Below are positions 1-64,000 of a stretch of 64,000 nucleotides of DNA, piece after piece. The DNA is from Bradyrhizobium icense (GTDB taxonomy: Bacteria; Pseudomonadota; Alphaproteobacteria; Rhizobiales; Xanthobacteraceae). Location of the stretch: positions 4,960,001-5,024,000 of the forward strand of contig NZ_CP016428.1 in assembly GCF_001693385.1 (NCBI RefSeq). The letters are read 5' to 3'. The position numbers and the translations under genes were made by a program. Position 1 is the stretch's first letter, and every line of letters begins with the position of its first letter. The notes beneath the pieces are model-generated. The model was not told the DNA's origin and did no database searches. It saw only the letters and a list, made by a program, of their open reading frames with translations.

Positions 1-81
1 GCCGATGGCGCCACCGCCGACGTGCTGAGCGATGCGGCGGTCGTGAAGGCCTATCTCGGTGGGGTGGCAGCCGATGCTTGA
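1..81 (+). CDS. ABC transporter ATP-binding protein, C-terminal end (livG-like)
   Basis: The first bases form an open frame ending in TGA, and its last residues (VVKAYLGG) are the usual tail of branched-chain amino-acid ABC ATPases of the LivG type. The gene runs off the left edge. Its stop overlaps the start of the following livF-like gene, which is the normal arrangement in liv operons. Only 26 codons are visible, so the call rests mostly on position. Confidence 0.6.
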   Translation, partial: ADGATADVLSDAAVVKAYLGGVAADA

Positions 82-808
82 GGTCAAAAATCTCAGCCTC
101 GCCTATGGCCTGCACCGCGCGCTCGACGGCGTCGCCCTCAACGTCGGCCGCGGCGAGATCGTCACGATCCTCGGCGCCAACGGCGCCGGCAAGACCTCGC
201 TGCTGAAGGCCATCGCCGGCGTCGTGCGTACGCTTCCCGGCAAGCAGGTGCGCCTTGGCGGTCGCGATATCTCAGCACTCGCCGCGCACGACATCGTCGA
301 AAGCGGTCTGGCGCTGGTGCCCGAAGGCCGCGGCATTTTTGGCGATCTGACGGTGAAGGAAAATCTCCTGCTCGGCGCCAATCCGAAGCGTGCCCGCGAC
401 GGCGAAGCCGCGCGGCGCGAACGGGTGCTTGCGCTGTTTCCGCGCCTGCGCGAACGCGCCGCCCAGATCGCGCGCACCATGAGCGGCGGCGAACAGCAGA
501 TGCTCGCCATCGGCCGCGCACTGATGTCCAATCCCGATATCCTACTCCTCGACGAGCCGTCGCTCGGGCTCTCGCCCGCCATGGTGCAGGAATTGTTCGC
601 CACCTTGCTGCGGGTGCGCGAGGCCGGTGTCGGGCTTCTGCTCGTCGAACAGAACGCGCAGGAGAGCCTGCGGATCGCCGACCGCGGCTATGTGCTCGAG
701 AACGGTGCCATCGTCGGGCACGGCACTGCCGACCATTTGAAGTCAGATCCCGCCGTCCAGCGCGCCTATCTCGGCGGCGTACGGCCGGCCACCGCATCAT
801 CATCGTAA
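74..808 (+). CDS. livF: Branched-chain amino-acid ABC transporter ATPase LivF
   Basis: This is the ATPase of a high-affinity branched-chain amino acid (or related amide/aromatic) importer, acting on the inner membrane face as partner of LivG with LivHM permeases. Visible motifs are Walker A (GANGAGKTS), the signature MSGGEQQ, Walker B (ILLLDEPSLGLSP) and the switch His region (LLVEQNA). The 244 residues match the family. I prefer the ATG at 74 (MLEVKNLSL) over the GTG at 59, because LivF proteins begin there and it overlaps the previous stop by a few bases. An aldehyde dehydrogenase follows 24 bp later, so the transporter may import a compound degraded through an aldehyde. The substrate cannot be told from sequence. 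Confidence 0.93.
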   Translation: MLEVKNLSLAYGLHRALDGVALNVGRGEIVTILGANGAGKTSLLKAIAGVVRTLPGKQVRLGGRDISALAAHDIVESGLALVPEGRGIFGDLTVKENLLLGANPKRARDGEAARRERVLALFPRLRERAAQIARTMSGGEQQMLAIGRALMSNPDILLLDEPSLGLSPAMVQELFATLLRVREAGVGLLLVEQNAQESLRIADRGYVLENGAIVGHGTADHLKSDPAVQRAYLGGVRPATASSS

Positions 809-832
809 CGCCACGCTTGAGGAGAGAAAGCC

Positions 833-2284
833 ATGTATGAAATCTCGCTGCTGCTCGAGAGCAAGGATGTCCCGGCGTCGAACGGCGCGACGTTCGATCG
901 CCTGAATCCGGTCACTGGCGATCTCGCAAGCCGCGCCGCGGCAGCCCAAATCGCGGATGCGAAGCGCGCCGCCGACACTGCTGCCGCCGCCTTCCCGGCA
1001 TGGTCCGCCACCGGCCCCGGCGCCCGCCGCGCGATCCTGTTGAAGGCCGCCGATCTTCTGGCGTCGAAGGCGTCGCAATTCATCGAGCTGATGGCCGCGG
1101 AAACCGGCGCGACCGCCGGGTGGGCCGGCTTCAACGTTCACCTCGCCGCCGGCATGCTGCGCGAGGCCGCCGCCATGACCACGCAGATTTCGGGCGAGGT
1201 CATCCCCTCGGACAAGCCGGGCTGCATCGCGATGGCCGTGCGCCAACCCGCAGGCGTCGTGCTGAGCATGGCGCCGTGGAACGCGCCGGTCATTCTCGGC
1301 GTGCGCGCCATCGCGCTGCCGCTGGCCTGCGGCAATACCGTCGTGCTGAAAGCCTCCGAAATTTGCCCGGGAACCCACCGGCTGATCGCCGAATGCCTGC
1401 GCGACGCCGGCCTGCCGCCGGGCGTGCTCAACGTCATCACCAACGCGCCTGAAGACGCCCCTGCCCTGATCGAGACGTTGATCGGCCATCCCGCCGTACG
1501 CCGCGTCAATTTCACCGGCTCGACGCGCGTCGGCCGCATCATCGCGCAGGTAGCGGCGAAGTATCTGAAGCCAGCCCTGCTCGAACTCGGGGGCAAGGCG
1601 CCGATGATCGTGCTCGACGACGCCGACATCGACGCCGCCGTTGCCGCCGCAGCGTTCGGCGCCTTCATGAACCAGGGCCAGATCTGCATGTCGACCGAGC
1701 GCCTCGTCGTCGACGAGAAGATTGCAGACGTCTTCGTAACGAAGCTCGCGGCGAAAGCCGGATCGCTTGTCGCCGGCGATCCGCGCAAGGGCAGCGCGCC
1801 GCTGGGATCGCTGATCGGCACCGATGCCGCAGCGCGCATCCAGGCTCTGATCAACGATGCCGTCAGCAAGGGCGCCAAGGTGGTTGCGGGCGGACGCAGC
1901 GAGGGCACATTGATGTCGGCGACGGTGATCGACGGCGTCAACTCGTCGATGCGGATTTACGGCGAGGAGTCGTTCGGACCGGTGGTCTGCGTCGTGCGCG
2001 TCAATGGCGTGGACGAAGCCGTTCGCGTCGCCAATGATACCGAGTACGGGTTATCGGCCGCCGTGTTCGGTCGCGACATCGCCCGCGCGTTCGACGTCGC
2101 CAAGCGCATCGATTCCGGCATCTGCCACGTCAACGGTCCGACCGTTCACGACGAGGCGCAGATGCCGTTCGGCGGCGTCAAGGCGTCGGGCTATGGCCGC
2201 TTCGGCGGCAAGGCCGGCATCGCCGAATTCACCGAATTGCGCTGGATCACGATCGAGACGGGGCCGCAGCACTATCCGATCTAG
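833..2284 (+). CDS. NAD(P)-dependent aldehyde dehydrogenase (vanillin/salicylaldehyde type)
   Basis: This cytoplasmic enzyme oxidises an aldehyde to its carboxylic acid. The 483 residues carry the family landmarks: the Rossmann motif NFTGSTRVGR near residue 230, the catalytic Glu in LELGGKAP near 253, and the catalytic Cys in NQGQICMS near 287. The opening and the motif spacing resemble the vanillin/salicylaldehyde/benzaldehyde dehydrogenase branch, so an aromatic aldehyde is my best guess; family is certain but substrate is not. A purine-rich GGAGAGAAAG sits just before the ATG. It follows livF closely and in the same direction, which suggests co-transcription of uptake and catabolism. Confidence 0.92.
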   Translation: MYEISLLLESKDVPASNGATFDRLNPVTGDLASRAAAAQIADAKRAADTAAAAFPAWSATGPGARRAILLKAADLLASKASQFIELMAAETGATAGWAGFNVHLAAGMLREAAAMTTQISGEVIPSDKPGCIAMAVRQPAGVVLSMAPWNAPVILGVRAIALPLACGNTVVLKASEICPGTHRLIAECLRDAGLPPGVLNVITNAPEDAPALIETLIGHPAVRRVNFTGSTRVGRIIAQVAAKYLKPALLELGGKAPMIVLDDADIDAAVAAAAFGAFMNQGQICMSTERLVVDEKIADVFVTKLAAKAGSLVAGDPRKGSAPLGSLIGTDAAARIQALINDAVSKGAKVVAGGRSEGTLMSATVIDGVNSSMRIYGEESFGPVVCVVRVNGVDEAVRVANDTEYGLSAAVFGRDIARAFDVAKRIDSGICHVNGPTVHDEAQMPFGGVKASGYGRFGGKAGIAEFTELRWITIETGPQHYPI

Positions 2285-2300
2285 CGCGGGAGTGCGGGCG

Positions 2301-3092
2301 TCAGCTCTTGTTCTTGACGCGGAAGATCACCGGCAGGGTAAAGGTCAGGCCTTCGTCGGCGATGACGGGCGGCGGCATCGGCACCGGATCGGAACGCCGC
2401 ACCATCGCCAACGCCGCCTCGTCGAAGGCCGGATCGCCCGACCCTTTTTCGATATCGGTCGAGAGCACGTGGCCCATGCGGTCGAGCGTGAAGCGAACCT
2501 GGATTTTGGCGGATTTTTGCTGCCGTTCCTTCGGATAGCGCTTGTGCTTGTCAAGATGTGCGACCAGCTCCTTCTGCCAGGTCGCGCGTATGCGCCGCGC
2601 GCTCTCTCCGGTGCCGATCACCGGCGCGACGGAACGCTCCCCTTCCGGAATGGCCTCCGAACTTGGCGTCGCCGTCGCCTCGGCGGCAACCGACTCGGTG
2701 GAAGCCTGCGTCTGCACGGCCGCAACCTTCGGGTCGTCCTCATTCGGCTTTTTCGACTCGTTTTCCGTCACCAGCCGATCGGCTTCTTCGGGCTCGTTCG
2801 GCTTGTCCTGTGGCAGCTCGGTTTCCTTGACCTCCGCCTTCTGTTCCGCGAGTTGCGGCGATGCTGCGGACGCATCGGTGTCCGGACCCGGCGGCAGGTC
2901 GGTCACCTCGCGGTGCGGGGAGGCCATTTCCAGTCCGATCTCGATCGCCGTTGCGCCGAGGGCGTCGTCGGCTTCTTCGGTCTGCAAATGCGCGATCGCC
3001 AGCGCCGCGCCGCCGATGTGAAGCGCGAGCGCCATCACCGCGGCAGAAATCCAGAGCCGCCGCGAAGGCTTTTGCTCGTCGAGGCCGGTCAA
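2301..3092 (-). CDS. tonB: Energy transducer TonB
   Basis: This periplasm-spanning protein passes proton-motive force from ExbB-ExbD to TonB-dependent outer-membrane receptors for iron chelates or haem. It has a single N-terminal membrane segment at about residues 13-33 that contains the expected His (LALHIGG). A long Glu/Pro/Lys-rich spacer follows, then a C-terminal TonB domain (YPKERQQ, IQVRFTLDRMGHV, FDEAALAMVRRSDPVPMPPP). The start codon overlaps the exbD stop as ATGA, so translation is coupled. No TonB-dependent receptor lies beside it here. It ends 16 bp from the convergent aldehyde dehydrogenase. Confidence 0.93.
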   Translation of the reverse strand: MTGLDEQKPSRRLWISAAVMALALHIGGAALAIAHLQTEEADDALGATAIEIGLEMASPHREVTDLPPGPDTDASAASPQLAEQKAEVKETELPQDKPNEPEEADRLVTENESKKPNEDDPKVAAVQTQASTESVAAEATATPSSEAIPEGERSVAPVIGTGESARRIRATWQKELVAHLDKHKRYPKERQQKSAKIQVRFTLDRMGHVLSTDIEKGSGDPAFDEAALAMVRRSDPVPMPPPVIADEGLTFTLPVIFRVKNKS

Positions 3093-3559
3093 GGCTTTGC
3101 CGGCGCCGCCACGTGCGACGCCGCTCCTTCTGGAACGCCTTCCAGCGCCACCAGCTTGATCTTGGCATAGCCGCCGGCGCGCAGGATTTCGAGCACGTCC
3201 ATCAATTCGCCATAGGGCACAGCGCGGTCGGCGCGCAGGAAAACATGGCGCTCCTTGCTGGCATCAGGCATCGCATCAAGCGAGTGCACCAAATCGACGC
3301 GCTTGACCATGTTCTCTCCAATGGCAACCGAGAGATCCGGCTTGATGCTCACGTAAGTCGGCTTGTCCGGCTTCTTTTGCGGGGTTGCCGTGGAAGTCGG
3401 CAGATCGATCGGCAAATCAACGGTCGACAAGGGCGCCGCGACCATGAAGATGATCAGGAGGACGAGAATGACGTCGATGAACGGCGTGACATTGATCTCG
3501 TGCGATTCCGCGAAATCGCTGTCGTCATCGTGGTCATGTTCTGCGATTGACGCGCCCAT
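3089..3559 (-). CDS. exbD: Biopolymer transport protein ExbD
   Basis: ExbD is the proton-channel partner of ExbB in the TonB energising complex. The 156 residues begin with an acidic cytoplasmic tail and then the diagnostic INVTPFIDVILVLLIIFMV membrane helix, whose Asp is the proton-carrying residue. A periplasmic domain (PIDLPTST, LRADRAVPYGELMDVLEILRAGGY) follows. It sits 3 bp after exbB and overlaps tonB, so the three genes form one operon read leftwards. Confidence 0.95.
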   Translation of the reverse strand: MGASIAEHDHDDDSDFAESHEINVTPFIDVILVLLIIFMVAAPLSTVDLPIDLPTSTATPQKKPDKPTYVSIKPDLSVAIGENMVKRVDLVHSLDAMPDASKERHVFLRADRAVPYGELMDVLEILRAGGYAKIKLVALEGVPEGAASHVAAPAKP

Positions 3560-3562
3560 CGC

Positions 3563-4531
3563 CTACTCCGCCGCTGCCGCGCGAGAATGCGAACCACCGT
3601 GCGAGCTGACATGGGTGCGATCGAGATCGCGCGACAGCAGCCGTCCTGCGGCGCCTGACGCACGGCTCACCAGTTCCATGTAACCCTTGGTGACTCGCGA
3701 AAAGTGATTGTAGATGATGACGGCGGGGATCGCGGCGACCAGACCGAACGCGGTCGCAAGCAGCGCCTCGGCGATGCCGGGCGCCACCACGGCGAGATTC
3801 GTGGTCTGCGATTTCGAAATGCCGATAAAGCTGTTCATGATGCCCCAAACCGTGCCGAACAGTCCGACGAAGGGCGACGTCGCGCCGATAGTAGCCAACA
3901 GCCCCATGCCGAGCCGGATCCGACGCGCCTCGGCGCGCACGATTTCCGAAAAGCTCGACGCGGCGCGCTCCTTGATGCCGGCGTCGCTCGAGATACCCGC
4001 CGACAGCCGCGCCTCGCGCATCGCTGCCGCAAGGAAGGACGCCAACACGCTGCCCTTGGCGCCCAGCGCGAACTGCGCTTCCGCCAGCGAGCGCGCATCG
4101 GCGATCTTGGCCAGCGCCCGGCGCACCTTGCGCCGAACCACACTCAATTCGATCATCTTGGCGATGAAGATGGTCCAGGTCACCAGCGAGGCAAAGGCGA
4201 GACCGATCATGACCGCCTTGACCACCACGTCAGCCGACATGAACATCGTCCACGGCGACAATTCCTTGAGTTCGGCGGTCGGCGCCTTCAGCAATTTGCT
4301 CTCGCGTTCCGCCGGCATCGCGGCTGCATCCGAAGGTGCGGCCGGCGCAGCCGCCGGCTGGGGCGGCGTGGCCGGGACCTGCGATACGGCGGGCGCCTGC
4401 TGGGCCGCAGGTGCGGACGGCTCCGCAGGAGGCGTGCCTTGCTGGGCCGACGACGGCGCCGCCAGCGACAGCATCGCCAGCGCCGACATCAGCGCAAATA
4501 GCATAACGCGAGAAGGAGACTTGTTGTTCAT
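3563..4531 (-). CDS. exbB: TonB-system proton channel protein ExbB
   Basis: ExbB is the pentameric inner-membrane component that with ExbD energises TonB. I start it at ATG 4531, where a cleavable signal peptide follows ([21 protein letters not shown]). An Ala/Pro-rich periplasmic linker then leads to the MotA/TolQ/ExbB domain with three helices; the last contains [21 protein letters not shown] and [21 protein letters not shown]. The long signal peptide plus linker is typical of rhizobial ExbB. The frame stays open upstream to 4822, but that part lies in the decayed dioxygenase and is not ExbB-like. The start overlaps the preceding remnant's stop as ATGA. Confidence 0.93.
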
Positions 4532-4922
4532 ACTTCGGCCCAGTAGCGGATCAGGTTGTAATAGATACCGGTCAATTTGACCGTTTCGGGGTCGTCTCGC
4601 CCAAGCCGCTCCACCAGGGTCTGGATCGAGGTGTCGGGATCGAAGATCAGGCTGCGGGCGTAGGCATCCCGTACCATGCTCTGGAGCCTGAAAGAAGATG
4701 CCACACGCATACCCGCGCGACCAGATGCAACTAGACGCAGGACACGAGGTCACCGGCCGCGAACTTGATCTGGCGGGAACCGTGGAGGTCCGCGACCACC
4801 AGCTCGACGCCGTCGCATTCATCCGACTCCGAAAGGACGTGCCGCTGACTCAGCTCGCAGCAACCGACCGGCGGCAGGACAAATCCTGCACCGTAGGTAC
4901 CGAGCGAAGCTTTCGGGGTCAA
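4528..4922 (-). pseudogene. Decayed PKHD-type Fe(II)/2-oxoglutarate dioxygenase (piuC/ybiX-like)
   Basis: Two adjacent minus-strand frames carry successive parts of one family. The segment from about 4870 to 4735 reads LSESDECDGVELVVADLHG then KFAAGDLV, matching the double-stranded beta-helix core of PiuC/YbiX. After a stop and frame change, 4710-4528 reads [14 protein letters not shown] ... [15 protein letters not shown], the usual C-terminus. Intact members are about 225-230 residues. Here the N-terminal half with the His-x-Asp iron ligands is absent or unrecognisable, and the stretch with the second His is shortened. Its stop overlaps exbB, and piuC is often found beside TonB-system genes, so this is a relic of an iron-uptake operon whose receptor is gone. 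The reading frame from 4710 might still be translated as a 60-residue peptide. Confidence 0.75.
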
Positions 4923-5191
4923 CGCGGTTGGGGCGAGACGCCGCTTGAATCCATCCAGATCAAAACGATTCTAATTTGTGGTTCGAAGCCGTTCGACAGT
5001 CGGTAATGCGAATGAGGTTGCGAACCACGCAGGCATCATGCCGATCCTCACGCTGCGCCGCCGCAACCTTTCCAATTGTTTAGGATTCTCAAGCGCTCGT
5101 GCGTGTACACGTCAAACGCACCTCCTATATCTGGAATCCGCTGGGAACCGTTCTGAGCACCGTTGCTCTGGTCCTGAACCCATGGGTCAGC

Positions 5192-6364
5192 ATGTCGAGG
5201 TCGCGCATTATCACTTGGGTATTGCTGGTCGCGGCGATTGCCGGGCTGGGTTATTTGGGCTGGGAGCGATTCCACGGCGAGGAACGCCTGGCGCAGGCTG
5301 ACGCCGGGAAGCGCGCGCCGGCCCGCGTCGCCGTCCCCGTCAAGACTGCCCCGGTCGAGAACGCCGATTTTCCGGTCTATCTGACCGGGCTTGGCACCGT
5401 GCAAGGTTTCAACACCGTCGTGGTGCGCAGCCGCGTCGACGGCCAGATCAACAGGGTCGCCTTTCAGGAGGGCCAGTTCGTCAAGGAGGGCGATACCCTG
5501 GTCGAGATCGATCCGCGGCCATTCCAGGCCGCGCTCGATCAGGCCAAGGCCAAGAAGGCGCAGGACGCAGCCAACCTCGCCAATGCCAGTCTCGACCTGC
5601 AGCGCTCTACGAGGCTCGGGGAATTCGCGACACGGCAACAGACCGATACGCAGCGCTCGACCGTCGCCCAGCTAACGGCGCAGGTTGAGGCCGATACGGC
5701 AGCGATCTCCAACGCCCAAACCCAGCTTGATTACGCCACCGTCAAGGCACCGATTTCCGGTATCGCAGGCCTCCGACAGGTCGACGTCGGCAATATCGTC
5801 AACGCCGCAACACAGACCGGCATCGTCACCATCGCGCAGATCGAGCCGATCGCGGTGATCTTCACCGCACCGGAAGATCAGTTGCCGGATATCAAGGCCG
5901 CACTCGCCGCCGGTTCTCCCAAGACCATCGCGCTCTCCACCGATGGCAAGCGGGTCCTATCCACCGGCACGCTTTCCCTGATCAATAACCAGGTCGACAC
6001 GTCGAGCGGGACAGTCAGGCTCAAGGCGGTATTCGACAACAAGGACCACGCGCTGTGGCCCGGCCAGTCGGTTTCGACGCGGCTGCTCGTTGCGACCCTG
6101 AAAAACGCCACCGTGATTCCGGATGATGCTGTTCAGCATGGCGCCGATGGTCTCTACGCCTACGCGGTCAACCAGGACAACAAGGCCGAGCTCCGCAAGA
6201 TCAAGGTGACGCGCTCGATCGACGGCCGCTCGGTGGTCGATGAGGGGCTGTCGCTCGGCGAGCAGGTGATCACGGCAGGTCAATTCAAGGTTCAGCCCGG
6301 AGCGCTCGTGACCACGGCGGTCGCCAGTTCCGATCCGGCCCAAGCCAAGGTTGCCCGGGAATGA
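5192..6364 (+). CDS. RND efflux periplasmic adaptor (MdtA-like)
   Basis: This membrane-fusion protein bridges an inner-membrane RND pump to an outer-membrane channel for export of drugs or other toxic compounds. ATG 5192 gives a 390-residue protein with an N-terminal anchor (IITWVLLVAAIAGLGYLGW). The lipoyl/barrel-sandwich half-motifs follow (VVVRSRVDGQINRVAFQEGQFVKEGDTL and later APISGIAGLRQVDVGNIV), then a helical hairpin between them and a beta-barrel. The frame is open from 5099, but the extra residues do not look like a leader. It overlaps the pump gene as ATGA. No outer-membrane factor or regulator is adjacent. Confidence 0.92.
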   Translation: MSRSRIITWVLLVAAIAGLGYLGWERFHGEERLAQADAGKRAPARVAVPVKTAPVENADFPVYLTGLGTVQGFNTVVVRSRVDGQINRVAFQEGQFVKEGDTLVEIDPRPFQAALDQAKAKKAQDAANLANASLDLQRSTRLGEFATRQQTDTQRSTVAQLTAQVEADTAAISNAQTQLDYATVKAPISGIAGLRQVDVGNIVNAATQTGIVTIAQIEPIAVIFTAPEDQLPDIKAALAAGSPKTIALSTDGKRVLSTGTLSLINNQVDTSSGTVRLKAVFDNKDHALWPGQSVSTRLLVATLKNATVIPDDAVQHGADGLYAYAVNQDNKAELRKIKVTRSIDGRSVVDEGLSLGEQVITAGQFKVQPGALVTTAVASSDPAQAKVARE

Positions 6365-9300
6365 GCGGCGGAATCTCCGCGCCCTTCATTCGCTACCCGA
6401 TCGGCACCTCGCTGATGATGGCGGGGATCATGTTCGTCGGCCTCGTTGCCTACCCGCTGTTGCCCGTCGCCCCCCTGCCGCAAGTCGACTTCCCGACCAT
6501 CCAGGTCACCGCCAACCTGCCGGGCGGCAGCCCGGAAACCATGGCCTCGTCGGTGGCGCAGCCGCTTGAGCGCCAGTTCGCGCAAATTCCAGGCGTCGCG
6601 CAGATGACGTCTACGAGTTATCTCGGCACGACCGCAGTCAACATCCAGTTCGATCTCAACCGCTCGATCGACGCTGCCGCCAACGACGTGCAGGCCGCGA
6701 TCAATGCGGCCAGCGGCCAATTGCCGAAAAATCTCCCCTCGCCCCCGATCTATCGCAAGGTCAACCCGGCGGATTCGCCGATCCTGATCCTGTCGGCGAC
6801 TTCGGACACACTGCCGCTCACGACCGTCAGCGACTCCGTGGATGCCCAGCTCGCGCAGCAGATCAGCCAGATCTCAGGCGTCGCGCAGGTCATCATTGGC
6901 GGCCAGCAGAAGCCGGCGATCCGCATTCAGATCGACCCGGCGAAACTCGTCGCCAAGGGCCTGTCGCTGGAGGACGTGCGCAGCCAGATCGCGATCACGA
7001 CCGTTGACAGCCCCAAGGGCAGCATCGACGGCGAGCGGCGTGCTTACACCATTTACGCCAATGATCAGTTGCCGGACTCCAAGGACTGGAACGACGTCAT
7101 CATCGCCTATCGCAACGGCGGCCCATTGCGAATTCGCGACATCGGCCAGGCCGTCACCGGCCCGGAAGACGCCAAGCAGGCGGCCTGGGCCAACGGCAAG
7201 CGCGGCGTGTTCCTGGTCGTGTTCAAGCAGCCTGGTGCCAACGTCATCGAGACCGTAGACCAGATCAAGGGAACGTTGCCCCGGCTGCTCGCCGCACTCC
7301 CGCCGGCCATCAAGGTCGAGGTGATGAGCGATCGCACCATGACGATTCGCGCCGCGGTCGAGGACGTGCAATTCACGATGCTGCTCACGATCGCGCTGGT
7401 CGTGATGGTGATCTTCATCTTCCTGCGCAATTTCTGGGCGACGGCGATCCCCGCGGTGACCGTGCCGTTGGCGCTGCTCGGCGCCTGTGCGATGATGTGG
7501 GTGTGCGGCTATTCGCTCGACAATCTCTCGCTGATGGCGCTCACGATTGCCGTCGGCTTCGTGGTCGACGACGCCATCGTGATGCTGGAAAATGTCACGC
7601 GCTATGTCGAGGAAGGCGAGAAGCCGATGGCCGCCGCCTTCAAGGGCGCCAGGGAAATCGGCTTCACCATCGTATCGATCAGCGTCTCGCTGATCGCGGT
7701 GCTGATTCCGCTGTTACTGATGGGCGGCATCATCGGCCGGTTGTTCCGCGAATTCGCGGTGGTGCTCGCAATGACCATCTTCGTGTCGATGATCGTGTCG
7801 CTGACGCTGACGCCGATGATGGCCTCGCGCTTCCTGCGCGCGCATGGCGAAGTCCGGCACGGCCGGGTCTATCAATGGAGCGAGCGCGGCTTCGATGCGA
7901 TGCTGCGCTTCTATGAACGCGGTCTCGACCTTGCGCTGCGCTGGAAATTCACGACCCTGATGGTCTTCTTTGCAACGCTGGGATTGTCGGTCTACCTGTT
8001 CGTCGTCATTCCCAAGGGGTTCTTTCCGCAGCAGGACAACGGCCTGATCACGGCCACCTCGGAGGCTGGTCAGGACATTTCCTTTGCCGAGATGAAGCGG
8101 CGTCAAGAGGAGCTTGGAAAGATCGTGCAGGCCGATCCCGATGTGGCCACGGTCGCGATGGTGATCGGCGGCAGCGGCCGGGCCGGCAACAACGGCAATC
8201 TCTACATCACGTTAAAGCCGCGCGACGAGCGCAAGGCATCCGCACAGCAGATCATCGCTCGCCTGCGTCCGCAGTTGGAGAAGGTCGAGGGCGCCCGTCT
8301 CTATATGCAGGCAGCTCAGGACGTTCGCCTCGGCGGCCGGCCGACGCGAACCCAGTTCGAATTCACGCTGCAGGACGCCAATTTGGCCGAGCTGAACGAA
8401 TGGGCGCCAAAAATCCTGGCGAAGATGCAGACGCTGCCGCAGCTTCGCGATGTTGCGACCGACCAGCAGACCAACGGCACCACGCTCGAGCTGAAAATCA
8501 ACCGCGACACCGCCTCGCGTTACGGCATCCAGCCGCAACTGATCGACGACACGCTGTATGACGCGTTCGGCCAACGCCAGGTGACGCAGTATTTTACGCA
8601 ACTCAACACCTACAAGGTGGTGCTCGAAGTGCTGCCGGAATTGCAGGGCAGCCTCGACACCCTGAACAAGATCTACGTGAAATCGCCAACCACCGGCGAC
8701 CAGGTGCCGCTTTCGACCTTTGCCACCTGGACCAGTGTGCCGGTGCGGCCATTGTCGATCAGCCACCAGGGCCAATTCCCGGCAACCACGATCAGCTTCA
8801 ATCTCGCGCAGGACGTCGCGCTGGGCCAGGCGACCGACGCGATTCAGAGGGCGATGGTCGAACTCGGCGCGCCGACGACGCTCAATTCGAGCTTCCAGGG
8901 CACCGCGCAGGCGTTCCAGCAGTCGCTCGGCACCGTTCCGCTTTTGATCCTCGCAGCGCTCGTTGTGGTGTACCTGATCCTCGGCATTCTCTACGAAAGC
9001 TACATCCACCCGCTCACGATCCTGTCTACGCTGCCGTCCGCGGGCGTCGGTGCGCTCGCGATCCTGATGCTGTTCGGATTCGATTTCAGCCTGATTGCGC
9101 TGATCGGGATCGTTCTTCTGATCGGCATCGTGAAGAAGAACGGCATCATGATGGTCGACTTCGCGATCACGGCCGAGCGCGACGAGCGTCTGGAGCCGGA
9201 GGCCGCGATCCGCAAGGCGGCGCTACTGCGATTCCGCCCGATCATGATGACGACGATGGCGGCGATGCTCGGCGGCGTGCCGCTGATGCTCGGTACCGGC

Positions 9301-9507
9301 ACGGGATCGGAAATCCGTCAGCCGCTCGGTTATGCCATGGTCGGCGGCCTGCTCGTCAGCCAGGCGCTGACGCTGTTCACCACGCCGGTGGTTTATCTCT
9401 ATCTCGATCGGCTTTCGAACGCGTTTGCGCGATGGGGCCGTTCGTCCAATCCTAACCATGATGCGCATTTGCACGCTCACCGGTCGGTCAAACAGGCGGC
9501 CGAATGA
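6361..9507 (+). CDS. RND multidrug efflux permease (MdtB/MdtC/MuxB type)
   Basis: This 1048-residue proton-driven inner-membrane transporter is of full family length. It shows the typical opening SAPFIRYPIGTSLMMAGI, the conserved PLPQVDFPTIQV porter motif, and the two repeats of a large periplasmic loop plus membrane domain. The proton-relay Asp pair is in helix 4 (AVGFVVDDAIVMLENVTRY), and the second repeat has GIVLLIGIVKKNGIMMVDFA and RFRPIMMTTMAAMLGGVPLM. It is coupled to the adaptor through overlapping stop and start codons, so both are made from one message. Specificity cannot be read from sequence; the closest group exports bile-salt-like and phenolic compounds. Confidence 0.94.
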   Translation: MSGGISAPFIRYPIGTSLMMAGIMFVGLVAYPLLPVAPLPQVDFPTIQVTANLPGGSPETMASSVAQPLERQFAQIPGVAQMTSTSYLGTTAVNIQFDLNRSIDAAANDVQAAINAASGQLPKNLPSPPIYRKVNPADSPILILSATSDTLPLTTVSDSVDAQLAQQISQISGVAQVIIGGQQKPAIRIQIDPAKLVAKGLSLEDVRSQIAITTVDSPKGSIDGERRAYTIYANDQLPDSKDWNDVIIAYRNGGPLRIRDIGQAVTGPEDAKQAAWANGKRGVFLVVFKQPGANVIETVDQIKGTLPRLLAALPPAIKVEVMSDRTMTIRAAVEDVQFTMLLTIALVVMVIFIFLRNFWATAIPAVTVPLALLGACAMMWVCGYSLDNLSLMALTIAVGFVVDDAIVMLENVTRYVEEGEKPMAAAFKGAREIGFTIVSISVSLIAVLIPLLLMGGIIGRLFREFAVVLAMTIFVSMIVSLTLTPMMASRFLRAHGEVRHGRVYQWSERGFDAMLRFYERGLDLALRWKFTTLMVFFATLGLSVYLFVVIPKGFFPQQDNGLITATSEAGQDISFAEMKRRQEELGKIVQADPDVATVAMVIGGSGRAGNNGNLYITLKPRDERKASAQQIIARLRPQLEKVEGARLYMQAAQDVRLGGRPTRTQFEFTLQDANLAELNEWAPKILAKMQTLPQLRDVATDQQTNGTTLELKINRDTASRYGIQPQLIDDTLYDAFGQRQVTQYFTQLNTYKVVLEVLPELQGSLDTLNKIYVKSPTTGDQVPLSTFATWTSVPVRPLSISHQGQFPATTISFNLAQDVALGQATDAIQRAMVELGAPTTLNSSFQGTAQAFQQSLGTVPLLILAALVVVYLILGILYESYIHPLTILSTLPSAGVGALAILMLFGFDFSLIALIGIVLLIGIVKKNGIMMVDFAITAERDERLEPEAAIRKAALLRFRPIMMTTMAAMLGGVPLMLGTGTGSEIRQPLGYAMVGGLLVSQALTLFTTPVVYLYLDRLSNAFARWGRSSNPNHDAHLHAHRSVKQAAE

Positions 9508-9564
9508 CTTGACTTTGGGCGGCGGCCGACACATCCGGAGGTAGTTCCCTTCGGAGCCAGTTCA

Positions 9565-10008
9565 GTGAAAATTTCAATCAAACTTGCAGTCGCTGTCGCC
9601 TCGATATTCGTGCTGTGCGGCGGCCATAGCCACGCCCAGGCGCCCAAGACCAAGAATGCCGCGCCTACGGCGCAGGCAACGCCGGCTCCCGCCGCCGCGG
9701 CCGAGGGCGCGAATACGTCCGCGCCTCCAGGCTGGATTGCACGGTGCAGCAGTGCCAGCCGCGGCGCGCCACTCGAATGCGCGATCGAACAAACAGCGGT
9801 TCTGACCAAGACCGGCCAGCTCATCGTGCTGATCAATGTCCGCGTGCCCGCCGACACCCGCGCGCCGATCGCCCTCGTGCAACTGCCGCTCGGGCTCAAC
9901 CTGCCGGCCGGCGCCAAGCTCCAGATCGACGATGGCAAGACGTTCGATCTGCAGGTCCAGACCTGCGAGGCACGCGGCTGTTACGCCAACGTCCAGATTT
10001 CGCCTGAC
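9565..10008 (+). pseudogene. Invasion-associated locus B (IalB) family protein, 5' part
   Basis: This is a secreted IalB-family protein of unknown role in rhizobia, related to a Bartonella invasion factor. GTG 9565 has a GGAG upstream and opens a signal peptide (VASIFVLCGGHSHAQA). An Ala/Pro linker and the conserved core with four cysteines follow (WIARCSS, PLECAIEQTAV, QTCEARGCYANVQISPD). Family-like sequence stops exactly after ISPD. The frame runs on to 10164 with unrelated residues because the next segment is the inverted continuation of the same gene. The product would lack the last quarter of the domain. Confidence 0.8.
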
Positions 10009-10090
10009 AATCGTAATCGTTTCCCTGGCCATATTCTGGAACGAGACCTTCAACTGCTTGCCGGATTTCAACGCGGCCAGCAACATGCGC
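10009..10090 (-). pseudogene. Inverted internal fragment of the IalB-family gene
   Basis: Read on the minus strand, this short stretch encodes MLLAALKSGKQLKVSFQN and then MARETITI, the segment that should directly follow GCYANVQISPD in an IalB protein. It abuts the plus-strand part with no gap, so about 80 bp have been flipped relative to it. The final family segment (normally beginning with a Pro-Leu stretch) is missing. Its other side joins the truncated sulfatase. Confidence 0.7.
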
Positions 10091-11503
10091 TTCGATGGTG
10101 TAGCTGCGGCTGCGGACATCGGGCGGCATCTGGGCAACGCCGCCGATTTCCGAGGGTGCCTTGATGCCGATCAGGTCGAGCAAGGTCGGCGTCAAGTCGC
10201 AGGCGTGAACGAATTGATGGCGCACCTCGCCTTTCGCTGCAATCTTGTTCGGCCAGGTCATGATGAAGGGATCGCGGATGCCGCCGCCATGGGTATTCTG
10301 CTTGTAGCGCCGCAATGGCGTGTTCGACGCCATCGCCCAGCCATGCGGAAAATTGCTGTGCGAGTCGGGCCCGCCAATATCGTCGATCCGGCGCAGCTTC
10401 TCCGCGATCGGCTCGGGACGGAAATTATATGGCCCCATTGCGTTGACGAAGCCCCACGGCCCGCCCTCCTGACTGGCCCCATTGTCCGACAGCACCAGGA
10501 TCAGCGTGTTGTCGCGGATGCCGGCCTTGTCGAGAAAGCCGACCAGCCTGGCCAGATGCCGGTCGGCGTGATCGAGCATGCCGGCGAAGGCCGCCTGCAG
10601 GCGCGCGAACACGCGCTTTTCGTCGGCACTATGCTCATCCCAAGCCTTCACGCCATCGTTGCGCACAGGCAAGCGGGTTTCCTGCGGCACGATTCCCATC
10701 GCCTTCTGCCGCGCGATCCGCTGCTCGCGCTCGACGTCCCAGCCATGGGCGAACATCGGATCGTAGCTCTTGATGATCTCGATGGGCGCCTGATGCGGCG
10801 CATGGCAGGCGCCGAGCGCCACCCACGTCAGCCAGGGAACATCAGGACGGTCGGCGGTGTGGTCGGCGATGAAGCGAATCGCCTGATCGATCAGATCGGA
10901 CGTCAGGTGATAGCCGTCCGCATAGATACCAGGTGGATCGATATGGGTATTGTCGGATACGAGCTCCGGCGCAAACTGATCGGTCTCGGCATCCAGGAAA
11001 CCGTAGAACCGATCGAAGCCGCGCCCCAGCGGCCAGCCGTCAAACGGCCCGGTGGCGCCGCTTTCGGTCAGCGGCGTGACGTGCCACTTACCGACTATGT
11101 AATTGCGATAGCCATGCGGCTGCAGCATTTCCGCCAGCGTCCCCGCCTCGCGCGCGATCTTGCCCCGATAGCCCGGATAGCCGCTATCGAAGTTGGCGAG
11201 GCAGCCGACGCCGACCGAATGATGGTTGCGCCCGGTCAGCAGCGCCGCGCGCGTCGTCGAACACATCGCGGTAGTGTGGAAGCCCGAATAGCGCAGGCCT
11301 TCGGCGGCAAGCTTGTCGATGGTTGGCGTCCTGATCGCCGAGCCGTAGCAGCCGAAATCGGAAAAGCCGACATCGTCGAACAGCACCACCAGAATGTTCG
11401 GCGCGCCTGCCGGCGGCTTGGCAGCTTGCGGCCACCAGGGTTTTGAGCCGGCCACCGTCTTGCCGATCGTGCCGCCGAACGGTTTTGCGTTACCTGCCGC
11501 CAT
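10091..11503 (-). pseudogene. Arylsulfatase, 3'-truncated
   Basis: This is an alkaline-phosphatase-superfamily sulfatase that would hydrolyse sulfate esters, presumably for sulfur scavenging. ATG 11503 has a strong GGAGGAAAAG ribosome site. The body shows metal and substrate motifs: NILVVLFDDVGFSDFGCYGS, TAMCSTTRAALLTGRN, VGKWHVTP, LVLSDNGASQEGG and the HACDLTPTLLDLIG helix. Similarity ends at GGVAQMP near 10120, where family members continue for roughly 250 more residues, so the C-terminal domain is lost. The open frame runs to 9896 through ialB material. The formylglycine motif is CSTTR rather than CxPxR, a second oddity. It is divergent from the TetR regulator at 11643. Confidence 0.8.
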
Positions 11504-11592
11504 GCTTTTCCTCCCGGTTTTGGATGCGACCGCGGTTGATCCGCTGTTCGCCCGGCTCACGGCGATGCGCAGTCGATGCATTGCCAAAAACC

Positions 11593-11615
11593 ATAATCCG
11601 AATTATCATTATGAT
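11593..11615. promoter_or_regulatory. Two overlapping palindromes, likely TetR operator
   Basis: The gap between the divergent sulfatase and TetR genes holds ATAATccgaATTAT (11593-11606) and ATCATtATGAT (11605-11615), both perfect inverted repeats in an AT-rich patch of otherwise GC-rich DNA. Position between a TetR gene and its divergent neighbour is typical of autoregulatory operators. Binding itself is inferred. Confidence 0.5.
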
Positions 11616-11642
11616 TACTTCGAGTGGAGACGCAAGTTCCGA

Positions 11643-12347
11643 ATGCAGCAATCGGCCGAACTCGACCTCCCCGGCGTCACACCGTCGCGGCAGAAGCGCA
11701 GCCGCGAAACCACGGCCGCCCTGCTCCAGGCTGGCGCCGAGATGTTGCGCACGCACAGCCTCGCGGAATTGTCGATCGAGGCGCTGTGCCGGCAGGTCGG
11801 CGCGACCGTCGGCGCGTTCTACAGCCGGTTCGAGAGCAAGGACGCCTATTTCAATGCGCTGATGGCGCTTGCCGCGCGCGACGGCGAAAGCCGGCTGTCG
11901 CGGATGAAGGAGGACAAGCGGCTGGCGGGTGCCGATCTTGCCGATCTCAGCCGCCTCCTCGTCCGCGGAACGATCGGCTGGATACGCAAGCACGAAGGCG
12001 TGCTGCGTGCCGCACTTCAGCATGACGACACAAGGCCGGACCGGTGGTCCACCTTCAAGGGACTGGCGCGCGCCAACGTGGCGGACGCCACGCCAATCCT
12101 GCTTGGCGCCATGGGCCGGAGCAACAAGGCGGCGAAGACACGCGCCATCGCCTTCGGCTTTCAGGTCGTGCTGGGAACGCTGGTCAACGCCATCCTCAAC
12201 GATCCCGGTCCGCTATCCGTTCACGACCGGGAAATGGAGGAGCGGCTCGGCAATTGCCTGCTGCTGTTGCTGGAGGCCGAGATGACGGCGCCGCCAGCTC
12301 GCAGTTCGCGCGGGCGCAAAAAGCCGGTTCGTCGTTCGCAGCGGTAA
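11643..12347 (+). CDS. TetR-family transcriptional regulator
   Basis: A 234-residue DNA-binding repressor type. After a short lead the HTH domain is plain: RETTAALLQAGAEMLRTHSLAELSIEALCRQVGATVGAFYSRFESKDAYFNALM at residues 20-75. The C-terminal helical ligand domain is not diagnostic, and the tail is basic (RGRKKPVRRSQR). I start at ATG 11643; the frame is open from 11394 but that part overlaps the sulfatase. It most likely controls the divergent sulfatase, which is now truncated, so its target may be gone. Confidence 0.88.
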   Translation: MQQSAELDLPGVTPSRQKRSRETTAALLQAGAEMLRTHSLAELSIEALCRQVGATVGAFYSRFESKDAYFNALMALAARDGESRLSRMKEDKRLAGADLADLSRLLVRGTIGWIRKHEGVLRAALQHDDTRPDRWSTFKGLARANVADATPILLGAMGRSNKAAKTRAIAFGFQVVLGTLVNAILNDPGPLSVHDREMEERLGNCLLLLLEAEMTAPPARSSRGRKKPVRRSQR

Positions 12348-12537
12348 CGCGCGGACCGCGGCAAGTGCGCCCGCGGCATCCTGCAATTCGCACGAAAATG
12401 CCCCACCTTCCACGCTTGCCAAGGCCCGGACCGAGCGAGTAGAACGACGCACTAGCGAAAGCGGCGATTTGCATGATCCCGCTCCAGCCGATTGCCCATG
12501 ACATCCATGTAAGACATTGATGTCATTGAGCAATTAT

Positions 12538-12616
12538 TGGGGAATGGTGTAACGGTAGCACAACGGCTTTCGGGCTAGGTCGTTGAAATCTCTCATCTAG
12601 TTTTGCAAATGCCCCA
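12538..12616 (+). other. tRNA-like sequence (5' half resembles tRNA-Gln)
   Basis: From 12538 the sequence looks like a tRNA acceptor strand plus D arm (TGGGGAATGGTGTAACGG, then TAGCACAACGG), and 79 bp on a TGCCCCA could close the acceptor stem with one mismatch. No acceptable T-arm or 7-base anticodon loop is found between them, so it is not a working tRNA. The rest of 12348-12692 shows nothing I can support. Confidence 0.25.
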
Positions 12617-12692
12617 CGTTTTGATCCGGCTATTTCCGGCCGCTTCCGAGACGTTTGCAAAACTCTTCTCGTTGTCCTCGGTGTTGAGCAGA

Positions 12693-12717
12693 CTAGCTAC
12701 TTTCCGGCGCAAAAATC
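12693..12717 (+). repeat. Left inverted repeat of the ISNCY-like element
   Basis: CTAGCTACTTTCCGGCGC followed by AAAAATC; its reverse complement is found at the right end with one extra A. Confidence 0.75.
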
Positions 12718-12819
12718 GCTCGGCTTGGAGCGTGCCCAGAGTCGCGTAGTGGAGCGAAAACTGCAAGCTCGGACGGATTGGCGTTGACTTGGGGCGGCGG
12801 TACTGATTCATTCTTATGA

Positions 12820-13167
12820 ATGATTCGTGATCGAGCCCTTCAAACGCGCGAGAAGCTTGTCGGCAAGCTGCCGGTCACTGGTGAGCTGCTGCGCGGTTCG
12901 CTGCTGGAGCGCACCGTTCGTCACAAGAGCGGCTGCCCGAAGTGCGCGCGCGGCGAAGGGCACCAGGTGCATGTCCTGACGGTGAGCTATGCGGGTGGAC
13001 GCGTGCGCCAGTTCAGCGTGCGCCGTGAGCGCGTTGCCGAAGTGCGCCGTTGGCTGGAGAATTATCAGAAGCTGAAGGACGCGATCGAGGCGATCTGCGA
13101 GCTCAATCACGACCTGTTGCGCCCTGATGCGGCGGTGCCGCGGGGCGGGAGGAAGAAACGTGATTGA
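12820..13167 (+). CDS. Transposon-associated DUF6788-like protein
   Basis: A basic 115-residue protein of the type often found just ahead of transposases in Bradyrhizobium. It has a CPKCARGEGH zinc-knuckle-like patch around residues 39-48, then VHVLTVSYAGGRVRQFSV and a helical stretch RRWLENYQKLKDAIEAICELN. The function is unknown in the family; a regulatory or DNA-binding role with the transposase is a guess. The stop overlaps the transposase start, which indicates coupled expression inside the IS. Confidence 0.7.
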   Translation: MIRDRALQTREKLVGKLPVTGELLRGSLLERTVRHKSGCPKCARGEGHQVHVLTVSYAGGRVRQFSVRRERVAEVRRWLENYQKLKDAIEAICELNHDLLRPDAAVPRGGRKKRD

Positions 13168-14578
13168 GATGCGCAGAGCGCAACTGAGCTTCGGCGACGG
13201 CTTGATCGCCGGGGAAGTGAGCGATCTTCGCGAAGGTTGGATGGCATATGCTGACCGGGTTCTGGCGGATCAACAGATCGTGGGCGCGGTCTACGAGGCG
13301 CTGGCGAGACGACATCCCAAGAGCCGCAGTCGTGGTCGGCTGGGCGCACCGGCCGAGGTGGTGTTGCGATTGTTGATCCTCAAGCACGTTCGCAACTGGA
13401 GCTATCACGTGCTGGAACGCGAAGTGCGTGCCAATCTGGTGTATCGCGACTTCACCCGGGTGGGCGGCGGCAAGACGCCGGACGCGAAGACGATGGGGCG
13501 CTGGGGCCTGGCTGTGGATCCGGAGACAATCAAGCAGATCCACGACCGGATCGTGCAAATCGCGCAGGAACAAGGGGTGACGCAGGGACGCAGAATGCGC
13601 GTGGATACGACAGTGGTGGAGACCAACATCCACCACCCGACCGACAGCTCGTTGTTGGGCGACGGGGTCAGGGTGTTGATCCGCACCATGAAGAAGATCA
13701 CCAGGATCGCGGGCACGGCCGGAACGAAGCTGCGCGACCGAACGCGAAGCGTAAAACTGCGCCTGCTCGATATCGCGCGAACCGCGCGCGCCAAAGGACC
13801 GCTCAATCACGAGAAGCTCAAGCAAGGCTACCGGCGGCTGTTGACCTCGACGAGCCGTGTAGTGGGGCAAGCGAAGCGCTTCTCCCAAGAGATCTCCGCA
13901 GGCGTGAAGCGGGCCAAGGGCATCTTGAAACGGCTGGCCCTGCAAGGCTTGCGGCAGGAGCTGGAAACGATGATGCCGCTCGTGCGACAGGTGATGCGGC
14001 AGACCCGGGAACGCATCTTCCGCGGCAACACGCGGGCAGAGGACAAGCTCTTCAGCGTGTTCGAGCCATCGACGGAGATCATTCGCAAGGGCAAGGCCGG
14101 CAAGCCCAACGAGTTCGGCAAGATGGTCAAGCTGCAGGAGGCCGAAAACCAGATCGTGATCGACTACGAAGTCTATGATCGGCGGCCGAGCGATTCGGAC
14201 CTATTGGTTCCGGCCATCGAAATCCACCAAGCCAAGCTCGGCCGCACGCCACGCCTGGTCGCGGCAGACGCCGGGTTCTATTCCGCCAGGAATGAAGCCG
14301 CGGCGAAGGCGAGCGGCGTCAAACGCGTCTGCATCCCCAATCGCTCCACCAAGAGCGTCGCGCGCAAGCGCGAGCAGAAGAAGCGCTGGTTCCGCAACGG
14401 CCAGAAATGGCGGACCGGATGCGAGGGGCGCATCAGCGTGGCCAAACGGCGGCACGGGCTCGATCGCTGTCGCTACAAAGGCAGCAGCGGAATGAAGCGC
14501 TGGGTCGGGCTCGGCGTTGTCGCCGACAACCTCATCAGCATCGGTCGCGTGTTGGACGAACAGTCACTCCAAAGGTAG
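13160..14578 (+). CDS. ISNCY-family transposase
   Basis: A DDE transposase of about 472 residues. GTG 13160 follows GGGAGGAAGAAAC and gives VIEMRRAQLSFGDG; the frame is also open from an ATG at 13127 inside the preceding gene. N-terminal family features are RHPKSRSRGRLGAPAEVVLRLL and VYRDFTRVGG. The first catalytic Asp is in MRVDTTVVETNIHHPTDSSLLGDG, the second in LVAADAGFYSARN, and the C-terminal part has CEGRISVAKRRHGLDRCRY with the catalytic Glu. The frame is uninterrupted, so the element may still move. Confidence 0.85.
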   Translation: MIEMRRAQLSFGDGLIAGEVSDLREGWMAYADRVLADQQIVGAVYEALARRHPKSRSRGRLGAPAEVVLRLLILKHVRNWSYHVLEREVRANLVYRDFTRVGGGKTPDAKTMGRWGLAVDPETIKQIHDRIVQIAQEQGVTQGRRMRVDTTVVETNIHHPTDSSLLGDGVRVLIRTMKKITRIAGTAGTKLRDRTRSVKLRLLDIARTARAKGPLNHEKLKQGYRRLLTSTSRVVGQAKRFSQEISAGVKRAKGILKRLALQGLRQELETMMPLVRQVMRQTRERIFRGNTRAEDKLFSVFEPSTEIIRKGKAGKPNEFGKMVKLQEAENQIVIDYEVYDRRPSDSDLLVPAIEIHQAKLGRTPRLVAADAGFYSARNEAAAKASGVKRVCIPNRSTKSVARKREQKKRWFRNGQKWRTGCEGRISVAKRRHGLDRCRYKGSSGMKRWVGLGVVADNLISIGRVLDEQSLQR

Positions 14579-14609
14579 TCCACTTCCAGCGCAACCTTGG
14601 CCTCACATC

Positions 14610-14632
14610 GCCCCGCCGGCCCCTGGCGGGGC
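14610..14632 (+). terminator. Hairpin terminator after the transposase
   Basis: GCCCCGCC, a 7-base loop, then GGCGGGGC followed by TTCTCGTT: a perfect 8-bp GC stem 32 bp after the transposase stop. Confidence 0.6.
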
Positions 14633-14674
14633 TTCTCGTTGTCTGCGGGGTTGACCGCGGCCCTTCAGAACCCG

Positions 14675-14700
14675 GATTTTTTGCGCCGGAAAGTAGCTAG
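14675..14700 (-). repeat. Right inverted repeat of the ISNCY-like element
   Basis: Reverse complement of the left repeat with one additional A/T in the homopolymer run. Beyond it, 14701-15250 contains no gene I can support. Confidence 0.75.
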
Positions 14701-15250
14701 GCGTTGCCAGCCTGCTAAAATTACCGAATGGAACGCGCGGAGTAGGACCCTCCTCGAAGCCGTGGAAGCTGGTCGAGCGCGCCGAGTCCTTCGAGGTTCA
14801 AGACTTGGCCAGCCGAACGCGAGCCTTCTTATTTCTCCGACGATCGTGGCGCTGCGTCTTTTATCCGTGCTCCGAGCCTCGGACGAACGCAAGTCCGCGA
14901 CCGCACTTCACTGAGTCGGACACGAACGGGCCCACGCCGAATGTGGTGATGGCTCTATCGGCACGCCATCCCAGTGGGAGCGCTTCGTAAGCGGCTCCCC
15001 ACGGCTTCAGCATTTTCCACTCGGCCGAACTCAAGAGCCGCAGGGAGATTTTGCCGGCTGGACGGACGAGCAGGCGCGAGCCTTGATCAATGATTTGGTG
15101 GCCATCGTGCGAGACAAGCCCACCTTCAACGCTCCGATGCGCACGCATTGTTTTCTTACCGGCGGAAAGCCTAACTCGCTCAGTGGTACCTTCACAGTCC
15201 GCCTAAAACCGATCAACTTAGCCGAGCGATTTCAACTGAAGACGTGGATT

Positions 15251-15303
15251 TATGGTGCGCTCGGATGGCGTCGTATTCGCTGTCATTTCAATAACTTAGC
15301 CTG
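15251..15303 (+). repeat. Direct repeat A, tRNA-3'-end-like (partner at 21680)
   Basis: Starts TATGGTGCGCTCGGA and continues with about 75-80% identity over some 50 bp to 21680-21733 (shared blocks GGCG, TCG, ATTTCAA, CTTA). In reverse complement the start reads TCCGAGCGCACCATA, like a tRNA acceptor 3' strand plus CCA, which is what tRNA-targeting integrases leave as attachment repeats. It lies just before the seven-gene operon. Confidence 0.5.
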
Positions 15304-15494
15304 CCCCTAGAAAGCTAAAGGTACGTTTCAAGTGCAAGAGTGCCTTTAGAGAGTTGGCGCTTCGGAACGACTCTGGGTCGCCGTCCCCCGCGCGAACGCT
15401 TTTACCACTAACATTTTCAGGCCGCCTCCGCCTTGCATAGCCCCAACGACGCGACCTCCCGACCTCTTCAGCCGGTCACTGCACATGACAAGAG

Positions 15495-15983
15495 GTGTCA
15501 GAACTAGAACACTTGACGAACACTCAACCCAACGATATCGTTGCGTCATGCTTCCTGATCGACTCATCGACCAGCTACCTGCCCCCCGGGGCACATGAAG
15601 CCCCCTGGAGCGAGGTCGCCCCGCGTTTCGGCTGCAATGGTCACCGCACCCGCCTCGTCGGAGGCCTGCTGGCGGCTCTGCAAAATCTCGCGGGGGCAGG
15701 CTGTCGGTCGGTCCTGCTCGACGGAAGCTTCGTTTCACAGAAGGACCTGCCGGAGGACTATGACGGCGCCTGGGATACACGGGGGGTCGATCCCTATCGT
15801 CTGGACCCCGTGCTGCTTGATTTCACAAATGGTCGCGCAGCCATGAAATCCAAATATCTAGGCGAGCTCTTTCCGGCATCGTCCCTCGCCGCCCCCGGTG
15901 TGCTCTACCGCGACTTCTTCATGAAGGACCGTAACGGGGTGCCCAAAGGCGTCATCAACATCGACCTTGGGAGCCTGCCATGA
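15495..15983 (+). CDS. DUF6932 family protein (nucleotidyltransferase-like)
   Basis: About 160 residues. The core reads YLPPGAHEAPWSEVAPRFG, then LLDGSFVSQKDLPEDYDGAWD, a pattern like the Gly-Ser plus Asp-x-Asp signature of minimal nucleotidyltransferases, as seen in the DUF6932 group. The second acidic position is YDG rather than DxD, so catalytic competence is uncertain. The GTG start at 15495 is tentative; family proteins begin close to LPPG, about 25 codons later. The stop overlaps the next start as ATGA. It is the first gene of the tight operon and may work with the XRE/ImmA protein as a regulatory or toxin-antitoxin-like pair, which is inference. Confidence 0.65.
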   Translation: MSELEHLTNTQPNDIVASCFLIDSSTSYLPPGAHEAPWSEVAPRFGCNGHRTRLVGGLLAALQNLAGAGCRSVLLDGSFVSQKDLPEDYDGAWDTRGVDPYRLDPVLLDFTNGRAAMKSKYLGELFPASSLAAPGVLYRDFFMKDRNGVPKGVINIDLGSLP

Positions 15984-17428
15984 TCACCAACGAACGGCAG
16001 TACAAAATTACACGGAGCGAGGCCGACCGTTTTCGCAAGGCCATCAGCGAGACGACCAAAGGCCCGTCGAGAGCAGACGTGCATCCGCGCCTGCTTCAGG
16101 CCGAGCGCGAGGCCATGGAGAGCCAGCTTGCTGACCTGCAGGCTGAGCTTGCCGAATATGATCGCCTGAAGTCCGCCGACCTGTCGGTGATCTCGATCAA
16201 CTCGTTCGACGAACTGGCCGATGGCCTTATCCGGGCACGGATCGCGAGCGGACTCAGCCAGAAGGCTCTCGCCGACCGGCTTGGGCTTAAGGAACAGCAA
16301 ATCCAGCGTTACGAGGCCGAGCGCTACGCATCCGCCAGCTATCAGCGCCTGCGGGAGATCGCCAATGCGCTGGGTGTGCGCATTAAGAACGACATCCTCC
16401 TGCCTGTGGCTCCCAACAGCTTCGGCGGGCTCGTCAGCAAGCTGCGTCAGGTCGGACTTGATCGCGAGTTTCTTCTGACGCGGCTGTTGCCGTCGGTCGA
16501 CGCGGCGCGTGCCAGCGGCGAGGTCGCTAGCGAGGACGACGACTATACCTTGACCGCCAGAGCGGGCACGGTCCTCGAACGCGTTTTCGGCTGGACTCGC
16601 GATAATGTTTTCGGCCCGCAGGCGCTGGTCGCGCCGCGCTTCGCTGCGGCCGAAGCACGGTTCAAGATGCCCGAGAATCGCGCGCAGGCAACAACCAGCC
16701 TTTATGCTGCTTACGCGAACTATCTCGTCGTCGTCGCGCTCAAAGGGGCGCGATCGCTGCCCAAGGCCGAAATCCCAACTGACCCGGCGGTCATGCATCG
16801 CCGCATTCAGGAGACCTACAAGACCATCGATCTTAAGAGCGCGCTTCATACCGCTTGGGATCTAGGTGTCGTTGTTCTACCGCTTCGCGATCGCGGTACT
16901 TTTCATGGCGCCTGCTGGCGCTATGGCGGCCGCAACGCGGTCGTACTGAAACAAACGTCTAAGCATGAAGCCCGATGGCTATTCGATCTGCTGCACGAGC
17001 TCTTTCATGCTGGCCAGCGCCCAGAGGTCGATACACTGGAGGTGATCGAGGCGGATGAGACCTCCGCCGAACGACGCAACTCGAATGAGGAGATCGCCGC
17101 CAGCCAGTTTGCCGGCGAAGTCGTGCTCAACGGCAAGGCTGAGACCTTGGCGCAGGCATGTGTCCAAGCTGCGCGTAATTCGGTGGAGCGATTGAAGAGC
17201 GTCGTCCCGACAATTGCGGCGAAGAACGGGGTGAGCGTTGGTGCGTTGGCTAACTACCTCGCCTTCCGTCTCTCCTGGCAGGGCGTGAACTGGTGGGGCA
17301 CGGCGGCCAACTTGCAGGCGGATAACAGCGATCCCTGGACGATTGCGCGCGACGTCTTCGTCGAACGCTTCCCCTATGACATCGACAACGAGCTCGATCG
17401 ACAGCTGCTCGATCGGGCGCTGCATTGA
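15980..17428 (+). CDS. XRE regulator fused to ImmA/IrrE-type metallopeptidase
   Basis: A 482-residue three-part protein. Residues 1-75 form a charged, probably coiled-coil N-terminus (LLQAEREAMESQLADLQAELAEYDRLK). About 90-130 is a helix-turn-helix (SQKALADRLGLKEQQIQRYE). The C-terminal part has the zinc-protease motif HELFH near residue 338, with a Glu-rich stretch downstream (NSNEEIAASQFAGEVVL) as expected for ImmA/IrrE peptidases. Such fusions sense a signal and cleave or derepress a partner, for example in ICE induction and stress response. Here it is followed within 10 bp by the DUF4186 gene, so it probably controls this operon. The specific signal is unknown. Confidence 0.85.
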   Translation: MITNERQYKITRSEADRFRKAISETTKGPSRADVHPRLLQAEREAMESQLADLQAELAEYDRLKSADLSVISINSFDELADGLIRARIASGLSQKALADRLGLKEQQIQRYEAERYASASYQRLREIANALGVRIKNDILLPVAPNSFGGLVSKLRQVGLDREFLLTRLLPSVDAARASGEVASEDDDYTLTARAGTVLERVFGWTRDNVFGPQALVAPRFAAAEARFKMPENRAQATTSLYAAYANYLVVVALKGARSLPKAEIPTDPAVMHRRIQETYKTIDLKSALHTAWDLGVVVLPLRDRGTFHGACWRYGGRNAVVLKQTSKHEARWLFDLLHELFHAGQRPEVDTLEVIEADETSAERRNSNEEIAASQFAGEVVLNGKAETLAQACVQAARNSVERLKSVVPTIAAKNGVSVGALANYLAFRLSWQGVNWWGTAANLQADNSDPWTIARDVFVERFPYDIDNELDRQLLDRALH

Positions 17429-17437
17429 GGTCTTTCC

Positions 17438-18046
17438 ATGTCCGAATTTCAGAAACCCGCGCCGCTCGACATCAAGTGCACGTCGACCGATTGCGATAAC
17501 GACCTGCACTGCTTCAAGCAGCTGAAGAAGATGACGCCTGACCAGCGCGGCAAATGCCGAGCGTGCGGGGCAGATCTGGTCGACTGGAAGCGTCTGCACC
17601 GCCGTGACAAGGGCGATGCAGCGCACACCTTCGAAGCGCTTCAGCATGAGCTGATACGTCATCACTTTTTCCACCGTCCCGTTGACGAACAAGCTATGCG
17701 CCACGCGCAACGAAAGGGACGCATCGCGCTGAAGGGCGCCGCCCGCGACCGCCTCGGAAAATATCTGGCGGTCGCCGAGCCGCCTCGCGACGGTCGCCAG
17801 ACCCCCCTCGAAGGCAATGCGATCTATTACGCGCAGCACGCGACTGCGACATGCTGCCGGACATGCCTTCAGTATTGGCACAACATCCCGAAAGGCCGGC
17901 CACTGACGGCCGAGGAATTCGATTATTGCGCCACCCTTGTTGACCTCTTCCTCGATGAGAAGCTGCCCCATCTAGCGGATGAGCCGATGAAGGTGCCGCC
18001 CCGCCCCCGTGGCCTGCCGCCCGAACCGGAGGGGCCACATCCGTGA
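17438..18046 (+). CDS. DUF4186 protein with N-terminal zinc-binding segment
   Basis: 202 residues. The N-terminus carries Cys14, Cys19, Cys25 and the pair Cys40/Cys43, looking like a zinc ribbon. The rest matches DUF4186: RRPVDEQAMRHAQRKG-type helix, then RQTPLEGNAIYYAQHATATCCRTCLQYWHNIPKGRPLTAEE. The conserved His and Cys residues in QHATATCC suggest a metal site. The family has no established function. The stop overlaps the radical SAM gene by 4 bp, so the two are translated together, and a substrate-handling or maturation role for the radical enzyme is possible but unproven. Confidence 0.75.
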   Translation: MSEFQKPAPLDIKCTSTDCDNDLHCFKQLKKMTPDQRGKCRACGADLVDWKRLHRRDKGDAAHTFEALQHELIRHHFFHRPVDEQAMRHAQRKGRIALKGAARDRLGKYLAVAEPPRDGRQTPLEGNAIYYAQHATATCCRTCLQYWHNIPKGRPLTAEEFDYCATLVDLFLDEKLPHLADEPMKVPPRPRGLPPEPEGPHP

Positions 18047-19074
18047 CAAGCGCGGCCAAGCCCATCGATACCAAGCGATTCGCCACGCGACTACGCGGAC
18101 GGGCGATCGACGTCGAAGGCGGCCGCATCTTGATCTCGCGCCTCGCCGGCTCGGGCCAGGAGGCCGACCTCACGCTTCCGGCCAACTGCAACGGATACGG
18201 CCGGGTTCGCCATTTCCGGTTGGCGACGGCCAAGGGCTGGCCAGCGAATCCGCTCCCGCTTGCGCCGGCCTGCCGCGCGCTAGGTATCGCGCCGATTCCG
18301 GACATGATGACCGCGCTGGTGTTTCAGAACGCTGCTTGTGCATGGCGCTGTTGGTACTGTTTCGTGCCGGAGGAGCTACTGAAAGCCGATCTCAGCCGCT
18401 CAGCGTGGTTCACGGCAGCGGAACTGGTCGACCTATATCGCCAAATCCCGGACAGCCCTCGGATCATCGACCTCTCGGGAGGATCGCCGGACCTGGTGCC
18501 CGAATGGACGCCTTGGATGATGCGAGCGCTCGCCGACGCCGGCCTCGCCGAAACGACCTATCTCTGGACGGACGACAACCTTAGCACCACCTATCTCTTC
18601 GACGTTCTGCCGCCTGACGACCTCGCGCTTCTGCGTCGCTACCGCAATTATGGTCGCGTTTGCTGCATCAAGGGCTTCGACGGCCGCTCGTTCGCATTCA
18701 ACACACGCGCCGCGCCTCAGGATTACGAGCGCCAATTCGAGGTGCTTCAGCGGGTGCTGGATCTGGGGCTAGACGTCTACGGATATGTGACGTTGACGTC
18801 TCCACACGATGATGGCGTCGCTCACGGCGTAGCCGACTTGATCGATCGGCTGCAGGCAATTGATCCAAACTATCCGCTCCGCGTAATTCCCTTGCGGATC
18901 CAGGTGTTCACGCCGGTCGAACAGCGTCTCGCCCGTGATGATGCTCGTGAGAGGAGCCTCCTCGTCCAAGAGGAAGCTATAGCAGCCTGGATCAACGAGC
19001 TTGAGCGCCGCTTTCCTCCAGACCTGCGTGCGTTGCCGATCTGTGACGTGTCGCTTCGCACGAGGCCGGTATGA
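18043..19074 (+). CDS. Radical SAM enzyme, function unknown
   Basis: 343 residues with the [4Fe-4S] motif CxxxCxxC at about residues 99-106 (CAWRCWYCF). The SAM-binding glycines follow in IIDLSGGSPDLVPEW, and YLWTDDNLSTTYLF is a later strand motif of the TIM-barrel. No C-terminal SPASM-type cysteine cluster is visible. It lies between DUF4186 and a methyltransferase-like gene, with 4-bp overlaps on both sides. It is not viperin: the motif lacks the CNYKC/GFCFHT pattern. The co-encoded ASCH protein and P-loop kinase suggest a nucleotide or RNA base as substrate, but this is inference. Confidence 0.85.
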   Translation: MTSAAKPIDTKRFATRLRGRAIDVEGGRILISRLAGSGQEADLTLPANCNGYGRVRHFRLATAKGWPANPLPLAPACRALGIAPIPDMMTALVFQNAACAWRCWYCFVPEELLKADLSRSAWFTAAELVDLYRQIPDSPRIIDLSGGSPDLVPEWTPWMMRALADAGLAETTYLWTDDNLSTTYLFDVLPPDDLALLRRYRNYGRVCCIKGFDGRSFAFNTRAAPQDYERQFEVLQRVLDLGLDVYGYVTLTSPHDDGVAHGVADLIDRLQAIDPNYPLRVIPLRIQVFTPVEQRLARDDARERSLLVQEEAIAAWINELERRFPPDLRALPICDVSLRTRPV

Positions 19075-20345
19075 TCGCTTCACGCCGCTCCTTGTCGCAG
19101 GCCGCATTCGCAGCACGGGTCGATAACCTTACCAAGACGGCGATCACGGATGGCGCGATCAGCTTTGCGGCGCTCTTGCGGGGGCTACCTGGCGTTTATC
19201 CGACCGAGGCCTTGGCGTCGGTCGATCGGCTGGCAGGCGACAAGGCAATTGACCCTGCCGTTGCGGCCTCAATCCGCCGAGAGGCGGCCGTCACCGCTAC
19301 AGCGGTGGTCGAGGGTCGATCGCTATTACCGCTTCCGCACCCATTGGACTACGAATGGCGGGTCACGCCTGACGCTGCACGTTCGCTACTCAATCGCGCC
19401 GCCGACTTAACACCCGCGGAAGGCGACCTGCTCCTGTTCGGAACGCCGGGCCTTGCCGTCGAGGCGTTGACCTTGCCTATCGGCCGGCGCCTAGCCTTCC
19501 TCGCCGAGAGCAACGGCATCACTTATCGTGTCCTCGCACTCAATCGCGCCACTGGATCTCCGCTGTCCATCGCGTTCTGCAGCGGCGGTCTACCCCGCGA
19601 GAGCGCCGACGCGGTCCTTCTCGATCCACCCTGGTATCTTGATTTCGTGCGTCCCATGCTTTCGGCCGCTGCGCACGCGTGCCGCCCCGGAGGCGTCGTG
19701 CTGATCAGCCTGGCACCCAACGGCGCGCGGCCGAGTGCGGAGGCCGATAGGCATATCACTATAGGGTTCGCCCGACGGCTCGGACTCGCCGTGATAGACC
19801 ATTCACCGCTGGCTATCGGCTATGAAACGCCTTTCTTCGAGCGTAACGCCCTGGCCGCCGCGGGCATCTATCCGCCGCCGCAGTGGCGCCGCGGCGACCT
19901 TGTCGTGTTCAGAAAGACGTGCGCACCGACAAGGCCGCCGCCGGCATCGTCGGTCCGCCGTCGTGAATGGAACGAAGTTGGCATCGGCCGCATGCGACTA
20001 TTCATAAGGAGAGCTGACGAGGCGAGCTCTGACGAGGCAAGTCTGACATCGTTGGTCGACGGCGATATCTTACCAACCGTAAGCCGCCGCGATCCACGCC
20101 GTCGACTGGCCAACGTCTGGACTTCCGGAAATCGCATCTTTCACACAGACAATCCACAGCTTGTGCTTGAGGCGGCGATTTCGTGCGCTGGCGAAGCGAT
20201 AGGATCTGGTGTCCAACCTCGGCTCTGGGGCACTACCGCGAGCATGAGACGCTGGAGCGAGTCGCAGCCGAGCTGCGAGCTCTCGCAGCGATCGAGGCGC
20301 AAGAAGAGGGTAAAGCGCCGACAGTTGCGACGGAACGGAGTGTGA
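19071..20345 (+). CDS. Methyltransferase-like protein with DPPW motif
   Basis: 424 residues. The middle contains SADAVLLDPPWYLDFVRPML near residue 185, followed by ACRPGGVVLISLAPNG. This is the [DN]PP[WY] catalytic motif and the next strand of class I SAM-dependent N-methyltransferases (MT-A70/MunI-like N6-adenine enzymes). An upstream FGTPGLAVEALTLPIGRR could be the SAM-binding strand, but the usual FxGxG motif is not clear. The N-terminal 110 residues are helical and unassigned; the last 60 are very basic (SQRSRRKKRVKRRQLRR), which suits nucleic-acid binding. It overlaps the radical SAM gene and is 1 bp from the ASCH gene. DNA or RNA methylation is the best guess. Confidence 0.65.
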   Translation: MIASRRSLSQAAFAARVDNLTKTAITDGAISFAALLRGLPGVYPTEALASVDRLAGDKAIDPAVAASIRREAAVTATAVVEGRSLLPLPHPLDYEWRVTPDAARSLLNRAADLTPAEGDLLLFGTPGLAVEALTLPIGRRLAFLAESNGITYRVLALNRATGSPLSIAFCSGGLPRESADAVLLDPPWYLDFVRPMLSAAAHACRPGGVVLISLAPNGARPSAEADRHITIGFARRLGLAVIDHSPLAIGYETPFFERNALAAAGIYPPPQWRRGDLVVFRKTCAPTRPPPASSVRRREWNEVGIGRMRLFIRRADEASSDEASLTSLVDGDILPTVSRRDPRRRLANVWTSGNRIFHTDNPQLVLEAAISCAGEAIGSGVQPRLWGTTASMRRWSESQPSCELSQRSRRKKRVKRRQLRRNGV

Positions 20346-20346
20346 C

Positions 20347-20850
20347 TTGGAGGTGGAGCTCAACGAACTATTGGAGCAGGTCGACGGTCACCATTTCTGG
20401 CTGACCTATCTCTCAGACGCAGCCCGACCGACGAGCCGGATCGGCATTCATCTTGCAATCTTTGCCGAGCCGTTCCTCTCCATGGTCCTCTCCGGCGAGA
20501 AGACAATCGAGTCCCGCTTCAGTCGCAATCGGTGCGCGCCTTACGGTGAGATCTACGATGGCGACATTATTCTCCTTAAGGAGGTGGCTGGGCCGATCTG
20601 CGGCCTCGCGCTCGCGCGTCGTATCTGGTCCTTTGACCTCGGCCACGAGCCGCTCGACCACATCCGAAATCGCTTTGGCGCGGGCATCCGCGCCGACGAT
20701 GAATTCTGGTCCTCTCGTGCCGATGCTCTTTATGCAACCTTGATTGAACTCGATGCACCCACTTCAATCGCGCCGGTAAGCTGTGATAAGCGTGACCGGC
20801 GGGGCTGGGTGTCCCTGCGATCGCGTCAGATGACGTTTAATTTTGCATGA
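20347..20850 (+). CDS. ASCH-domain protein
   Basis: A 167-residue protein from a TTG start that follows the previous stop immediately. The ASCH fold is plain: HLAIFAEPFLSMVLSGEKTIESRFSRNRCAPYG, then GDIILLKEVAGPICGLALARRIW. The GEKTIExR motif is the family signature. ASCH proteins bind RNA or modified nucleosides, and some hydrolyse N4-acetylcytidine. In this operon it could recognise the nucleotide product of the radical SAM or methyltransferase step. The final four bases overlap the kinase start. Confidence 0.8.
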   Translation: MEVELNELLEQVDGHHFWLTYLSDAARPTSRIGIHLAIFAEPFLSMVLSGEKTIESRFSRNRCAPYGEIYDGDIILLKEVAGPICGLALARRIWSFDLGHEPLDHIRNRFGAGIRADDEFWSSRADALYATLIELDAPTSIAPVSCDKRDRRGWVSLRSRQMTFNFA

Positions 20851-21383
20851 GTTTACTCCTCTGTTTTTCAGGCCAAATCGGCAGCGGCAAGTCCTCTGTC
20901 AGCATAGCGGTTGCCGCAGCGCTGGGCTGCAGACGGACGGGGTTTGGCGATTACCTGCGAAGCGAGATCGCTCGTCTTGGCGGCGATCCAAACGACCGCA
21001 AAGCGTTGCAGGACCTTGGTCAGAAGCGGGTCGAGGACGATTCAGCGGCATTCTGCCGCGACGTACTTGCTGCCGGCGGCTTTCAGGCTGGCGACGACTT
21101 TGTGATCGACGGCATCCGGCATGTCGCGATATTTGAGATACTTGCCACGGTGGGTAAGCCATCCGAAGCGCGCCTATTGTATCTCGGCGCCCCCGAGACC
21201 ACGCGCAACGTCCGAGTTCAATCCAGGGACGATGCCCAAGATTTCGTTCGTGCATCCACCCATCACGTTGAAACTGAGTTGCAAGACGCGCTCCCGCAAC
21301 GTGCTGACGCGGTGATTGACGCGGACCAACCATTCGATCGGGTCGTAGCTGACTGTCTCGAATTGGTCCGCAGCTGGCAGTAG
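20847..21383 (+). CDS. P-loop NTPase, nucleotide-kinase-like
   Basis: 178 residues with a Walker A at positions 9-17 (GQIGSGKSS) near the start. Then come the LID/NMP-binding-like RTGFGDYLRSEIARLG and FVIDGIRHVAIFEIL, a Walker-B-like strand. Length and layout resemble (d)NMP or dephospho-CoA kinases, so phosphorylation of a small substrate such as a modified nucleotide is plausible. It is the last gene of the operon, coupled to the ASCH gene as ATGA. After it, 21384-21679 has no supported gene. Confidence 0.75.
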   Translation: MSLLLCFSGQIGSGKSSVSIAVAAALGCRRTGFGDYLRSEIARLGGDPNDRKALQDLGQKRVEDDSAAFCRDVLAAGGFQAGDDFVIDGIRHVAIFEILATVGKPSEARLLYLGAPETTRNVRVQSRDDAQDFVRASTHHVETELQDALPQRADAVIDADQPFDRVVADCLELVRSWQ

Positions 21384-21679
21384 CGTTACTGCCGCATCAT
21401 GAAGGGCCGTTCGTCGAGCAATATCGGCCGCTCGAACTCGATATCCGAGACCAGGGCCGCGTGAGCGCGATCACGGCACATGGGCAAGCCGACGAGCCGC
21501 CGATTTGTGCGCAGGACTACGCTACTGCTCCATCGAAGGGAAGCCGCTTTCCTTGGCGCGGCCCTCGTTCAAGTAGAGCGGCGACCACCGCAGAGCGAAC
21601 GCTGGAAGTACACCGTTACGAGTAACAATGCGGGAACAGAAATTTCGAAAAACTTTTCGTATCAATAACTTATGACCAT

Positions 21680-21733
21680 ATGGTGCGCTCGGAGGGCGGT
21701 CGCATTTGTTGCGATTTCAACAGCTTATCTGGA
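21680..21733 (+). repeat. Direct repeat B, tRNA-3'-end-like (partner at 15251)
   Basis: Second copy of the imperfect direct repeat starting TATGGTGCGCTCGGA. Together with copy A it encloses the seven-gene operon almost exactly. No gene is visible between here and 21979. Confidence 0.5.
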
Positions 21734-21979
21734 GGCAGCAAACCGAAAAGTGCCCATCAAGCCCAACCGTACCTTTCACCCCCATACTGATCGAGTTGCT
21801 CGCCCATCATTGAAGGCTTTCGTTGCCGGCGTTGTAGAGATGCGCCCCAATATGACAAGAAAGGTACTGACAAGGCACCGAAGAACATTTGAAATGCCCA
21901 TCGAGCCGTACCACCTGAAACAAGGTCCATCGGTATCTTTTGAGATTTTCCGATAATCCAAGGGCCAGCAAGGGGCGTC

Positions 21980-22768
21980 GTGACCGATCTAACCGAGGAG
22001 CCGGACGGCCCGACCGACCAACCGGAGCCCAACCAATTGAACCACCGCGAGGAAGCCCGCGCGCGCCGCGGTGTGCTTCTTCCGGTCGAACGTCACCTCA
22101 GTTACGAGATAGAGACGCATCACCGAAAACATAATTGGAGCGTGGAGCGCGGTGGCCTGATCGGACGGGCCTGGATCGAACGGTTCTGCGATCCGAAGGA
22201 CGCGGATTATCACTTCCAGGACCGCAAAGTTTTCTTTGTGATCGAGCGGGGTGACCGACGCATCGCGGCAGGCACACTGACAATTTGGCGGGGCATATAC
22301 GATGAGGATGGCGACGGCTGGGACCTTGAGGGCTTCGTTCGGCGCGGCGATATCAACTCGCAAAGCGAGTATGATATGGCCGTCGCGGTCGCAAAAGTTT
22401 GGGGCAGCGATGATGAAGAGAACTGGTGGACTGACGACCCATTTTGCTACGGCCACCTCTGTAGCTTCGATAGGCTGGTGATCAACGCGAAGACATCGGC
22501 TGACGTCGAGGCTGCATGGCAGATCATCGACGCCCTTCTCAAGCGTGTTCGACGTGGCATGGCGGTCATGGTGCTTAAAGCGTTTCCTCTCGACTATGAG
22601 GGCGGAGTGACGGCGGAGAACCAGCCGGCTTTCGAGCGTCGGCAGCGCGCACTTATGCGCCTTTATCAGCGTCGCATCGGTTTTGAACCAGTGCCCCATA
22701 AAGCGCTGGCTGATGAAGGCTGGATGCTACGCTTGTTCAACGAGGGCGCACGGCCAGACGTCGAATGA
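21980..22768 (+). CDS. Hypothetical protein, possible GNAT-like C-terminus
   Basis: 262 residues starting with a GTG and an acidic, disordered N-terminus (TEEPDGPTDQPEP). The middle has GLIGRAWIERF and VFFVIERGDRRIAAGTLTIWRG. The end, MRLYQRRIGFEPVP, resembles the acetyl-CoA-binding/C-terminal strand of GNAT acetyltransferases (LYxxxGFE). I cannot name a substrate. It stands alone between repeat B and an IS630 remnant. Confidence 0.6.
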   Translation: MTDLTEEPDGPTDQPEPNQLNHREEARARRGVLLPVERHLSYEIETHHRKHNWSVERGGLIGRAWIERFCDPKDADYHFQDRKVFFVIERGDRRIAAGTLTIWRGIYDEDGDGWDLEGFVRRGDINSQSEYDMAVAVAKVWGSDDEENWWTDDPFCYGHLCSFDRLVINAKTSADVEAAWQIIDALLKRVRRGMAVMVLKAFPLDYEGGVTAENQPAFERRQRALMRLYQRRIGFEPVPHKALADEGWMLRLFNEGARPDVE

Positions 22769-22807
22769 TCGACCTCGTTCGCCCAGTGGGAGATCAGAGA
22801 ACATTCA

Positions 22808-22924
22808 ATGTCGAAGACACCAAATAGGCCTGGTCGGGTCTGCGCCGCAATCGGCCGCGCACTCGATGCCTTCACCTCCGAGGAATGCGCCAATTACCTC
22901 AAAAATTCAGGCTATCGAACTTAA
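22808..22924 (+). pseudogene. IS630-family transposase C-terminal remnant
   Basis: A 38-codon frame ends AAIGRALDAFTSEECANYLKNSGYRT, matching the usual C-terminus of IS630-family transposases (IGRxxDxFxxxECANYFxxAGY). Nothing of the catalytic core remains upstream, so it marks an old insertion. Confidence 0.65.
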
Positions 22925-23043
22925 TGCCATCACGCTTTAGGATTTGGGTGGCCGACCGAAGGAGACGCCACAAAGGCTAGCGGGCTTTCTTGACCGAAGC
23001 GCTGTCGGGATCGATCGGGCCGGCACGGTCCCCGATCCGTTGT

Positions 23044-23988
23044 CTAGGGCTTTTTCAAGCTCTTCACCAAGCCACCAAGGATTTCGTTGATTCGCGCAGG
23101 GGGGAGGAGAGCCGTCATGTCGAGTCGGATCGCGAGTTGGCCTTGGCCTGATCTGAACGACGCGTCCACAATCGTCGGATTGAGATCCGCATACTCCTTC
23201 GGAACGGAAATCGTCAATTTGTTGGGATCAATCGCCCGCTCCAGGGCCTTCTTGGCCTGATCGTTGATGTTGATGCCCGCGATGCTGAGAAGGCCGTTGG
23301 TTATGAAGACAAATTGCCCGCCAAGCTTGACGTTCGGTTCGCCCAGGACCAAGCTCAGCGACGCATCTCCAGTCTTCTGAAGTTTGACCGGCAGTGTGGC
23401 GTCGAACGGCTGGGTGAAGCTCTTGTTCTTGATGGGGCTTGCTGGTCGGGTCTTTGGGCAGCCGAACACGTAGTGCCCACCGAACGGGAGGTCACCACGG
23501 CAGCCCGTTGAGTCCCAGTACGTTTCTGGAACGGGGTTCTCTACGCAGGTCCAGCCGTCAACGTCACCCGACAGCGCAACCACCGCAGTGTCGCCCTCGC
23601 CCTTTAGCGCGCGAATTGTGAGGCTTACGACAGGGTTTACCAACGTGTAGCTTTTGCAGTTGTCGCGCGGCAGCGGAAGCGTGCCGACGATTTGAGCGAA
23701 CTTCTGCTGCAAATCGACAAGGCTGGCATCTAGGACAAGGGAGAGGTGCAGGCCGTCGGACTTCGTTTCGACCGCAAAATTCATGGCAACCGCCGTGTTG
23801 ACAGTAATGCCCTGCACGTCCTGGCTAAGCACGATCGGCCCGATAGCTATCCGATCACTTTGCGAGACCGAGGAAGCATTGGAGCCGGGAGCGGTCTCGG
23901 CGATCGCCGCCGTGCAAAGAGAAAACCAAAGCACCATCAGCAGGACGCGCACGGCACACACCTCTCCCGTCAATCTCGTTTTGAACAT
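23044..23988 (-). CDS. Secreted hypothetical protein
   Basis: 314 residues with a clear signal peptide (VLLMVLWFSLCTAAIAETA) and no other membrane segment, so it is exported to the periplasm or beyond. The mature part is beta-rich (LHLSLVLDASLVDLQQKF; DASLSLVLGEPNVKLGGQFVFI) and has four cysteines near residues 120-190 that could form disulfides. I do not recognise the family. It is divergent from a small membrane protein at 24140, with about 150 bp between them for promoters. Confidence 0.7.
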   Translation of the reverse strand: MFKTRLTGEVCAVRVLLMVLWFSLCTAAIAETAPGSNASSVSQSDRIAIGPIVLSQDVQGITVNTAVAMNFAVETKSDGLHLSLVLDASLVDLQQKFAQIVGTLPLPRDNCKSYTLVNPVVSLTIRALKGEGDTAVVALSGDVDGWTCVENPVPETYWDSTGCRGDLPFGGHYVFGCPKTRPASPIKNKSFTQPFDATLPVKLQKTGDASLSLVLGEPNVKLGGQFVFITNGLLSIAGININDQAKKALERAIDPNKLTISVPKEYADLNPTIVDASFRSGQGQLAIRLDMTALLPPARINEILGGLVKSLKKP

Positions 23989-24139
23989 AACGAAGACCCC
24001 CGGCTACTTCAACCAGAGCGTTTCTGTTACTTTTGGCTCGCGCGCCGATCAATTTGGACTTTTCTCGAGACGAGGGATTTGCCAAATTGGTGATCATCAC
24101 ACTCTAGTCGATGCACGATACAGGCCATCGAATCCGCCC

Positions 24140-24760
24140 ATGCTTCCCCTTGCAAAATTCTGGACTTGGCTCGGCAACTACTTCGTCCCCCTCGCTGTTG
24201 CGTGGGGTTACTTTGTCCGCAACGGACCTGATCAAGGCGTACAGATCTCGAGGGCATATTGGGGTCTGGCTGTCTCACTGCTTGTGGGCGTCCTGCTGAT
24301 CTCCACGCTCTCGCTCTACATAAAGAAGGCTCGGAGCGCCAAAGCGATCGCCATCCCTCCGAATACCACGTTCGAGAGCGAGTCCGACCGCAACCTCGTC
24401 CTCTCCTGGGGCAGCGCCGTGACGTACATTCTCACCCTGATCACCGCGCTGATCGTGTTTGGCAAAAGGTACTCGGACAGCAAGATCCACGCATGGGAAA
24501 AGAACACCTCTCTGGTCGATTCGTTCTGGGGAAGCCGTGCAGTGACGTTCACCCGGAGCTGTAACGAAAGCTCCTGCTACGCCATGGGAAATCGGTTTGG
24601 AGCCGATGGCAAGCCGCTGGAATATGTCGACCAGTACTTGCCGTACGTTACTGACCCCGCTCTGGCCCTCCTGGGTCTGCTCCTGTTCGTGTCGATTGTT
24701 GTCCTGTTGGTCACAATTTTCCGCAAGCCCCCAGCGTCGCTCGAACAGAACGATTACTAG
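24140..24760 (+). CDS. Membrane hypothetical protein
   Basis: From ATG 24140 a 206-residue protein with four hydrophobic segments: FWTWLGNYFVPLAVAWGYF, YWGLAVSLLVGVLLISTLSLY, SAVTYILTLITALIVFG and ALALLGLLLFVSIVVLLVTIF. The soluble loop between the last two has two close cysteines (RSCNESSCYAMG). The frame is open from 23783 but that overlaps the divergent secreted protein. The function is unknown. Confidence 0.65.
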   Translation: MLPLAKFWTWLGNYFVPLAVAWGYFVRNGPDQGVQISRAYWGLAVSLLVGVLLISTLSLYIKKARSAKAIAIPPNTTFESESDRNLVLSWGSAVTYILTLITALIVFGKRYSDSKIHAWEKNTSLVDSFWGSRAVTFTRSCNESSCYAMGNRFGADGKPLEYVDQYLPYVTDPALALLGLLLFVSIVVLLVTIFRKPPASLEQNDY

Positions 24761-24862
24761 GCTCGCTTATTCGGATGAGACCCAATTTGCTTTTCCACGT
24801 GATGACGTCTCTCAGCCAGCACGTGTGAGACAAAGAAGGCCTGCCCGATCCTCAATGGAATT

Positions 24863-25211
24863 CTACCAAAGCCCAAGCCGCGAGAGATGTCGCAGCCTAG
24901 TTTCGGGAACGCGTTTTCTCCCCCTAAGGGAAGTCTCCCACGTCACGTCCTTGATTTCGATTCCTGCAGCATTTCGCAAGAACTTGACCGCTTCATTGTT
25001 TTCACCAGGTCCTTGCGTGATGTCGTGGATTGCGTTGTTGACCGCCACGACAATCGAATTCCCTGAAGCAACCCGATCCGCCAATGCCCTTCGAAAAGCA
25101 TTTGCCAAATTCGTTAAATGTCAGCCAGCCGGCGGTGCACGCCGCCGCCGTGACCGGTACGCCTCCAGATGACGCCGCGCACTGCGCCGCGATCATCCAT
25201 TCCTGATTCAT
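24863..25211 (-). pseudogene. Frameshifted small hypothetical protein
   Basis: Two overlapping minus-strand frames join into one plausible protein: CTAGWLTFNEFGKCFSKGIGGSGC from the first, then GNSIVVAVNNAIHDITQGPG and ENNEAVKFLRN from the second, with the switch near 25080. The halves continue each other in sense, and neither frame alone is complete. The family is unknown. Confidence 0.4.
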
Positions 25212-25318
25212 CTTTGGTCCTGCAGCGCGAAGCGCGAGCCCCGCATAGCTCGAGGATTGCGTTGCGCAAGTTAGCAGTCGCCGCTCCTCTGACGAAGCTA
25301 TTGATTAAAGGGAGTTTT

Positions 25319-25370
25319 TGTGAGCGCACCAAGTCTTGAACCTAGGCCCGCTGATTAAGAGTCAGCAGCT
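25319..25370 (-). other. tRNA-Lys(CTT) 3' fragment, probable ICE attachment site
   Basis: On the minus strand the sequence folds as the 3' two-thirds of a lysine tRNA: anticodon stem GCTGA / TCAGC around the loop CTCTTAA (anticodon CTT), variable loop GGGCC, a T arm with TTCAAGA loop and two wobble pairs, and acceptor strand TGCGCTCA. There is no D arm or 5' acceptor strand. Elements that integrate into a tRNA 3' end leave such a fragment at the far end. The orientation places the element to the right, where the transfer genes are. Confidence 0.7.
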
Positions 25371-25594
25371 CCGACGGTTCGTCGTCGCCGACGACGAACT
25401 AGCTCCTCAGGGTCGACATCCAGAGCTCGCGCTATCCGCTCAAGTACTAACAGAGATGGATTTCTCTTGCCCGTTTCAACGCCACTTAGATAGGTCTGAT
25501 GAACCTTGCACCTGTCGGCGAGCTCCTCTTGGCTGAGTTTCTTTGCTCGGCGCAACTCCTGAATGTTTAGGCCGACTCGGTCCTGCAAGCGCAT
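25355..25594 (-). CDS. XRE-family HTH regulator
   Basis: A small single-domain DNA-binding protein of about 79 residues: NIQELRRAKKLSQEELADRC, VHQTYLSGVETGKRNPSLLVLERIARALDVDPEEL. The last helix is followed by an Arg-rich tail, and the TAA stop falls in the anticodon loop of the tRNA-Lys fragment. It is the outermost gene of the conjugative element and probably controls its maintenance or transfer genes. ATG 25594 is chosen; an alternative start lies 4 codons upstream. Confidence 0.8.
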   Translation of the reverse strand: MRLQDRVGLNIQELRRAKKLSQEELADRCKVHQTYLSGVETGKRNPSLLVLERIARALDVDPEELVRRRRRRTVGAADS

Positions 25595-25687
25595 GCAGGA
25601 AATCAAGAGAAACAGCGCTATCAGCCCATAGACTATGAGTCATAAAGCGACTAGTTTAGGAATTGCTGATGGAAGTTTCAGAGAGCT

Positions 25688-26089
25688 ATGTCACCAGAAA
25701 CAGTTGACCCCACCTTAGGCGCCTTCGCCAAATACGGCCAAAGCACTGCAACCGTTGGCTACCGTGACGCGTCGACAGGACGAGTGATAGCCTCTATCGA
25801 AATTCCGGCCCAAGTGATCGAACGTGCGGTTCTCGAGAACGCTTCCGTAGAAATCACCTTGCTAGGCGACGGCGAAATTGCCTCCGCCGTCGCCGGATCG
25901 GCGTCCGATTGCTTTTCGGCAAGGACGAGCGTCCCCGTTGACCATCTAGTGGACGTGTTCGTGAGCAGCGGTAACCTGCACAAGGAAGAGGCCACGGAAG
26001 CGGACCTGAGAACATTGCTCGAACGCCTTCAGAGATCCGTTCAAGCGGTAGAACGCACGATCAGCCTCCTCAAACGTGCGGCGAAATAG
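25688..26089 (+). CDS. Hypothetical protein
   Basis: 133 residues, divergent from the XRE gene with about 90 bp between. It contains a beta-rich N-terminal part (VGYRDASTGRVIASIEIPAQVIERAVLENASVEITLLG) and a C-terminal coiled-coil-like helix (LLERLQRSVQAVERTISLLKRAAK). No recognised family. It may be a partner of the XRE regulator judging only by position. Confidence 0.5.
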   Translation: MSPETVDPTLGAFAKYGQSTATVGYRDASTGRVIASIEIPAQVIERAVLENASVEITLLGDGEIASAVAGSASDCFSARTSVPVDHLVDVFVSSGNLHKEEATEADLRTLLERLQRSVQAVERTISLLKRAAK

Positions 26090-26104
26090 AGGCAAAGTAG
26101 CAAA

Positions 26105-26338
26105 TTAAGATGAGACGCCTATCGATTCGTCGTGTCTTCTCTTGCTGCCTTTCCGAAAATCTACGTCACTGTCAAGGAATGCCTCCAGCATAAACGGCAC
26201 TAGCTCCGTCACTTCCTCCCGGCTGCCGTAAGTCTCGGCATAAAAATCGGCATACTCACGCAATCGCCTCGCAAGGCCCGGAGCGAGCACAACGTTCATC
26301 TTGACCGCAGTCCGATCAGGTAGTTTCGCGAGCTTCAT
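26105..26338 (-). CDS. DUF2274 domain protein, end of trb operon
   Basis: A 77-residue protein with the DUF2274 pattern: KLAKLPDRTAVKMNVVLAPGLARRLREYADFYAETYG, then ELVPFMLEAFLDSDVDF. It follows trbI by 3 bp, the constant position for this family in Trb-type conjugative elements. Its fold looks like a ribbon-helix-helix or small helical regulator. The role is unknown. Confidence 0.8.
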   Translation of the reverse strand: MKLAKLPDRTAVKMNVVLAPGLARRLREYADFYAETYGSREEVTELVPFMLEAFLDSDVDFRKGSKRRHDESIGVSS

Positions 26339-26341
26339 CCC

Positions 26342-27628
26342 TCACCTGCCCTTCGCTACCGTCTGAACGTCCAGGTATGGCTTCAGCACGAGATCCTTCG
26401 AAACAATCACCCGCAACGGCCACCCCGGCCGAACCGTGATTGTCGGCCGGACGTCGAGCTCGCGCTCCACCAGACGCTGGCCGGCACGATTGGTCGTTTG
26501 CTGCGAGCTTGCCCGCAGTGCCTTGACGAGATCGCTCTCGTCGTTGCCAATCGATAGCTGTGTTCCCACCCCGATCAGGGTCGCCAGGGCCACACCCTTG
26601 AGCAACTGCCAAGTATGGAAATCCACCTGGTCCTCGAGCCCGGCATAGCCTGCAACGTCTGTAGCCGGAAGATTCTCGATCACGATCGAATTGCCGTTCG
26701 GCAGGATGAGCCGTGTCCAAACGACCAGCGCCCGCTTCTGGCCAAAGGCGACGACGCTATCGTATTTGCCCACGAGCCGCGTCCCTTGAGGGATCAAGAG
26801 ATGCTCGCCCGTGACGGTGTCGTACACATTCTCGGTGACCTGACCGATCGTGGCACCGGGCAAGTCCGAATTCAGCCCCGTGACGAGGCTCGCCGGAATG
26901 ATCGACCCTGCCATCACTGCATATTTGGAGGGTGCCACCGTCAGCCCGTGACGGTTGGTGGTGTCCGTGTCGGCTTTAGCACCCACAAATGCAAGCTTTC
27001 GCGCCTGTGATGAGGGGATGATCTCGTTGGAGCGGTCGACCATCATCCGCGCTGCCTGCGCTAGTTCAGCAGCAGAGGGCCCTTGATCGCTCACCGGCGG
27101 GCGGAATGAGGAGGCCGGACTGGCTGCTACCTCGGTAGTGCTCGCCTGCTTTCGCTTTTCCTGCTTCTCCGACAGCCGGAAGAACAATCCAGACTCCTTG
27201 GCCTGTTGCGCGATGCGCGCCTGGCGGATGCGTTCGGCTCTTTCGGCGTCCTCCTCCGGATTAGTGCGGAAGCCTGAATCCGACGGCGAAGCTGTGCCGG
27301 CCTTCTTTTCGTTCTCAGCGAAGGCTCGTCCAATATCGCCTGGCGACGGCGGCCCTAGGCGCGGCGTTGAGGGAGGCAACTCCTCATAGGACTTTGGCAG
27401 CTTGTTCAGACCCTCGGCCGTTTGCTTCCGGTCCGTGTTATAGAGCTCCGACCGTTCGGCCTGTCTGAACGCGCGCGGCCGAAGCGCAATGATCGTCGCT
27501 CCCGCAATGAACAGTGCCGCGACGGCACAGCCGATCATGATGGCGCGGCTGTTGAGACGCCGAATTGGCCGCGGCCGTGCTCGCAACTCCAGTGGTTCCG
27601 TCGGATCCTGATCTGGCCCATTCGTCAT
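26342..27628 (-). CDS. trbI: Conjugal transfer protein TrbI (VirB10-like)
   Basis: The 428-residue periplasm-spanning channel component linking inner and outer membranes in the type IV secretion machine. It has one N-terminal membrane helix (AIMIGCAVAALFIAGATIIALRP), a long Pro/Lys-rich spacer, and the TrbI domain (YAVMAGSIIPASLVTGLNSDLPG, LLIPQGTRLVGKYDSVVAFGQKRALVVW). ATG 27628 overlaps the trbG stop as ATGA; the frame extends to 27901 without likeness. It belongs to the leftward operon traG-copG-trbBCDEJLFGI. Confidence 0.93.
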   Translation of the reverse strand: MTNGPDQDPTEPLELRARPRPIRRLNSRAIMIGCAVAALFIAGATIIALRPRAFRQAERSELYNTDRKQTAEGLNKLPKSYEELPPSTPRLGPPSPGDIGRAFAENEKKAGTASPSDSGFRTNPEEDAERAERIRQARIAQQAKESGLFFRLSEKQEKRKQASTTEVAASPASSFRPPVSDQGPSAAELAQAARMMVDRSNEIIPSSQARKLAFVGAKADTDTTNRHGLTVAPSKYAVMAGSIIPASLVTGLNSDLPGATIGQVTENVYDTVTGEHLLIPQGTRLVGKYDSVVAFGQKRALVVWTRLILPNGNSIVIENLPATDVAGYAGLEDQVDFHTWQLLKGVALATLIGVGTQLSIGNDESDLVKALRASSQQTTNRAGQRLVERELDVRPTITVRPGWPLRVIVSKDLVLKPYLDVQTVAKGR

Positions 27629-28650
27629 GAGGTTCTCCCGATGCCGATGGCCTGCGACACCGGCCGCGCGTCGGTACGAATGATCCGGACGATGCGCTGG
27701 GGAACCGCGCCAAGGCGGAGCTCGGCTGCGCCAAACATTCGATCGACGATGTAGTACGAGCCTCGGACGCGGTAGTTCACGAGATTTGGACGGCCGTCGG
27801 CGCCGGCAACGAACAATGGTGGCGCTTCGCCCTGGGACAGGCCGGAAGGCATCTGGATATAGACCTTGCGGCCGTCGTCGAACGCGCGCAGCGGCCGCCA
27901 TGGCGGGTCGTCGCCTTCGATGCGGTAACGGAAGTTCAAGCTGTCGAGCCGGACCCCGCGATCCGCCAACCGCTCCTGGTTCGCCTCCGCCACTGCGTTT
28001 TGCTTGTGAAGCGCAACCAGCGTATCCGTCGGATAGGTCCAGGAAATCGAGGCCATGTAGGTTTGCTTGGTCGAGACAAGCTCCAGGTGATAGGCGCGCC
28101 GGTCCGTCAAGACCACGAGGTTGGTCTGGATATCCGGCAGTGTGGGCTTGATCAGGATGTGTACCCGCCGGGCGCTACCCTGCCCGCTTGCGGTATCACC
28201 AACGACCCACCGGACCGTATCGCCTGTCGAGACGTCGATCAGTTCCTCACCTGTTTGAAGCGCGATGGTCGAGACCTTCTCGGGGCTTGCATACAGCCGA
28301 TAGAGTGCTCCCTCCGTCCAGGGATAGACCTGGATGGCATTGATGTATCCGGCACGCGTTGGCTCCATCCGAGCCGCCTTGTTAGCCTTCGCAATCGCCT
28401 GCTCCGGTGGCAGCTTTTCCTCTTTTCCGCCCTTCGTCGGATAAGGCTTTAGCTGGCCGGGCAGTGGTAGGATCTTTGGCGTCTCCACGACCTGGACCGC
28501 CTTTGGCGGGTCCCCCTCTGGGACCGCTTGCTCAAAGGTCATCTCGTCATAGGGCGCTTCTAGGTTGAGCTTGGTGGCGCAGCCGCAAAGCAGCAGCGAT
28601 AGGGCTAGAACGCTGGCCGACGCAAGTTTGCTAGTGGCAGCAGAACTCAT
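27625..28650 (-). CDS. trbG: Conjugal transfer protein TrbG (VirB9-like)
   Basis: A 341-residue outer-membrane-associated core component. The N-terminus has a signal with a Cys close to a lipobox (LALSLLLCGCAT), then the VirB9/TrbG domain (YPWTEGALYRLYASPEKVSTIALQTGEEL, VHILIKPTLPDIQTNLVVLTDRRAYHLEL). The C-terminal OMP-contacting part has FDDGRKVYIQMP and VNYRVRGSYYIVDRMF. It overlaps trbF by 4 bp and trbI by 4 bp. Confidence 0.93.
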   Translation of the reverse strand: MSSAATSKLASASVLALSLLLCGCATKLNLEAPYDEMTFEQAVPEGDPPKAVQVVETPKILPLPGQLKPYPTKGGKEEKLPPEQAIAKANKAARMEPTRAGYINAIQVYPWTEGALYRLYASPEKVSTIALQTGEELIDVSTGDTVRWVVGDTASGQGSARRVHILIKPTLPDIQTNLVVLTDRRAYHLELVSTKQTYMASISWTYPTDTLVALHKQNAVAEANQERLADRGVRLDSLNFRYRIEGDDPPWRPLRAFDDGRKVYIQMPSGLSQGEAPPLFVAGADGRPNLVNYRVRGSYYIVDRMFGAAELRLGAVPQRIVRIIRTDARPVSQAIGIGRTS

Positions 28651-29351
28651 TTGGCGTCTCCGATGAGGTCGCGAGACCAGTTGAGGGAATGGACGTAGAG
28701 TCCGAGGGGATTCTTGCGCAGCGTTTCGGCGTCTGCCGGCGGCTTGAGAACCGTGGTCACGAGCCCGGTGAAGCGCTCGGTCTTCGCAATCGAGCCGTTC
28801 TCGTAGGTGTTTTCCTTCCAGCGAAGCTCAAAACTGTCGCTGGACGCGCGTACCACCGAGGTGACTTCCGCCGTGACTGTTTTCGAGCCAATTTTCGCGA
28901 ATGGGTCGGCTTCACGCGCGTAGTCGTTCAGGGCAAGTGCACCGCGATCGGTGACGAAGTCGTAGGCGCGCAGCCAGTTGCTTCGCACGATGATGGGATC
29001 GATCGACAAGGAGCGCACGTTTTCGATGAATCGCGCCAGAAAATGCGAGATCTGGGCATCTGAGGGCTGATAGGTTTCGAGCGCGGGCCCGACGGCGCGC
29101 ACCTCGCCAAGGCGGTCGACTTCGACCACGTAAGGAACGACTCCCGAGCGACCGATCACGACCAGGAGCGTCAAGCCGAGAATGCCGGACAACGCGGTGG
29201 CGGCCAGCGCCGCAAGTCGCCAATTGCTCGCCTGCACCCGCGCGGACCCCAACCGCTCGTCCCAGATCTGGGCCGCCTTCTGATAGGGCGTCACGGGCTC
29301 TGGCGTTTCGCCGTATCGAACAGAGACACGTTGAAAGGGATGACTAGCCAT
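28647..29351 (-). CDS. trbF: Conjugal transfer protein TrbF (VirB8-like)
   Basis: A 234-residue bitopic inner-membrane protein that nucleates assembly of the secretion channel. It has the PVTPYQKAAQIWDERLG N-terminal motif, a membrane helix at about 45-65 (LAALAATALSGILGLTLLVVIG), and the VirB8 periplasmic domain (DAQISHFLARFIENVRSLSIDPIIVRSNW, ALNDYARE). It sits 3 bp after trbL. Confidence 0.93.
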   Translation of the reverse strand: MASHPFQRVSVRYGETPEPVTPYQKAAQIWDERLGSARVQASNWRLAALAATALSGILGLTLLVVIGRSGVVPYVVEVDRLGEVRAVGPALETYQPSDAQISHFLARFIENVRSLSIDPIIVRSNWLRAYDFVTDRGALALNDYAREADPFAKIGSKTVTAEVTSVVRASSDSFELRWKENTYENGSIAKTERFTGLVTTVLKPPADAETLRKNPLGLYVHSLNWSRDLIGDAK

Positions 29352-29354
29352 ACG

Positions 29355-30515
29355 TCAGTCCTCCCCCAGCTTCGGACCCGACGAATGTCCGCCCTTGTCA
29401 CCATCCTTCAGCGTATGGGCGGCCACCCGTGCAGCTTCGCTGGCCCGCTGCCGTCCAGTTGATGCTGATGGCTGGGCGGAAGATGCCGCCGCTCCACCGC
29501 CTGCACCACCACCGCTTGGACTCGACAGTTGGTCGACGGCCGAACCTCGTGCTGCGCTGCCAGCTGTCGAGCCGGGTCCCGCCAACGACGCTGCTGACCG
29601 GACCGCCGTCGTTGATCCGCTCGCCGTAGCGCGGAGCCCGCCCATTGCCGCGGCGCCTCCTCCAATCGCAACAGCGGCGGCGCCTGCCAGCGTTCCGGCC
29701 GCAGCACCCGCACCCAGTTGAGGCGCACCCGAAACAAGACCTGCGGCAATGCCCGGACCAAAGATTCCAAGTCCAAACAGAGACAGGGCCGCAAGCAGAA
29801 GGCTCATGGCCGACGCAATGTCGATGGGCCGTGTCAGGGTGCTCGCGAGTTGACCGAAAATGGTCGAACCGATGCCGATGATGATTGCCAGCACCATCAC
29901 CTTCACGCCAGAGGCAACGACGTTGCCGAGCGTCTTCTCGGCCAGAAAAGCGGTTTTGCCCCATAGCGCGAACGGCACCAAAATGAAGCTCGCAAGCGTG
30001 GTCAGCTTGAACTCGATCAGGGTAACGAAGAGCTGCACCGAGAGCACAAAGAACGCCAGCACGATCAGGATCCAGCAAAACAACAGGATCAGGATCGTTG
30101 GCAAATTGGTCAGCACATCGAAGCCGGAGAACTGGCTTGTCTCCTCCAGAAGCGGATGCGCCGCAGTAAATCCGGCGGAAGCGACAAATCCCGGCCGGGT
30201 CAGGTCGGCGGCACTAAGGGTGCCGCCGGATGCCTTCAGGCCAATGCTCGAGAACGAGCTGAAGATGATATCAGCGAGGCTTTTGAAGTTGACAATAATG
30301 AAGGCGAACGCGCCAACATAGAGCACCTTCTTGGCTAGCGTCACCAGGATCTGGTCGTCGGCCCGCACGCTCCAAGCAAGTCCTGCAAGCGTGATATCGA
30401 TGACGACGAGCGTCGAACTCAGGAACGAGACCTCGCCGGACAGAAGGCCAAAGCCCGAGTCAATGTACCTCGAGAAGGTTTCGGTGAAGCGATCGATGAC
30501 GGAGAGATCAGCCAT
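29355..30515 (-). CDS. trbL: Conjugal transfer protein TrbL (VirB6-like)
   Basis: A 386-residue polytopic inner-membrane protein forming part of the translocation pore. It has several hydrophobic helices, such as LTTLASFILVPFALWGKTAF and VMVLAIIIGIGSTIFGQLA. The C-terminal tail is rich in Ala, Gly and Ser (PSGGGAGGGAAASSAQPSAS), as is usual for TrbL. It follows trbJ directly; the entry-exclusion gene trbK that often lies between them is absent. Confidence 0.92.
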   Translation of the reverse strand: MADLSVIDRFTETFSRYIDSGFGLLSGEVSFLSSTLVVIDITLAGLAWSVRADDQILVTLAKKVLYVGAFAFIIVNFKSLADIIFSSFSSIGLKASGGTLSAADLTRPGFVASAGFTAAHPLLEETSQFSGFDVLTNLPTILILLFCWILIVLAFFVLSVQLFVTLIEFKLTTLASFILVPFALWGKTAFLAEKTLGNVVASGVKVMVLAIIIGIGSTIFGQLASTLTRPIDIASAMSLLLAALSLFGLGIFGPGIAAGLVSGAPQLGAGAAAGTLAGAAAVAIGGGAAAMGGLRATASGSTTAVRSAASLAGPGSTAGSAARGSAVDQLSSPSGGGAGGGAAASSAQPSASTGRQRASEAARVAAHTLKDGDKGGHSSGPKLGED

Positions 30516-30526
30516 GGCGCCCTCTC

Positions 30527-31279
30527 CTATCTGCGGCGGGCGTAGGCTTGGCCATCGCCGATGAAGCGGATGAAGCGCTCCCGGGCGGCCGCAACGGAAG
30601 CCTGCTGCTCGGCGGCTCTTAACGTGTCCGCGCGTGCCTGGGTTGCCAGCAGAGCCTGCGTCTGCAACGACTGCTTGATCTGCAAGGCGAGCAGTTCATT
30701 GCCCGACTGCTGGGCTTGCAGCGAGCCGATCGCTCCCGATGAGCTTGCCATTAACGTGCGAAGCGTCTGGCCATCCTGGCCCAGGGTACTGACGATCGCC
30801 GATTGAAGCGTGAGCGCCTGTTGCAGTCCCTCATAGCTGTTGTCCCAGCGTGTGGTGGCGTCCTGCACCATCTTGTCGGACGACGTGGCCGCCCCATACT
30901 GGCGAGGATACAATCGTGCAAAATCCTGCTGGGTTCGTTGAACATCGAATGAGATGCCCTTCGCCTGAGCAATCAGGCTGTTCATCTGACTGATCGTCGA
31001 AGCGAGCTGACCGACCACGCTCGTTGGGAGAGCGGCAAGGTGTTTGGCCTGATTGAGAAGTGACTGAGCCTGATTTTGCAGGCTCCTGACTTGGTTGTTG
31101 ATTTGCTCAAGCGCTCGTGCGGCAGTCAGAAGGTTCTGACTGTAGTTCGATGGATCGAACACGATGACTTGCGCTCCAAGCCGCCGCGATCCGTTCACGG
31201 CGATGATGAGAGATAGAACTATTGTTACTGCTGCTCCTATGGTCGTGTTGGAGCATAGGCGGCAGATGCCCTTGAGCAT
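30527..31279 (-). CDS. trbJ: Conjugal transfer protein TrbJ (VirB5-like)
   Basis: A 250-residue secreted minor pilus component. The N-terminal signal (AAVTIVLSLIIAVNGSRRLGA) is followed by the typical helical repeats (LTAARALEQINNQVRSLQNQAQSLLNQAKHL) and Gln-rich coiled coils at the C-terminus (LLALQIKQSLQTQALLATQARADTLRAAEQQASVA). It lies between trbE and trbL in family order. Confidence 0.92.
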   Translation of the reverse strand: MLKGICRLCSNTTIGAAVTIVLSLIIAVNGSRRLGAQVIVFDPSNYSQNLLTAARALEQINNQVRSLQNQAQSLLNQAKHLAALPTSVVGQLASTISQMNSLIAQAKGISFDVQRTQQDFARLYPRQYGAATSSDKMVQDATTRWDNSYEGLQQALTLQSAIVSTLGQDGQTLRTLMASSSGAIGSLQAQQSGNELLALQIKQSLQTQALLATQARADTLRAAEQQASVAAARERFIRFIGDGQAYARRR

Positions 31280-31306
31280 GAGTTACTCCGAAGGTTGAGA
31301 TTGAGC

Positions 31307-33892
31307 TTAGGCCTTGTGAGCCTGTTCGAAGGTACTGATCAGGTTCGCCGCCCAGTGCAGGTCTCGTTCAGCGAGATAGCGCTCGGCAAAATGATGGTGG
31401 CCCGACCGGGCCAGGACCGTTTCGATGCTGCGCTGATCCTCCGCCGAGGATGCTCCGACGAGCGCAAGTGCGACTGGCCCAAGGCCAAGCTCGAACAAGC
31501 GATTTCCGGCGCGCGACTGCAGATAATAGTCGCGCTTGGGAAAGGCCTCCGCGATCAGGCCGACTTGCGTGCAATTTAAGCCAAACCGCCGATAGGTTTC
31601 GGTCTGGGTCGCCTCAAGCGCGCGTGGGTTCGGCAGGAATATCCGGGTAGGACAGGACTCGATAATCGCCGGCGCAATCTGGCTGTCGGCGATGTCGGCA
31701 AGCGACTGTGTCGCAAAGATCACCGCTACGTTCTTCTTGCGCAGCGTCTTCAACCATTCACGGATCCGGCTCGCGAACAGCGGATCGTCCAGAAAGACCC
31801 AGGCTTCATCGAGCACCAGCAAGGTTGGGCGGCCGTCAAAGCGCGCCTCCAGAGTATGGAAGAGATAGGTGAGAACGGGTGCGACCAAGCCGGGCAGCGC
31901 CATCAGTTCCTCCATCTCGAAGGTCAGAACGTCGGCGCTGGAGAGACGGTCGGCGTCCGCATCGAGGAAACGGCCGTATGGCCCTTCGAGGGTGTACGGC
32001 TGGAGCGCCTGGCGCAGGGCATCGCGGGCAAGCAACGCCACAAGCCCGGTCATCGTGCGCTGGGAAACAAGCGCCGTGCCGAGGCTCTTAAGTGCTGACC
32101 AGACGGCTTCTTTGACCTCCGGCGTCACGGTGATGCGCTCGTGCGCAAGCACGCCACAGAGCCAGTCGAGCGCCCATAGCCGCGCACCCTCCTCCGCAAC
32201 ATCCTTCAGCGGCTGAAACGCGATGCCGCCCTTGGCACCAAGCTCATACCAGGCCCCTGACAGGGCAAGCGTTGTCGCACGGGCAGAGCGGCCCTTGTCG
32301 AAAGTTATTAGCTGAGCATTCGGGTAACGGCGGAACTGCAGGGCAAGCATCGAAAGCAGCACCGACTTGCCCGCGCCGGTTGGCCCCACGACTATGGTAT
32401 GCCCGACGTCTCCGGCATGGAGTGACAGCCGGAATGGGGTGGCGCCCTTGGTTTTGGCGATCAGAAGCGGCGGACCATCGAGGTGCTCACAGCGTTCCGG
32501 CCCGGCCCACACTGCCGACAGCGGACACATATGGGCGAGATTGAGCGTGTGAACGATTGGCTGGCGAATATTCGCATAGGCCTGGCCCGGAAGACCGCCA
32601 AGCCAGGCCTCGACCGCATTGACGCTTTCCCTGATCGTGGTGAAACCGCGGCTATTGATGACCCGTTCGACGAGGCGGATCTTGTCATCGGCGGCGCGCG
32701 CGTCCTCATCGCTGACGGCGACGGTTGTAGTCATATAGCCGAATGCCACGAGATCATCGCCAAGCTCAGTGAGCGCAGCATCCGCATCGATGGCCTTGTT
32801 GCTGGCGTCCGTGTCGATGAGCGCCGCCTGCTCATTGAACATGACCTCCTTCACGATTGCGCCTAACGATTTGCGCTTGGCGAACCACTGACGGCGATAC
32901 CGCGACAGCGCGGTGTGGGCCTGCGTGCGGTCGAGCGGCAAGAATCGCGTTGCCCAGCGATAAGCGACGCCGAGCCGGTTCAGTTCATCGAGCAAGCCGG
33001 GAAAGGTCACGGCTGGAAAACCGAGCACGGTCAGCACGCGAAGATGATTTCGGCCGATCGCCGGCGACAATCCGCCGGTCAACGGCTCGTCGCTGAGGAA
33101 ACAATCGAGATAGGCCGGAATTTTGGGAACGGCGACGGGGTGTCGCTTGGTCGAGACGCAGCTGTGGAGATATGTCAGCGTCTCTTCATCGCTGAGCGGC
33201 CAGATTTCGGGCAGGACGGAGGATAGGAGATCGATCGCCCGGTCCGTTTCCTGGACAAAGCGCTCAAGATGGTCCCAATAGCTGTGCTCACGCGGCGGCT
33301 GAGCCCGATCATCTTCAATGACGGTCTCAGAAGCACCGTCGTTTTGCTCACCATCGTCTTGTCCGGCCTGAGCGGTTACCTGAGCACGTTGCTGACGCCG
33401 TCTCCGTTTGCCGGCCTCCTTCTCTCGCGGGCGCTCCAGAAACAGCCCCTCCAGCCGCGACACGCGCTCAGCCGGCGGCAGATACATCAAGGTGAGGTGC
33501 AGAACGCTTTCAAAATGCTGTCCGCGCGGACGTGAATGATCGTTCCAGGATGCCTCGGAGGTGTTTTCGAAGGCGGCCCGCCGCTCCTCATCGACGAGCC
33601 AGGACACCGCGTCGGGAAACGGCGAGCGCGGGTATTCCGAGGCCTCGACCCGCGTAGCGTCAAAGAACAGCGCCCAGCCCGAGCCAAAGCGCTTCAAGAC
33701 GTTGTTTATCCGCGAGACCACGCTCATGAGCTCGGCCTCGGTCGCGCTGTCGAGGTCGGGTCCCCGGTAACGGATGGTGCGCTGAAAGCTGCCGTCCTTA
33801 TTGAGGACTACGCCAGGCGCGATCAGGCATGCCCAGGGAAGCCAATCGGCCAGGCGATAGGCATGGCTGCGGAATTCTCTCAAGTTCAGCAT
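31307..33892 (-). CDS. trbE: Conjugal transfer ATPase TrbE (VirB4-like)
   Basis: An 861-residue ATPase that powers pilus assembly and substrate movement. N-terminal CagE/TrbE domain (LADWLPWACLIAPGVVLNKDGSFQRTIRYRGPDLDS), then Walker A VVGPTGAGKSVLLS near residue 465 and Walker B TLLVLDEAWVFLDDP near 690, with the Gln motif IFATQSLADI after it. Full length and uninterrupted. Residues 150-205 hold an unusual low-complexity Lys/Gln/Asp insert (EKEAGKRRRRQQRAQVTAQ). It overlaps trbD. Confidence 0.95.
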   Translation of the reverse strand: MLNLREFRSHAYRLADWLPWACLIAPGVVLNKDGSFQRTIRYRGPDLDSATEAELMSVVSRINNVLKRFGSGWALFFDATRVEASEYPRSPFPDAVSWLVDEERRAAFENTSEASWNDHSRPRGQHFESVLHLTLMYLPPAERVSRLEGLFLERPREKEAGKRRRRQQRAQVTAQAGQDDGEQNDGASETVIEDDRAQPPREHSYWDHLERFVQETDRAIDLLSSVLPEIWPLSDEETLTYLHSCVSTKRHPVAVPKIPAYLDCFLSDEPLTGGLSPAIGRNHLRVLTVLGFPAVTFPGLLDELNRLGVAYRWATRFLPLDRTQAHTALSRYRRQWFAKRKSLGAIVKEVMFNEQAALIDTDASNKAIDADAALTELGDDLVAFGYMTTTVAVSDEDARAADDKIRLVERVINSRGFTTIRESVNAVEAWLGGLPGQAYANIRQPIVHTLNLAHMCPLSAVWAGPERCEHLDGPPLLIAKTKGATPFRLSLHAGDVGHTIVVGPTGAGKSVLLSMLALQFRRYPNAQLITFDKGRSARATTLALSGAWYELGAKGGIAFQPLKDVAEEGARLWALDWLCGVLAHERITVTPEVKEAVWSALKSLGTALVSQRTMTGLVALLARDALRQALQPYTLEGPYGRFLDADADRLSSADVLTFEMEELMALPGLVAPVLTYLFHTLEARFDGRPTLLVLDEAWVFLDDPLFASRIREWLKTLRKKNVAVIFATQSLADIADSQIAPAIIESCPTRIFLPNPRALEATQTETYRRFGLNCTQVGLIAEAFPKRDYYLQSRAGNRLFELGLGPVALALVGASSAEDQRSIETVLARSGHHHFAERYLAERDLHWAANLISTFEQAHKA

Positions 33893-34143
33893 GCGAGCCA
33901 GCCCTTATGCTTGGTGTGGCGGACGGCGACCTCCACAAAGGCGGGATCGCACTTGGCAAGCCAGACCGCGATGCCGTGGCCGACGATCCAGAACACCAGA
34001 CCCGCAAGCCAAAGCCGCAAGCCGAGCGCCAGCACGGCCGACAGCGTGCCGATCAGAATAGCGGCCGCACGCGGCGCGCCACCGATCAGGATGGGCTCGG
34101 TCAAGGAGCGGTGGAGCACGAGTTCGAAGCCATCGGGGCGCAT
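33886..34143 (-). CDS. trbD: Conjugal transfer protein TrbD (VirB3-like)
   Basis: An 85-residue inner-membrane protein (MRPDGFELVLHRSLTEPILIGGAPR, then two hydrophobic segments and VEVAVRHTKHKGWLAC). ATG 34143 shares a base with the trbC stop (TGATG), and the end overlaps trbE. The frame remains open upstream, but those residues are trbC out of frame. Confidence 0.9.
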   Translation of the reverse strand: MRPDGFELVLHRSLTEPILIGGAPRAAAILIGTLSAVLALGLRLWLAGLVFWIVGHGIAVWLAKCDPAFVEVAVRHTKHKGWLAC

Positions 34144-34499
34144 CAGATCAGCGCTCCGCCGCCGAACGAAAAAAACGAAAGGAAGAAGGAGCTCGCTGCA
34201 AAGGCAATGGAGAGGCCAAACACGACCTGGACCATCTTGCGAAACCCGCCGGAGGTATCGCCGAAGGCCAGCGATATCCCAGTCACGGTGATGATGATGA
34301 CGGCGACGATCTTGGCGACCGGCCCCTGCACGGATTCCAGGATGCGCTCGAGCGGAGCTTCCCACGGCATGCCCGACCCGGCCGCATGGGCCGCCGAGGC
34401 CGTCAAAAGTACGCAGGTGACGGTCCCGAACTCCGTGAGGAGTGGTTTGTGAGCCAGGGAAAAGAAGAAACGCGTAGTTGAACGCAGCGAAACGAGCAT
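34143..34499 (-). CDS. trbC: Conjugal transfer pilin TrbC (VirB2-like)
   Basis: A 118-residue pro-pilin. A long leader ends at ASAAHAAGSGMPWE, a likely signal peptidase site, and is followed by the two hydrophobic pilin helices (VAKIVAVIIITVTGISLAFG; MVQVVFGLSIAFAASSFFLSF). The next gene starts on the last base of its stop. Confidence 0.9.
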   Translation of the reverse strand: MLVSLRSTTRFFFSLAHKPLLTEFGTVTCVLLTASAAHAAGSGMPWEAPLERILESVQGPVAKIVAVIIITVTGISLAFGDTSGGFRKMVQVVFGLSIAFAASSFFLSFFSFGGGALI

Positions 34500-34518
34500 G
34501 TCGCACTCTCCGTGGGTC

Positions 34519-35502
34519 TTAAGGCCGATGGCTGGTGTTCGGAAGGCCGGGCGGGGTTTCCAGGAGGTAGTCGCCCGAGGGATCGAGGCCCTGGAGCTCG
34601 GCGACCGCCTCGATCCGGCGCGCAGGTCCCCGCCCCTTGATGAAGACGATCACATCAATCGCCTCGGCAATGAGCCGGCGCGGCACGGTGGCGACGGCTT
34701 CCTGGATCAGTTGCTCGATTCGATAGAGCGCCGCGCGCGCCGAATTGGCGTGAACCGTGGCGATGCCGCCCGGATGACCCGTGTTCCAGGCCTTGAGCAA
34801 GTCGAGGGCTTCGGCTCCTCTCACCTCGCCGACAATGATGCGGTCAGGACGCAAGCGAAGCGTGGAACGCACCAGATCAGCAAGGCTTGCCACGCCCGGC
34901 TTGGTTCGGAGCGTCACGGCATCCTTGGCCTCGCAGCGGAGCTCGCGTGTGTCCTCGATCATGACGATGCGCTCATCAAGGCGGGCGATCTCAGCGAGAA
35001 GCGCGTTGGCAAGCGTGGTCTTGCCCGACCCCGTGCCGCCGGCAACCAGAATGCTACGGCCTTCTGTCACCGCGGCGGTGAGCACCTTGGCCATCAGAGG
35101 CGAAGCAATCTGCGCCTTGACGTAGTCGGAGAGACGGAAGGTGGTCGTCGCGGGCTTGCGGATGGCAAAACACGGCGCAAGCGAGACTGGCGGCAGGACG
35201 CCTTCAAATCGCTCTCCGGTTTCGGGAAGCTCGGCCGAAATAATCGGTGATGATCCGCCTGCCTCTGCCCGGACATGGCTCGCGACAAGGCGGATAATCC
35301 GCTCGGCCTCCTGCGCCGTCAGCACCACGCCAGTATCCGCACGCCCGGACCCGTGCCGGTCGAGCCAGAGCCTGCCGTCGGGATTGACCATCACTTCGAC
35401 CACATCGGCCTCTTCGAGAGCCAGCGCGATCGCCGGCCCCATCGCGGTCCGCAACATGTCGCGGCGTCGCTCGCGGGTTTCGGGCGAGAGAAGATCAGAC
35501 AT
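34519..35502 (-). CDS. trbB: Conjugal transfer ATPase TrbB (VirB11-like)
   Basis: A 327-residue hexameric ATPase. It has Walker A AGGTGSGKTTLANALL near residue 160, the Asp box IVMIEDTREL, Walker B RPDRIIVGEVRGAEALDLLKAWNTGHPGG and the His box TVHANS. ATG 35502 (MSDLLSPETRERR) is the family-like start; the frame opens at 35757 inside the preceding gene. It overlaps the CopG-type gene by 8 bp. Confidence 0.94.
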   Translation of the reverse strand: MSDLLSPETRERRRDMLRTAMGPAIALALEEADVVEVMVNPDGRLWLDRHGSGRADTGVVLTAQEAERIIRLVASHVRAEAGGSSPIISAELPETGERFEGVLPPVSLAPCFAIRKPATTTFRLSDYVKAQIASPLMAKVLTAAVTEGRSILVAGGTGSGKTTLANALLAEIARLDERIVMIEDTRELRCEAKDAVTLRTKPGVASLADLVRSTLRLRPDRIIVGEVRGAEALDLLKAWNTGHPGGIATVHANSARAALYRIEQLIQEAVATVPRRLIAEAIDVIVFIKGRGPARRIEAVAELQGLDPSGDYLLETPPGLPNTSHRP

Positions 35503-36046
35503 AACCGACCTCCTCCCGCCCTGCCGGAGACGGCCCCGGCTGCTCGCCCGTCGCGTCTTGCGAACGGGATTTGTCATCAGCACGAGGGCTGGCGCCAAGC
35601 GGGGCGCCCTCCTCGAGATGTCGCATGAAGAGATCCGGATTTGACGTTGAGACCTGCTCCATGACGTCTGCAACGAGCCGGCCGCCTGACGCCACGCGTT
35701 TGCCGACCTGGGCGACGAACATCTCGAACCGCTCGCGTCCGAGCGCGCGCGCCGCATCCTGATCGGGCGAAGGCAGAGGCGGCGTGATGGTCAGGTAGTA
35801 GCGGACGAACAACGCAATGGTTTCCGCCATGATCGAAAGATCGCGGTCTGTGCGATCGAGCTGCCGGCTCATGCGATCTAACCTGCGGATCAGCGCCGCA
35901 TCACCGCTTGCGTCTCGGTCCGGATTGAGGAAGCGATCGAGCGCAGCATCGATGATGGCCGATTTGTTGGTGCCGGGCCGCTTGGCGGCGAGCTCAAGCC
36001 GCTGTGCCACGCTATCGGAAACATAGGCAGAAAGTTTAGGTTTCAT
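35495..36046 (-). CDS. Ribbon-helix-helix (CopG-like) regulator of the transfer operon
   Basis: 183 residues. The N-terminal RHH domain is KPKLSAYVSDSVAQRLELAAKRPGTNKSAIIDAALDRFLNPD. A helical middle with YYLTITPPLPSPDQDAARALGRERFEMFVAQVGKRVASG is constant in this gene between traG and trbB. The proline/serine-rich tail is variable. It probably represses or tunes the operon. Confidence 0.85.
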   Translation of the reverse strand: MKPKLSAYVSDSVAQRLELAAKRPGTNKSAIIDAALDRFLNPDRDASGDAALIRRLDRMSRQLDRTDRDLSIMAETIALFVRYYLTITPPLPSPDQDAARALGRERFEMFVAQVGKRVASGGRLVADVMEQVSTSNPDLFMRHLEEGAPLGASPRADDKSRSQDATGEQPGPSPAGREEVGYV

Positions 36047-36058
36047 GGGGAATTCCCG

Positions 36059-38086
36059 TTAGAACGCAGGAAGGAGGTCATCGTCGTCGCGGGTCACGGC
36101 ATGGGCGCTTCGGATGGTGTTCGAGGCGCTGGCCGCGCGCTGCATCTGATTGCGATCCGCGGCTACGTCTGCGTCATCGTCGAGCAAGCGCTCCTCGGCG
36201 AACCTCGTGGCCTCCGCATGGGGAACGGTTTCTTCAAACAGCGGCAGCTGCTGCTTGAGGCCGCCTTCCTCAGCTCCCGCGTGCATCAGGTCGCGGAACG
36301 GCAGGGTCGCTAGCCGAAGATCGAGGTTGCGGATTTGACAGGCCCAGTCGTTAGGACGTGCCGACGGACGGTCGTGATACTCCTCCGCGGCAAGCTGCGG
36401 CGGCGAACGCAGACGCCCCACAAAATTGGCGTCCTCATAGTGCCGGAGCTTAGAGGCACGAACCGGCGCTAGACCCGAAACCAGTACGATCGCCTGGTCG
36501 GGCGGCAACTGCATCACCTCGCCGGGAGTGAGCAGCGGCCGCGCGGTTTCCTGGCGGCTGACCATGACGTGACCGAGCCACGGCGCGAGCCGGTGACCGG
36601 CATAGTTCCGCTGCGCTCTTAGCTCCGTTGCAGTGCCGAGCGCGTCCGAAATGCGCTTTGCGGTGCGCTCGTCGTTGGCCGCAAACGCGATGCGGACGTG
36701 GCAATTGTCCAGGATCGCGTTGTTCTCGCCATAGGCCTTGGCGATCTGATTGAGCGACTGGGCGATCAAATAGGCGCGGATGCCATAGCCGGCCATAAAG
36801 GCGAGCGCGCTCTCAAAGAAATCGAGCCGGCCGAGCGCGGGGAATTCGTCCAGCATCAACAAAAGCTGGCGCTGCTTGGCTTTGCCTGCTTTCGTGTTCA
36901 AGGATTCGGTCAAGCGGCGGCCGATCTGGTTGAGGATTAGCCGGATCAGCGGCTTGGTGCGGCTGATATCCGAAGGCGGCACGACCAGGTAAAGCGTGAC
37001 GGGCTTTTCGGCGCTAACCAGATCCGCAATGCGCCAATCGCAGCTTTCGGTGTTCCGGCTGACAACGGGGTCGCGGTAGAGACCCAGGAAGCTTACAGCT
37101 GTCGACAGCACGCCCGAGCGCTCGTTCTCGGACTTGTTGAGAAGCTCGCGCGCGGTGGCGGCAACCACGGGATGGACCTTCGGCTCGGCCTCGCTTCCGA
37201 GATGGTTTGTGGCCATCATGATCCGCAGCGTCTTCTCAAAGGACTGCGCGGGATCGGCCAGGATCTCGGTCACGCGGGTGAGGGTCTTCTGCTCCTCCGC
37301 ATAGAGAACATGAAGGATCACGCCGACCAACAGGGAATGACTGGTCTTTTCCCAATGGGTACGGCGTTCCAGCGCGCCTTCTGGGTCGACCAGGATGTCG
37401 GCGATGTTCTGGACATCCCGAACTTCCGCAGCGCCCTTGCGGACCTCCAGCAACGGATTGTAGCGGGCGCTTCTCGAGTCGGTTGGATTGAACAACAGGC
37501 AATGCGAGAAAGTTGCGCGCCAGCCGGAAGTTAGCTCCCAGTTTTCACCCTTGATGTCATGCACCACCGCCGAGGAGGTCCATGACAACAGCGTTGGCAG
37601 CACAAGCCCCACGCCCTTGCCCGAGCGGGTCGGCGCAAAGCACATAACGTGCTCCGGGCCATCGTGACGCAGATAATTGTTCTCAAGCCGTCCAAGAAAG
37701 ACGCCCTTGGTCGTGTAGAGGCCGGCCTCCTTGATCTCTTTGGGCGTCGCCCAGCGTGCCGAGCCGTAAGTCGTCACCAACTGATTTTGCCGCGCCCGCC
37801 ACACGGAGTTGAGAACGGCAAACATTGCGCCTGCGATGCCGCCACCTGCCGCGATGGCACCACCCTCTTCAAAGATTTCCGGAGCGTAGGCCTCGTAAGC
37901 GAACCACCATTCGAACAGCCGCCAGGGCAAATAAACCGGATAGTCGGCAATCAGGAACCAGGGCGCACCGAGCCGCTCCTGAAAGCCGAGAGCTGCCGCG
38001 GTCCATTGCGTCGCTCCCCAGCTCGACACAACGACGATGCCGAGTACGATCGTGATCTGACCGACATAGATTTTCGCTGGATACAT
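36059..38086 (-). CDS. traG: Type IV coupling protein TraG (VirD4-like)
   Basis: A 675-residue DNA-pumping ATPase that connects the relaxosome to the channel. It has two N-terminal membrane segments and GGGIAGAMFAVLNS, Walker A HVMCFAPTRSGKGVGLVLPTLL near residue 150, Walker B LLLMLDEFPALGRLDFFESALAFMAGYGIRAYLIAQSLNQI near 415, and the C-terminal ATPase motif DQAIVLVSGLAPVRASKLRHYED. The ATG at 38086 (MYPAKIYVGQ) is preferred over one four codons upstream. It is the first gene of the leftward operon. Confidence 0.94.
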   Translation of the reverse strand: MYPAKIYVGQITIVLGIVVVSSWGATQWTAAALGFQERLGAPWFLIADYPVYLPWRLFEWWFAYEAYAPEIFEEGGAIAAGGGIAGAMFAVLNSVWRARQNQLVTTYGSARWATPKEIKEAGLYTTKGVFLGRLENNYLRHDGPEHVMCFAPTRSGKGVGLVLPTLLSWTSSAVVHDIKGENWELTSGWRATFSHCLLFNPTDSRSARYNPLLEVRKGAAEVRDVQNIADILVDPEGALERRTHWEKTSHSLLVGVILHVLYAEEQKTLTRVTEILADPAQSFEKTLRIMMATNHLGSEAEPKVHPVVAATARELLNKSENERSGVLSTAVSFLGLYRDPVVSRNTESCDWRIADLVSAEKPVTLYLVVPPSDISRTKPLIRLILNQIGRRLTESLNTKAGKAKQRQLLLMLDEFPALGRLDFFESALAFMAGYGIRAYLIAQSLNQIAKAYGENNAILDNCHVRIAFAANDERTAKRISDALGTATELRAQRNYAGHRLAPWLGHVMVSRQETARPLLTPGEVMQLPPDQAIVLVSGLAPVRASKLRHYEDANFVGRLRSPPQLAAEEYHDRPSARPNDWACQIRNLDLRLATLPFRDLMHAGAEEGGLKQQLPLFEETVPHAEATRFAEERLLDDDADVAADRNQMQRAASASNTIRSAHAVTRDDDDLLPAF

Positions 38087-38164
38087 TCGCCGTCCCACTC
38101 GCCCGCGCTACGTCGACAGCGCGATGAAAACGGGGAAAACGGCAGGCCTTCAATCAAAATAAAA

Positions 38165-38191
38165 AATCGCGCTGTCAGCGAGAGCGCGATT
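38165..38191 (-). terminator. Perfect 9-bp inverted repeat with T-run (terminator, or oriT candidate)
   Basis: AATCGCGCT and AGCGCGATT are separated by 9 bases; on the minus strand the stem is followed by TTTTTATTTTG, as in an intrinsic terminator. It would stop leftward transcripts before traG. Because oriT sites with inverted repeats also lie near traG and the relaxase, that role is an alternative. The rest of 38192-38577 shows nothing clear. Confidence 0.5.
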
Positions 38192-38577
38192 GATCAAGCC
38201 CGATCAGACCGAGGGTTTGAGTATCAAGTTGGAGAGAGCGTCATCAAGCGCCTCAACAACCCGTGAACTATTGGCGCACCTGGGATTTCATTGCCGGTTT
38301 GCTCACGGCATCGGCGCCATCGCATCTTCAACACGGCGGAGAACAATGCGACTCGCTTCCAGGCGAAAACGCGACAGCGAGACGCGACGTGATAGAGCTT
38401 CTTCAACTATGCTCACGCCGCAAAGCGCATAACTTACCCATGCAGATCACCGATCTCCGTCGCCACTTCACCGCGGCCTTGGGAAGCCGAAAGTGCTTTG
38501 CCCGATACGGAGGACAAGGTTAGAGGTTTTATAATACCTATAATCAGTTTGTAAAAGTTAACAAAGTTGCATACTCT

Positions 38578-38590
38578 CCCAAATATTGGG
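38578..38590. promoter_or_regulatory. Palindrome upstream of the Xre/RES pair, likely autoregulatory operator
   Basis: CCCAAatATTGGG-type repeat (CCCAA, ATA, TTGGG) 18 bp before the antitoxin start. It follows an AT-rich stretch with TATAAT at 38540-38553, so it lies where a type II antitoxin would bind its own promoter. Confidence 0.45.
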
Positions 38591-38607
38591 ATTGGAGCTT
38601 TCCAGCC

Positions 38608-39276
38608 ATGGCAAAGACGCAATCGAAACCCTCTTCCGCTTCCAGCGCTCGGTCCGTCCAGGAAGACGGCGTGATGATCGTGCTCGAGAAGCCGGCGGGC
38701 CTGAAGAACGTTGCTCTTCCACCGGATGCAGCGATAGCGATTGTCTCCAAGAGCGGAACCACTCTGCAAAAGCTCCGTCAACGCCACAAGAAGTTGTTTG
38801 GCTACCAAGTCCGGTACTTCTCAAAAACCCGTACTGCCAAGCCGACCGTCGTCAATAAGGCTGCGTTTGAACCCGATGCACGCGCGCTGGCCGTTCTCCA
38901 AGGCGTTCGTATCGCCCAGGAAGACCTGCGACGATCGGGGGGCGCCTATGACCTGGAGCAGGTCAGGACGCTGATGAGGGGCATCTCCCGCCAAGCCATC
39001 GACAAGCGGGTGCAGGAAGGCAGCTTGCTTGCCGTTCCGGGCCCAAGCAATCACCGCAGCTACCCGACCCTTCAGTTCAACCTGGACGGCTCCGTCGTGG
39101 ACGGCCTCAAGGCTATTCAGGAGGCACTGCCGACCGACAATCCCTGGACCGTCCTGAACTTCCTGGCTCAGCCTGATGATCGGCTGAACGGCCGTAAACC
39201 GATCGATCTGCTCAAGGAAGGCAAAGTCCAACTCGTGGTTGAGGCCGCCCGGCGAATGGCTCAGCAAGGCGCGTGA
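38608..39276 (+). CDS. Xre/MbcA/ParS-type antitoxin of a RES system
   Basis: 222 residues. The C-terminal toxin-binding segment is typical: PTDNPWTVLNFLAQPDDRLNGRKPIDLLKEGKVQLVVEAARRMAQQG. The middle carries a degenerate helix-turn-helix (YDLEQVRTLMRGISRQAIDKRVQEGSLLAVPGP). The N-terminal 60 residues are an extra basic region. The stop overlaps the toxin start as ATGA-type coupling. It neutralises the RES toxin by blocking its active site and represses the operon. Confidence 0.85.
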   Translation: MAKTQSKPSSASSARSVQEDGVMIVLEKPAGLKNVALPPDAAIAIVSKSGTTLQKLRQRHKKLFGYQVRYFSKTRTAKPTVVNKAAFEPDARALAVLQGVRIAQEDLRRSGGAYDLEQVRTLMRGISRQAIDKRVQEGSLLAVPGPSNHRSYPTLQFNLDGSVVDGLKAIQEALPTDNPWTVLNFLAQPDDRLNGRKPIDLLKEGKVQLVVEAARRMAQQGA

Positions 39277-39863
39277 CTGCACCGCTGCCGCCGGACGATC
39301 TGGTTCGCCGTCGTCCCCGCTCGGTCCGACTGCGGCGAGGCACGAACGTGCATCGGTTCTACACGGCCGAGTGCGATCCGATCTTTTTCGACACGTCGCG
39401 TCTCGGCAGACTGAACGCCCCCGATGAGAGTTACGGTGTTCTCTATGCCGCTCGGGAAACATATGGTGCCTTCGCAGAAACGTTCCTCCGCGTGCCGGGA
39501 CGAACTCTGATCGATGCCAGCCTGCTCCGGCGCAAAGCATACGTTCGTCTCGAAATTACAGAAGACCTTGAGCTGATCAGGCTCGCTGGCCCCTCGCTTG
39601 CGATCCTTGGCGCGACTGCCGAGGTGGTGCATGGTGGGCTGCCTTACGATGCGCCGCAGGCCTGGTCGAAGGCGCTATTCGACCATCCGCTTGGAGCCGA
39701 CGGCATCGCCTACTATGCCCGTCACGACGACGAAGGCCTTTGCTACGCAATCTTTGATCGCGCGCGGAGCTCGGTCCGCGAAGTCGGCCGGGAGACCAAC
39801 TTGGATCAGGATTGGTTTTGGCGGCTCGCGCGGCGGTACAAGGTCGGACTGGCGCCGGGCTGA
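39273..39863 (+). CDS. RES-domain NAD+ phosphorylase toxin
   Basis: 196 residues. RES toxins degrade NAD+ and stop growth when the antitoxin is lost. The three signature residues are in place: Arg in the opening strand (NVHRFY), Glu after DESYGVLYAARETYGAFAETF, and Ser in the AQAWS segment (QAWSKALFD) before ADGIAYYARHDDEGLCYAIFDR. The pair lies between traG and the relaxase remnant, so it probably stabilises the element. Confidence 0.85.
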   Translation: MTAPLPPDDLVRRRPRSVRLRRGTNVHRFYTAECDPIFFDTSRLGRLNAPDESYGVLYAARETYGAFAETFLRVPGRTLIDASLLRRKAYVRLEITEDLELIRLAGPSLAILGATAEVVHGGLPYDAPQAWSKALFDHPLGADGIAYYARHDDEGLCYAIFDRARSSVREVGRETNLDQDWFWRLARRYKVGLAPG

Positions 39864-39872
39864 GGCCCGGCG
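39853..39872 (+). terminator. Stem-loop across the RES stop codon
   Basis: CGCCGGGC, loop TGAG, GCCCGGCG: a perfect 8-bp GC stem that includes the TGA of the toxin gene. No T-run follows, so termination efficiency is uncertain. Confidence 0.45.
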
Positions 39873-39992
39873 AAGTCCGCCAATCCGCAATTTGGGCCGA
39901 GTTGGGTATGCTCGCAAGTTGACGAAACGTCGACGTGCTGGGTCGGATTCACTCACCGTTCAGCCGAACTGCGGAAACCCCCTGCAAGGGCA

Positions 39993-40024
39993 AGTTATAC
40001 TATTTTCGCAAGAATAGTATAACT
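39993..40024. repeat. loxP-like 12-8-12 palindrome
   Basis: Two perfect 12-bp arms, AGTTATACTATT and AATAGTATAACT, flank an asymmetric 8-bp centre (TTCGCAAG). The AT-rich arms stand out in GC-rich DNA. The 12-8-12 layout is that of tyrosine-recombinase core sites (loxP is 13-8-13), rather than of a GC-stem terminator. It lies between the RES toxin and the relaxase remnant. An operator is the alternative. Confidence 0.5.
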
Positions 40025-40141
40025 AGCAGCAATTTCAGAATCTTAGAGCATGTTCCTGAGAAAGCTTCTCGGAAATAGCCCTGCGGGCAAATGGGAGCCA
40101 GCCGAAAGAGAGCGTGGGCGAAGACGGATATGCTCCGTGCA

Positions 40142-41122
40142 CTAGCGTCCGATGCCCCGTTTTATTCCGATCGACCAGGAAATCCCCTCGCCGCCGACGC
40201 TACCGGTGACGAACTGCCCGCGCGCCCGCTCGAGAACCGGCCGCCAAGGCACCAACACAAACGCGTGGGACCGCTCAATCAGCGCATACCGGCCGCTGTT
40301 CAACGTCAGCATGCGCCGGTAGACGCCGCTGACGTTGTCGCCCGCTTTGACCTCGAAACGATCAAGGCCGGTTCGCGCCGAAATCTCCGCAGCGGTCTGG
40401 CGGAGTTCACGAGCCTCGAGGGTTCGGAGCAAGTCCCGCGCATAGCGCAGCTTCCCGTCCTGTTCGCGCGCGAGCCCCTGCTCGATCAGCCATTGCCGTC
40501 TTGCCCGCATTGCTGCCTCGACCTCCGCACCCGTTCCGCTCGGCCCAAGCGCCTCGGGGGTGCTGGCGACAAGCTGGCGATCGATCCAGGTGGCGCCCAC
40601 CGCCTGTGGCAGATCCTCGAGCCTCTGCCATGACAGCACCGCAAGGCGAACCGGATTGCGGGAGCGCTGGCGGCTCTCGTACTGCATCGCCCGGTCAAGA
40701 TAGTCTTCGCCCACCGTCCAGCTTCCGTCGGCGAGCCGGCTGACGATACCTTCCTGCCGCATCGCTTCCAGGCGCCGCACATGCGATGCGACGAACTCGC
40801 CGGAAGCCTGCCGGTCGAACTCATGGTGCAACTGCTCGCTGTAGCGTCCGCGATGCGCGGCGGCGATCCTTGCGATGGTCCGATCGATCTCCCGCGGTTC
40901 TGCAACACGCGATCTGAGTTCCACGATGGTGTTCCGGACAGGCGCCTCATCGCCAGCCGAGAGGCTGCCGATCTCGGCGTAATGCGTCCGCCCGTCGATG
41001 CCATCGAGGACCACATAGCGACGCTCGCCGAGTCTGATGTACGGAAGACGTCGAGGAACGGAGCCTCGCCACTCGGCGATATAGTCTTTCATAGCCCGCC
41101 GGATCAAGGCGAGCGACGTCAT
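40142..41122 (-). pseudogene. Relaxase, C-terminal DUF3363 part only
   Basis: The 326-residue frame matches the C-terminal half of VirD2/TraI-type relaxases with DUF3363: RRLPYIRLGERRYVVLDGIDGRTHYAEIG, FDRQASGEFVASHVRRLEAMRQEGIVSRLADGSW, then GDNVSGVYRRMLTLNSGRYALIERSHAFVLVPWRPVLE. The N-terminal nicking domain with the catalytic Tyr and three-His motif is absent, and the upstream 400 bp do not encode it in any frame. If no other relaxase exists elsewhere, the element cannot start its own transfer. It is transcribed toward the palindrome at 39993. Confidence 0.8.
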
Positions 41123-41533
41123 CGCGCGTACGGCGGTGCGAAGACATGATGGGATGGTTCAGGGCCTGCCCCAAGCTAGAAAGCACTTCGGAGCGCTGAT
41201 CGTTTCGGCCAAATGGGGCAACAGAACGGCCCAGCGGGTACTTTCGGGCGCCGATTGCATCAGTCCGCCAGTGTCCAGATCATGCCCGCGCAAATTTTTG
41301 CTGGTGTCTTTGCGGATCGCCCAACACCGGATCACATACTGCCAATCGGCCGTGGTTGCGAGAACGCTTCTCTCGCCCCCGTGCTGGCCAACGGCAGACA
41401 CTCGAACGCGGTAGCCCCACGAACAAGACGTCTCAATGTCAATCTTGCAAATTCCGTGGTATGCTTTCTCGTGTGGAGGCCGATTCCGGTCTGCGCAGTA
41501 AGCGATCTCATTTGAGATTTAACGGAGGGGCAT

Positions 41534-41605
41534 ATGGCCAAGAAAGCGAAGAAGGCGAAGAAGACCACTGTGAAAAAGGCCAAAAAGAAGAAGATGAAGA
41601 AGTAA
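41534..41605 (+). CDS. Lys-rich 23-residue peptide
   Basis: A 24-codon frame with a strong ribosome site (GGAGGGG, 4 bp before ATG) encodes MAKKAKKAKKTTVKKAKKKK and three more residues. Fifteen of 23 residues are Lys. It resembles the histone-H1-like tails and the very small basic proteins seen in Bradyrhizobium genomes. A nucleic-acid-binding role is plausible. The surrounding 41123-41798 has no other supported gene. Confidence 0.55.
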   Translation: MAKKAKKAKKTTVKKAKKKKMKK

Positions 41606-41798
41606 GTCTTCGACGACCTTCTGCTCGTTCCGAGCAAGATGCCTGCTTGGCAACGTTTGCACTCGTCGACCTCGCTTTGATCTGAATGGACCGATCAATG
41701 GTTGGGCCGGACCGCATGGCGCCTTGGGCACCGTGCAGTCCGGCTCTCAAATTCTTACAGTCATTTCCCGCAGCTCTGCCCTGAGTTGGCCGAGGCCT

Positions 41799-41948
41799 CT
41801 AATGCAATCCATTCATCACCGTCAGGACGTTCGATAGCAGGACGCCAGTCGACATCAGCGCGGCAAGGCTGATGATCATTTGCGCCAGGCAAGTGCGCTT
41901 AAGCGTCACCGCTTGTGGATCGGGAAACAACATGAACGGACTCGCCAT
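41799..41948 (-). CDS. Small membrane protein, 49 residues
   Basis: ATG 41948 is preceded by GGAG with good spacing. The protein has a short polar start (ASPFMLFPDPQAVTLKR) and one hydrophobic helix (AQMIISLAALMSTGVLLSN). It is unrecognised; a single-span small protein is all that can be said. Confidence 0.4.
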   Translation of the reverse strand: MASPFMLFPDPQAVTLKRTCLAQMIISLAALMSTGVLLSNVLTVMNGLH

Positions 41949-42163
41949 CGTCAGCTCCGTGAAGCGGTGAACGCGTTTGTAGTGGCCGAGAAATAGGGTG
42001 AGTCGCGCCGATCGCGATGCAGTATATTTGTCACCTATAAGGTTGACTCTTCACCGACTCGGCTGCGGCCAACTCGGGGGCACGAATTGAGACGCCGCGC
42101 CGAATCGGTTGGCTTAAGTTCAGGTAAACAAAAGATTAACGGCTTCCGTCGCGCGGCTAAAAG

Positions 42164-42190
42164 GCCCCGCCCGAGTGGGTCGGGCGGGGC
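42164..42190 (-). terminator. Intrinsic terminator of the DUF736 gene
   Basis: Perfect 11-bp stem GCCCCGCCCGA / TCGGGCGGGGC with loop GTGGG, 16 bp after the DUF736 stop; on the minus strand it is followed by CTTTTAG. Confidence 0.7.
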
Positions 42191-42205
42191 TCGGTGGAGA
42201 GAACC

Positions 42206-42523
42206 TCAGTCGCCGTTCTTCCGCGGCCGCGACCAGAGCAGGGCATGACCTTCGCCTTCATCCTCGAACAGGTTCGCATAGATCGGCGCGTTGAACGAAG
42301 GATCATCGAGCTTGAGCGAAAGGTAGTCGCGGCCCTCCTCTGAGCGCTTCGACCAGGCTGCCCCGATCTCGGCCCGGCCGACGTAGACGCGGTGGCTGGG
42401 CGCGTTCTCGTTTGTGCGGTTGGGCTCGGCGACGATGCGGACGCCCTTCGCCTGCACGCTCAGGGTGACGATCTCGCCCTGAAAATCGTTGCCGACCTTT
42501 TTAAAGGAACCGATGTTAGCCAT
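42206..42523 (-). CDS. DUF736 domain protein
   Basis: A 105-residue protein typical of conjugative plasmids and ICEs. It shows ANIGSFKKVGNDFQGEIVTL at the N-terminus, HRVYVGRAEIGAAW in the middle and KLDDPSFNAPIYANLFED toward the end. Function is unestablished; it is usually encoded alone with its own promoter and here has its own terminator. The start has an AAGGAGAAGTGAC ribosome site. Upstream, 42524-43129 holds no supported gene. Confidence 0.9.
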   Translation of the reverse strand: MANIGSFKKVGNDFQGEIVTLSVQAKGVRIVAEPNRTNENAPSHRVYVGRAEIGAAWSKRSEEGRDYLSLKLDDPSFNAPIYANLFEDEGEGHALLWSRPRKNGD

Positions 42524-43129
42524 GTCACTTCTCCTTGAGTTTTCGAGCCCGCGACCACCGCAGCCTCGATGGCGATCGAGAGGCCGAATGACGATCGGCG
42601 ACGCACCCGCTCGCGGGCCGGAGCGTAGCGAAGGACGCTAGCCGGAAGACTTTCTTGGCTCGCGAGGAATGGGCGTCAGCCCAGGGGAAGAAAGTCTTAA
42701 CGGCGGCGTTGCGGCTCAGACGATCGAGGCGGAGCCGGTCTTCGGCCAGATCCAGCCATCAAGAGGCAAGGTGCGTCCGTGCGCTGAACAGCCTTAAAGG
42801 AGACGGGCGGCGGACGTCGGTCGTCCTGTACAAGAGGTCGAGAGGTTCAGGCGAAGAAAGGAAACAACGTACGGGAAAAGTCGGGCGTTGGCCGCCCCGA
42901 AATAGCCGTTAGAGAACGCCCGCCTCGACACTCACGGGGTCCGCGAATGATCGGCATAATGGCCGTGTAGTGCTCTGAGGAGACCGCCTCTCGCTGCGAT
43001 GCCCGTCGTTGGCGATCTCGACGCGCCTAATGATCGAGGAGAACCCTGGGCGTCGAGCCGAAGGGCTATAACCGCCCTGGCCGCGAGAACTGGTTGACGT
43101 TCGGTTCGCCCTGCCCTGACTGACTGAAG

Positions 43130-43530
43130 CGGGCCAAGCTCGGCCAAGACGGTCATGCCGCCCGCCCCCGTGTCACCGATGAAGATCGAACCGATGCAGC
43201 AAAAGATCTCGCGCCAGACCGGGGATGGCATCCCAACGTACGATATCCGAGAATCACATGATAACCGGCAACGGCCGCCGGAATGGCAAAGACTGCCGCG
43301 ATGACGGCGCGCAAGACGAATGACAGCGCCAGGGCAAAGGTGATCTGACCGATGAGGAGCATCAGCGCGGCGGCAGCGATGCCGACGAGCAACCTGCCGA
43401 TGGTGCCCCGCGCACCATGAAATACCATCACGCCGGCAGTGAACCTAACCAGCAATGGAAGGGCGTCTACAGCGAGAGCAAAGATCGGAGTAGAATAGGC
43501 CGATGCGAAGGTATTGAGGAAGTCCGAGAG
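43130..43530 (-). pseudogene. Frameshifted ICE membrane protein
   Basis: The minus strand from 43530 reads LLSDFLNTFASAYSTPIFALAVDALPLLVRFTAGVMVFHGARGTIGRLLVG, with further hydrophobic helices down to AAVAGYHVILGYRTLG. About 43230 the sense passes to another frame (VWREIFCCIGSIFIGDTGAGGMTVLAEL). A membrane protein with this order is common beside DUF2493/DUF736 in rhizobial elements. The frame break suggests it is dead. A start at TTG near 43530 is likely but not certain. Confidence 0.55.
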
Positions 43531-43704
43531 CAATTCGCGCCTTCCACCAACACCTGGACGCGAGGTTACTGAAGCCGGAACTAGTAAGAAGTGCGGCTCA
43601 CTGTCTAACCACATTCCAGGTGGCGAATGTGCTCGGGGGCGCGATTGCGTCGGTTCCGACGCTTGCCCTATGCAGGGAGTTTTCGAAATCGGCATGGACG
43701 GCGA

Positions 43705-44643
43705 TCACGCGCCGCCATCGCCAAACTTCCAGACCGGGATGCCGAGCCGTTTCGCCTTGTCGGCGAGATTGCTCTGGATGCCAGTGCCGGGGAAGACCAT
43801 GACGCCGATCGGCAGGATCTCCAGCATCGCGTCATTACGCTTGAACGGTGCGGCCTTGGCGTGCTTGGTCCAGTCGGGCTTGAAAGCAATCTGAGGCACC
43901 TTGCGATTGGTCGCCCATTTGGCGGCGATCAGTTCGGCGCCTTTCGGCGAGCCGCCATGTAGCAGCACCATGTCAGGATGCTTGCCGTGGACCTTGTCAA
44001 GTCGATCCCAGATCAGATGATGGTCGTTGAAGTCGAGCCCACCGGTCAGGGCAATTTTGGGGCCGGCCGGCAGCAATACTTCGGTCTCCGCCCGGTGTTT
44101 GGCGACGAGGAAATCCCTTGAGTCGATCATCGCCGCAGTAAGCTTCCGATGATTGACCAGCGATCCAGAGCGAGGACGCCAGGGCGAGCCGGTATGGACC
44201 TGGAAGTGCTCGATGGATTGATCGCGGAAGAGTTCCATGCAGTTGCGACGTTCGACCAGCGTGATGCCTTCGGCCGTGAGCCGCTCGAGTTCGACCGATC
44301 TGATTTCCGAGCCGTCCTGCTCACGCTGGCTCTTCCGCTGCGCTTGCTCGTTATCGTCGAGCTCGCGCTCGATGCGCTCTGTTGCACGGTGGAACAGGTT
44401 GACCGTCGACCAGAGCAGGTCATCGAGATCCGGCTCGAGGCGAGTGTCGCTCAGGGTTGCGACGAGGGCGTCGAACATATCGGCGACAGCACCCGCGATC
44501 ATCTTGCCTTCGGGAAGCGGCCTCGGGTCTGGCTCGTCGTTGAAAGGCCGGTAGCCAAAGAGCTGAAGTTCGCTAATGACGTGATCCATCGGGAATGAGC
44601 CGTGCGTTGGTTCGAAATCGAGGTCGTTGCGATCGGTTGTCAT
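43705..44643 (-). CDS. DUF2493 domain protein
   Basis: 312 residues from ATG 44643. The C-terminal part has the DUF2493 Rossmann-like pattern: PKIALTGGLDFNDHHLIWDRLDKVHGKHPDMVLLHGGSPKGAELIAAKWA, and PDWTKHAKAAPFKRNDAMLEILPIGVMVFPGTGIQSNLADKAKRLGIPVW. The fold is related to DprA/SMF and LOG proteins and probably binds a nucleotide or ADP-ribose. N-terminal 200 residues are helical. This gene recurs next to the Toprim and ArdC genes in conjugative elements. Upstream, 44644-44994 has no supported gene. Confidence 0.85.
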   Translation of the reverse strand: MTTDRNDLDFEPTHGSFPMDHVISELQLFGYRPFNDEPDPRPLPEGKMIAGAVADMFDALVATLSDTRLEPDLDDLLWSTVNLFHRATERIERELDDNEQAQRKSQREQDGSEIRSVELERLTAEGITLVERRNCMELFRDQSIEHFQVHTGSPWRPRSGSLVNHRKLTAAMIDSRDFLVAKHRAETEVLLPAGPKIALTGGLDFNDHHLIWDRLDKVHGKHPDMVLLHGGSPKGAELIAAKWATNRKVPQIAFKPDWTKHAKAAPFKRNDAMLEILPIGVMVFPGTGIQSNLADKAKRLGIPVWKFGDGGA

Positions 44644-44994
44644 GGTCGAGGTCCTTTGCCCGGATCGGCCGCGCCCATCGCGGCCTTCGTGGCGATCACC
44701 TGACGGCGGGCGGAACGGACCAGAACCCGAAGCAAAGCGAAGGGCCGCAGCGACAGCGGAGGATGGCGAAGTCCGGCTATTTTGCTTCGCGATGCAAAGG
44801 CGCGTGGCGGGGGCCCCGCGAAGCTTTCTTCGTGGGGTGAACACCGCCGGCGGAAAATAGCCGGGCGCAGCCATTGCCGGTCCGGTCCGAATGCTGTCCG
44901 ATCGCCCTCTAGAAGGCCAGGGCGCGGCCTCTCCTCGGCACCATGGACCTCTACCATCGACCTACTGTGAGGACGTCGCTGGCAACGCCGGCTG

Positions 44995-46050
44995 TTATCC
45001 ATTCTCCGCCATAACCAAGAAGCGGGTAACGTCCTGCGGCGCGAGTTGAATGCGCATAGCCGCTCGAAGCTCGTGGATGCCGAACGTGCGGAGATCGTCA
45101 TTAAAATCTCCCAACCGAGGAGACAAAGCGATCGCCACGATACCAGCAGCCTCCGAGCGCTGCCTGAGGGCAGCCGTCGCCGCGTGTCCCGCTGCATCCG
45201 CATCCCGGACGATGTAGAGGCGACGCAGCGTCGGCGGGAGCAGCATGGCAGCGAGGTGATTGGCCGATAGTGCGGCGGCCATTGGCAAGGTAGGCAGTGC
45301 GTAGCGCAGCGACAGGATGGTTTCGATCCCTTCGCCCGCGACAAGCACATCATTCGCCGTACCGAAACGAACTGCGTTGCCGAGCAGATCGCCCATTGCC
45401 CGTCGTGGTGTGTCGATCGGCGCCTTGCCGAGCCTGATCGGGTCAAACCCCTCAGGATTGAGCCAGGTCCGGTGCGCGCCTGTTATCCGGCCATCGAGAT
45501 CGGTGACGCGGGCAATCATTGCAGGCCAAATCTCGGTCCGCGCGTCCTCATCCGGACGATAGTAGCAGCGTGGGTGGAAGCGCAGGCTCGCTCCGTAGTG
45601 CAGCTCGAAAATGGCGCGTCCGCGCAAATATGCCTCCACGAGGGTCCCATCGATCGGCCGAGATATCGCGAACAGCCGCCGCGCCGCTTCCGGCGATCCT
45701 GCCTTTACTGTTGCGCCGACCGGCTTCGTTGGGAGATCTGGGTGCGGTCGAGGGAGCTTAAGGAAGCGCGTTGCCTCGTCCACGACATCGCGGAATTCTA
45801 TGAAGCCGCAGGTTTCGCGGATGATGTCGAGGAGATCACCATGTTCGCCCGTGGCGGCGTCGGTCCATTTGCCCGCAGGTCCCTTCGGAGATTTCTGTAA
45901 CCGCACGAACATCGAGCGGCCTGGCGTGTTGCGGACATCGCCGACCAGCCAATAGCGCCCCATGCGCCGACCATTGGAGAGATAGTGGCGGCACACCGCC
46001 TCGGCCTCGCGCGCGAGGCGGTGTGCCAGTTCGGAAGCGTCGAACGGCAT
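44995..46050 (-). CDS. Toprim-domain (DUF7146) primase-like protein
   Basis: 351 residues. An N-terminal zinc-ribbon-like region lacks obvious Cys pairs (GRRMGRYWLVGDVRNTPGRSMFVRL). The C-terminal Toprim domain has VLVAGEGIETILSLRYALP with the catalytic Glu, and LRRLYIVRDADAAGHAATAALRQR with the DxD. It is related to the plasmid primase/helicase-type Toprim proteins of ICEs, likely assisting complementary-strand synthesis after transfer. It abuts the ArdC gene. Confidence 0.85.
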   Translation of the reverse strand: MPFDASELAHRLAREAEAVCRHYLSNGRRMGRYWLVGDVRNTPGRSMFVRLQKSPKGPAGKWTDAATGEHGDLLDIIRETCGFIEFRDVVDEATRFLKLPRPHPDLPTKPVGATVKAGSPEAARRLFAISRPIDGTLVEAYLRGRAIFELHYGASLRFHPRCYYRPDEDARTEIWPAMIARVTDLDGRITGAHRTWLNPEGFDPIRLGKAPIDTPRRAMGDLLGNAVRFGTANDVLVAGEGIETILSLRYALPTLPMAAALSANHLAAMLLPPTLRRLYIVRDADAAGHAATAALRQRSEAAGIVAIALSPRLGDFNDDLRTFGIHELRAAMRIQLAPQDVTRFLVMAENG

Positions 46051-47006
46051 CAGACGGCCTCGCAGTGGGCGGGTTCTTCCGCCGGGCTCGAGGCGAGATC
46101 AGGCAAGAACGCGAGCAGATAATCCGCGACTTTGCTGGCCTGCGAAGCGGCGCGGACGATCGCGCGATTGTCTTCGCGGAGCACCTCAAGCCACGAACCA
46201 ATGTAGTCCGCATGCCGCACGGTCGGCACGATGCCGAGCGAAGCACAGCAGAATGCGCCGGATATCTCCGCGATGATTTCCTCGAAGGCGTATTTCTTGG
46301 TGCCGTAACTTCCGGATAGATCCCGGTTGAGCCGTGAGAAATGGCCGCTGGCATGAGCCAACTCGTGCAGAGCCGTGCGATGCCAATTGATCGGCTCAAA
46401 GTAGGCAGCCGGAAATGGCACCTGAACGTAGTCCTCAGAGGGACAATAGAAAGCTCGGTTACCTCCGATTCGAAGATCGATGCCGCTGGCACTAATCAGC
46501 GCTTCGACTTGCGGCTCGATCATGTGAAGTAACGCGAGAGGCGCCATAGTCGACACCTCGGCTGGCAGCCCGTCACATTGGTCGGTATTGAAGACCGTAA
46601 AACGTTTCAGAAAGGGAATCGCTTGGGCTTCGTCGGCCGCCTCAATCGCCCGCTTCCTCTCCTCTTCGGGCACGAAGCGGTCAGCATAGACGACGGTCGT
46701 TCCTCGCTCTCCTTTGCGGACGTGGCCACCCAGCGACAATGCCTGCCGGAAGGTGAGCCAGCTCTGGCCGGAGAAGCCCCGCTCGACCACAGCGCTCCAG
46801 AGGATCAGGATGTTAATGCCGCTATATCGCCGATGTGTTGCTGCATTGTAAGGCATGGCAAGCGGCGCCTTCGCCGCAGCCGTTCCCCACGGCTGGACCC
46901 AGGGCACACACCCCGCCTCTAGTTCGGCAATGAGTCTATTCGTGATCTCGTCATAAAAATTGGTCCGGCTGGGGCTGCTCTGCGAAACTTGGTTGTGCCT
47001 GGACAT
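46050..47006 (-). CDS. ArdC-like antirestriction zincin
   Basis: 318 residues: an N-terminal ssDNA-binding domain (TNFYDEITNRLIAELEAGCVPWVQPW, GINILILWSAVVERGFSGQSWLTFRQALSLGGHVRKGERGT) and a C-terminal metallopeptidase with HELAHASGH near residue 215 and YAFEEIIAEISGAF. ArdC proteins protect incoming single-stranded DNA from restriction. It is typically among the first genes to enter the recipient. Upstream, 47007-47601 contains no supported gene. Confidence 0.9.
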   Translation of the reverse strand: MSRHNQVSQSSPSRTNFYDEITNRLIAELEAGCVPWVQPWGTAAAKAPLAMPYNAATHRRYSGINILILWSAVVERGFSGQSWLTFRQALSLGGHVRKGERGTTVVYADRFVPEEERKRAIEAADEAQAIPFLKRFTVFNTDQCDGLPAEVSTMAPLALLHMIEPQVEALISASGIDLRIGGNRAFYCPSEDYVQVPFPAAYFEPINWHRTALHELAHASGHFSRLNRDLSGSYGTKKYAFEEIIAEISGAFCCASLGIVPTVRHADYIGSWLEVLREDNRAIVRAASQASKVADYLLAFLPDLASSPAEEPAHCEAV

Positions 47007-47601
47007 CGCGGTTCTCCGCGACGGGCACCGCGAGCCTCTCTCGCGGCCATAAACCCGTCACGGCAATCCAGGCCGCCACTCTTGGCTCTCTGGAGATCTC
47101 CTCGTCTCGGCCATCTCGGTGCGTCTCGACCGTGAATGCGATCCAGAGTCCCATCCTTCTCAAAGCCCAGGTCGTGGAAACCGTGTGACCTCCTTCAACG
47201 CCCGGCGAGTGGGTTACGCGATAAGGAGATGAAGCTTATGTTGCTGACATCGAAATCGTGCGCGAGTATCGCGACGTTCTGACTCTAAGTGCGAATTTGC
47301 GATCCGATCGAAATGCGTAGCATGGGCACACGCCGATGACGCACGGGCGTTGTCTAATTGCGGGCGCAGGGTCAACTTTTGTGGCTCTCAGCCCCCCGAG
47401 ACCATAGACCTCGGCAGCATGGACGGGCGGCCTCAGTTAGTTTGCTGTAAGCGCGGCATGGACCGTGAAATACTCTTGCAGCAGTTGGCGGTAGCCCACC
47501 GCAAGTCGCCCAGGGCGCCGCGCGCATTGCCAAAAAAGGAAGTGCCTTCAACCTGGATTAGGTCGTGGGGCAAGGTCCGGATGCATCAGCCCCTCGATCG
47601 T

Positions 47602-47617
47602 TGTCCGCTTTCTGACA
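47602..47617 (+). promoter_or_regulatory. NifA upstream activator site 1 (TGT-N10-ACA)
   Basis: TGTCCGCTTTCTGACA is an exact TGT-N10-ACA, the NifA-binding pattern, 98 bp before the -24 box at 47715. A single such motif is expected often by chance, but here it occurs twice in correct place before a sigma-54 promoter. Confidence 0.75.
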
Positions 47618-47631
47618 GCGGCACACAAACC

Positions 47632-47647
47632 TGTGAGATTCAAAACA
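47632..47647 (+). promoter_or_regulatory. NifA upstream activator site 2 (TGT-N10-ACA)
   Basis: TGTGAGATTCAAAACA, again exact, 30 bp after the first site (about three helical turns), so both lie on the same face of the helix. Confidence 0.75.
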
Positions 47648-47686
47648 TCGTGCACCGTTTGCGCATCGCGAACTGTTTCAAAGCAC

Positions 47687-47699
47687 AATCAGGCGCTTA
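47687..47699 (+). promoter_or_regulatory. IHF-like site
   Basis: AATCAGGCGCTTA fits the IHF consensus WATCAA-N4-TTR with one mismatch. It lies between the activator sites and the promoter, where IHF bends DNA in nif promoters. Confidence 0.5.
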
Positions 47700-47714
47700 A
47701 TGCGCGCGAGGAGC

Positions 47715-47730
47715 GCTGGCACGGCCGTTG
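47715..47730 (+). promoter_or_regulatory. Sigma-54 (-24/-12) promoter
   Basis: TGGCACGGCCGTTGCT matches the sigma-54 consensus TGGCACG-N4-TTGCW at every position. The start site would fall near 47742, about 19 bp before the first small frame. With the two NifA sites upstream this is a textbook nif-type control region. Confidence 0.85.
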
Positions 47731-47760
47731 CTCTATCTCACCGTAGGGCAATAAGGACCA

Positions 47761-47811
47761 ATGAACATGAACGGCACGACAGGATCTTGGATCTACGGAA
47801 GAAAGCGCTGA
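47761..47811 (+). CDS. 16-residue peptide, first frame after the promoter
   Basis: ATG 47761 has an AAGGACC ribosome site and encodes MNMNGTTGSWIYGRKR, then TGA. The stop shares a base with the next start (TGATG), so downstream translation may depend on this frame. It could be a leader peptide for translation control or a very short precursor. No family match is known to me. Evidence is the position, ribosome site and coupling; it is too short for coding statistics. Confidence 0.45.
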   Translation: MNMNGTTGSWIYGRKR

Positions 47812-47945
47812 TGCCGAGGAAAGAACAGACCAAGGCCAAAGAATTTCGCGGCACTTCGATCCAGGGCGGTTTTGGGAGCATATCACAGAACGCGATAGTT
47901 GCGGCTAGAAGGGCCAGGCAAGACAATGACGGCCAGTGCCGTTGA
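47811..47945 (+). CDS. 44-residue peptide coupled to the GMC oxidoreductase
   Basis: ATG 47811 overlaps the preceding stop and the frame ends 20 bp inside the oxidoreductase gene. The peptide is basic with a glycine-rich centre (RGTSIQGGFGSISQNAIVAARRARQ). It is a candidate precursor or small regulatory partner of the enzymes; another reading is that it is only a translational relay. No Cys/Ser/Thr-rich core as in lanthipeptides is seen, and no peptide-modifying enzyme is encoded next to it. Confidence 0.45.
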   Translation: MPRKEQTKAKEFRGTSIQGGFGSISQNAIVAARRARQDNDGQCR

Positions 47946-49440
47946 CGTATGCGTCGTTGGGAGTGGTGCCAGTGGCTCGATAGTTGCCCACGAGATCGCT
48001 CGAAACGGATTCCGAGTGCTCGTCCTTGAAGAAGGCCGGACGCTTCTCCCCGGCGCCTCACTGGCGACTGTCCAAAGTGGCTTCGATGACGCCTTGGTGC
48101 CCTCTCCTGCCGGGACGTTGACGCCGTTCGGGCGCCCCTGGAGCGTGTCGGCACTCGGCGGTGGAATGACGCTGTATGCCGGGATCGCCTTCCGTTATCG
48201 GACCGTCGATTTTGACGCGCGAGCGCATGTGGCCGCGGACGCGCTCGACCCAGTCTGGCCGATCGACTACGCCGAACTACGCCCCTATTACGAGGAGCTC
48301 GAACGGCGGATGGGGGTGGCCCGGCTCCCTGGCGCGGACCCGCTCGAACCGCCCAGCGATCCCGCCGTGCTGCCGCCGCACGAGTACAGCCCACAGGGCC
48401 TGTTGATCGCCAAGGCGGGCGGACGCCTAGGCCGGCTGCCGTTCCCCACCCCGCTGGCTATCAACTCGTTGCCCTATGGCGGCCGCCCGGCGTGTCACTG
48501 CTGCGGCCCGTGCAATGAACACCTGTGTCCGACCGGTGCGAGGGCCGACGCGCGGTCCCCATTCATTGACGTGCCCCTGCCGCCCGGCGCACTGACAGTC
48601 GCCCTGGGCAGCAAGGCCGTGCATATCGGCCTGGGCAACGTAAGCCGCGCGGACTCGGTGGAATGGCTGGACACCGTCACCAGTCAACGCGCTCGGGTCC
48701 GCGCCCGTTGCGTGGTGCTCACCGGCAACGCGGTGCAGTCTGCCGCCCTGCTGCTACGGTCGGCGCAGTCCGCGGCGCCCAACGGCATCGGCAACGCCAC
48801 TGGCATGGTCGGCAGCGGCATCTCGTTCAAAATCAGTGGCTACGTGTCCGGCAGCACCACGCTGGACCGGCTGCCCGCGCGGTCGCCGGGCGGCCCGTTC
48901 TCCACGGTCGCAATGTCGGATCACTACCTCGACGACGAGGCGCCCTCCGGGCTGGGCGGAATGATCTACGAAGCCAGTCCTGCCGAACAGGCGGTTTGTG
49001 ACGGCACTATAGCGCTACGGCTTCATTTCCTGGCGGCCGATCAGCCCATGCGCAAAAATACGGTCCGACTGGCCAACAGTCGAGATCGGCTAGGTCTGCA
49101 GAAAATCATTCTTGAATACTGGACTCATCCGCTGGACAAACGCCGATTAGGCTATTTGTCCCGACGCGCGTCGGAATTGCTGGCCGAAGCCGGCGTGAAA
49201 AAAGTCGATTACCAGGATTCCAACTATCAGTTCGGTCGCGGGCATCTGCATGGCGGCTGTCGAGCAGGGGTCGATCCAACAGAGTCTGTAGTCGACCGCT
49301 GGGGTCGGGTGCACGACATCGACAATCTCTATGTCGCGGACGGCGGGTTCTTTCCGTATTCCGGAGGCGTCAACCCGACCTTCACTATTCAGGCGAACGC
49401 GCTGCGGATCGCTCGAAGAATCGCCACGCAGCTCGCCTAA
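47926..49440 (+). CDS. GMC-family FAD-dependent oxidoreductase
   Basis: 504 residues from ATG 47926. FAD-binding DVCVVGSGASGSIVAHEIARNGFRVLVLEEGR opens it, then LGGGMTLYAG. A C-terminal active-site region (GHLHGGCRAGVDPTESVVDRWGRVHDIDNLYVADGGFFPYSGGVNPTFTI) holds the catalytic His and Asn. Around residue 190 is a Cys cluster, CHCCGPCNEHLCPTGAR, known in some bacterial members. It should oxidise an alcohol to an aldehyde or ketone. GMC enzymes paired with class III aminotransferases perform 6'-oxidation and amination in aminoglycoside synthesis, a useful parallel. High G/C third positions differ from neighbours, suggesting transfer from an actinobacterium. Confidence 0.88.
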   Translation: MTASAVDVCVVGSGASGSIVAHEIARNGFRVLVLEEGRTLLPGASLATVQSGFDDALVPSPAGTLTPFGRPWSVSALGGGMTLYAGIAFRYRTVDFDARAHVAADALDPVWPIDYAELRPYYEELERRMGVARLPGADPLEPPSDPAVLPPHEYSPQGLLIAKAGGRLGRLPFPTPLAINSLPYGGRPACHCCGPCNEHLCPTGARADARSPFIDVPLPPGALTVALGSKAVHIGLGNVSRADSVEWLDTVTSQRARVRARCVVLTGNAVQSAALLLRSAQSAAPNGIGNATGMVGSGISFKISGYVSGSTTLDRLPARSPGGPFSTVAMSDHYLDDEAPSGLGGMIYEASPAEQAVCDGTIALRLHFLAADQPMRKNTVRLANSRDRLGLQKIILEYWTHPLDKRRLGYLSRRASELLAEAGVKKVDYQDSNYQFGRGHLHGGCRAGVDPTESVVDRWGRVHDIDNLYVADGGFFPYSGGVNPTFTIQANALRIARRIATQLA

Positions 49441-49475
49441 CCGACCATGGGCGGAGAATCAACCGGAGATCGTTC

Positions 49476-50786
49476 ATGTCCATGAACACGCCCAGTGGCA
49501 CCTTGGCCGCGACCGACGCGCAAAAAACCGCACTCCGCCGCGCGCTGCGGATCACCGCGTCGGAGAAATGGGATCTCAACCGGCGTTTTCCAGTGGTGAT
49601 GAGCCGCGCGTCCGGCGCGCATGTCTGGGATGTTAATGGAAAACAATACGTGGATTTCACCTCATGTAGCGGGGCCGCGCCGTTGGGAGCCGGATACGAA
49701 CCTGTGCTTGCGCACGTCGCCACGGAAATGCGCCGCACCGGCGGCATCCTACCCGGGCCGTTGTCCGTGCACCGGGTCGAGTTGGCCGAACGGCTCGCGG
49801 AAATCTTCCCGGTCGCGCAACGCTCGGTGTTCTTCCGCACCGGCTCATGCGCCACCACCGCCGCAGTCCGCCTCGCCCGCGCGCACACCGGCGTCAACCT
49901 GGTGCTTACTAGCGGATATCACGGCTGGCACGACTGGCACTTACAGGACCGGCCAGCGATGGGGCTGCCCAGGCGGGACCCGGACAGCGTGGAGTTCCGC
50001 TACGACCTGGACCTGCTTGAGAAAGTGGCCAGCGCCCAGCGCGTCGCCGCGGTGATCATCACCCCCGAGGTCAACTTCTTCCCTGCCGAATACCACCGAC
50101 GATTGCAGACGCTGGTGCACCAGCACGGTGCCCTGTTGATCCTGGACGAGGTTATGACCGGTTTCCGCTACGCCCTCGGCGGATACCACACCGCAGTCGG
50201 CCTCACGCCCGACCTGATCACGCTGAGCAAAGGACTGGCGAACGGCATGGCGCTATCTGCGGTGGCCGGTCGGGCGGACGTGCTCAACGCCACCGAAAAG
50301 ACCTACCTGGGCAACACCTATCAGCGTGAGGTTACCCCGTTTGCGGCCGCGCTGAGCACCCTAGACGCGCTGCGCGACGGGACGGCGCTGGCGCGGATGC
50401 GTCAGGTTGGCGAGCAACTCATCAACGGGCTCAACGAGGTCTTCGTCGGCCAGCAGGTCGAGGCGTGGGCGTTCGCCTGGCCCACCATGTTCGACGTCAT
50501 GTTTGCCGACGCCGAACTCGGCCACGCGTTCTTCCAGGAGATGTGGTCGCGGGGCTTCCTCATGCAGTACGGCGGCCGGTTCATGCCATCCGCGGCACTG
50601 TCCGACGCTGACGTACGGGCCGCGATCGAAGCCGCCGGACAGGCTTTGCCGGCGGCACTGGCGCGAGTGGATAGCACCGGCAGCGACCCGGATCCGGTGG
50701 CCGCCGCCGTGCGGTTCGCCGGTGATCATTTCGTGGCGACCCCGGATTCCGTCCGGCTCTGGTTCACTGCGCCCAGCCGCCCATGA
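49476..50786 (+). CDS. Class III PLP-dependent aminotransferase
   Basis: 436 residues related to glutamate-1-semialdehyde aminomutase. Landmarks are FTSCSGAAPLGAGY, the PLP-phosphate loop FRTGSCATTAAVRLAR, the aromatic stacking SGYHGWHDWH, the Asp of LLILDEVMTGFRY and the Schiff-base Lys in LITLSKGLANG near residue 252. It would aminate the carbonyl made by the preceding oxidoreductase. The end overlaps the sulfotransferase start. True GSAM would be next to haem genes and is not expected here. Confidence 0.88.
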   Translation: MSMNTPSGTLAATDAQKTALRRALRITASEKWDLNRRFPVVMSRASGAHVWDVNGKQYVDFTSCSGAAPLGAGYEPVLAHVATEMRRTGGILPGPLSVHRVELAERLAEIFPVAQRSVFFRTGSCATTAAVRLARAHTGVNLVLTSGYHGWHDWHLQDRPAMGLPRRDPDSVEFRYDLDLLEKVASAQRVAAVIITPEVNFFPAEYHRRLQTLVHQHGALLILDEVMTGFRYALGGYHTAVGLTPDLITLSKGLANGMALSAVAGRADVLNATEKTYLGNTYQREVTPFAAALSTLDALRDGTALARMRQVGEQLINGLNEVFVGQQVEAWAFAWPTMFDVMFADAELGHAFFQEMWSRGFLMQYGGRFMPSAALSDADVRAAIEAAGQALPAALARVDSTGSDPDPVAAAVRFAGDHFVATPDSVRLWFTAPSRP

Positions 50787-51757
50787 ACACCAGCTGTCAA
50801 ACAGGGGACACCGCTATGTCCGAGGCCAACCCATTTCCCACTTCGCCGGTTCTGCTCGGCGGCGACAACAGGTCCGGCACGACCTTGCTGAGCGTCGTGC
50901 TGGACTCTCATCCCGATCTGGTGATCGGGCCGGAGATCGACTTCCTGGAGCCGCCAAATCTCGGTCCACACATCCTGCGCGCGATTGACCTGCTGGATGC
51001 CCGCGACCCCAAGGTGATCGGCACCACAAAAAGCACGACCGATCCATTCTGGTACGACGGCGTGCACTTCGCGGTGCAGTGTCGACGCTTTGGCCTGGAG
51101 TTCGACGACGTGCGCGAGCTGGTCACCAAGGTAATGGCCGAGGTGGCCAATGACATTGTGTCGTTCGCCGACCGGTGCCGGCTGATCAACGAGATCGGTG
51201 AGTTCCGCAGGGCTCAGACCGGAGCCCGGCGGTGGGGACTAAAACTACAGCGCAAGATCGCTCAGGTCGATTCTTACGCCCGGCTGTGGCCGAGGGCGCA
51301 TTTCGTGCACATCGTGCGCGACGGTCGGGACCTGGCCGCCTCGCACCTGAAAACCGTGCCGGATTGGGGTTACCGGACCGCCGCCGAAGCCGCGCGGGGC
51401 TGGCTTGAAGTGGTTTCCCGGCCGCATCGGGTCGCGCCGCCGGACCGCTACCTCGAGCTGCGCTACGAGGATCTGGTAAGTCGTCCTCGACCCACCCTGA
51501 CCCAAATCCTGGACCACCTCGGCTTGCCTTGGGACGAGGCCGTGCTGCGGCACGCCGAGTATCAGCACGCGCTCTTCGACCATCCGTACGGCCACCCGGC
51601 GGCCGAATCCGCTGGCAAACCGCTGCACTCGGGCCGGCTCGGTCGCTACGCCGAGGATCTGACGCGCGCTCAGATCGCGGAGTTCGAGCGGATCGCCGGC
51701 AGTGAACTGGCCCGGCTGGGCTATCCATCGGCCCCGACCTTGACCGTCGAAGCGTGA
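50783..51757 (+). CDS. PAPS-dependent sulfotransferase
   Basis: 324 residues (an ATG at 50816 with a GGGGA site is an alternative start). The 5'-phosphosulfate loop is VLLGGDNRSGTTLLSVVLDSHPDL and the 3'-phosphate motif is FVHIVRDGRDLAASHLK. It transfers sulfate from PAPS to an alcohol or amine. It overlaps both neighbours by 4 bp. The nodQ-nodP genes at 62-64 kb could supply PAPS. NodH, the Nod-factor sulfotransferase, is a different length and context, so I do not call it nodH. Confidence 0.85.
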   Translation: MNTSCQTGDTAMSEANPFPTSPVLLGGDNRSGTTLLSVVLDSHPDLVIGPEIDFLEPPNLGPHILRAIDLLDARDPKVIGTTKSTTDPFWYDGVHFAVQCRRFGLEFDDVRELVTKVMAEVANDIVSFADRCRLINEIGEFRRAQTGARRWGLKLQRKIAQVDSYARLWPRAHFVHIVRDGRDLAASHLKTVPDWGYRTAAEAARGWLEVVSRPHRVAPPDRYLELRYEDLVSRPRPTLTQILDHLGLPWDEAVLRHAEYQHALFDHPYGHPAAESAGKPLHSGRLGRYAEDLTRAQIAEFERIAGSELARLGYPSAPTLTVEA

Positions 51758-53001
51758 GCCGCGCCCACTGTTCCGCCGCCCTGCTCCGACTGCCGCGCGG
51801 CTACCTGGCGCTGCTCGTTGGCCAGACCGTGTCGTTGCTGGGCTCCCAGGTGACTATGCTGGCGCTGCCGCTTACCGCGATCACTCTGCTGGGCGCGGGA
51901 CCCGTGCAGACCGGGCTGCTGCTGGCTTGCGGTCGGGCGCCGTACCTGTTGGCGGGCCCGTTCGCCGGCGTCATCGTGGACCGCCTCCCGCACCGGTGGA
52001 TCCTGTTGATCGCCAACTTCGTGATGGCGGCAACGCTGGCCACGATTCCGCTGCTGGCCGGCCTTGGACATCTCGGAATGGTCCAGCTGTGTACGGCGAC
52101 GGCGCTGGTCGGGGTGGCGGCGGTGAACGCCGAGGTGGCCTATCTGGCGTGCGTACCTACGGTGGTGGACCGGACTCAGCTGGTCCAGGCGCAGAGTTTG
52201 TTGGAGCTCAGCCAGGCGAGCGCGTTGGCAGCGGGTCCGTTCTTGGCCGGCTGGTTGGTGAGCGCGTTCTCCGCGCCGACCGCGATCCTGGCCGACTCGG
52301 CCTCGTTCCTGCTCGCCGCCGCGTTGCTGTCGCTCGTGCCGATGCGCGCGGCCGCGCGATCAGCGGCCGGGTCGACCCAGCTACTCGGCCAAATGGCCGA
52401 AGGGCTGACCACCGTGTTCGGCAACCCGATTCTGCGGGCAGTCACGTTGGCCACTGGCACCTTCATCTTTTGGTACAACGCATATTCGGCGGTCTTCCTG
52501 CTGCACCTGACGAAAGATCTGGGTTTGGAGGGCGGGACTGTCGGCGTGGTGCTCGGCATCGGTGCACTCGGTGGCGTCGTCGGCGCAGTCACCGCACCGT
52601 GGGCGGGACGCGCGATCGGCCTCGGGCCGGTGCTGATGGTCGCGCTGGCGCTCAGCGCTGGAGGCATGAGCGTGGCGGCGCTTCTCACCCGGCCGTGGTG
52701 GGCCGCGGTGGTGTGCGTGGCACTGTCTCAGTTCCTGCTGTCGGTTGGCCAAGGGATTTACAACGTGCAGCAGGTCCCCATTCGATATGCGCTGGCCCCG
52801 CACCGGCTGCAGGGCCGGGTGAACGCGAGCATCCGGAGCGTGGTGTGGGGGCTGGCGCCACTGGGCGCGCTGGTCGGCGGCGCGGCGGGTGCCGCATCGG
52901 GCCTGCGTGCCACGTTGCTGGCCAGCAGCGTTCTGGGCGCGGCGTCGGTGCTGTGGATCTGGCGGTCGCCGCTGCGCCACACGCACAGTTTGCGTCTCTG
53001 A
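51754..53001 (+). CDS. MFS exporter
   Basis: A 415-residue transporter with about 12 membrane helices (YLALLVGQTVSLLGSQVTMLALPL at the start), including the loop motif GVIVDRLPHRWIL between helices 2 and 3. It resembles the EntS-like efflux branch of the superfamily that exports siderophores and small natural products. GTG 51754 overlaps the sulfotransferase stop. It most likely exports the sulfated amine of this pathway. Confidence 0.85.
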   Translation: MSRAHCSAALLRLPRGYLALLVGQTVSLLGSQVTMLALPLTAITLLGAGPVQTGLLLACGRAPYLLAGPFAGVIVDRLPHRWILLIANFVMAATLATIPLLAGLGHLGMVQLCTATALVGVAAVNAEVAYLACVPTVVDRTQLVQAQSLLELSQASALAAGPFLAGWLVSAFSAPTAILADSASFLLAAALLSLVPMRAAARSAAGSTQLLGQMAEGLTTVFGNPILRAVTLATGTFIFWYNAYSAVFLLHLTKDLGLEGGTVGVVLGIGALGGVVGAVTAPWAGRAIGLGPVLMVALALSAGGMSVAALLTRPWWAAVVCVALSQFLLSVGQGIYNVQQVPIRYALAPHRLQGRVNASIRSVVWGLAPLGALVGGAAGAASGLRATLLASSVLGAASVLWIWRSPLRHTHSLRL

Positions 53002-53020
53002 CCAGCGGACAGGACCGCTT

Positions 53021-53252
53021 ATGGAGATCAAAACACTGGACGAGCTTGGCCTTCACCCGGGCCGGCTGACTGTGTGGCGGATCAAACGTGCCCGATCCTA
53101 CCTGGCGCCCCGACCCGCGGGCGACGGTCTCACGTTGCTTCCACTTCGCGATAGTCTTCTGGCCCTCGCCTCCGTTCAGATGCTCCCGGGGCAGCAAAGA
53201 TGCCAGCGAGTAATTCTAGCTGCCCGTCGACTTCTGGATCATCTCGTAGACG
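53021..53252 (+). pseudogene. Possible truncated fifth gene of the cassette
   Basis: ATG 53021 follows the MFS stop by 19 bp, with GGACAGGACC upstream. It reads MEIKTLDELGLHPGRLTVWR and then about 50 unremarkable residues before the frame passes into excisionase-like sequence. The start looks genuine, so a gene may have been cut here when the cassette was inserted. I do not recognise the family. Confidence 0.35.
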
Positions 53253-53470
53253 ATGACTCTAACTCCCGATCATCTACCCACCGCGCCGCATGTCCCGCGA
53301 CGAGAGCGGGCCGCTGCATCGACGTGGGCACGAGCAAGTTCGACGAGATGGTCACTGACGGCCGCATGCCACGCCCTAAGCGCGTTAACGGTCGTGTGAT
53401 TTGGGACCGCTTATGGCTTAACACCGATGCCGCCGCCATCCCTGAGGACACAGAACTATGTCCAACATTA
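53253..53470 (+). pseudogene. AlpA/excisionase-like DNA-binding protein, frameshifted
   Basis: ATG 53253 reads TLTPDHLPTAPHVPRRERAA, the usual start of AlpA-like proteins beside tyrosine integrases. A frameshift near 53315 then leads to VGTSKFDEMVTDGRMPRPKRVNGRVIWDRLWLN, which is the winged-helix core. Intact members are about 70 residues. A following frame at 53458-53640 (SNIRRDDETGYVGLALTTEN) is open but unrecognised. No integrase is present. The rest, 53640-54115, has no supported gene. Confidence 0.65.
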
Positions 53471-54115
53471 GGAGGGACGACGAAACAGGCTATGTTGGCC
53501 TCGCCCTCACCACCGAAAACAAGGACCCTAAGGGGCTGAAGAGATTCGGCGACTTCGTCAATTGCGAGGCGGTAGCAATCGGTCTCGGCGGCGCTCTCGT
53601 TCCCAATAAGGCGGAGTCGGTGCGGCCGCTTGCGCTTTAAGCAGCCGGCCCTTCTTCGCCGTATTTGCACGTCGCCAGGATGGGCAGGACGGCAGATCTT
53701 CAGTGCGGACCAATGGACTTTAGCAGTTCGCACTGATCAGTGAAGTTAGCCCAACGTTCGACTTTACATCAGCAACTCCGATTAGTTTGAGACCCGCTCC
53801 TGAAAGCCGATCCCGAAGAGGGCACGAATACGATGCATCAAGTTGTACACGCGGGCGGCGACTACGGCGGCGAACTGACCGACGCCAGCTGTGCAAGCGG
53901 GCCGACCGCCGCGCGAGACTTCGATCCGTGCCCTTTTTCGCAGAAGCCGCGATGATGACGCGCAGAACAACCTGAGAGCTCCGCTCCAAAAATCGACTCC
54001 CGCTCAATGGCTTCTTCATGCACGACCCCCACGGACCAAGCGATAGGGGCCGACACCTTGTGCGGCTCGAGCCAGTCCCTGCCGCACGCGCATCAAAAAC
54101 CCTTTCGATGAGCAC

Positions 54116-54313
54116 CTAAGCTCGCGGAAGCGATACCTCTTCTCGAGTCATCGTCTGCGCATCGTAAATTCTGACCTGAAGCATTGGAAAGCGCTTCTTC
54201 AGATCTTCTGCCCCTGTCTTTGCTCCGACTTTGGTCATAAATTCGGCTTTCAATCGACCATCCACTTCAAGCGCGTACCCTGACGTGGGCAGTTCGCGGG
54301 CGGCAGCAACCAT
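54116..54313 (-). CDS. Hypothetical protein, 65 residues
   Basis: From ATG 54313 (GGAG upstream) a small soluble protein: VAAARELPTSGYALEVDGRLKAEFMTKVGAKTGAEDLKKRFPMLQVRIYDAQTMTREEV. Composition and codon use look genuine; similar small proteins are common on rhizobial symbiosis islands. The function is unknown. Confidence 0.55.
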   Translation of the reverse strand: MVAAARELPTSGYALEVDGRLKAEFMTKVGAKTGAEDLKKRFPMLQVRIYDAQTMTREEVSLPRA

Positions 54314-54601
54314 TTCGTTTCTCCGTCGCACTGGGATTGTTGGAGGATAATAGCCTAGCGTGAGTCGCTCAAATCGCGCCAGCGGCAGAATGAGTCTGTG
54401 TGTGAATCGTCGCGAAGCTGTAGTTTATGAGCAAATTGGCCTTCCGACCTTCGATACTTCGGGGAATTCCCTGATCTCTTTGCTGAGATAAGAACGAATG
54501 GATGCCGCCCCTTCCAGCGTGATCGCGGCACACACCGCGGATATCGAAGATGGCCGCCGACGATGGGAAAGCGCTTGAAGCCAGCGATGGAGCGATCGGG
54601 C

Positions 54602-54922
54602 TCACACTAGAAGCGCCAAGGTCACGAAGCTTGCCGCGACGAACATGAGTAATAGCTCACGAAGCCGAATTTGCGGTGGGACCTGCACGGCGATCTCGCC
54701 GAAGTCGCCGCGCTGGTCCCGCCGGATCAGCAGCGCCCGGCCATGGTGGTAGCCGACTAATTCAAGCGGACTTTCAGTTACCGATGCACGGCAGACAAAG
54801 TTCCTATAGATCGCGCCATCCGTGAATCTGAGCTGAACCCCAGTTGTACTTTTGAGGTCATTCTTCGCATTTCGAGACGCGAACCATTCATTTCCGGAAG
54901 GCGATATGGACGCACGCAGCAA
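54602..54922 (-). CDS. Hypothetical tail-anchored protein
   Basis: 106 residues from a TTG start, mostly beta-strand-like (VQLRFTDGAIYRNFVCRASVTESPLELVGYHHGRALLIRRDQRG), ending in a hydrophobic segment (LRELLLMFVAASFVTLALLV) that would anchor it in the membrane. The start is uncertain. No family is recognised. Confidence 0.4.
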   Translation of the reverse strand: MLRASISPSGNEWFASRNAKNDLKSTTGVQLRFTDGAIYRNFVCRASVTESPLELVGYHHGRALLIRRDQRGDFGEIAVQVPPQIRLRELLLMFVAASFVTLALLV

Positions 54923-55050
54923 CGACGATCGGCATCAACATGGATAGGAGAGAAATTGAGGATCTGCTCGGTTTTGGCTTCCACAGAACGGACATAACCA
55001 AACACCATTGGCTGGAGGCTCACCACCACCGCGACTTTGGCCCTGCCCGC

Positions 55051-56877
55051 CTATTCTACGGTCACCGATTTCGCGAGATTACGTGGCTGATCGACGTCCG
55101 CTCCCATTACGACAGCGGTATAGTAGGCCAAAAGCTGCACCGGAATGGCATAGACCATGGGTGTAAAGGTTGCAGCCATGTCTGGCAGCACAATGGTCAC
55201 GAGCGAATCCACCGTCGCTTCCGAAGCCCCTGTCGCATCGGTCATCAGGATGATGTTGCCACCACGAGCGGCGACTTCCTGCATGTTTGAGACGGTTTTT
55301 TCGAAAACTCGGTCATAAGGAGCGATCACCACCACCGGCATGCTCTCGTCGATCAGCGCAATCGGGCCGTGTTTGAGCTCGCCGGCGGCATAGCCCTCGG
55401 CGTGAATATAGGAGACTTCCTTCAGCTTCAGCGCGCCCTCCAACGCCAAGGGGAACGATGTGCCGCGGCCGAGATAGAGCACAGCGCTCGATTTGGCGAT
55501 GTCGCGCGCGAGCTTCTCGATCTGCGGTTCGATCGCGAACGCCGCAGCGATCAGCCGCGGAACTTCGATCAGCTCTTCCACGAGCTTCAATTCATCGATG
55601 TCGGACAATTCTCCGCGCCCTTTGCCTGCGGCGACCGCAAGGGCGGCCATCACCATCAGCTGACAAGTGAAAGCTTTGGTCGAGGCGACGCCGATTTCCG
55701 GGCCCGCCATTGTCGGCAGCACGGTTTCGCTCTCGCGCGCAATCGTCGACGTCGGTACGTTGACCACGGAAACCGTGTGCAGCCCCTGCGCCTTGGCGTA
55801 GCGCAACGCGGCCAGCGTGTCGGCGGTCTCGCCGGACTGCGAGATGACGATCGCGAGATCCCCCTTGCGCAAGGGCGCTTCGCGGTAGCGGAGTTCGGAG
55901 GCGACATCGATCTCGACCGGCATACGGGCCAGCCGCTCGAACCAATACTTGGCGACGTGACCGGCATAGCTTGCGGTACCGCAAGCCGTGATCGAGATGC
56001 GCCTAATGTCATTGAAGTCGAATGGCAGTTCGAACGGCAGCGCGATGCGTTTGGCGGCCATATCGACATAACGCGCCAGCGTCTGTCCGACCACTTCCGG
56101 CTGTTCGTGAATTTCCTTGGCCATGAAGTGGCGATAATTCGCCTTGTCTACCAGGAGCGATGACGCGCCGGATTTCAGCGTTTCCCGGTGGACGATGGCG
56201 CCGTTCGAATCATAGATGACGCCGATCGTGCGGGTAAGCACGGCCCAGTCGCCGTCTTCAAGATAGGTGATTGTATCGGTGAAGGGCGCGAGCGCGATAG
56301 CATCCGATCCTAAATACATTTCGCCGTCGCCGTGCCCGATCGCGAGCGGCGACCCCCTGCGCGCGCCGATCATGAGATCGTTATGACCTTTGAACAGGAA
56401 TGCCAGCGCGAACGCGCCGCGCAGCCGCGGCAGCAACGCTTTCACTGCGTCCTGCGGCGAGTAGCCATTCTTTAGATAGGATTCGACGAGATGCGCCACC
56501 ACCTCGGTATCGGTCTCGGAGGCGAAGTTAGCGCCATTCTGCTCTAGCTCAACGCGCAGCTCGCGGAAATTCTCGATGATCCCGTTATGGACGACGGCGA
56601 CATTGTTCGTCACATGCGGATGGGCATTGCGCTCGGTCGGCTTGCCATGGGTGGCCCAGCGCGTATGACCGATACCAATATGACCCGACAGCAGGTCACC
56701 GCGTAGCCGCGCCTCGAGATTTTTCAGCTTGCCCTCGGCACGCCGGCGTTCGAGATGGTCGCCTTCAAGCGTCGCGACGCCTGCGGAGTCGTAGCCGCGA
56801 TATTCCAGTCGTTTGAGTGACTCGACCAGCTGCCCCGCGACCGGACCACGCCCCAAGATGCCGACAATACCGCACAT
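55051..56877 (-). CDS. nodM: Glucosamine-6-phosphate synthase (GlmS/NodM)
   Basis: 608 residues. It makes glucosamine-6-phosphate from fructose-6-phosphate and glutamine, the precursor of peptidoglycan and of the Nod-factor chitin backbone. The nucleophile is Cys at position 2 (MCGIVGILG), so ATG 56877 must be the start. The glutaminase (HTRWATHGKPTERNAHPH, HNGIIENF) and two SIS domains (ISITACGTASYAGHVAKYWFE, VVISQSGETADTLAALRYAK, YLGRGTSFPLALEGALKLKEVSYIHAE, KSVTVE end) are complete. The housekeeping copy in Bradyrhizobium lies near glmU; here only symbiosis-type genes surround it, so nodM is likely, but glmS cannot be excluded from sequence. Confidence 0.88.
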   Translation of the reverse strand: MCGIVGILGRGPVAGQLVESLKRLEYRGYDSAGVATLEGDHLERRRAEGKLKNLEARLRGDLLSGHIGIGHTRWATHGKPTERNAHPHVTNNVAVVHNGIIENFRELRVELEQNGANFASETDTEVVAHLVESYLKNGYSPQDAVKALLPRLRGAFALAFLFKGHNDLMIGARRGSPLAIGHGDGEMYLGSDAIALAPFTDTITYLEDGDWAVLTRTIGVIYDSNGAIVHRETLKSGASSLLVDKANYRHFMAKEIHEQPEVVGQTLARYVDMAAKRIALPFELPFDFNDIRRISITACGTASYAGHVAKYWFERLARMPVEIDVASELRYREAPLRKGDLAIVISQSGETADTLAALRYAKAQGLHTVSVVNVPTSTIARESETVLPTMAGPEIGVASTKAFTCQLMVMAALAVAAGKGRGELSDIDELKLVEELIEVPRLIAAAFAIEPQIEKLARDIAKSSAVLYLGRGTSFPLALEGALKLKEVSYIHAEGYAAGELKHGPIALIDESMPVVVIAPYDRVFEKTVSNMQEVAARGGNIILMTDATGASEATVDSLVTIVLPDMAATFTPMVYAIPVQLLAYYTAVVMGADVDQPRNLAKSVTVE

Positions 56878-57049
56878 GCTGATCAATGCCCTCCAGCTTC
56901 AAGGAAATCATCTTCAAAATCGCAGAAACTTAACCAAATTCACTCGTCTGAACGTACTCAATACTCATTGCGGATGGCGACATCGTTGGCGGTTCAACTC
57001 TGGAATTCGCTGTCAGAGCAATTAGTCTCGCCGCGTGCACACGCGCGAG

Positions 57050-57388
57050 CTAGGTCTTGGAAGTTTCAACCATCATCTGTTCGCGCAACCCCAGCGCGGC
57101 TTTGGCGACCACGATCGAATACCAGTAGGAAGCGGTAGCCAGCGCAGCAAACGAGCTGAGAGTTTCGAGGTGAGCCAAGTACTCAGGCGCGAGTCCATGG
57201 TCCCGGGCGACAGCGAGCCATGGCGCAACAGACTCTTCGTCCGGTAGCGAAGATAGCAATCGTAGTCGCAATAGGGCTGCTGGGTGGAGATATTTCGCTG
57301 GTAGCCTGACCCCAGGGATCGACGACACTCGATGCAGATCGACGGACCGCATGACGTCCTGCGATAGAACTTCATAATCGTCGGTCAC
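57050..57388 (-). CDS. Hypothetical protein, 112 residues
   Basis: A mostly helical protein (PAALLRLRLLSSLPDEESVAPWLAVARDHGLAPEYLAHLETLSSFAALATASYWYSIVVAKAALGLREQ). The amphipathic repeats would fit a small protein-binding fold. It lies 170 bp upstream of nodM on the same strand, so co-transcription is possible. No family is recognised. Confidence 0.45.
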   Translation of the reverse strand: MTDDYEVLSQDVMRSVDLHRVSSIPGVRLPAKYLHPAALLRLRLLSSLPDEESVAPWLAVARDHGLAPEYLAHLETLSSFAALATASYWYSIVVAKAALGLREQMMVETSKT

Positions 57389-57602
57389 CTCGTCTTATTT
57401 CCTTGCGCCGAGAGCCATTCAGGACGCTCCGGCCCGATTCTCGACGAGACTAAAACTATTGCGATTGATGGCTCAATTGAACGTAGGTAAGCCTTCGATA
57501 TTGAAAGGGTTTTGAGAGCTATACGAAGGTTTGTAATCCGCCTCTCCTCCGTCAGTGCTGATGTCAGCGGTCCACCTTGCGCGGCCGGCTTGCGCGATCC
57601 CA

Positions 57603-58028
57603 TTAGCGGAAACAGTTTGTCATGAACAGCCTCGCGCATTTTGCCGTGCCACCTAGGCCGCGGGATCTGTTACGGAGTTGAACGCACGGCTGCTCCTGGG
57701 CGCGCCTAGTACCTCGACAGAGGTTTTGACTGATTGGTTTGGCATCCAAGACGGGTAGCTGCTGAGGAGGGACCGGCACTTCGATGCTGCGCGGCGAGCC
57801 GGGTTGGCGCCTGATGAGGCCCGCATGTTCGAGGGTCAGCACCACCTCGAAGTGCCGTTGCATTGATTTAATCGATACCTGCCCGGAGCGCCCGCCGAGC
57901 AATTGACGTGAGCGTTCTGCGAGAAAAAGCCATGCGACGCTGCCCTCGACAGTACACTCGGATTCGTTTTGGTGATCGAGTTGACCGAGATCAATGACGG
58001 CCGGGCTGGGCTTGTAATTGAGCCGCAA
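57603..58028 (-). CDS. Possible winged-helix (LexA-like) fragment
   Basis: The central part SVAWLFLAERSRQLLGG, SIKSMQRHFEVVLTLEHAGLIRRQPGSPRSIEVPVPPQQLP has the HTH-wing layout of LexA N-termini (LExxGxIRRxPGxxRSIEV). The ends of the frame are unconvincing and the start is a TTG without a clear ribosome site. It may be a truncated regulator. Confidence 0.25.
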   Translation of the reverse strand: MRLNYKPSPAVIDLGQLDHQNESECTVEGSVAWLFLAERSRQLLGGRSGQVSIKSMQRHFEVVLTLEHAGLIRRQPGSPRSIEVPVPPQQLPVLDAKPISQNLCRGTRRAQEQPCVQLRNRSRGLGGTAKCARLFMTNCFR

Positions 58029-58189
58029 AGGCGATGCTTCAGGCTAGTCTGAAGGGGTGCGGCCTGGAATTGCATCCCACCAAAACAAGGAGGCGACAAC
58101 ATCTGTGTGTAGCAAATATGCTTTGCGAGCGTTCGGGAAGAAATGCCTCTGCCAGACCGCTCGTACCATTCGTGATTCGGAGGAGTCGG

Positions 58190-59005
58190 ATGATCACGCC
58201 GGTTCGACGGAATTGGTGTCCCAAAGAATTGTTCAAAGCTCTGACGCCGGTGATGTTCACCGCCGAGCCATCCGTTCTGCGCGCACGTTGGAACAAGCTG
58301 TGGCCAGAATTGTATACCGAATATGACGCGAGGCATCTGAAAAAGGAGTTGGCCATCCGCAACTTGATCGCTACCGAGGAAGCTGCGGCATTCTTTGATG
58401 CTTGGGCCGCGGACGAGGAGCGTCACGCCGAGGGCTTTATCCAGATTATGGAGCTCGTCGCTGATGGATCCGAAAAGGATCTTCGGGAGAGATTGGACGC
58501 TCGATCACACAATTTTAGTGCAATCAATGAATACCTGAAAGACGAATTCTCTGTGATGGTTATGATCGCCTTTGATGAAATGTGCACCTGCCACGCCTAC
58601 GCTGCGGATAAGGCTTTTTATGCCGGACTTGGGAGCGATAGATTCGTTCGTTGGCTAAGGGAAGTGACTGCCGACGAGGCAGTTCACTCGATGAACGCGA
58701 TTAACGTTATCCGCGCCCGGTACTCCGATCGCATCCGCGAAGTCGGCACAATCCTCGACGGCCTAACCGGCGGTGTCGCCGATGAGTCGGACTATGGCGG
58801 CACCTTCGTTCTCGATTACTTCGGCGAGAAGTACACGAAGGAGATGCTAGCTAACTGTCGCGCCACGATCATGAGAAATGTTGCCAAGCCGCTCACGACC
58901 GCAGAGCGAGATGGACGGAAACGGTCGGCCAAGTTGACCTCAACGCCGTCACACCGGCTGCGGAGTGATTCCGGCGCCCAGCCTGCTCCTTCGGCTCGTA
59001 CATGA
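58190..59005 (+). CDS. Ferritin-like diiron protein
   Basis: 271 residues from ATG 58190 with a GGAGGAGTCGG ribosome site. Iron-ligand motifs in a four-helix arrangement: EEAAAFFDAWAADEERHAEGF (Glu, then ExxH), FDEMCTCHAYAAD (ExxxxH) and VTADEAVHSMNAI (ExxH). The pattern suits the acyl-ACP-desaturase / AurF-like ferritin superfamily rather than a storage ferritin. It could be an oxidase, desaturase or oxygenase. It stands alone between a probable pseudogene and a membrane protein. The C-terminal 35 residues are variable. Confidence 0.75.
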   Translation: MITPVRRNWCPKELFKALTPVMFTAEPSVLRARWNKLWPELYTEYDARHLKKELAIRNLIATEEAAAFFDAWAADEERHAEGFIQIMELVADGSEKDLRERLDARSHNFSAINEYLKDEFSVMVMIAFDEMCTCHAYAADKAFYAGLGSDRFVRWLREVTADEAVHSMNAINVIRARYSDRIREVGTILDGLTGGVADESDYGGTFVLDYFGEKYTKEMLANCRATIMRNVAKPLTTAERDGRKRSAKLTSTPSHRLRSDSGAQPAPSART

Positions 59006-59300
59006 GCGGCTGCCGCGCAGCGGAACAACGAACGTCAAATGACCGCGGTCGCTTCAGGAATCGATGGGTGATCGTTGTGCTGTTTCAGCCTTCCACCTCG
59101 CTGAGTTCTCTAGACCCAAAATTCCGCCAGACCTTGGATCAGCGACCGTTGGCCTCAAGGTCGTGTGGTCCTGTAGTCCAGCATTTTTTGTTCGGTTGGC
59201 GTCGAATAAAATCGTCGAAAAATCAATAATTTAAGAAACTTCGCTGAGTGGGCCCAGAGCAGAGGTCCGAAGTCAGGGCCCCCAATAGGCCCTAGACCAT

Positions 59301-60467
59301 TCATCCTTTCATGGATGCTGACATTGCAGCGATCGATGACACAAACGCCTCGGCTACATCTACGCGCGAGCATTGAATGCGCTCGTTCAATCCACCGGCT
59401 GAGCGGAGATCGATCTCGCCATAGAGACACATGGGCAACTGCCTGTTGTTCTTAAACCGCCGGTCTGGACCTCCCTTGCGGTTCACGTAACGCCAGGTCT
59501 GGTCCACGACAGTTGCGTCCATGGGCAGCGCTTCCTCCTCAATAAAACGAGTATGTCGGAAAGTGACTTCAACATCGCTGTAGCTAAATCCAGCGACAGC
59601 ATTACCAGCGGTAACCAGAATGACGTCGGGCGTCAAATATATCGTTTCTTTCCCGGCTGGGAGCTTGAGAAAGTTCATGTTGGTGGTGACCAGCGGCGGA
59701 TTACCGGTGGCCAAGTGGATTTGCTTTCGTTCTATTAACTTCGATGCGCCCGCGTTTCGCTTCCAGTCGGCTTCCCGTTTTTCTAATGGAATATTCCAAA
59801 TGCGACCGCAACGCGCCATCTCACTAAACGCGCGGGTCAAAGCCTCAAACCGCTCGGATTGATCCGCAGATAGCTCGTAGTCGAGCAACAAAGTGTTTGA
59901 CTGGCGTCCGTGAAGGACGAGCGATCCAAGAACGAGTACCGATCCAGCAGCCATGGTGAATGCGGCTATTGGTGGAATGGCCGCTCCCGAACCGCCGATC
60001 ATGATGGCAGCGACGACAAACAGCGCCGAGACGATGGCAATCAGTACCTTGTACGTTCGCCATCGCGACTCGCAGGCTGCCAATGTCTGCGCAATCTCAA
60101 TTGTCGAATTTGCAACCAATTGATCGATAGGTGCGCTATCGATGACCGTGGTGCCGGGATCATCGAAGGGCGTTGGCTGTCGCGTAGCTGTATTGTTGAT
60201 ATCCGGTAGTGGAGGAGGCGATCCGCCTGTGGAGTAAGGCTGATAGGCACGCGCGAGCTGGTTAGACGATTGGCGCAAAGACGGTGGCCAGACCTGCTGC
60301 ACCTCGACAATCTCGTCGCGGATCGGCAGGCACTCCAACGGCGATTGCGGGCTGATCCAAGCCTGGGCTGATGAGGCTGGCTGGAACGGCTCTCGCCGAC
60401 ACCAGGCTGCGGGGGTCGCAGGCGATGCCCCGCGCTGCCTAGCCTCCACACACCGACGATTATGCAA
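59301..60467 (-). CDS. Membrane hypothetical protein
   Basis: 388 residues with a Pro/Gln-rich N-terminus (SPPPLPDINNTATRQPTPFDDP), two membrane helices around residues 138-185 (YKVLIAIVSALFVVAAIMIGG; AAFTMAAGSVLVLGSLVL), and a soluble C-terminal domain (FLKLPAGKETIYLTPDVILVTAGNAVAGFSYSDVEVTFRHTRFIEEE, VNRKGGPDRRFKNNRQLPMCLYGEIDL). I recognise no named family. The first ~60 residues may be non-coding; the start is unclear. The 295 bp before its stop (59006-59300) show nothing supported. Confidence 0.55.
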   Translation of the reverse strand: MHNRRCVEARQRGASPATPAAWCRREPFQPASSAQAWISPQSPLECLPIRDEIVEVQQVWPPSLRQSSNQLARAYQPYSTGGSPPPLPDINNTATRQPTPFDDPGTTVIDSAPIDQLVANSTIEIAQTLAACESRWRTYKVLIAIVSALFVVAAIMIGGSGAAIPPIAAFTMAAGSVLVLGSLVLHGRQSNTLLLDYELSADQSERFEALTRAFSEMARCGRIWNIPLEKREADWKRNAGASKLIERKQIHLATGNPPLVTTNMNFLKLPAGKETIYLTPDVILVTAGNAVAGFSYSDVEVTFRHTRFIEEEALPMDATVVDQTWRYVNRKGGPDRRFKNNRQLPMCLYGEIDLRSAGGLNERIQCSRVDVAEAFVSSIAAMSASMKG

Positions 60468-60603
60468 CTAAGTAGACGCAGCTCGGGCGACTCGGCGCCG
60501 GGGTATTTAGGGCCAAATGGAGGCGCTGTCCCTACCGCCCGCGCTGCTAGCTCAGTATAATACCTGATCGTTGATTCCACCATCGTCCGAGCCCCCATCA
60601 GCA

Positions 60604-61050
60604 CGCTGCCGGGGCTAAAAAAGGGGGCCTGAAGATCGAGCCATCGGCCGTTCTCGCGATGGCCTGAGCACCAAGATCCACATGGCCGTTCGAGGCTTGG
60701 GATGCCCCGTGCGGTTCACACGGGCTGCGGGTCAGAAGGGTGATGCACCGCAAGCCGCAGCCTTGATAGAGGGATTGTCCGCCGAAGTCGTCATGGCTGA
60801 CACGGCCTATGACGCGGACCACTTACGCCAAACCATCGCGCCAAGGGAGCGCTGGCTATCATTCCCAACAACCCGTCAAGGGCGCTCAAATATCCACTCG
60901 ACAACCATCTTTACGCTCAGCCACATCTTGTGGAATGCTGCTTCAGCAAGCTCAAGCAGTTCGGGCGCGTAGCAACCCGCTTCGAAAAAACCGCCGGAAA
61001 CTATTGCGCCGTCGTCACTCTCGCAGCCATCATGCTATGGATGCGATAAG
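60604..61050 (+). pseudogene. IS5-family transposase remnant
   Basis: A broken C-terminal half: AGAKKG, then IGRSRDGLSTKIHMAVRGLG, CPVRFTRAAGQKGDAPQAAALIEGL, VVMADTAYDADHLRQTIAPR, followed by frame changes and the final AGNYCAVVTLAAIMLWMR. The catalytic Asp in MADTAYDA remains but the N-terminal half is gone. Confidence 0.75.
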
Positions 61051-61258
61051 TGTCCACACGACCTACCGGCTGCCGCAGTTGACCGTGCTCTACGCCTACA
61101 CGCGTGGCTCGTGCTGTCCCTACCCGAAGATCGAATTGGGATCCAGGCTTCCGGATGGCGGGCTGATATGGGGCTGATCGACCGGGATCTGCTGACTGTA
61201 GACGAGCAGGCGATCAAAAAGAGACCCCGGGTTGTGTGAACGATCTTTCGTCGGTTGC

Positions 61259-61468
61259 TTAGAGGCCCAGAGTGAATGCCGCCCAGTTGCCGGCGCGCCG
61301 CTCGACAAGCGCCCTCGCCGCCCGCTCCGCTGCGTGCGCGGAGCGAAAATGACCGCCATCAAGGATGTCAAAAGTGCGCTCCGACGAGAAAAAGCGAAAA
61401 CCGCGCTCTTCGCGGACGACGATGCCCACGGTTCGATTGGATACTTCGATGGCGTAGGCTTGGGACAT
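61259..61468 (-). CDS. Hypothetical protein, 69 residues
   Basis: SQAYAIEVSNRTVGIVVREERGFRFFSSERTFDILDGGHFRSAHAAERAARALVERR: a small soluble protein of a type widespread in Bradyrhizobium, with the FSSERxFDxLDG and AAERAARAL segments. The function is unknown. Beyond it, 61469-62025 shows no gene I can support. Confidence 0.6.
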   Translation of the reverse strand: MSQAYAIEVSNRTVGIVVREERGFRFFSSERTFDILDGGHFRSAHAAERAARALVERRAGNWAAFTLGL

Positions 61469-62025
61469 GAGTGCTCAATCGCCGGACTTCGGCGCTCCTG
61501 TCTGATTGTCGACTGTTTCGATTTGTCAGTACGATCAACAACAGACGCCGGTCACCGCCGGGGAGTAGCGATGGGGCATGCGGCTTCGCATGTCGCGCAT
61601 CAAACTTCGGTCATTCGTTCTCATTGCGGTGCCCCTGAGAAGCACAACGGCTGATAGCGGAATATCTGGCGGATCGGGCGTGCCCGTCAATGAAATGGGC
61701 AACCAAAGTTGGAGCATTTGAGCGATGCCGCGTTCGCCGCAGATTGTAAAAGAGAAAATCATTGCGCAGCAATCAGGCGATCTAACCGGCAGAAACGCGG
61801 TCGCTCCCGCGATCAGCACAAACTTTGAGGCTCGACACCGACGACGATCCACGCCCGATGGCCGTTGCCGCCTAGTACGAATCAAGCGGGATCTGGAGCC
61901 CTGTATCGACCAGGTGTACGAAGCGTTGTGGTTGGTCCTGACGGCAAGCGCTTGCCGATTGGACTCTCGTTCTTTTCTTTCATCGGCTCAAGAAGTTCGG
62001 GCAAGGACGGCAAATTCGGCAAATG

Positions 62026-63915
62026 CTAGCGATCGCCCACGATTGCGCGGGCCATCAGTACATCGAGAACGGCTTCCGCCAATTGCTCCGGCGTCTGCCC
62101 CATGGTCCTGAGATGAATTTCGGGGCTTATCGGCATTTCGTAGGGCGCATCGATGCCGGTGAAGTTCTTGAGCTTGCCGGACTTCGCCTTGGAATAGAGA
62201 CCCTTGGGATCGCGCCGCGCGCATTCTTCGATCGGCGTGTCGACAAAGACTTCGATGAACTCCTCCTTAGCAACCAGGCTGCGCACCATGTCTCGCTCGG
62301 CCCTGTAGGGCGAGATGAACGAGCAAATCACGATTAAACCGCTGTCGGCCATCAACTTGGCGACTTCGCCGACACGCCGAATATTTTCAACACGGTCGGC
62401 CTCTGTGAAGCCTAGGTCCCGGTTTAATCCGTGCCGCACGTTGTCGCCGTCGAGCAGCATGGTGTGGCGCGACATTGCGAACAGCTTTTGATCGACAACG
62501 TTGGCAATTGTCGACTTGCCCGCGCCGGACAGGCCGGTGAACCAGATGATGCAAGGCTTTTGATCCTTCAGCGCGGCGCGCTCCCTCTTACCCACAGAAA
62601 GCGGTTGCCAAGCGATATTGGTAGCCCGCCGCAGCGGGAACGCGATCATCCCGGCGCCGACCGTCCGGTTGGTGTAACGGTCGACGACGATGAATGATCC
62701 GGTCTTGCGATTGACCTCGTAAGGATCGAAAGCCGCGGGCAGTGCGGTCGCGACATTGCAGAATCCAATCTCGTTGAGGCTAAGCGTCCTAGCTGCCAGG
62801 TGCTCCCGTGTGTTGACGTCGATCCGATACTTGATAGCGGTAATAGTACCGGCGGCAAAAGTCTGTGTTCCAATGCGCAGGATGTACTTGCGTCCAGCAA
62901 CGAGCGGCTCCTTGTCCATCCAGATCAGATGAGCGGCGAACTGGTCGGCGACCTCCGGCCGCTCGGTCGGACGCGCCAGAAGATCGCCGCGGCTGATATC
63001 GATTTCGTCTTCGACGACAATGGTGACGGCATCGCCGGCCTCAGCGCGGGTAAGATCGCCATTTTGGGTCACTATGCGCTTGACACGCGTAGTCCGTCCA
63101 GACGCCGCGACAACGATCTCATCTCCTGCCGAGATGCTCCCGGAAGCCACCGACCCGGCATAGCCGCGGAAGTCCAGGTTGGGCCGGTTCACCCACTGGA
63201 CCGGAAAGCGGAAAGTCTGGCTCGCGGTGTCGGACTGGATATCGATGCTCTCCAAATAATCGAGCAGGCAAGGTCCTTGGTACCACTGGGTGTTGCCGGA
63301 GCGGTTGATGACGTTGTCGCCGTACCGGGCGGAGATCGGGATCGGAACGATCGAGGTGAAGCCAAGACCGGCAGCAAAGGCAACATAGTCCCCGACGATC
63401 CGGTCGAACACATCCTTCTTGCAGTTAACGAGGTCGATCTTGTTCACTGCCAGCACGACATGGCGAATACCGAGCAGCGAACAGATGAAGGAGTGACGCT
63501 TGGTCTGGACCAGCACGCCCTTGCGGGCATCGATCAGGATGATGGCGAGCTGGGCGTTCGAGGCGCCGGTGGCCATGTTGCGGGTGTACTGCTCGTGGCC
63601 GGGCGTGTCGGCCACCATGAACGAGCGGCGCAGGGTGGTAAAGAAGCGGTAGGCCACATCGATCGTGATGCCTTGCTCCCGCTCGGCTTCAAGCCCGTCG
63701 ACTACCAGCGCAAAATCGATATCATTGCCGGTGGTGCCGTGCTTGGCGCTATCGCGTGCCAGTGCAGTCAGCTGATCCTCGTAGATCATCTTGCTGTCAT
63801 GCAGCAGCCGGCCGATTAGCGTCGACTTTCCGTCGTCTACCGAGCCGCAGGTGATGAATCGCAGCTGGTCCTTCGTTCCGGCCTGGACAAGCTCGGTTGT
63901 CGCTTTCGAAGGCAT
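62026..63915 (-). CDS. nodQ: Sulfate adenylyltransferase GTPase subunit / APS kinase (NodQ, CysNC)
   Basis: 629 residues with two enzymes. The N-terminal EF-Tu-like GTPase half shows FITCGSVDDGKSTLIGRLLHDS, DTPGHEQYTRNM and NKIDL. The C-terminal half is APS kinase with PCIIWFTGLSGAGKSTIANVVDQKL and LDGDNVRHGLNRDLGF. With NodP it makes APS and then PAPS, the sulfate donor. Start and nodP stop share one base (TGATG). Cysteine-pathway CysNC cannot be excluded, but the symbiosis-island context favours NodQ; the sulfotransferase at 50.8 kb is a possible consumer. Confidence 0.9.
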   Translation of the reverse strand: MPSKATTELVQAGTKDQLRFITCGSVDDGKSTLIGRLLHDSKMIYEDQLTALARDSAKHGTTGNDIDFALVVDGLEAEREQGITIDVAYRFFTTLRRSFMVADTPGHEQYTRNMATGASNAQLAIILIDARKGVLVQTKRHSFICSLLGIRHVVLAVNKIDLVNCKKDVFDRIVGDYVAFAAGLGFTSIVPIPISARYGDNVINRSGNTQWYQGPCLLDYLESIDIQSDTASQTFRFPVQWVNRPNLDFRGYAGSVASGSISAGDEIVVAASGRTTRVKRIVTQNGDLTRAEAGDAVTIVVEDEIDISRGDLLARPTERPEVADQFAAHLIWMDKEPLVAGRKYILRIGTQTFAAGTITAIKYRIDVNTREHLAARTLSLNEIGFCNVATALPAAFDPYEVNRKTGSFIVVDRYTNRTVGAGMIAFPLRRATNIAWQPLSVGKRERAALKDQKPCIIWFTGLSGAGKSTIANVVDQKLFAMSRHTMLLDGDNVRHGLNRDLGFTEADRVENIRRVGEVAKLMADSGLIVICSFISPYRAERDMVRSLVAKEEFIEVFVDTPIEECARRDPKGLYSKAKSGKLKNFTGIDAPYEMPISPEIHLRTMGQTPEQLAEAVLDVLMARAIVGDR

Positions 63916-64000
63916 CAGAAGTAACCTTCCCGCTTCTTCTTCTCCATCGAAGCGGCTTCATCGCTATCAATCAAGCGTCCCTGGCGCTCAGATACCGTCG
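63915..64000 (-). CDS. nodP: Sulfate adenylyltransferase subunit 2 (NodP/CysD), 3' end
   Basis: The last 27 codons visible before the right edge read TVSERQGRLIDSDEAASMEKKKREGYF, the constant C-terminus of CysD/NodP. It is the catalytic partner of the nodQ product. The rest of the gene lies outside the window. Confidence 0.85.
   Translation of the reverse strand, partial: TVSERQGRLIDSDEAASMEKKKREGYF

Follow-up and report, generated by a model that had tools for sequence, protein, structure and literature searches.

The window, a 64,000-nucleotide stretch of the Bradyrhizobium icense genome, contains four co-directional genes behind a control region of the NifA/sigma-54 type, both set in a Bradyrhizobium-type symbiosis island. 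The features of the locus and its surroundings are as follows.

47546..47918, + strand: NifA-type promoter module with UAS pair, promoter and the beginning of a small ORF, by homology a copy apparently captured from a dispersed family
47602..47617, + strand: NifA-type upstream activator sequence 1 (UAS1), exact TGT-N10-ACA, 115 bp 5' of the promoter
47632..47647, + strand: NifA-type upstream activator sequence 2 (UAS2), exact TGT-N10-ACA, 85 bp 5' of the promoter
47686..47698, + strand: putative IHF-like site, judged by eye
47717..47732, + strand: -24/-12 sigma-54 promoter, TGGCACGGCCGTTGCT, exact match to TGGCACGN4TTGCT (GG-N10-GC type)
47761..47811, + strand: tiny frame 1 (16 aa), fossil of the beginning of the module's ORF, without its Shine-Dalgarno sequence
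47811..47945, + strand: tiny frame 2 (44 aa), fossil of the following part of the module's ORF
47926..49440, + strand: GMC oxidoreductase (PF05199, PF00732), proposed sugar CH2OH dehydrogenase/oxidase
49476..50786, + strand: class III aminotransferase (PF00202), C-6' type
50783..51757, + strand: PAPS-type sulfotransferase (Sulfotransfer_3, PF13469)
51754..53001, + strand: MFS exporter (PF07690, PF05977)
53021..53200, + strand: decayed N-terminal remnant of a PapA2-like acyltransferase gene, by sequence match
62026..63915, - strand: CysNC/NodQ-type sulfate adenylyltransferase subunit 1 and adenylylsulfate kinase, putative PAPS supply

The two activator sites are exact and lie 30 bp apart, as described in the first-pass annotation. 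The promoter called consensus-perfect there is indeed an exact match, the only one in the window and one of 27 in the whole genome, but starts at 47717 rather than 47715. The IHF-like site, placed there at 47687, begins at about 47686 and by eye differs at one position from the IHF consensus, WATCAANNNNTTR. A GG-N10-GC promoter with two TGT-N10-ACA sequences upstream supports the NifA/sigma-54-type control proposed earlier, and the position of the promoter predicts a transcript start at about 47743. Lone TGT-N10-ACA sequences are not above chance (10 in the window versus 5.78 expected; at least 10 in 8 of 100 shuffles), nor is the -24/-12 pattern enriched in the window when up to two mismatches are allowed (9 found versus 12.3 expected). 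Pairs of UASs at 30-bp spacing occur at only two places in the 8.32-Mb genome. Exact promoters with a UAS 60–200 bp upstream number 11 in 0.8 Mb of the island (5.0–5.8 Mb) and zero in 0.4 Mb taken elsewhere in the genome as a control; four exact promoters have at least two UASs, including the one at 47717 and one before nifH. In an alignment of six loci, none of the 16 bases of the promoter and none of the 16 of UAS2 vary, and UAS1 has a three-base deletion in L023. A search of eight loci against Rfam gave no match at the gathering score.

The control region aligns with G000:5577901(-) at 76% identity (387 alignment columns, E 6e-73). Matches to this module occur in 52 of 265 genomes of the genus (E≤1e-8), and it precedes several unrelated genes within the genus. 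As the similarity breaks off at 47918, 7 bp 5' of the GMC start codon, the operon promoter appears to have been captured; the control region is a diverged copy of the dispersed NifA-type module. Promoter duplication within a symbiotic regulon was reportedly described by Ferrieres in 2004 for FixJ genes of Sinorhizobium meliloti. The operon would similarly owe its place in a symbiotic regulon to promoter duplication, but with a NifA/sigma-54 module, in another genus, before a biosynthetic operon and with a recognizable ORF scar. The scar would comprise the two tiny leading frames already recorded in the first-pass annotation, which are present and derive from the beginning of the module's own small ORF, now broken; frame 2 is one nucleotide out of frame relative to L001, L023, and L074. 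A leader peptide or RiPP precursor was considered for these frames and is not supported, as they are not conserved as peptides. Codon tests on 12 module ORFs were mixed, with pN/pS ranging from 0.30 to 1.62 among the pairs for which it could be computed, the lowest values coming from pairs involving L163 or L164. The 75-amino acid module ORF has a single database relative, a 65-amino acid protein.

The order GMC–aminotransferase–sulfotransferase–MFS in a co-directional operon was confirmed, with a 35-bp gap at the first junction and 4-bp overlaps at the next two, and the family chemistry is consistent with the oxidation, transamination, sulfation, and export proposed before. The GMC protein, whose ATG start is kept in all 13 aligned Bradyrhizobium loci, is nearest to sugar dehydrogenases, its best PDB match being the large subunit of fructose dehydrogenase (121 bits). 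The best solved relatives of the aminotransferase are C-6' aminotransferases of the aminoglycoside type (PDB 7lld, 243 bits, versus 111 bits for the best glutamate-1-semialdehyde enzyme). In aminoglycoside biosynthesis, C-6' dehydrogenases and aminotransferases work as pairs, for example Neo11/NeoQ with NeoN and GenQ with GenB. The GMC gene likewise adjoins an aminotransferase of this type, and no solved C-6' partner enzyme is among its PDB matches. Unlike those systems, the operon has no other aminoglycoside genes and includes a sulfotransferase, and its aminotransferase shares 138 of 371 aligned residues (37%) with the closest enzyme of known structure. Pfam matches to the sulfotransferase are limited to Sulfotransfer_3 and Sulfotransfer_1. 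Comparison of its AlphaFold model (pLDDT 88.8) by Foldseek placed it near tyrosylprotein, CurM, and olefin-synthase enzymes, and neither identified the acceptor nor narrowed the substrate.

The cluster, which the first-pass annotation proposed to look for in Bradyrhizobium, occurs in 30 of 265 genomes of the genus. The comparison indicates that the four-gene cassette, correct in its content, is a remnant of a larger cluster. Relatives with the same sulfotransferase add an acyltransferase resembling PapA2 (trehalose-2-sulfate; 98 bits), and those in Sinorhizobium, Mesorhizobium, and Pseudomonas also add a TreT-like trehalose synthase (143 bits, Pfam TreT_GT1). All loci in which TreT was seen have a GMC protein and an aminotransferase just 38–40% identical to those of the window, and none of the Bradyrhizobium loci, read ~8 kb to either side, showed the gene. 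The acyltransferase remnant downstream of the exporter consists of an in-frame 22-residue match (53021–53086) followed by frameshifted pieces. It is present in every locus of the window's clade examined, and the gene is broken or missing in 8 of 26 other Bradyrhizobium loci; the acylation step thus appears to be lost from the operon. The mycobacterial sulfolipid-1 pathway, with Stf0 and PapA2, also has a sulfotransferase, and the operon's relatives share with it a PapA2-like acyltransferase and a trehalose-type synthase. It differs from the operon in that the sulfotransferase here is of the Sulfotransfer_3 family with no Stf0-family Pfam match, amination genes are added, and the PapA-type acyltransferase is decayed in the window. 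The genome encodes an OtsA-like protein and two APS kinases, one of them the nearby CysNC/NodQ-type enzyme, which possibly supplies PAPS to the operon; the nearby PAPS genes may instead serve Nod factor sulfation.

We propose that a copy of the island-dispersed module was joined just 5' of the operon start codon. In the low-oxygen nodule, NifA bound at both upstream sites would activate sigma-54 polymerase, and the four genes would be transcribed as a single message, with no role required of the leading frames. The GMC enzyme would oxidize a sugar's CH2OH group, a primary alcohol, to the aldehyde, which the aminotransferase would convert to CH2NH2; the sulfotransferase would transfer sulfate from PAPS to the aminated sugar, and the MFS protein would export the product. 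A 6-amino-6-deoxy sugar, plausibly trehalose, is favored over inositol by the kind of aminotransferase present and by the genes that accompany the cluster in relatives. With trehalose as the likeliest substrate, the product would be sulfated 6-amino-6-deoxytrehalose, which in relatives the PapA2-like enzyme would further acylate. The copied nitrogen-fixation switch suggests production within the nodule. We give this reading as a whole, a captured module driving export of a most likely trehalose-based sulfated sugar with acylation lost, an even chance of being right. Weighing against it are the distant relationship of the TreT-bearing loci, the decay or absence of the PapA2-like gene here and in other Bradyrhizobium loci, the sulfotransferase fold, which does not point to an acceptor, the broken operons described below, and the 26 other Bradyrhizobium loci, none of which has a NifA-type promoter before the cluster. 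Control by NifA is therefore not a general property of the cluster. A literature search found no recognized description of the cluster, which is weak evidence of absence with subscription journals mostly outside its reach.

That the same promoter and enzyme logic serves a different substrate with a CH2OH group, whether sugar, glycoside, nucleoside, or cyclitol, is a serious possibility, if short of probable. The C-6' match implies an aminated hexose without saying which, and both the lack of TreT in the Bradyrhizobium loci and the Foldseek neighbors of the sulfotransferase would suit a substrate other than trehalose; the recurrence of PapA2-like and TreT-like genes alongside the same sulfotransferase argues for trehalose.

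It is also conceivable, though unlikely, that the operon is a decaying passenger, which acquired its promoter when the repeat-rich island happened to rearrange and whose product has no nodule role in this clade. The captured control region is confined to one small clade among the loci seen; three of the six operons examined that have it are broken, and L026 retains no more than a fragment. The acyltransferase decay shared by the clade and the patchy distribution fit such a passenger: samples of the order (1 of 397) and phylum (1 of 398) yielded only the window's own genome as carrier. Against this, all four genes are intact in the window, L002, and L003 (dN/dS 0.19–0.31, window versus each). 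UAS2 and the promoter are also invariant, and two Cupriavidus taiwanensis plasmids have the same cluster behind an unrelated NifA-type promoter.

The rhizopine mos locus combines nif-type control, amination, and export with mosA/mosB-type genes and, to our knowledge, without sulfation. A rhizopine-like pathway that feeds such a nutrient loop in the nodule with an aminated inositol, following the comparison drawn in the first-pass annotation, shares that logic but is very improbable, since the operon has different enzymes, including a sulfotransferase and an aminotransferase of the C-6' sugar type, and Pfam finds no MosA-like enzyme, inositol dehydrogenase, or other rhizopine-like match among the four genes.

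Returning to the captured-module reading, it is supported by nifH in 29 of the 30 carrier Bradyrhizobium genomes and by purifying selection on the enzymes (dN/dS 0.16–0.52, window versus L001–L003). The unrelated promoter in C. taiwanensis implies that the cluster was probably recruited to NifA twice. A broader and more doubtful proposal, which we put forward tentatively, is that two classes of nodule bacteria, represented by Bradyrhizobium and Cupriavidus, independently placed a shared, horizontally spread sulfated 6-amino-6-deoxytrehalose cluster under NifA. Fuller forms of the cluster would acylate the sugar to a sulfolipid-like glycolipid. Such compounds would be an undescribed class of bacteroid-stage metabolite that acts on the host or protects the bacteroid; in the window's clade, capture of the mobile module would have accompanied loss of acylation, so that the product is no longer a lipid but a sulfated aminosugar, small and soluble.

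If the captured-module reading is correct, some rhizobia make a specialized sulfated aminosugar only during nitrogen fixation, which would be a tangible candidate for bacteroid metabolites that lack an explanation. The mass predicted for a monosulfated 6-amino-6-deoxytrehalose, C12H23NO13S with [M-H]- at about 420.08, could be searched for in nodules. The locus would also illustrate a route into the NifA regulon, in which ready-made activator sites, promoter, and leader start are joined beside a start codon and leave a recognizable scar. As the module precedes several unrelated genes in the genus, it may be used to find more nodule-stage genes.

The operon encodes a GMC oxidoreductase, a class III aminotransferase, a sulfotransferase and an MFS exporter, and it is located in an 8.32-Mb single-contig genome (G000, the source genome), with Bradyrhizobium as the close relatives of the window. 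The relevant features are as follows (window coordinates unless a genome position is indicated).

G000:C1:4960001-5024000, the window
47602-47617, UAS1, a NifA-type upstream activator sequence (UAS, TGT-N10-ACA)
47632-47647, UAS2, a second UAS
47717, -24/-12 (sigma-54) promoter
47761-47811, leader frame 1 (16 aa)
47811-47945, leader frame 2 (44 aa)
47926-53001, + strand, four-gene operon
53021-53086, acyltransferase remnant (22-residue N-terminal match; frameshifted pieces besides)
62026-63915, CysNC/NodQ-type enzyme, near the operon (PAPS supply)
G000 5669427-5670245, nifH

The two UASs and four genes described in the first-pass annotation are present as stated, as is the promoter, which lies at 47717 rather than 47715. 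Single TGT-N10-ACA matches are at chance level in the window (10 found, 5.78 expected); significance rests on the combination of elements. A UAS pair at 30-bp spacing occurs at 2 places in the whole genome. The GMC start, ATG at 47926, is common to 13 aligned Bradyrhizobium loci. Because exact sigma-54 promoters with TGT-N10-ACA 60–200 bp upstream number 11 in 0.8 Mb (5.0–5.8 Mb) versus 0 in a 0.4-Mb control from the same genome, the operon appears to sit in a symbiosis island. Upstream of the operon, TraG/T4SS-type, DUF3363, Toprim and ArdC genes (31307-47006) may be the remains or part of an adjoining integrative conjugative element. Another exact promoter with a UAS, at G000:5592248(-), has a leader that by eye reads like the nifH upstream reading (FLREK...ESNM), and is perhaps a second captured nif promoter.

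By sequence comparison, the control region of the window operon is a captured copy of a dispersed NifA-type promoter module. Window 47546-47918 aligns at 76% identity (387 columns, E 6e-73) with the surroundings of a different promoter-plus-UAS site in the same island, 5577901(-); the alignment takes in the start of a 75-aa ORF (MNDTTGSWAYGE...), and the similarity ends at 47918, 7 bp ahead of the GMC ATG. Module matches at E<=1e-8 occur in 52 of the 265 genus genomes, 51 of which have nifH; many of the weaker matches among these span the promoter part only. Thirty module loci were inspected, including the window, with Pfam run on one DUF4189-type and one ornithine-decarboxylase-like case. Six are the window operon. 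In eight (L152-L159), the promoter part, ~87–91% identical, lies ahead of a gene whose small DUF4189-type product has a signal-like N-terminus, and in three (L166, L169, L171) a module-like promoter region precedes an ornithine-decarboxylase-like gene. Locus L149 has a leader fossil followed by a DUF4189-type gene; in the remainder, the leader ORFs are related or degenerate and the genes that follow vary.

The two tiny leading frames noted earlier exist and are scars of the module ORF. Frame 2, read in the window register, has dN/dS >1 in all 11 computable pairs (of 15), while frame 1 is too short for such a judgement. A one-nucleotide difference at 47799 fuses the two frames into one ORF in loci L001, L023 and L074. 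Of 24 aligned module rows, 13 have a Shine-Dalgarno-like sequence (GAAGGAGCT) and 12 have a 12-bp hairpin 3' of the module ORF (weaker in two), some of these rows repeating one place; neither occurs in the six rows of the window clade, the loci sharing the window's control region. The original unit was likely promoter, small ORF and hairpin, with only the front part retained in the window. Elsewhere in Bradyrhizobium islands, a NifA-type unit recurs (L162, L163, L164, L165, L167, L172, L150, L151 and G000:5577901(-)), consisting of a promoter, a strong Shine-Dalgarno sequence, a ~50–75 aa ORF (M-S-S-T-T-G-S-W-A-Y-G-E...) and a GC-rich hairpin of 12 bp that lacks a T-run. It has no Rfam match, and possibly produces a nodule-stage small mRNA or peptide.

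A scan to 700 bp from GMC gave no UAS and no -24/-12 match at <=2 mismatches in the 26 other Bradyrhizobium loci (22 distinct, given 4 near-identical pairs); at 3 mismatches, four of them have a -24/-12 match. A conserved inverted repeat, TCGTAC-N13-GTACGA (<=2 mismatches), is found in 21 of the 26 (17 of 22 distinct) as compared with 9 of 1142 control pieces. It lies 138–221 bp before GMC in operons without the nif module (L004-L009, L011, L059-L061, L063-L066, L069-L073, L075, L076), and is probably the operator of another regulator. In the loci tested from Sinorhizobium, Mesorhizobium, Pseudomonas and Lonsdalea, no NifA-type promoter was found ahead of the sulfotransferase, with a lone UAS in some Sinorhizobium loci. 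On two C. taiwanensis plasmids (L080, L082), a 2-mismatch -24/-12 element is directly before the sulfotransferase, with a UAS 111–112 bp upstream. These combinations are the only ones in four 25-kb loci, both strands, and the promoter regions are 86% identical to each other. As no similarity between them and the Bradyrhizobium module could be detected, we read them as a second recruitment. The annotation near L082 shows several insertion elements, with no aminotransferase among the genes listed.

The sulfotransferase search returned 26 loci. The order GMC, aminotransferase, sulfotransferase, MFS is present in Bradyrhizobium loci L001-L011, with a broken version in L023. Three actinobacteria (L014, L017, L025) share it at ~60–70% identity, which suggests horizontal transfer, likely across phyla between actinobacteria and Bradyrhizobium. 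The GMC and aminotransferase proteins of these two groups resemble each other more closely than they do the Sinorhizobium forms. A condensation-domain protein 3' of MFS extends the order to five genes in L004-L010 and the three actinobacteria; for the Pseudomonas copy (L018), the best solved relative is PapA2, a trehalose-2-sulfate acyltransferase (98 bits, E 6e-27). Loci of Mesorhizobium, Ensifer/Sinorhizobium and Pseudomonas (L012, L013, L015, L016, L018, L019 and plasmids L079, L081) have the order sulfotransferase, acyltransferase, GMC, aminotransferase, HAD phosphatase and TreT-like synthase, with MFS between sulfotransferase and acyltransferase in Pseudomonas; their GMC and aminotransferase are 38–40% identical to the window's. 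In Lonsdalea, the loci comprise sulfotransferase, MFS and acyltransferase, and the one scanned upstream (L020) has ketoacyl-synthase-III-like and acyl-CoA-dehydrogenase-like genes and a P450. A protein search (218 proteins at E<=1e-30 among 8000 candidates scored) named further relatives, among the best 120 of 218, from Paraburkholderia, Pectobacterium, Xanthomonas, Nocardia and others.

Besides the remnant in the window, the genome has only weak condensation-domain matches to the acyltransferase, inside ORFs >2000 aa. In 8 of 26 Bradyrhizobium loci beyond the window clade, the acyltransferase gene is absent (L011, L066, L067, L068, L077) or broken or fragmentary (L059, L073, L075), so that it was probably lost more than once.

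Between the window and loci L001, L002 and L003, dN/dS is 0.16–0.31 for GMC, 0.19–0.22 for the aminotransferase, 0.26–0.52 for the sulfotransferase and 0.19–0.23 for MFS. Across six loci, UAS2 and the promoter have 0 of 32 bases variable, and three neighbouring stretches 12 of 111; in L023, UAS1 is shortened by a 3-bp deletion. The operon is broken by single-base indels in L001 (aminotransferase end and MFS; draft genome), by a 638-bp deletion and frameshifts in L023, and by many indels in L074 (single-contig genome), and L026, which lacks the module, is reduced to the last part of the sulfotransferase gene and the greater part of the MFS gene. The cluster is thus patchily distributed and partly in decay. 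Of 265 genus genomes, 30 carry the sulfotransferase, with nifH in 29 of the 30 versus 129 of the 235 others (Fisher p 1.8e-6, kinship not corrected); the carrier without nifH, G106, is a draft genome.

The best matches of the aminotransferase are C-6' aminotransferases (7lld, 243 bits, versus 111 bits for the best glutamate-1-semialdehyde enzyme), with identity at 138 of 371 aligned positions and a common KGLANG motif, which we take to contain the PLP lysine. The matches of GMC are to subunits of fructose and glucose dehydrogenases. For the sulfotransferase, a structural model (mean pLDDT 88.8) has modest TM-scores to tyrosylprotein, CurM and olefin-synthase sulfotransferases, a comparison with known structures that did not identify the acceptor, and the NoeE profile scores 21 bits, far under its cut-off of 500. 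A sulfate adenylyltransferase subunit 2-like ORF (by eye) adjoins the CysNC/NodQ-type gene, and the C. taiwanensis cluster L080 has an annotated adenylyl-sulfate kinase next to it; all of these genes may just as well supply Nod factor sulfation. Just downstream of the operon are GlmS (NodM-like) and, by eye, LuxI/LuxR-like ORFs; this downstream set, CysNC and the subunit 2-like ORF included, spans window 55051-56886 (GlmS) and 62026-63915, and locus L084:3915-5039 and 6235-7784. An OtsA-like protein is encoded elsewhere in the genome (552 bits, slightly below the family cut-off of 565). We infer a sulfated 6-amino-6-deoxy sugar as the product, with trehalose the best single guess for the substrate core.

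Promoter duplication as a route into a symbiotic regulon appears in the title of Ferrieres 2004, as cited in PMC7888657 and PMC3164228, and PMC4842269 describes RpoN-like promoters at nodule-only start sites of B. japonicum. Sulfotransferase and aminotransferase genes listed in PMC6515984 have separate locus numbers (bsr6521, blr2221), and we take them to be unrelated to the window operon. No description of the four-gene cluster was recognised in the literature searched. The operon is real, lies behind a captured promoter and is probably under NifA control; a role in the export of a sulfated aminosugar is plausible, with trehalose as its likely core.
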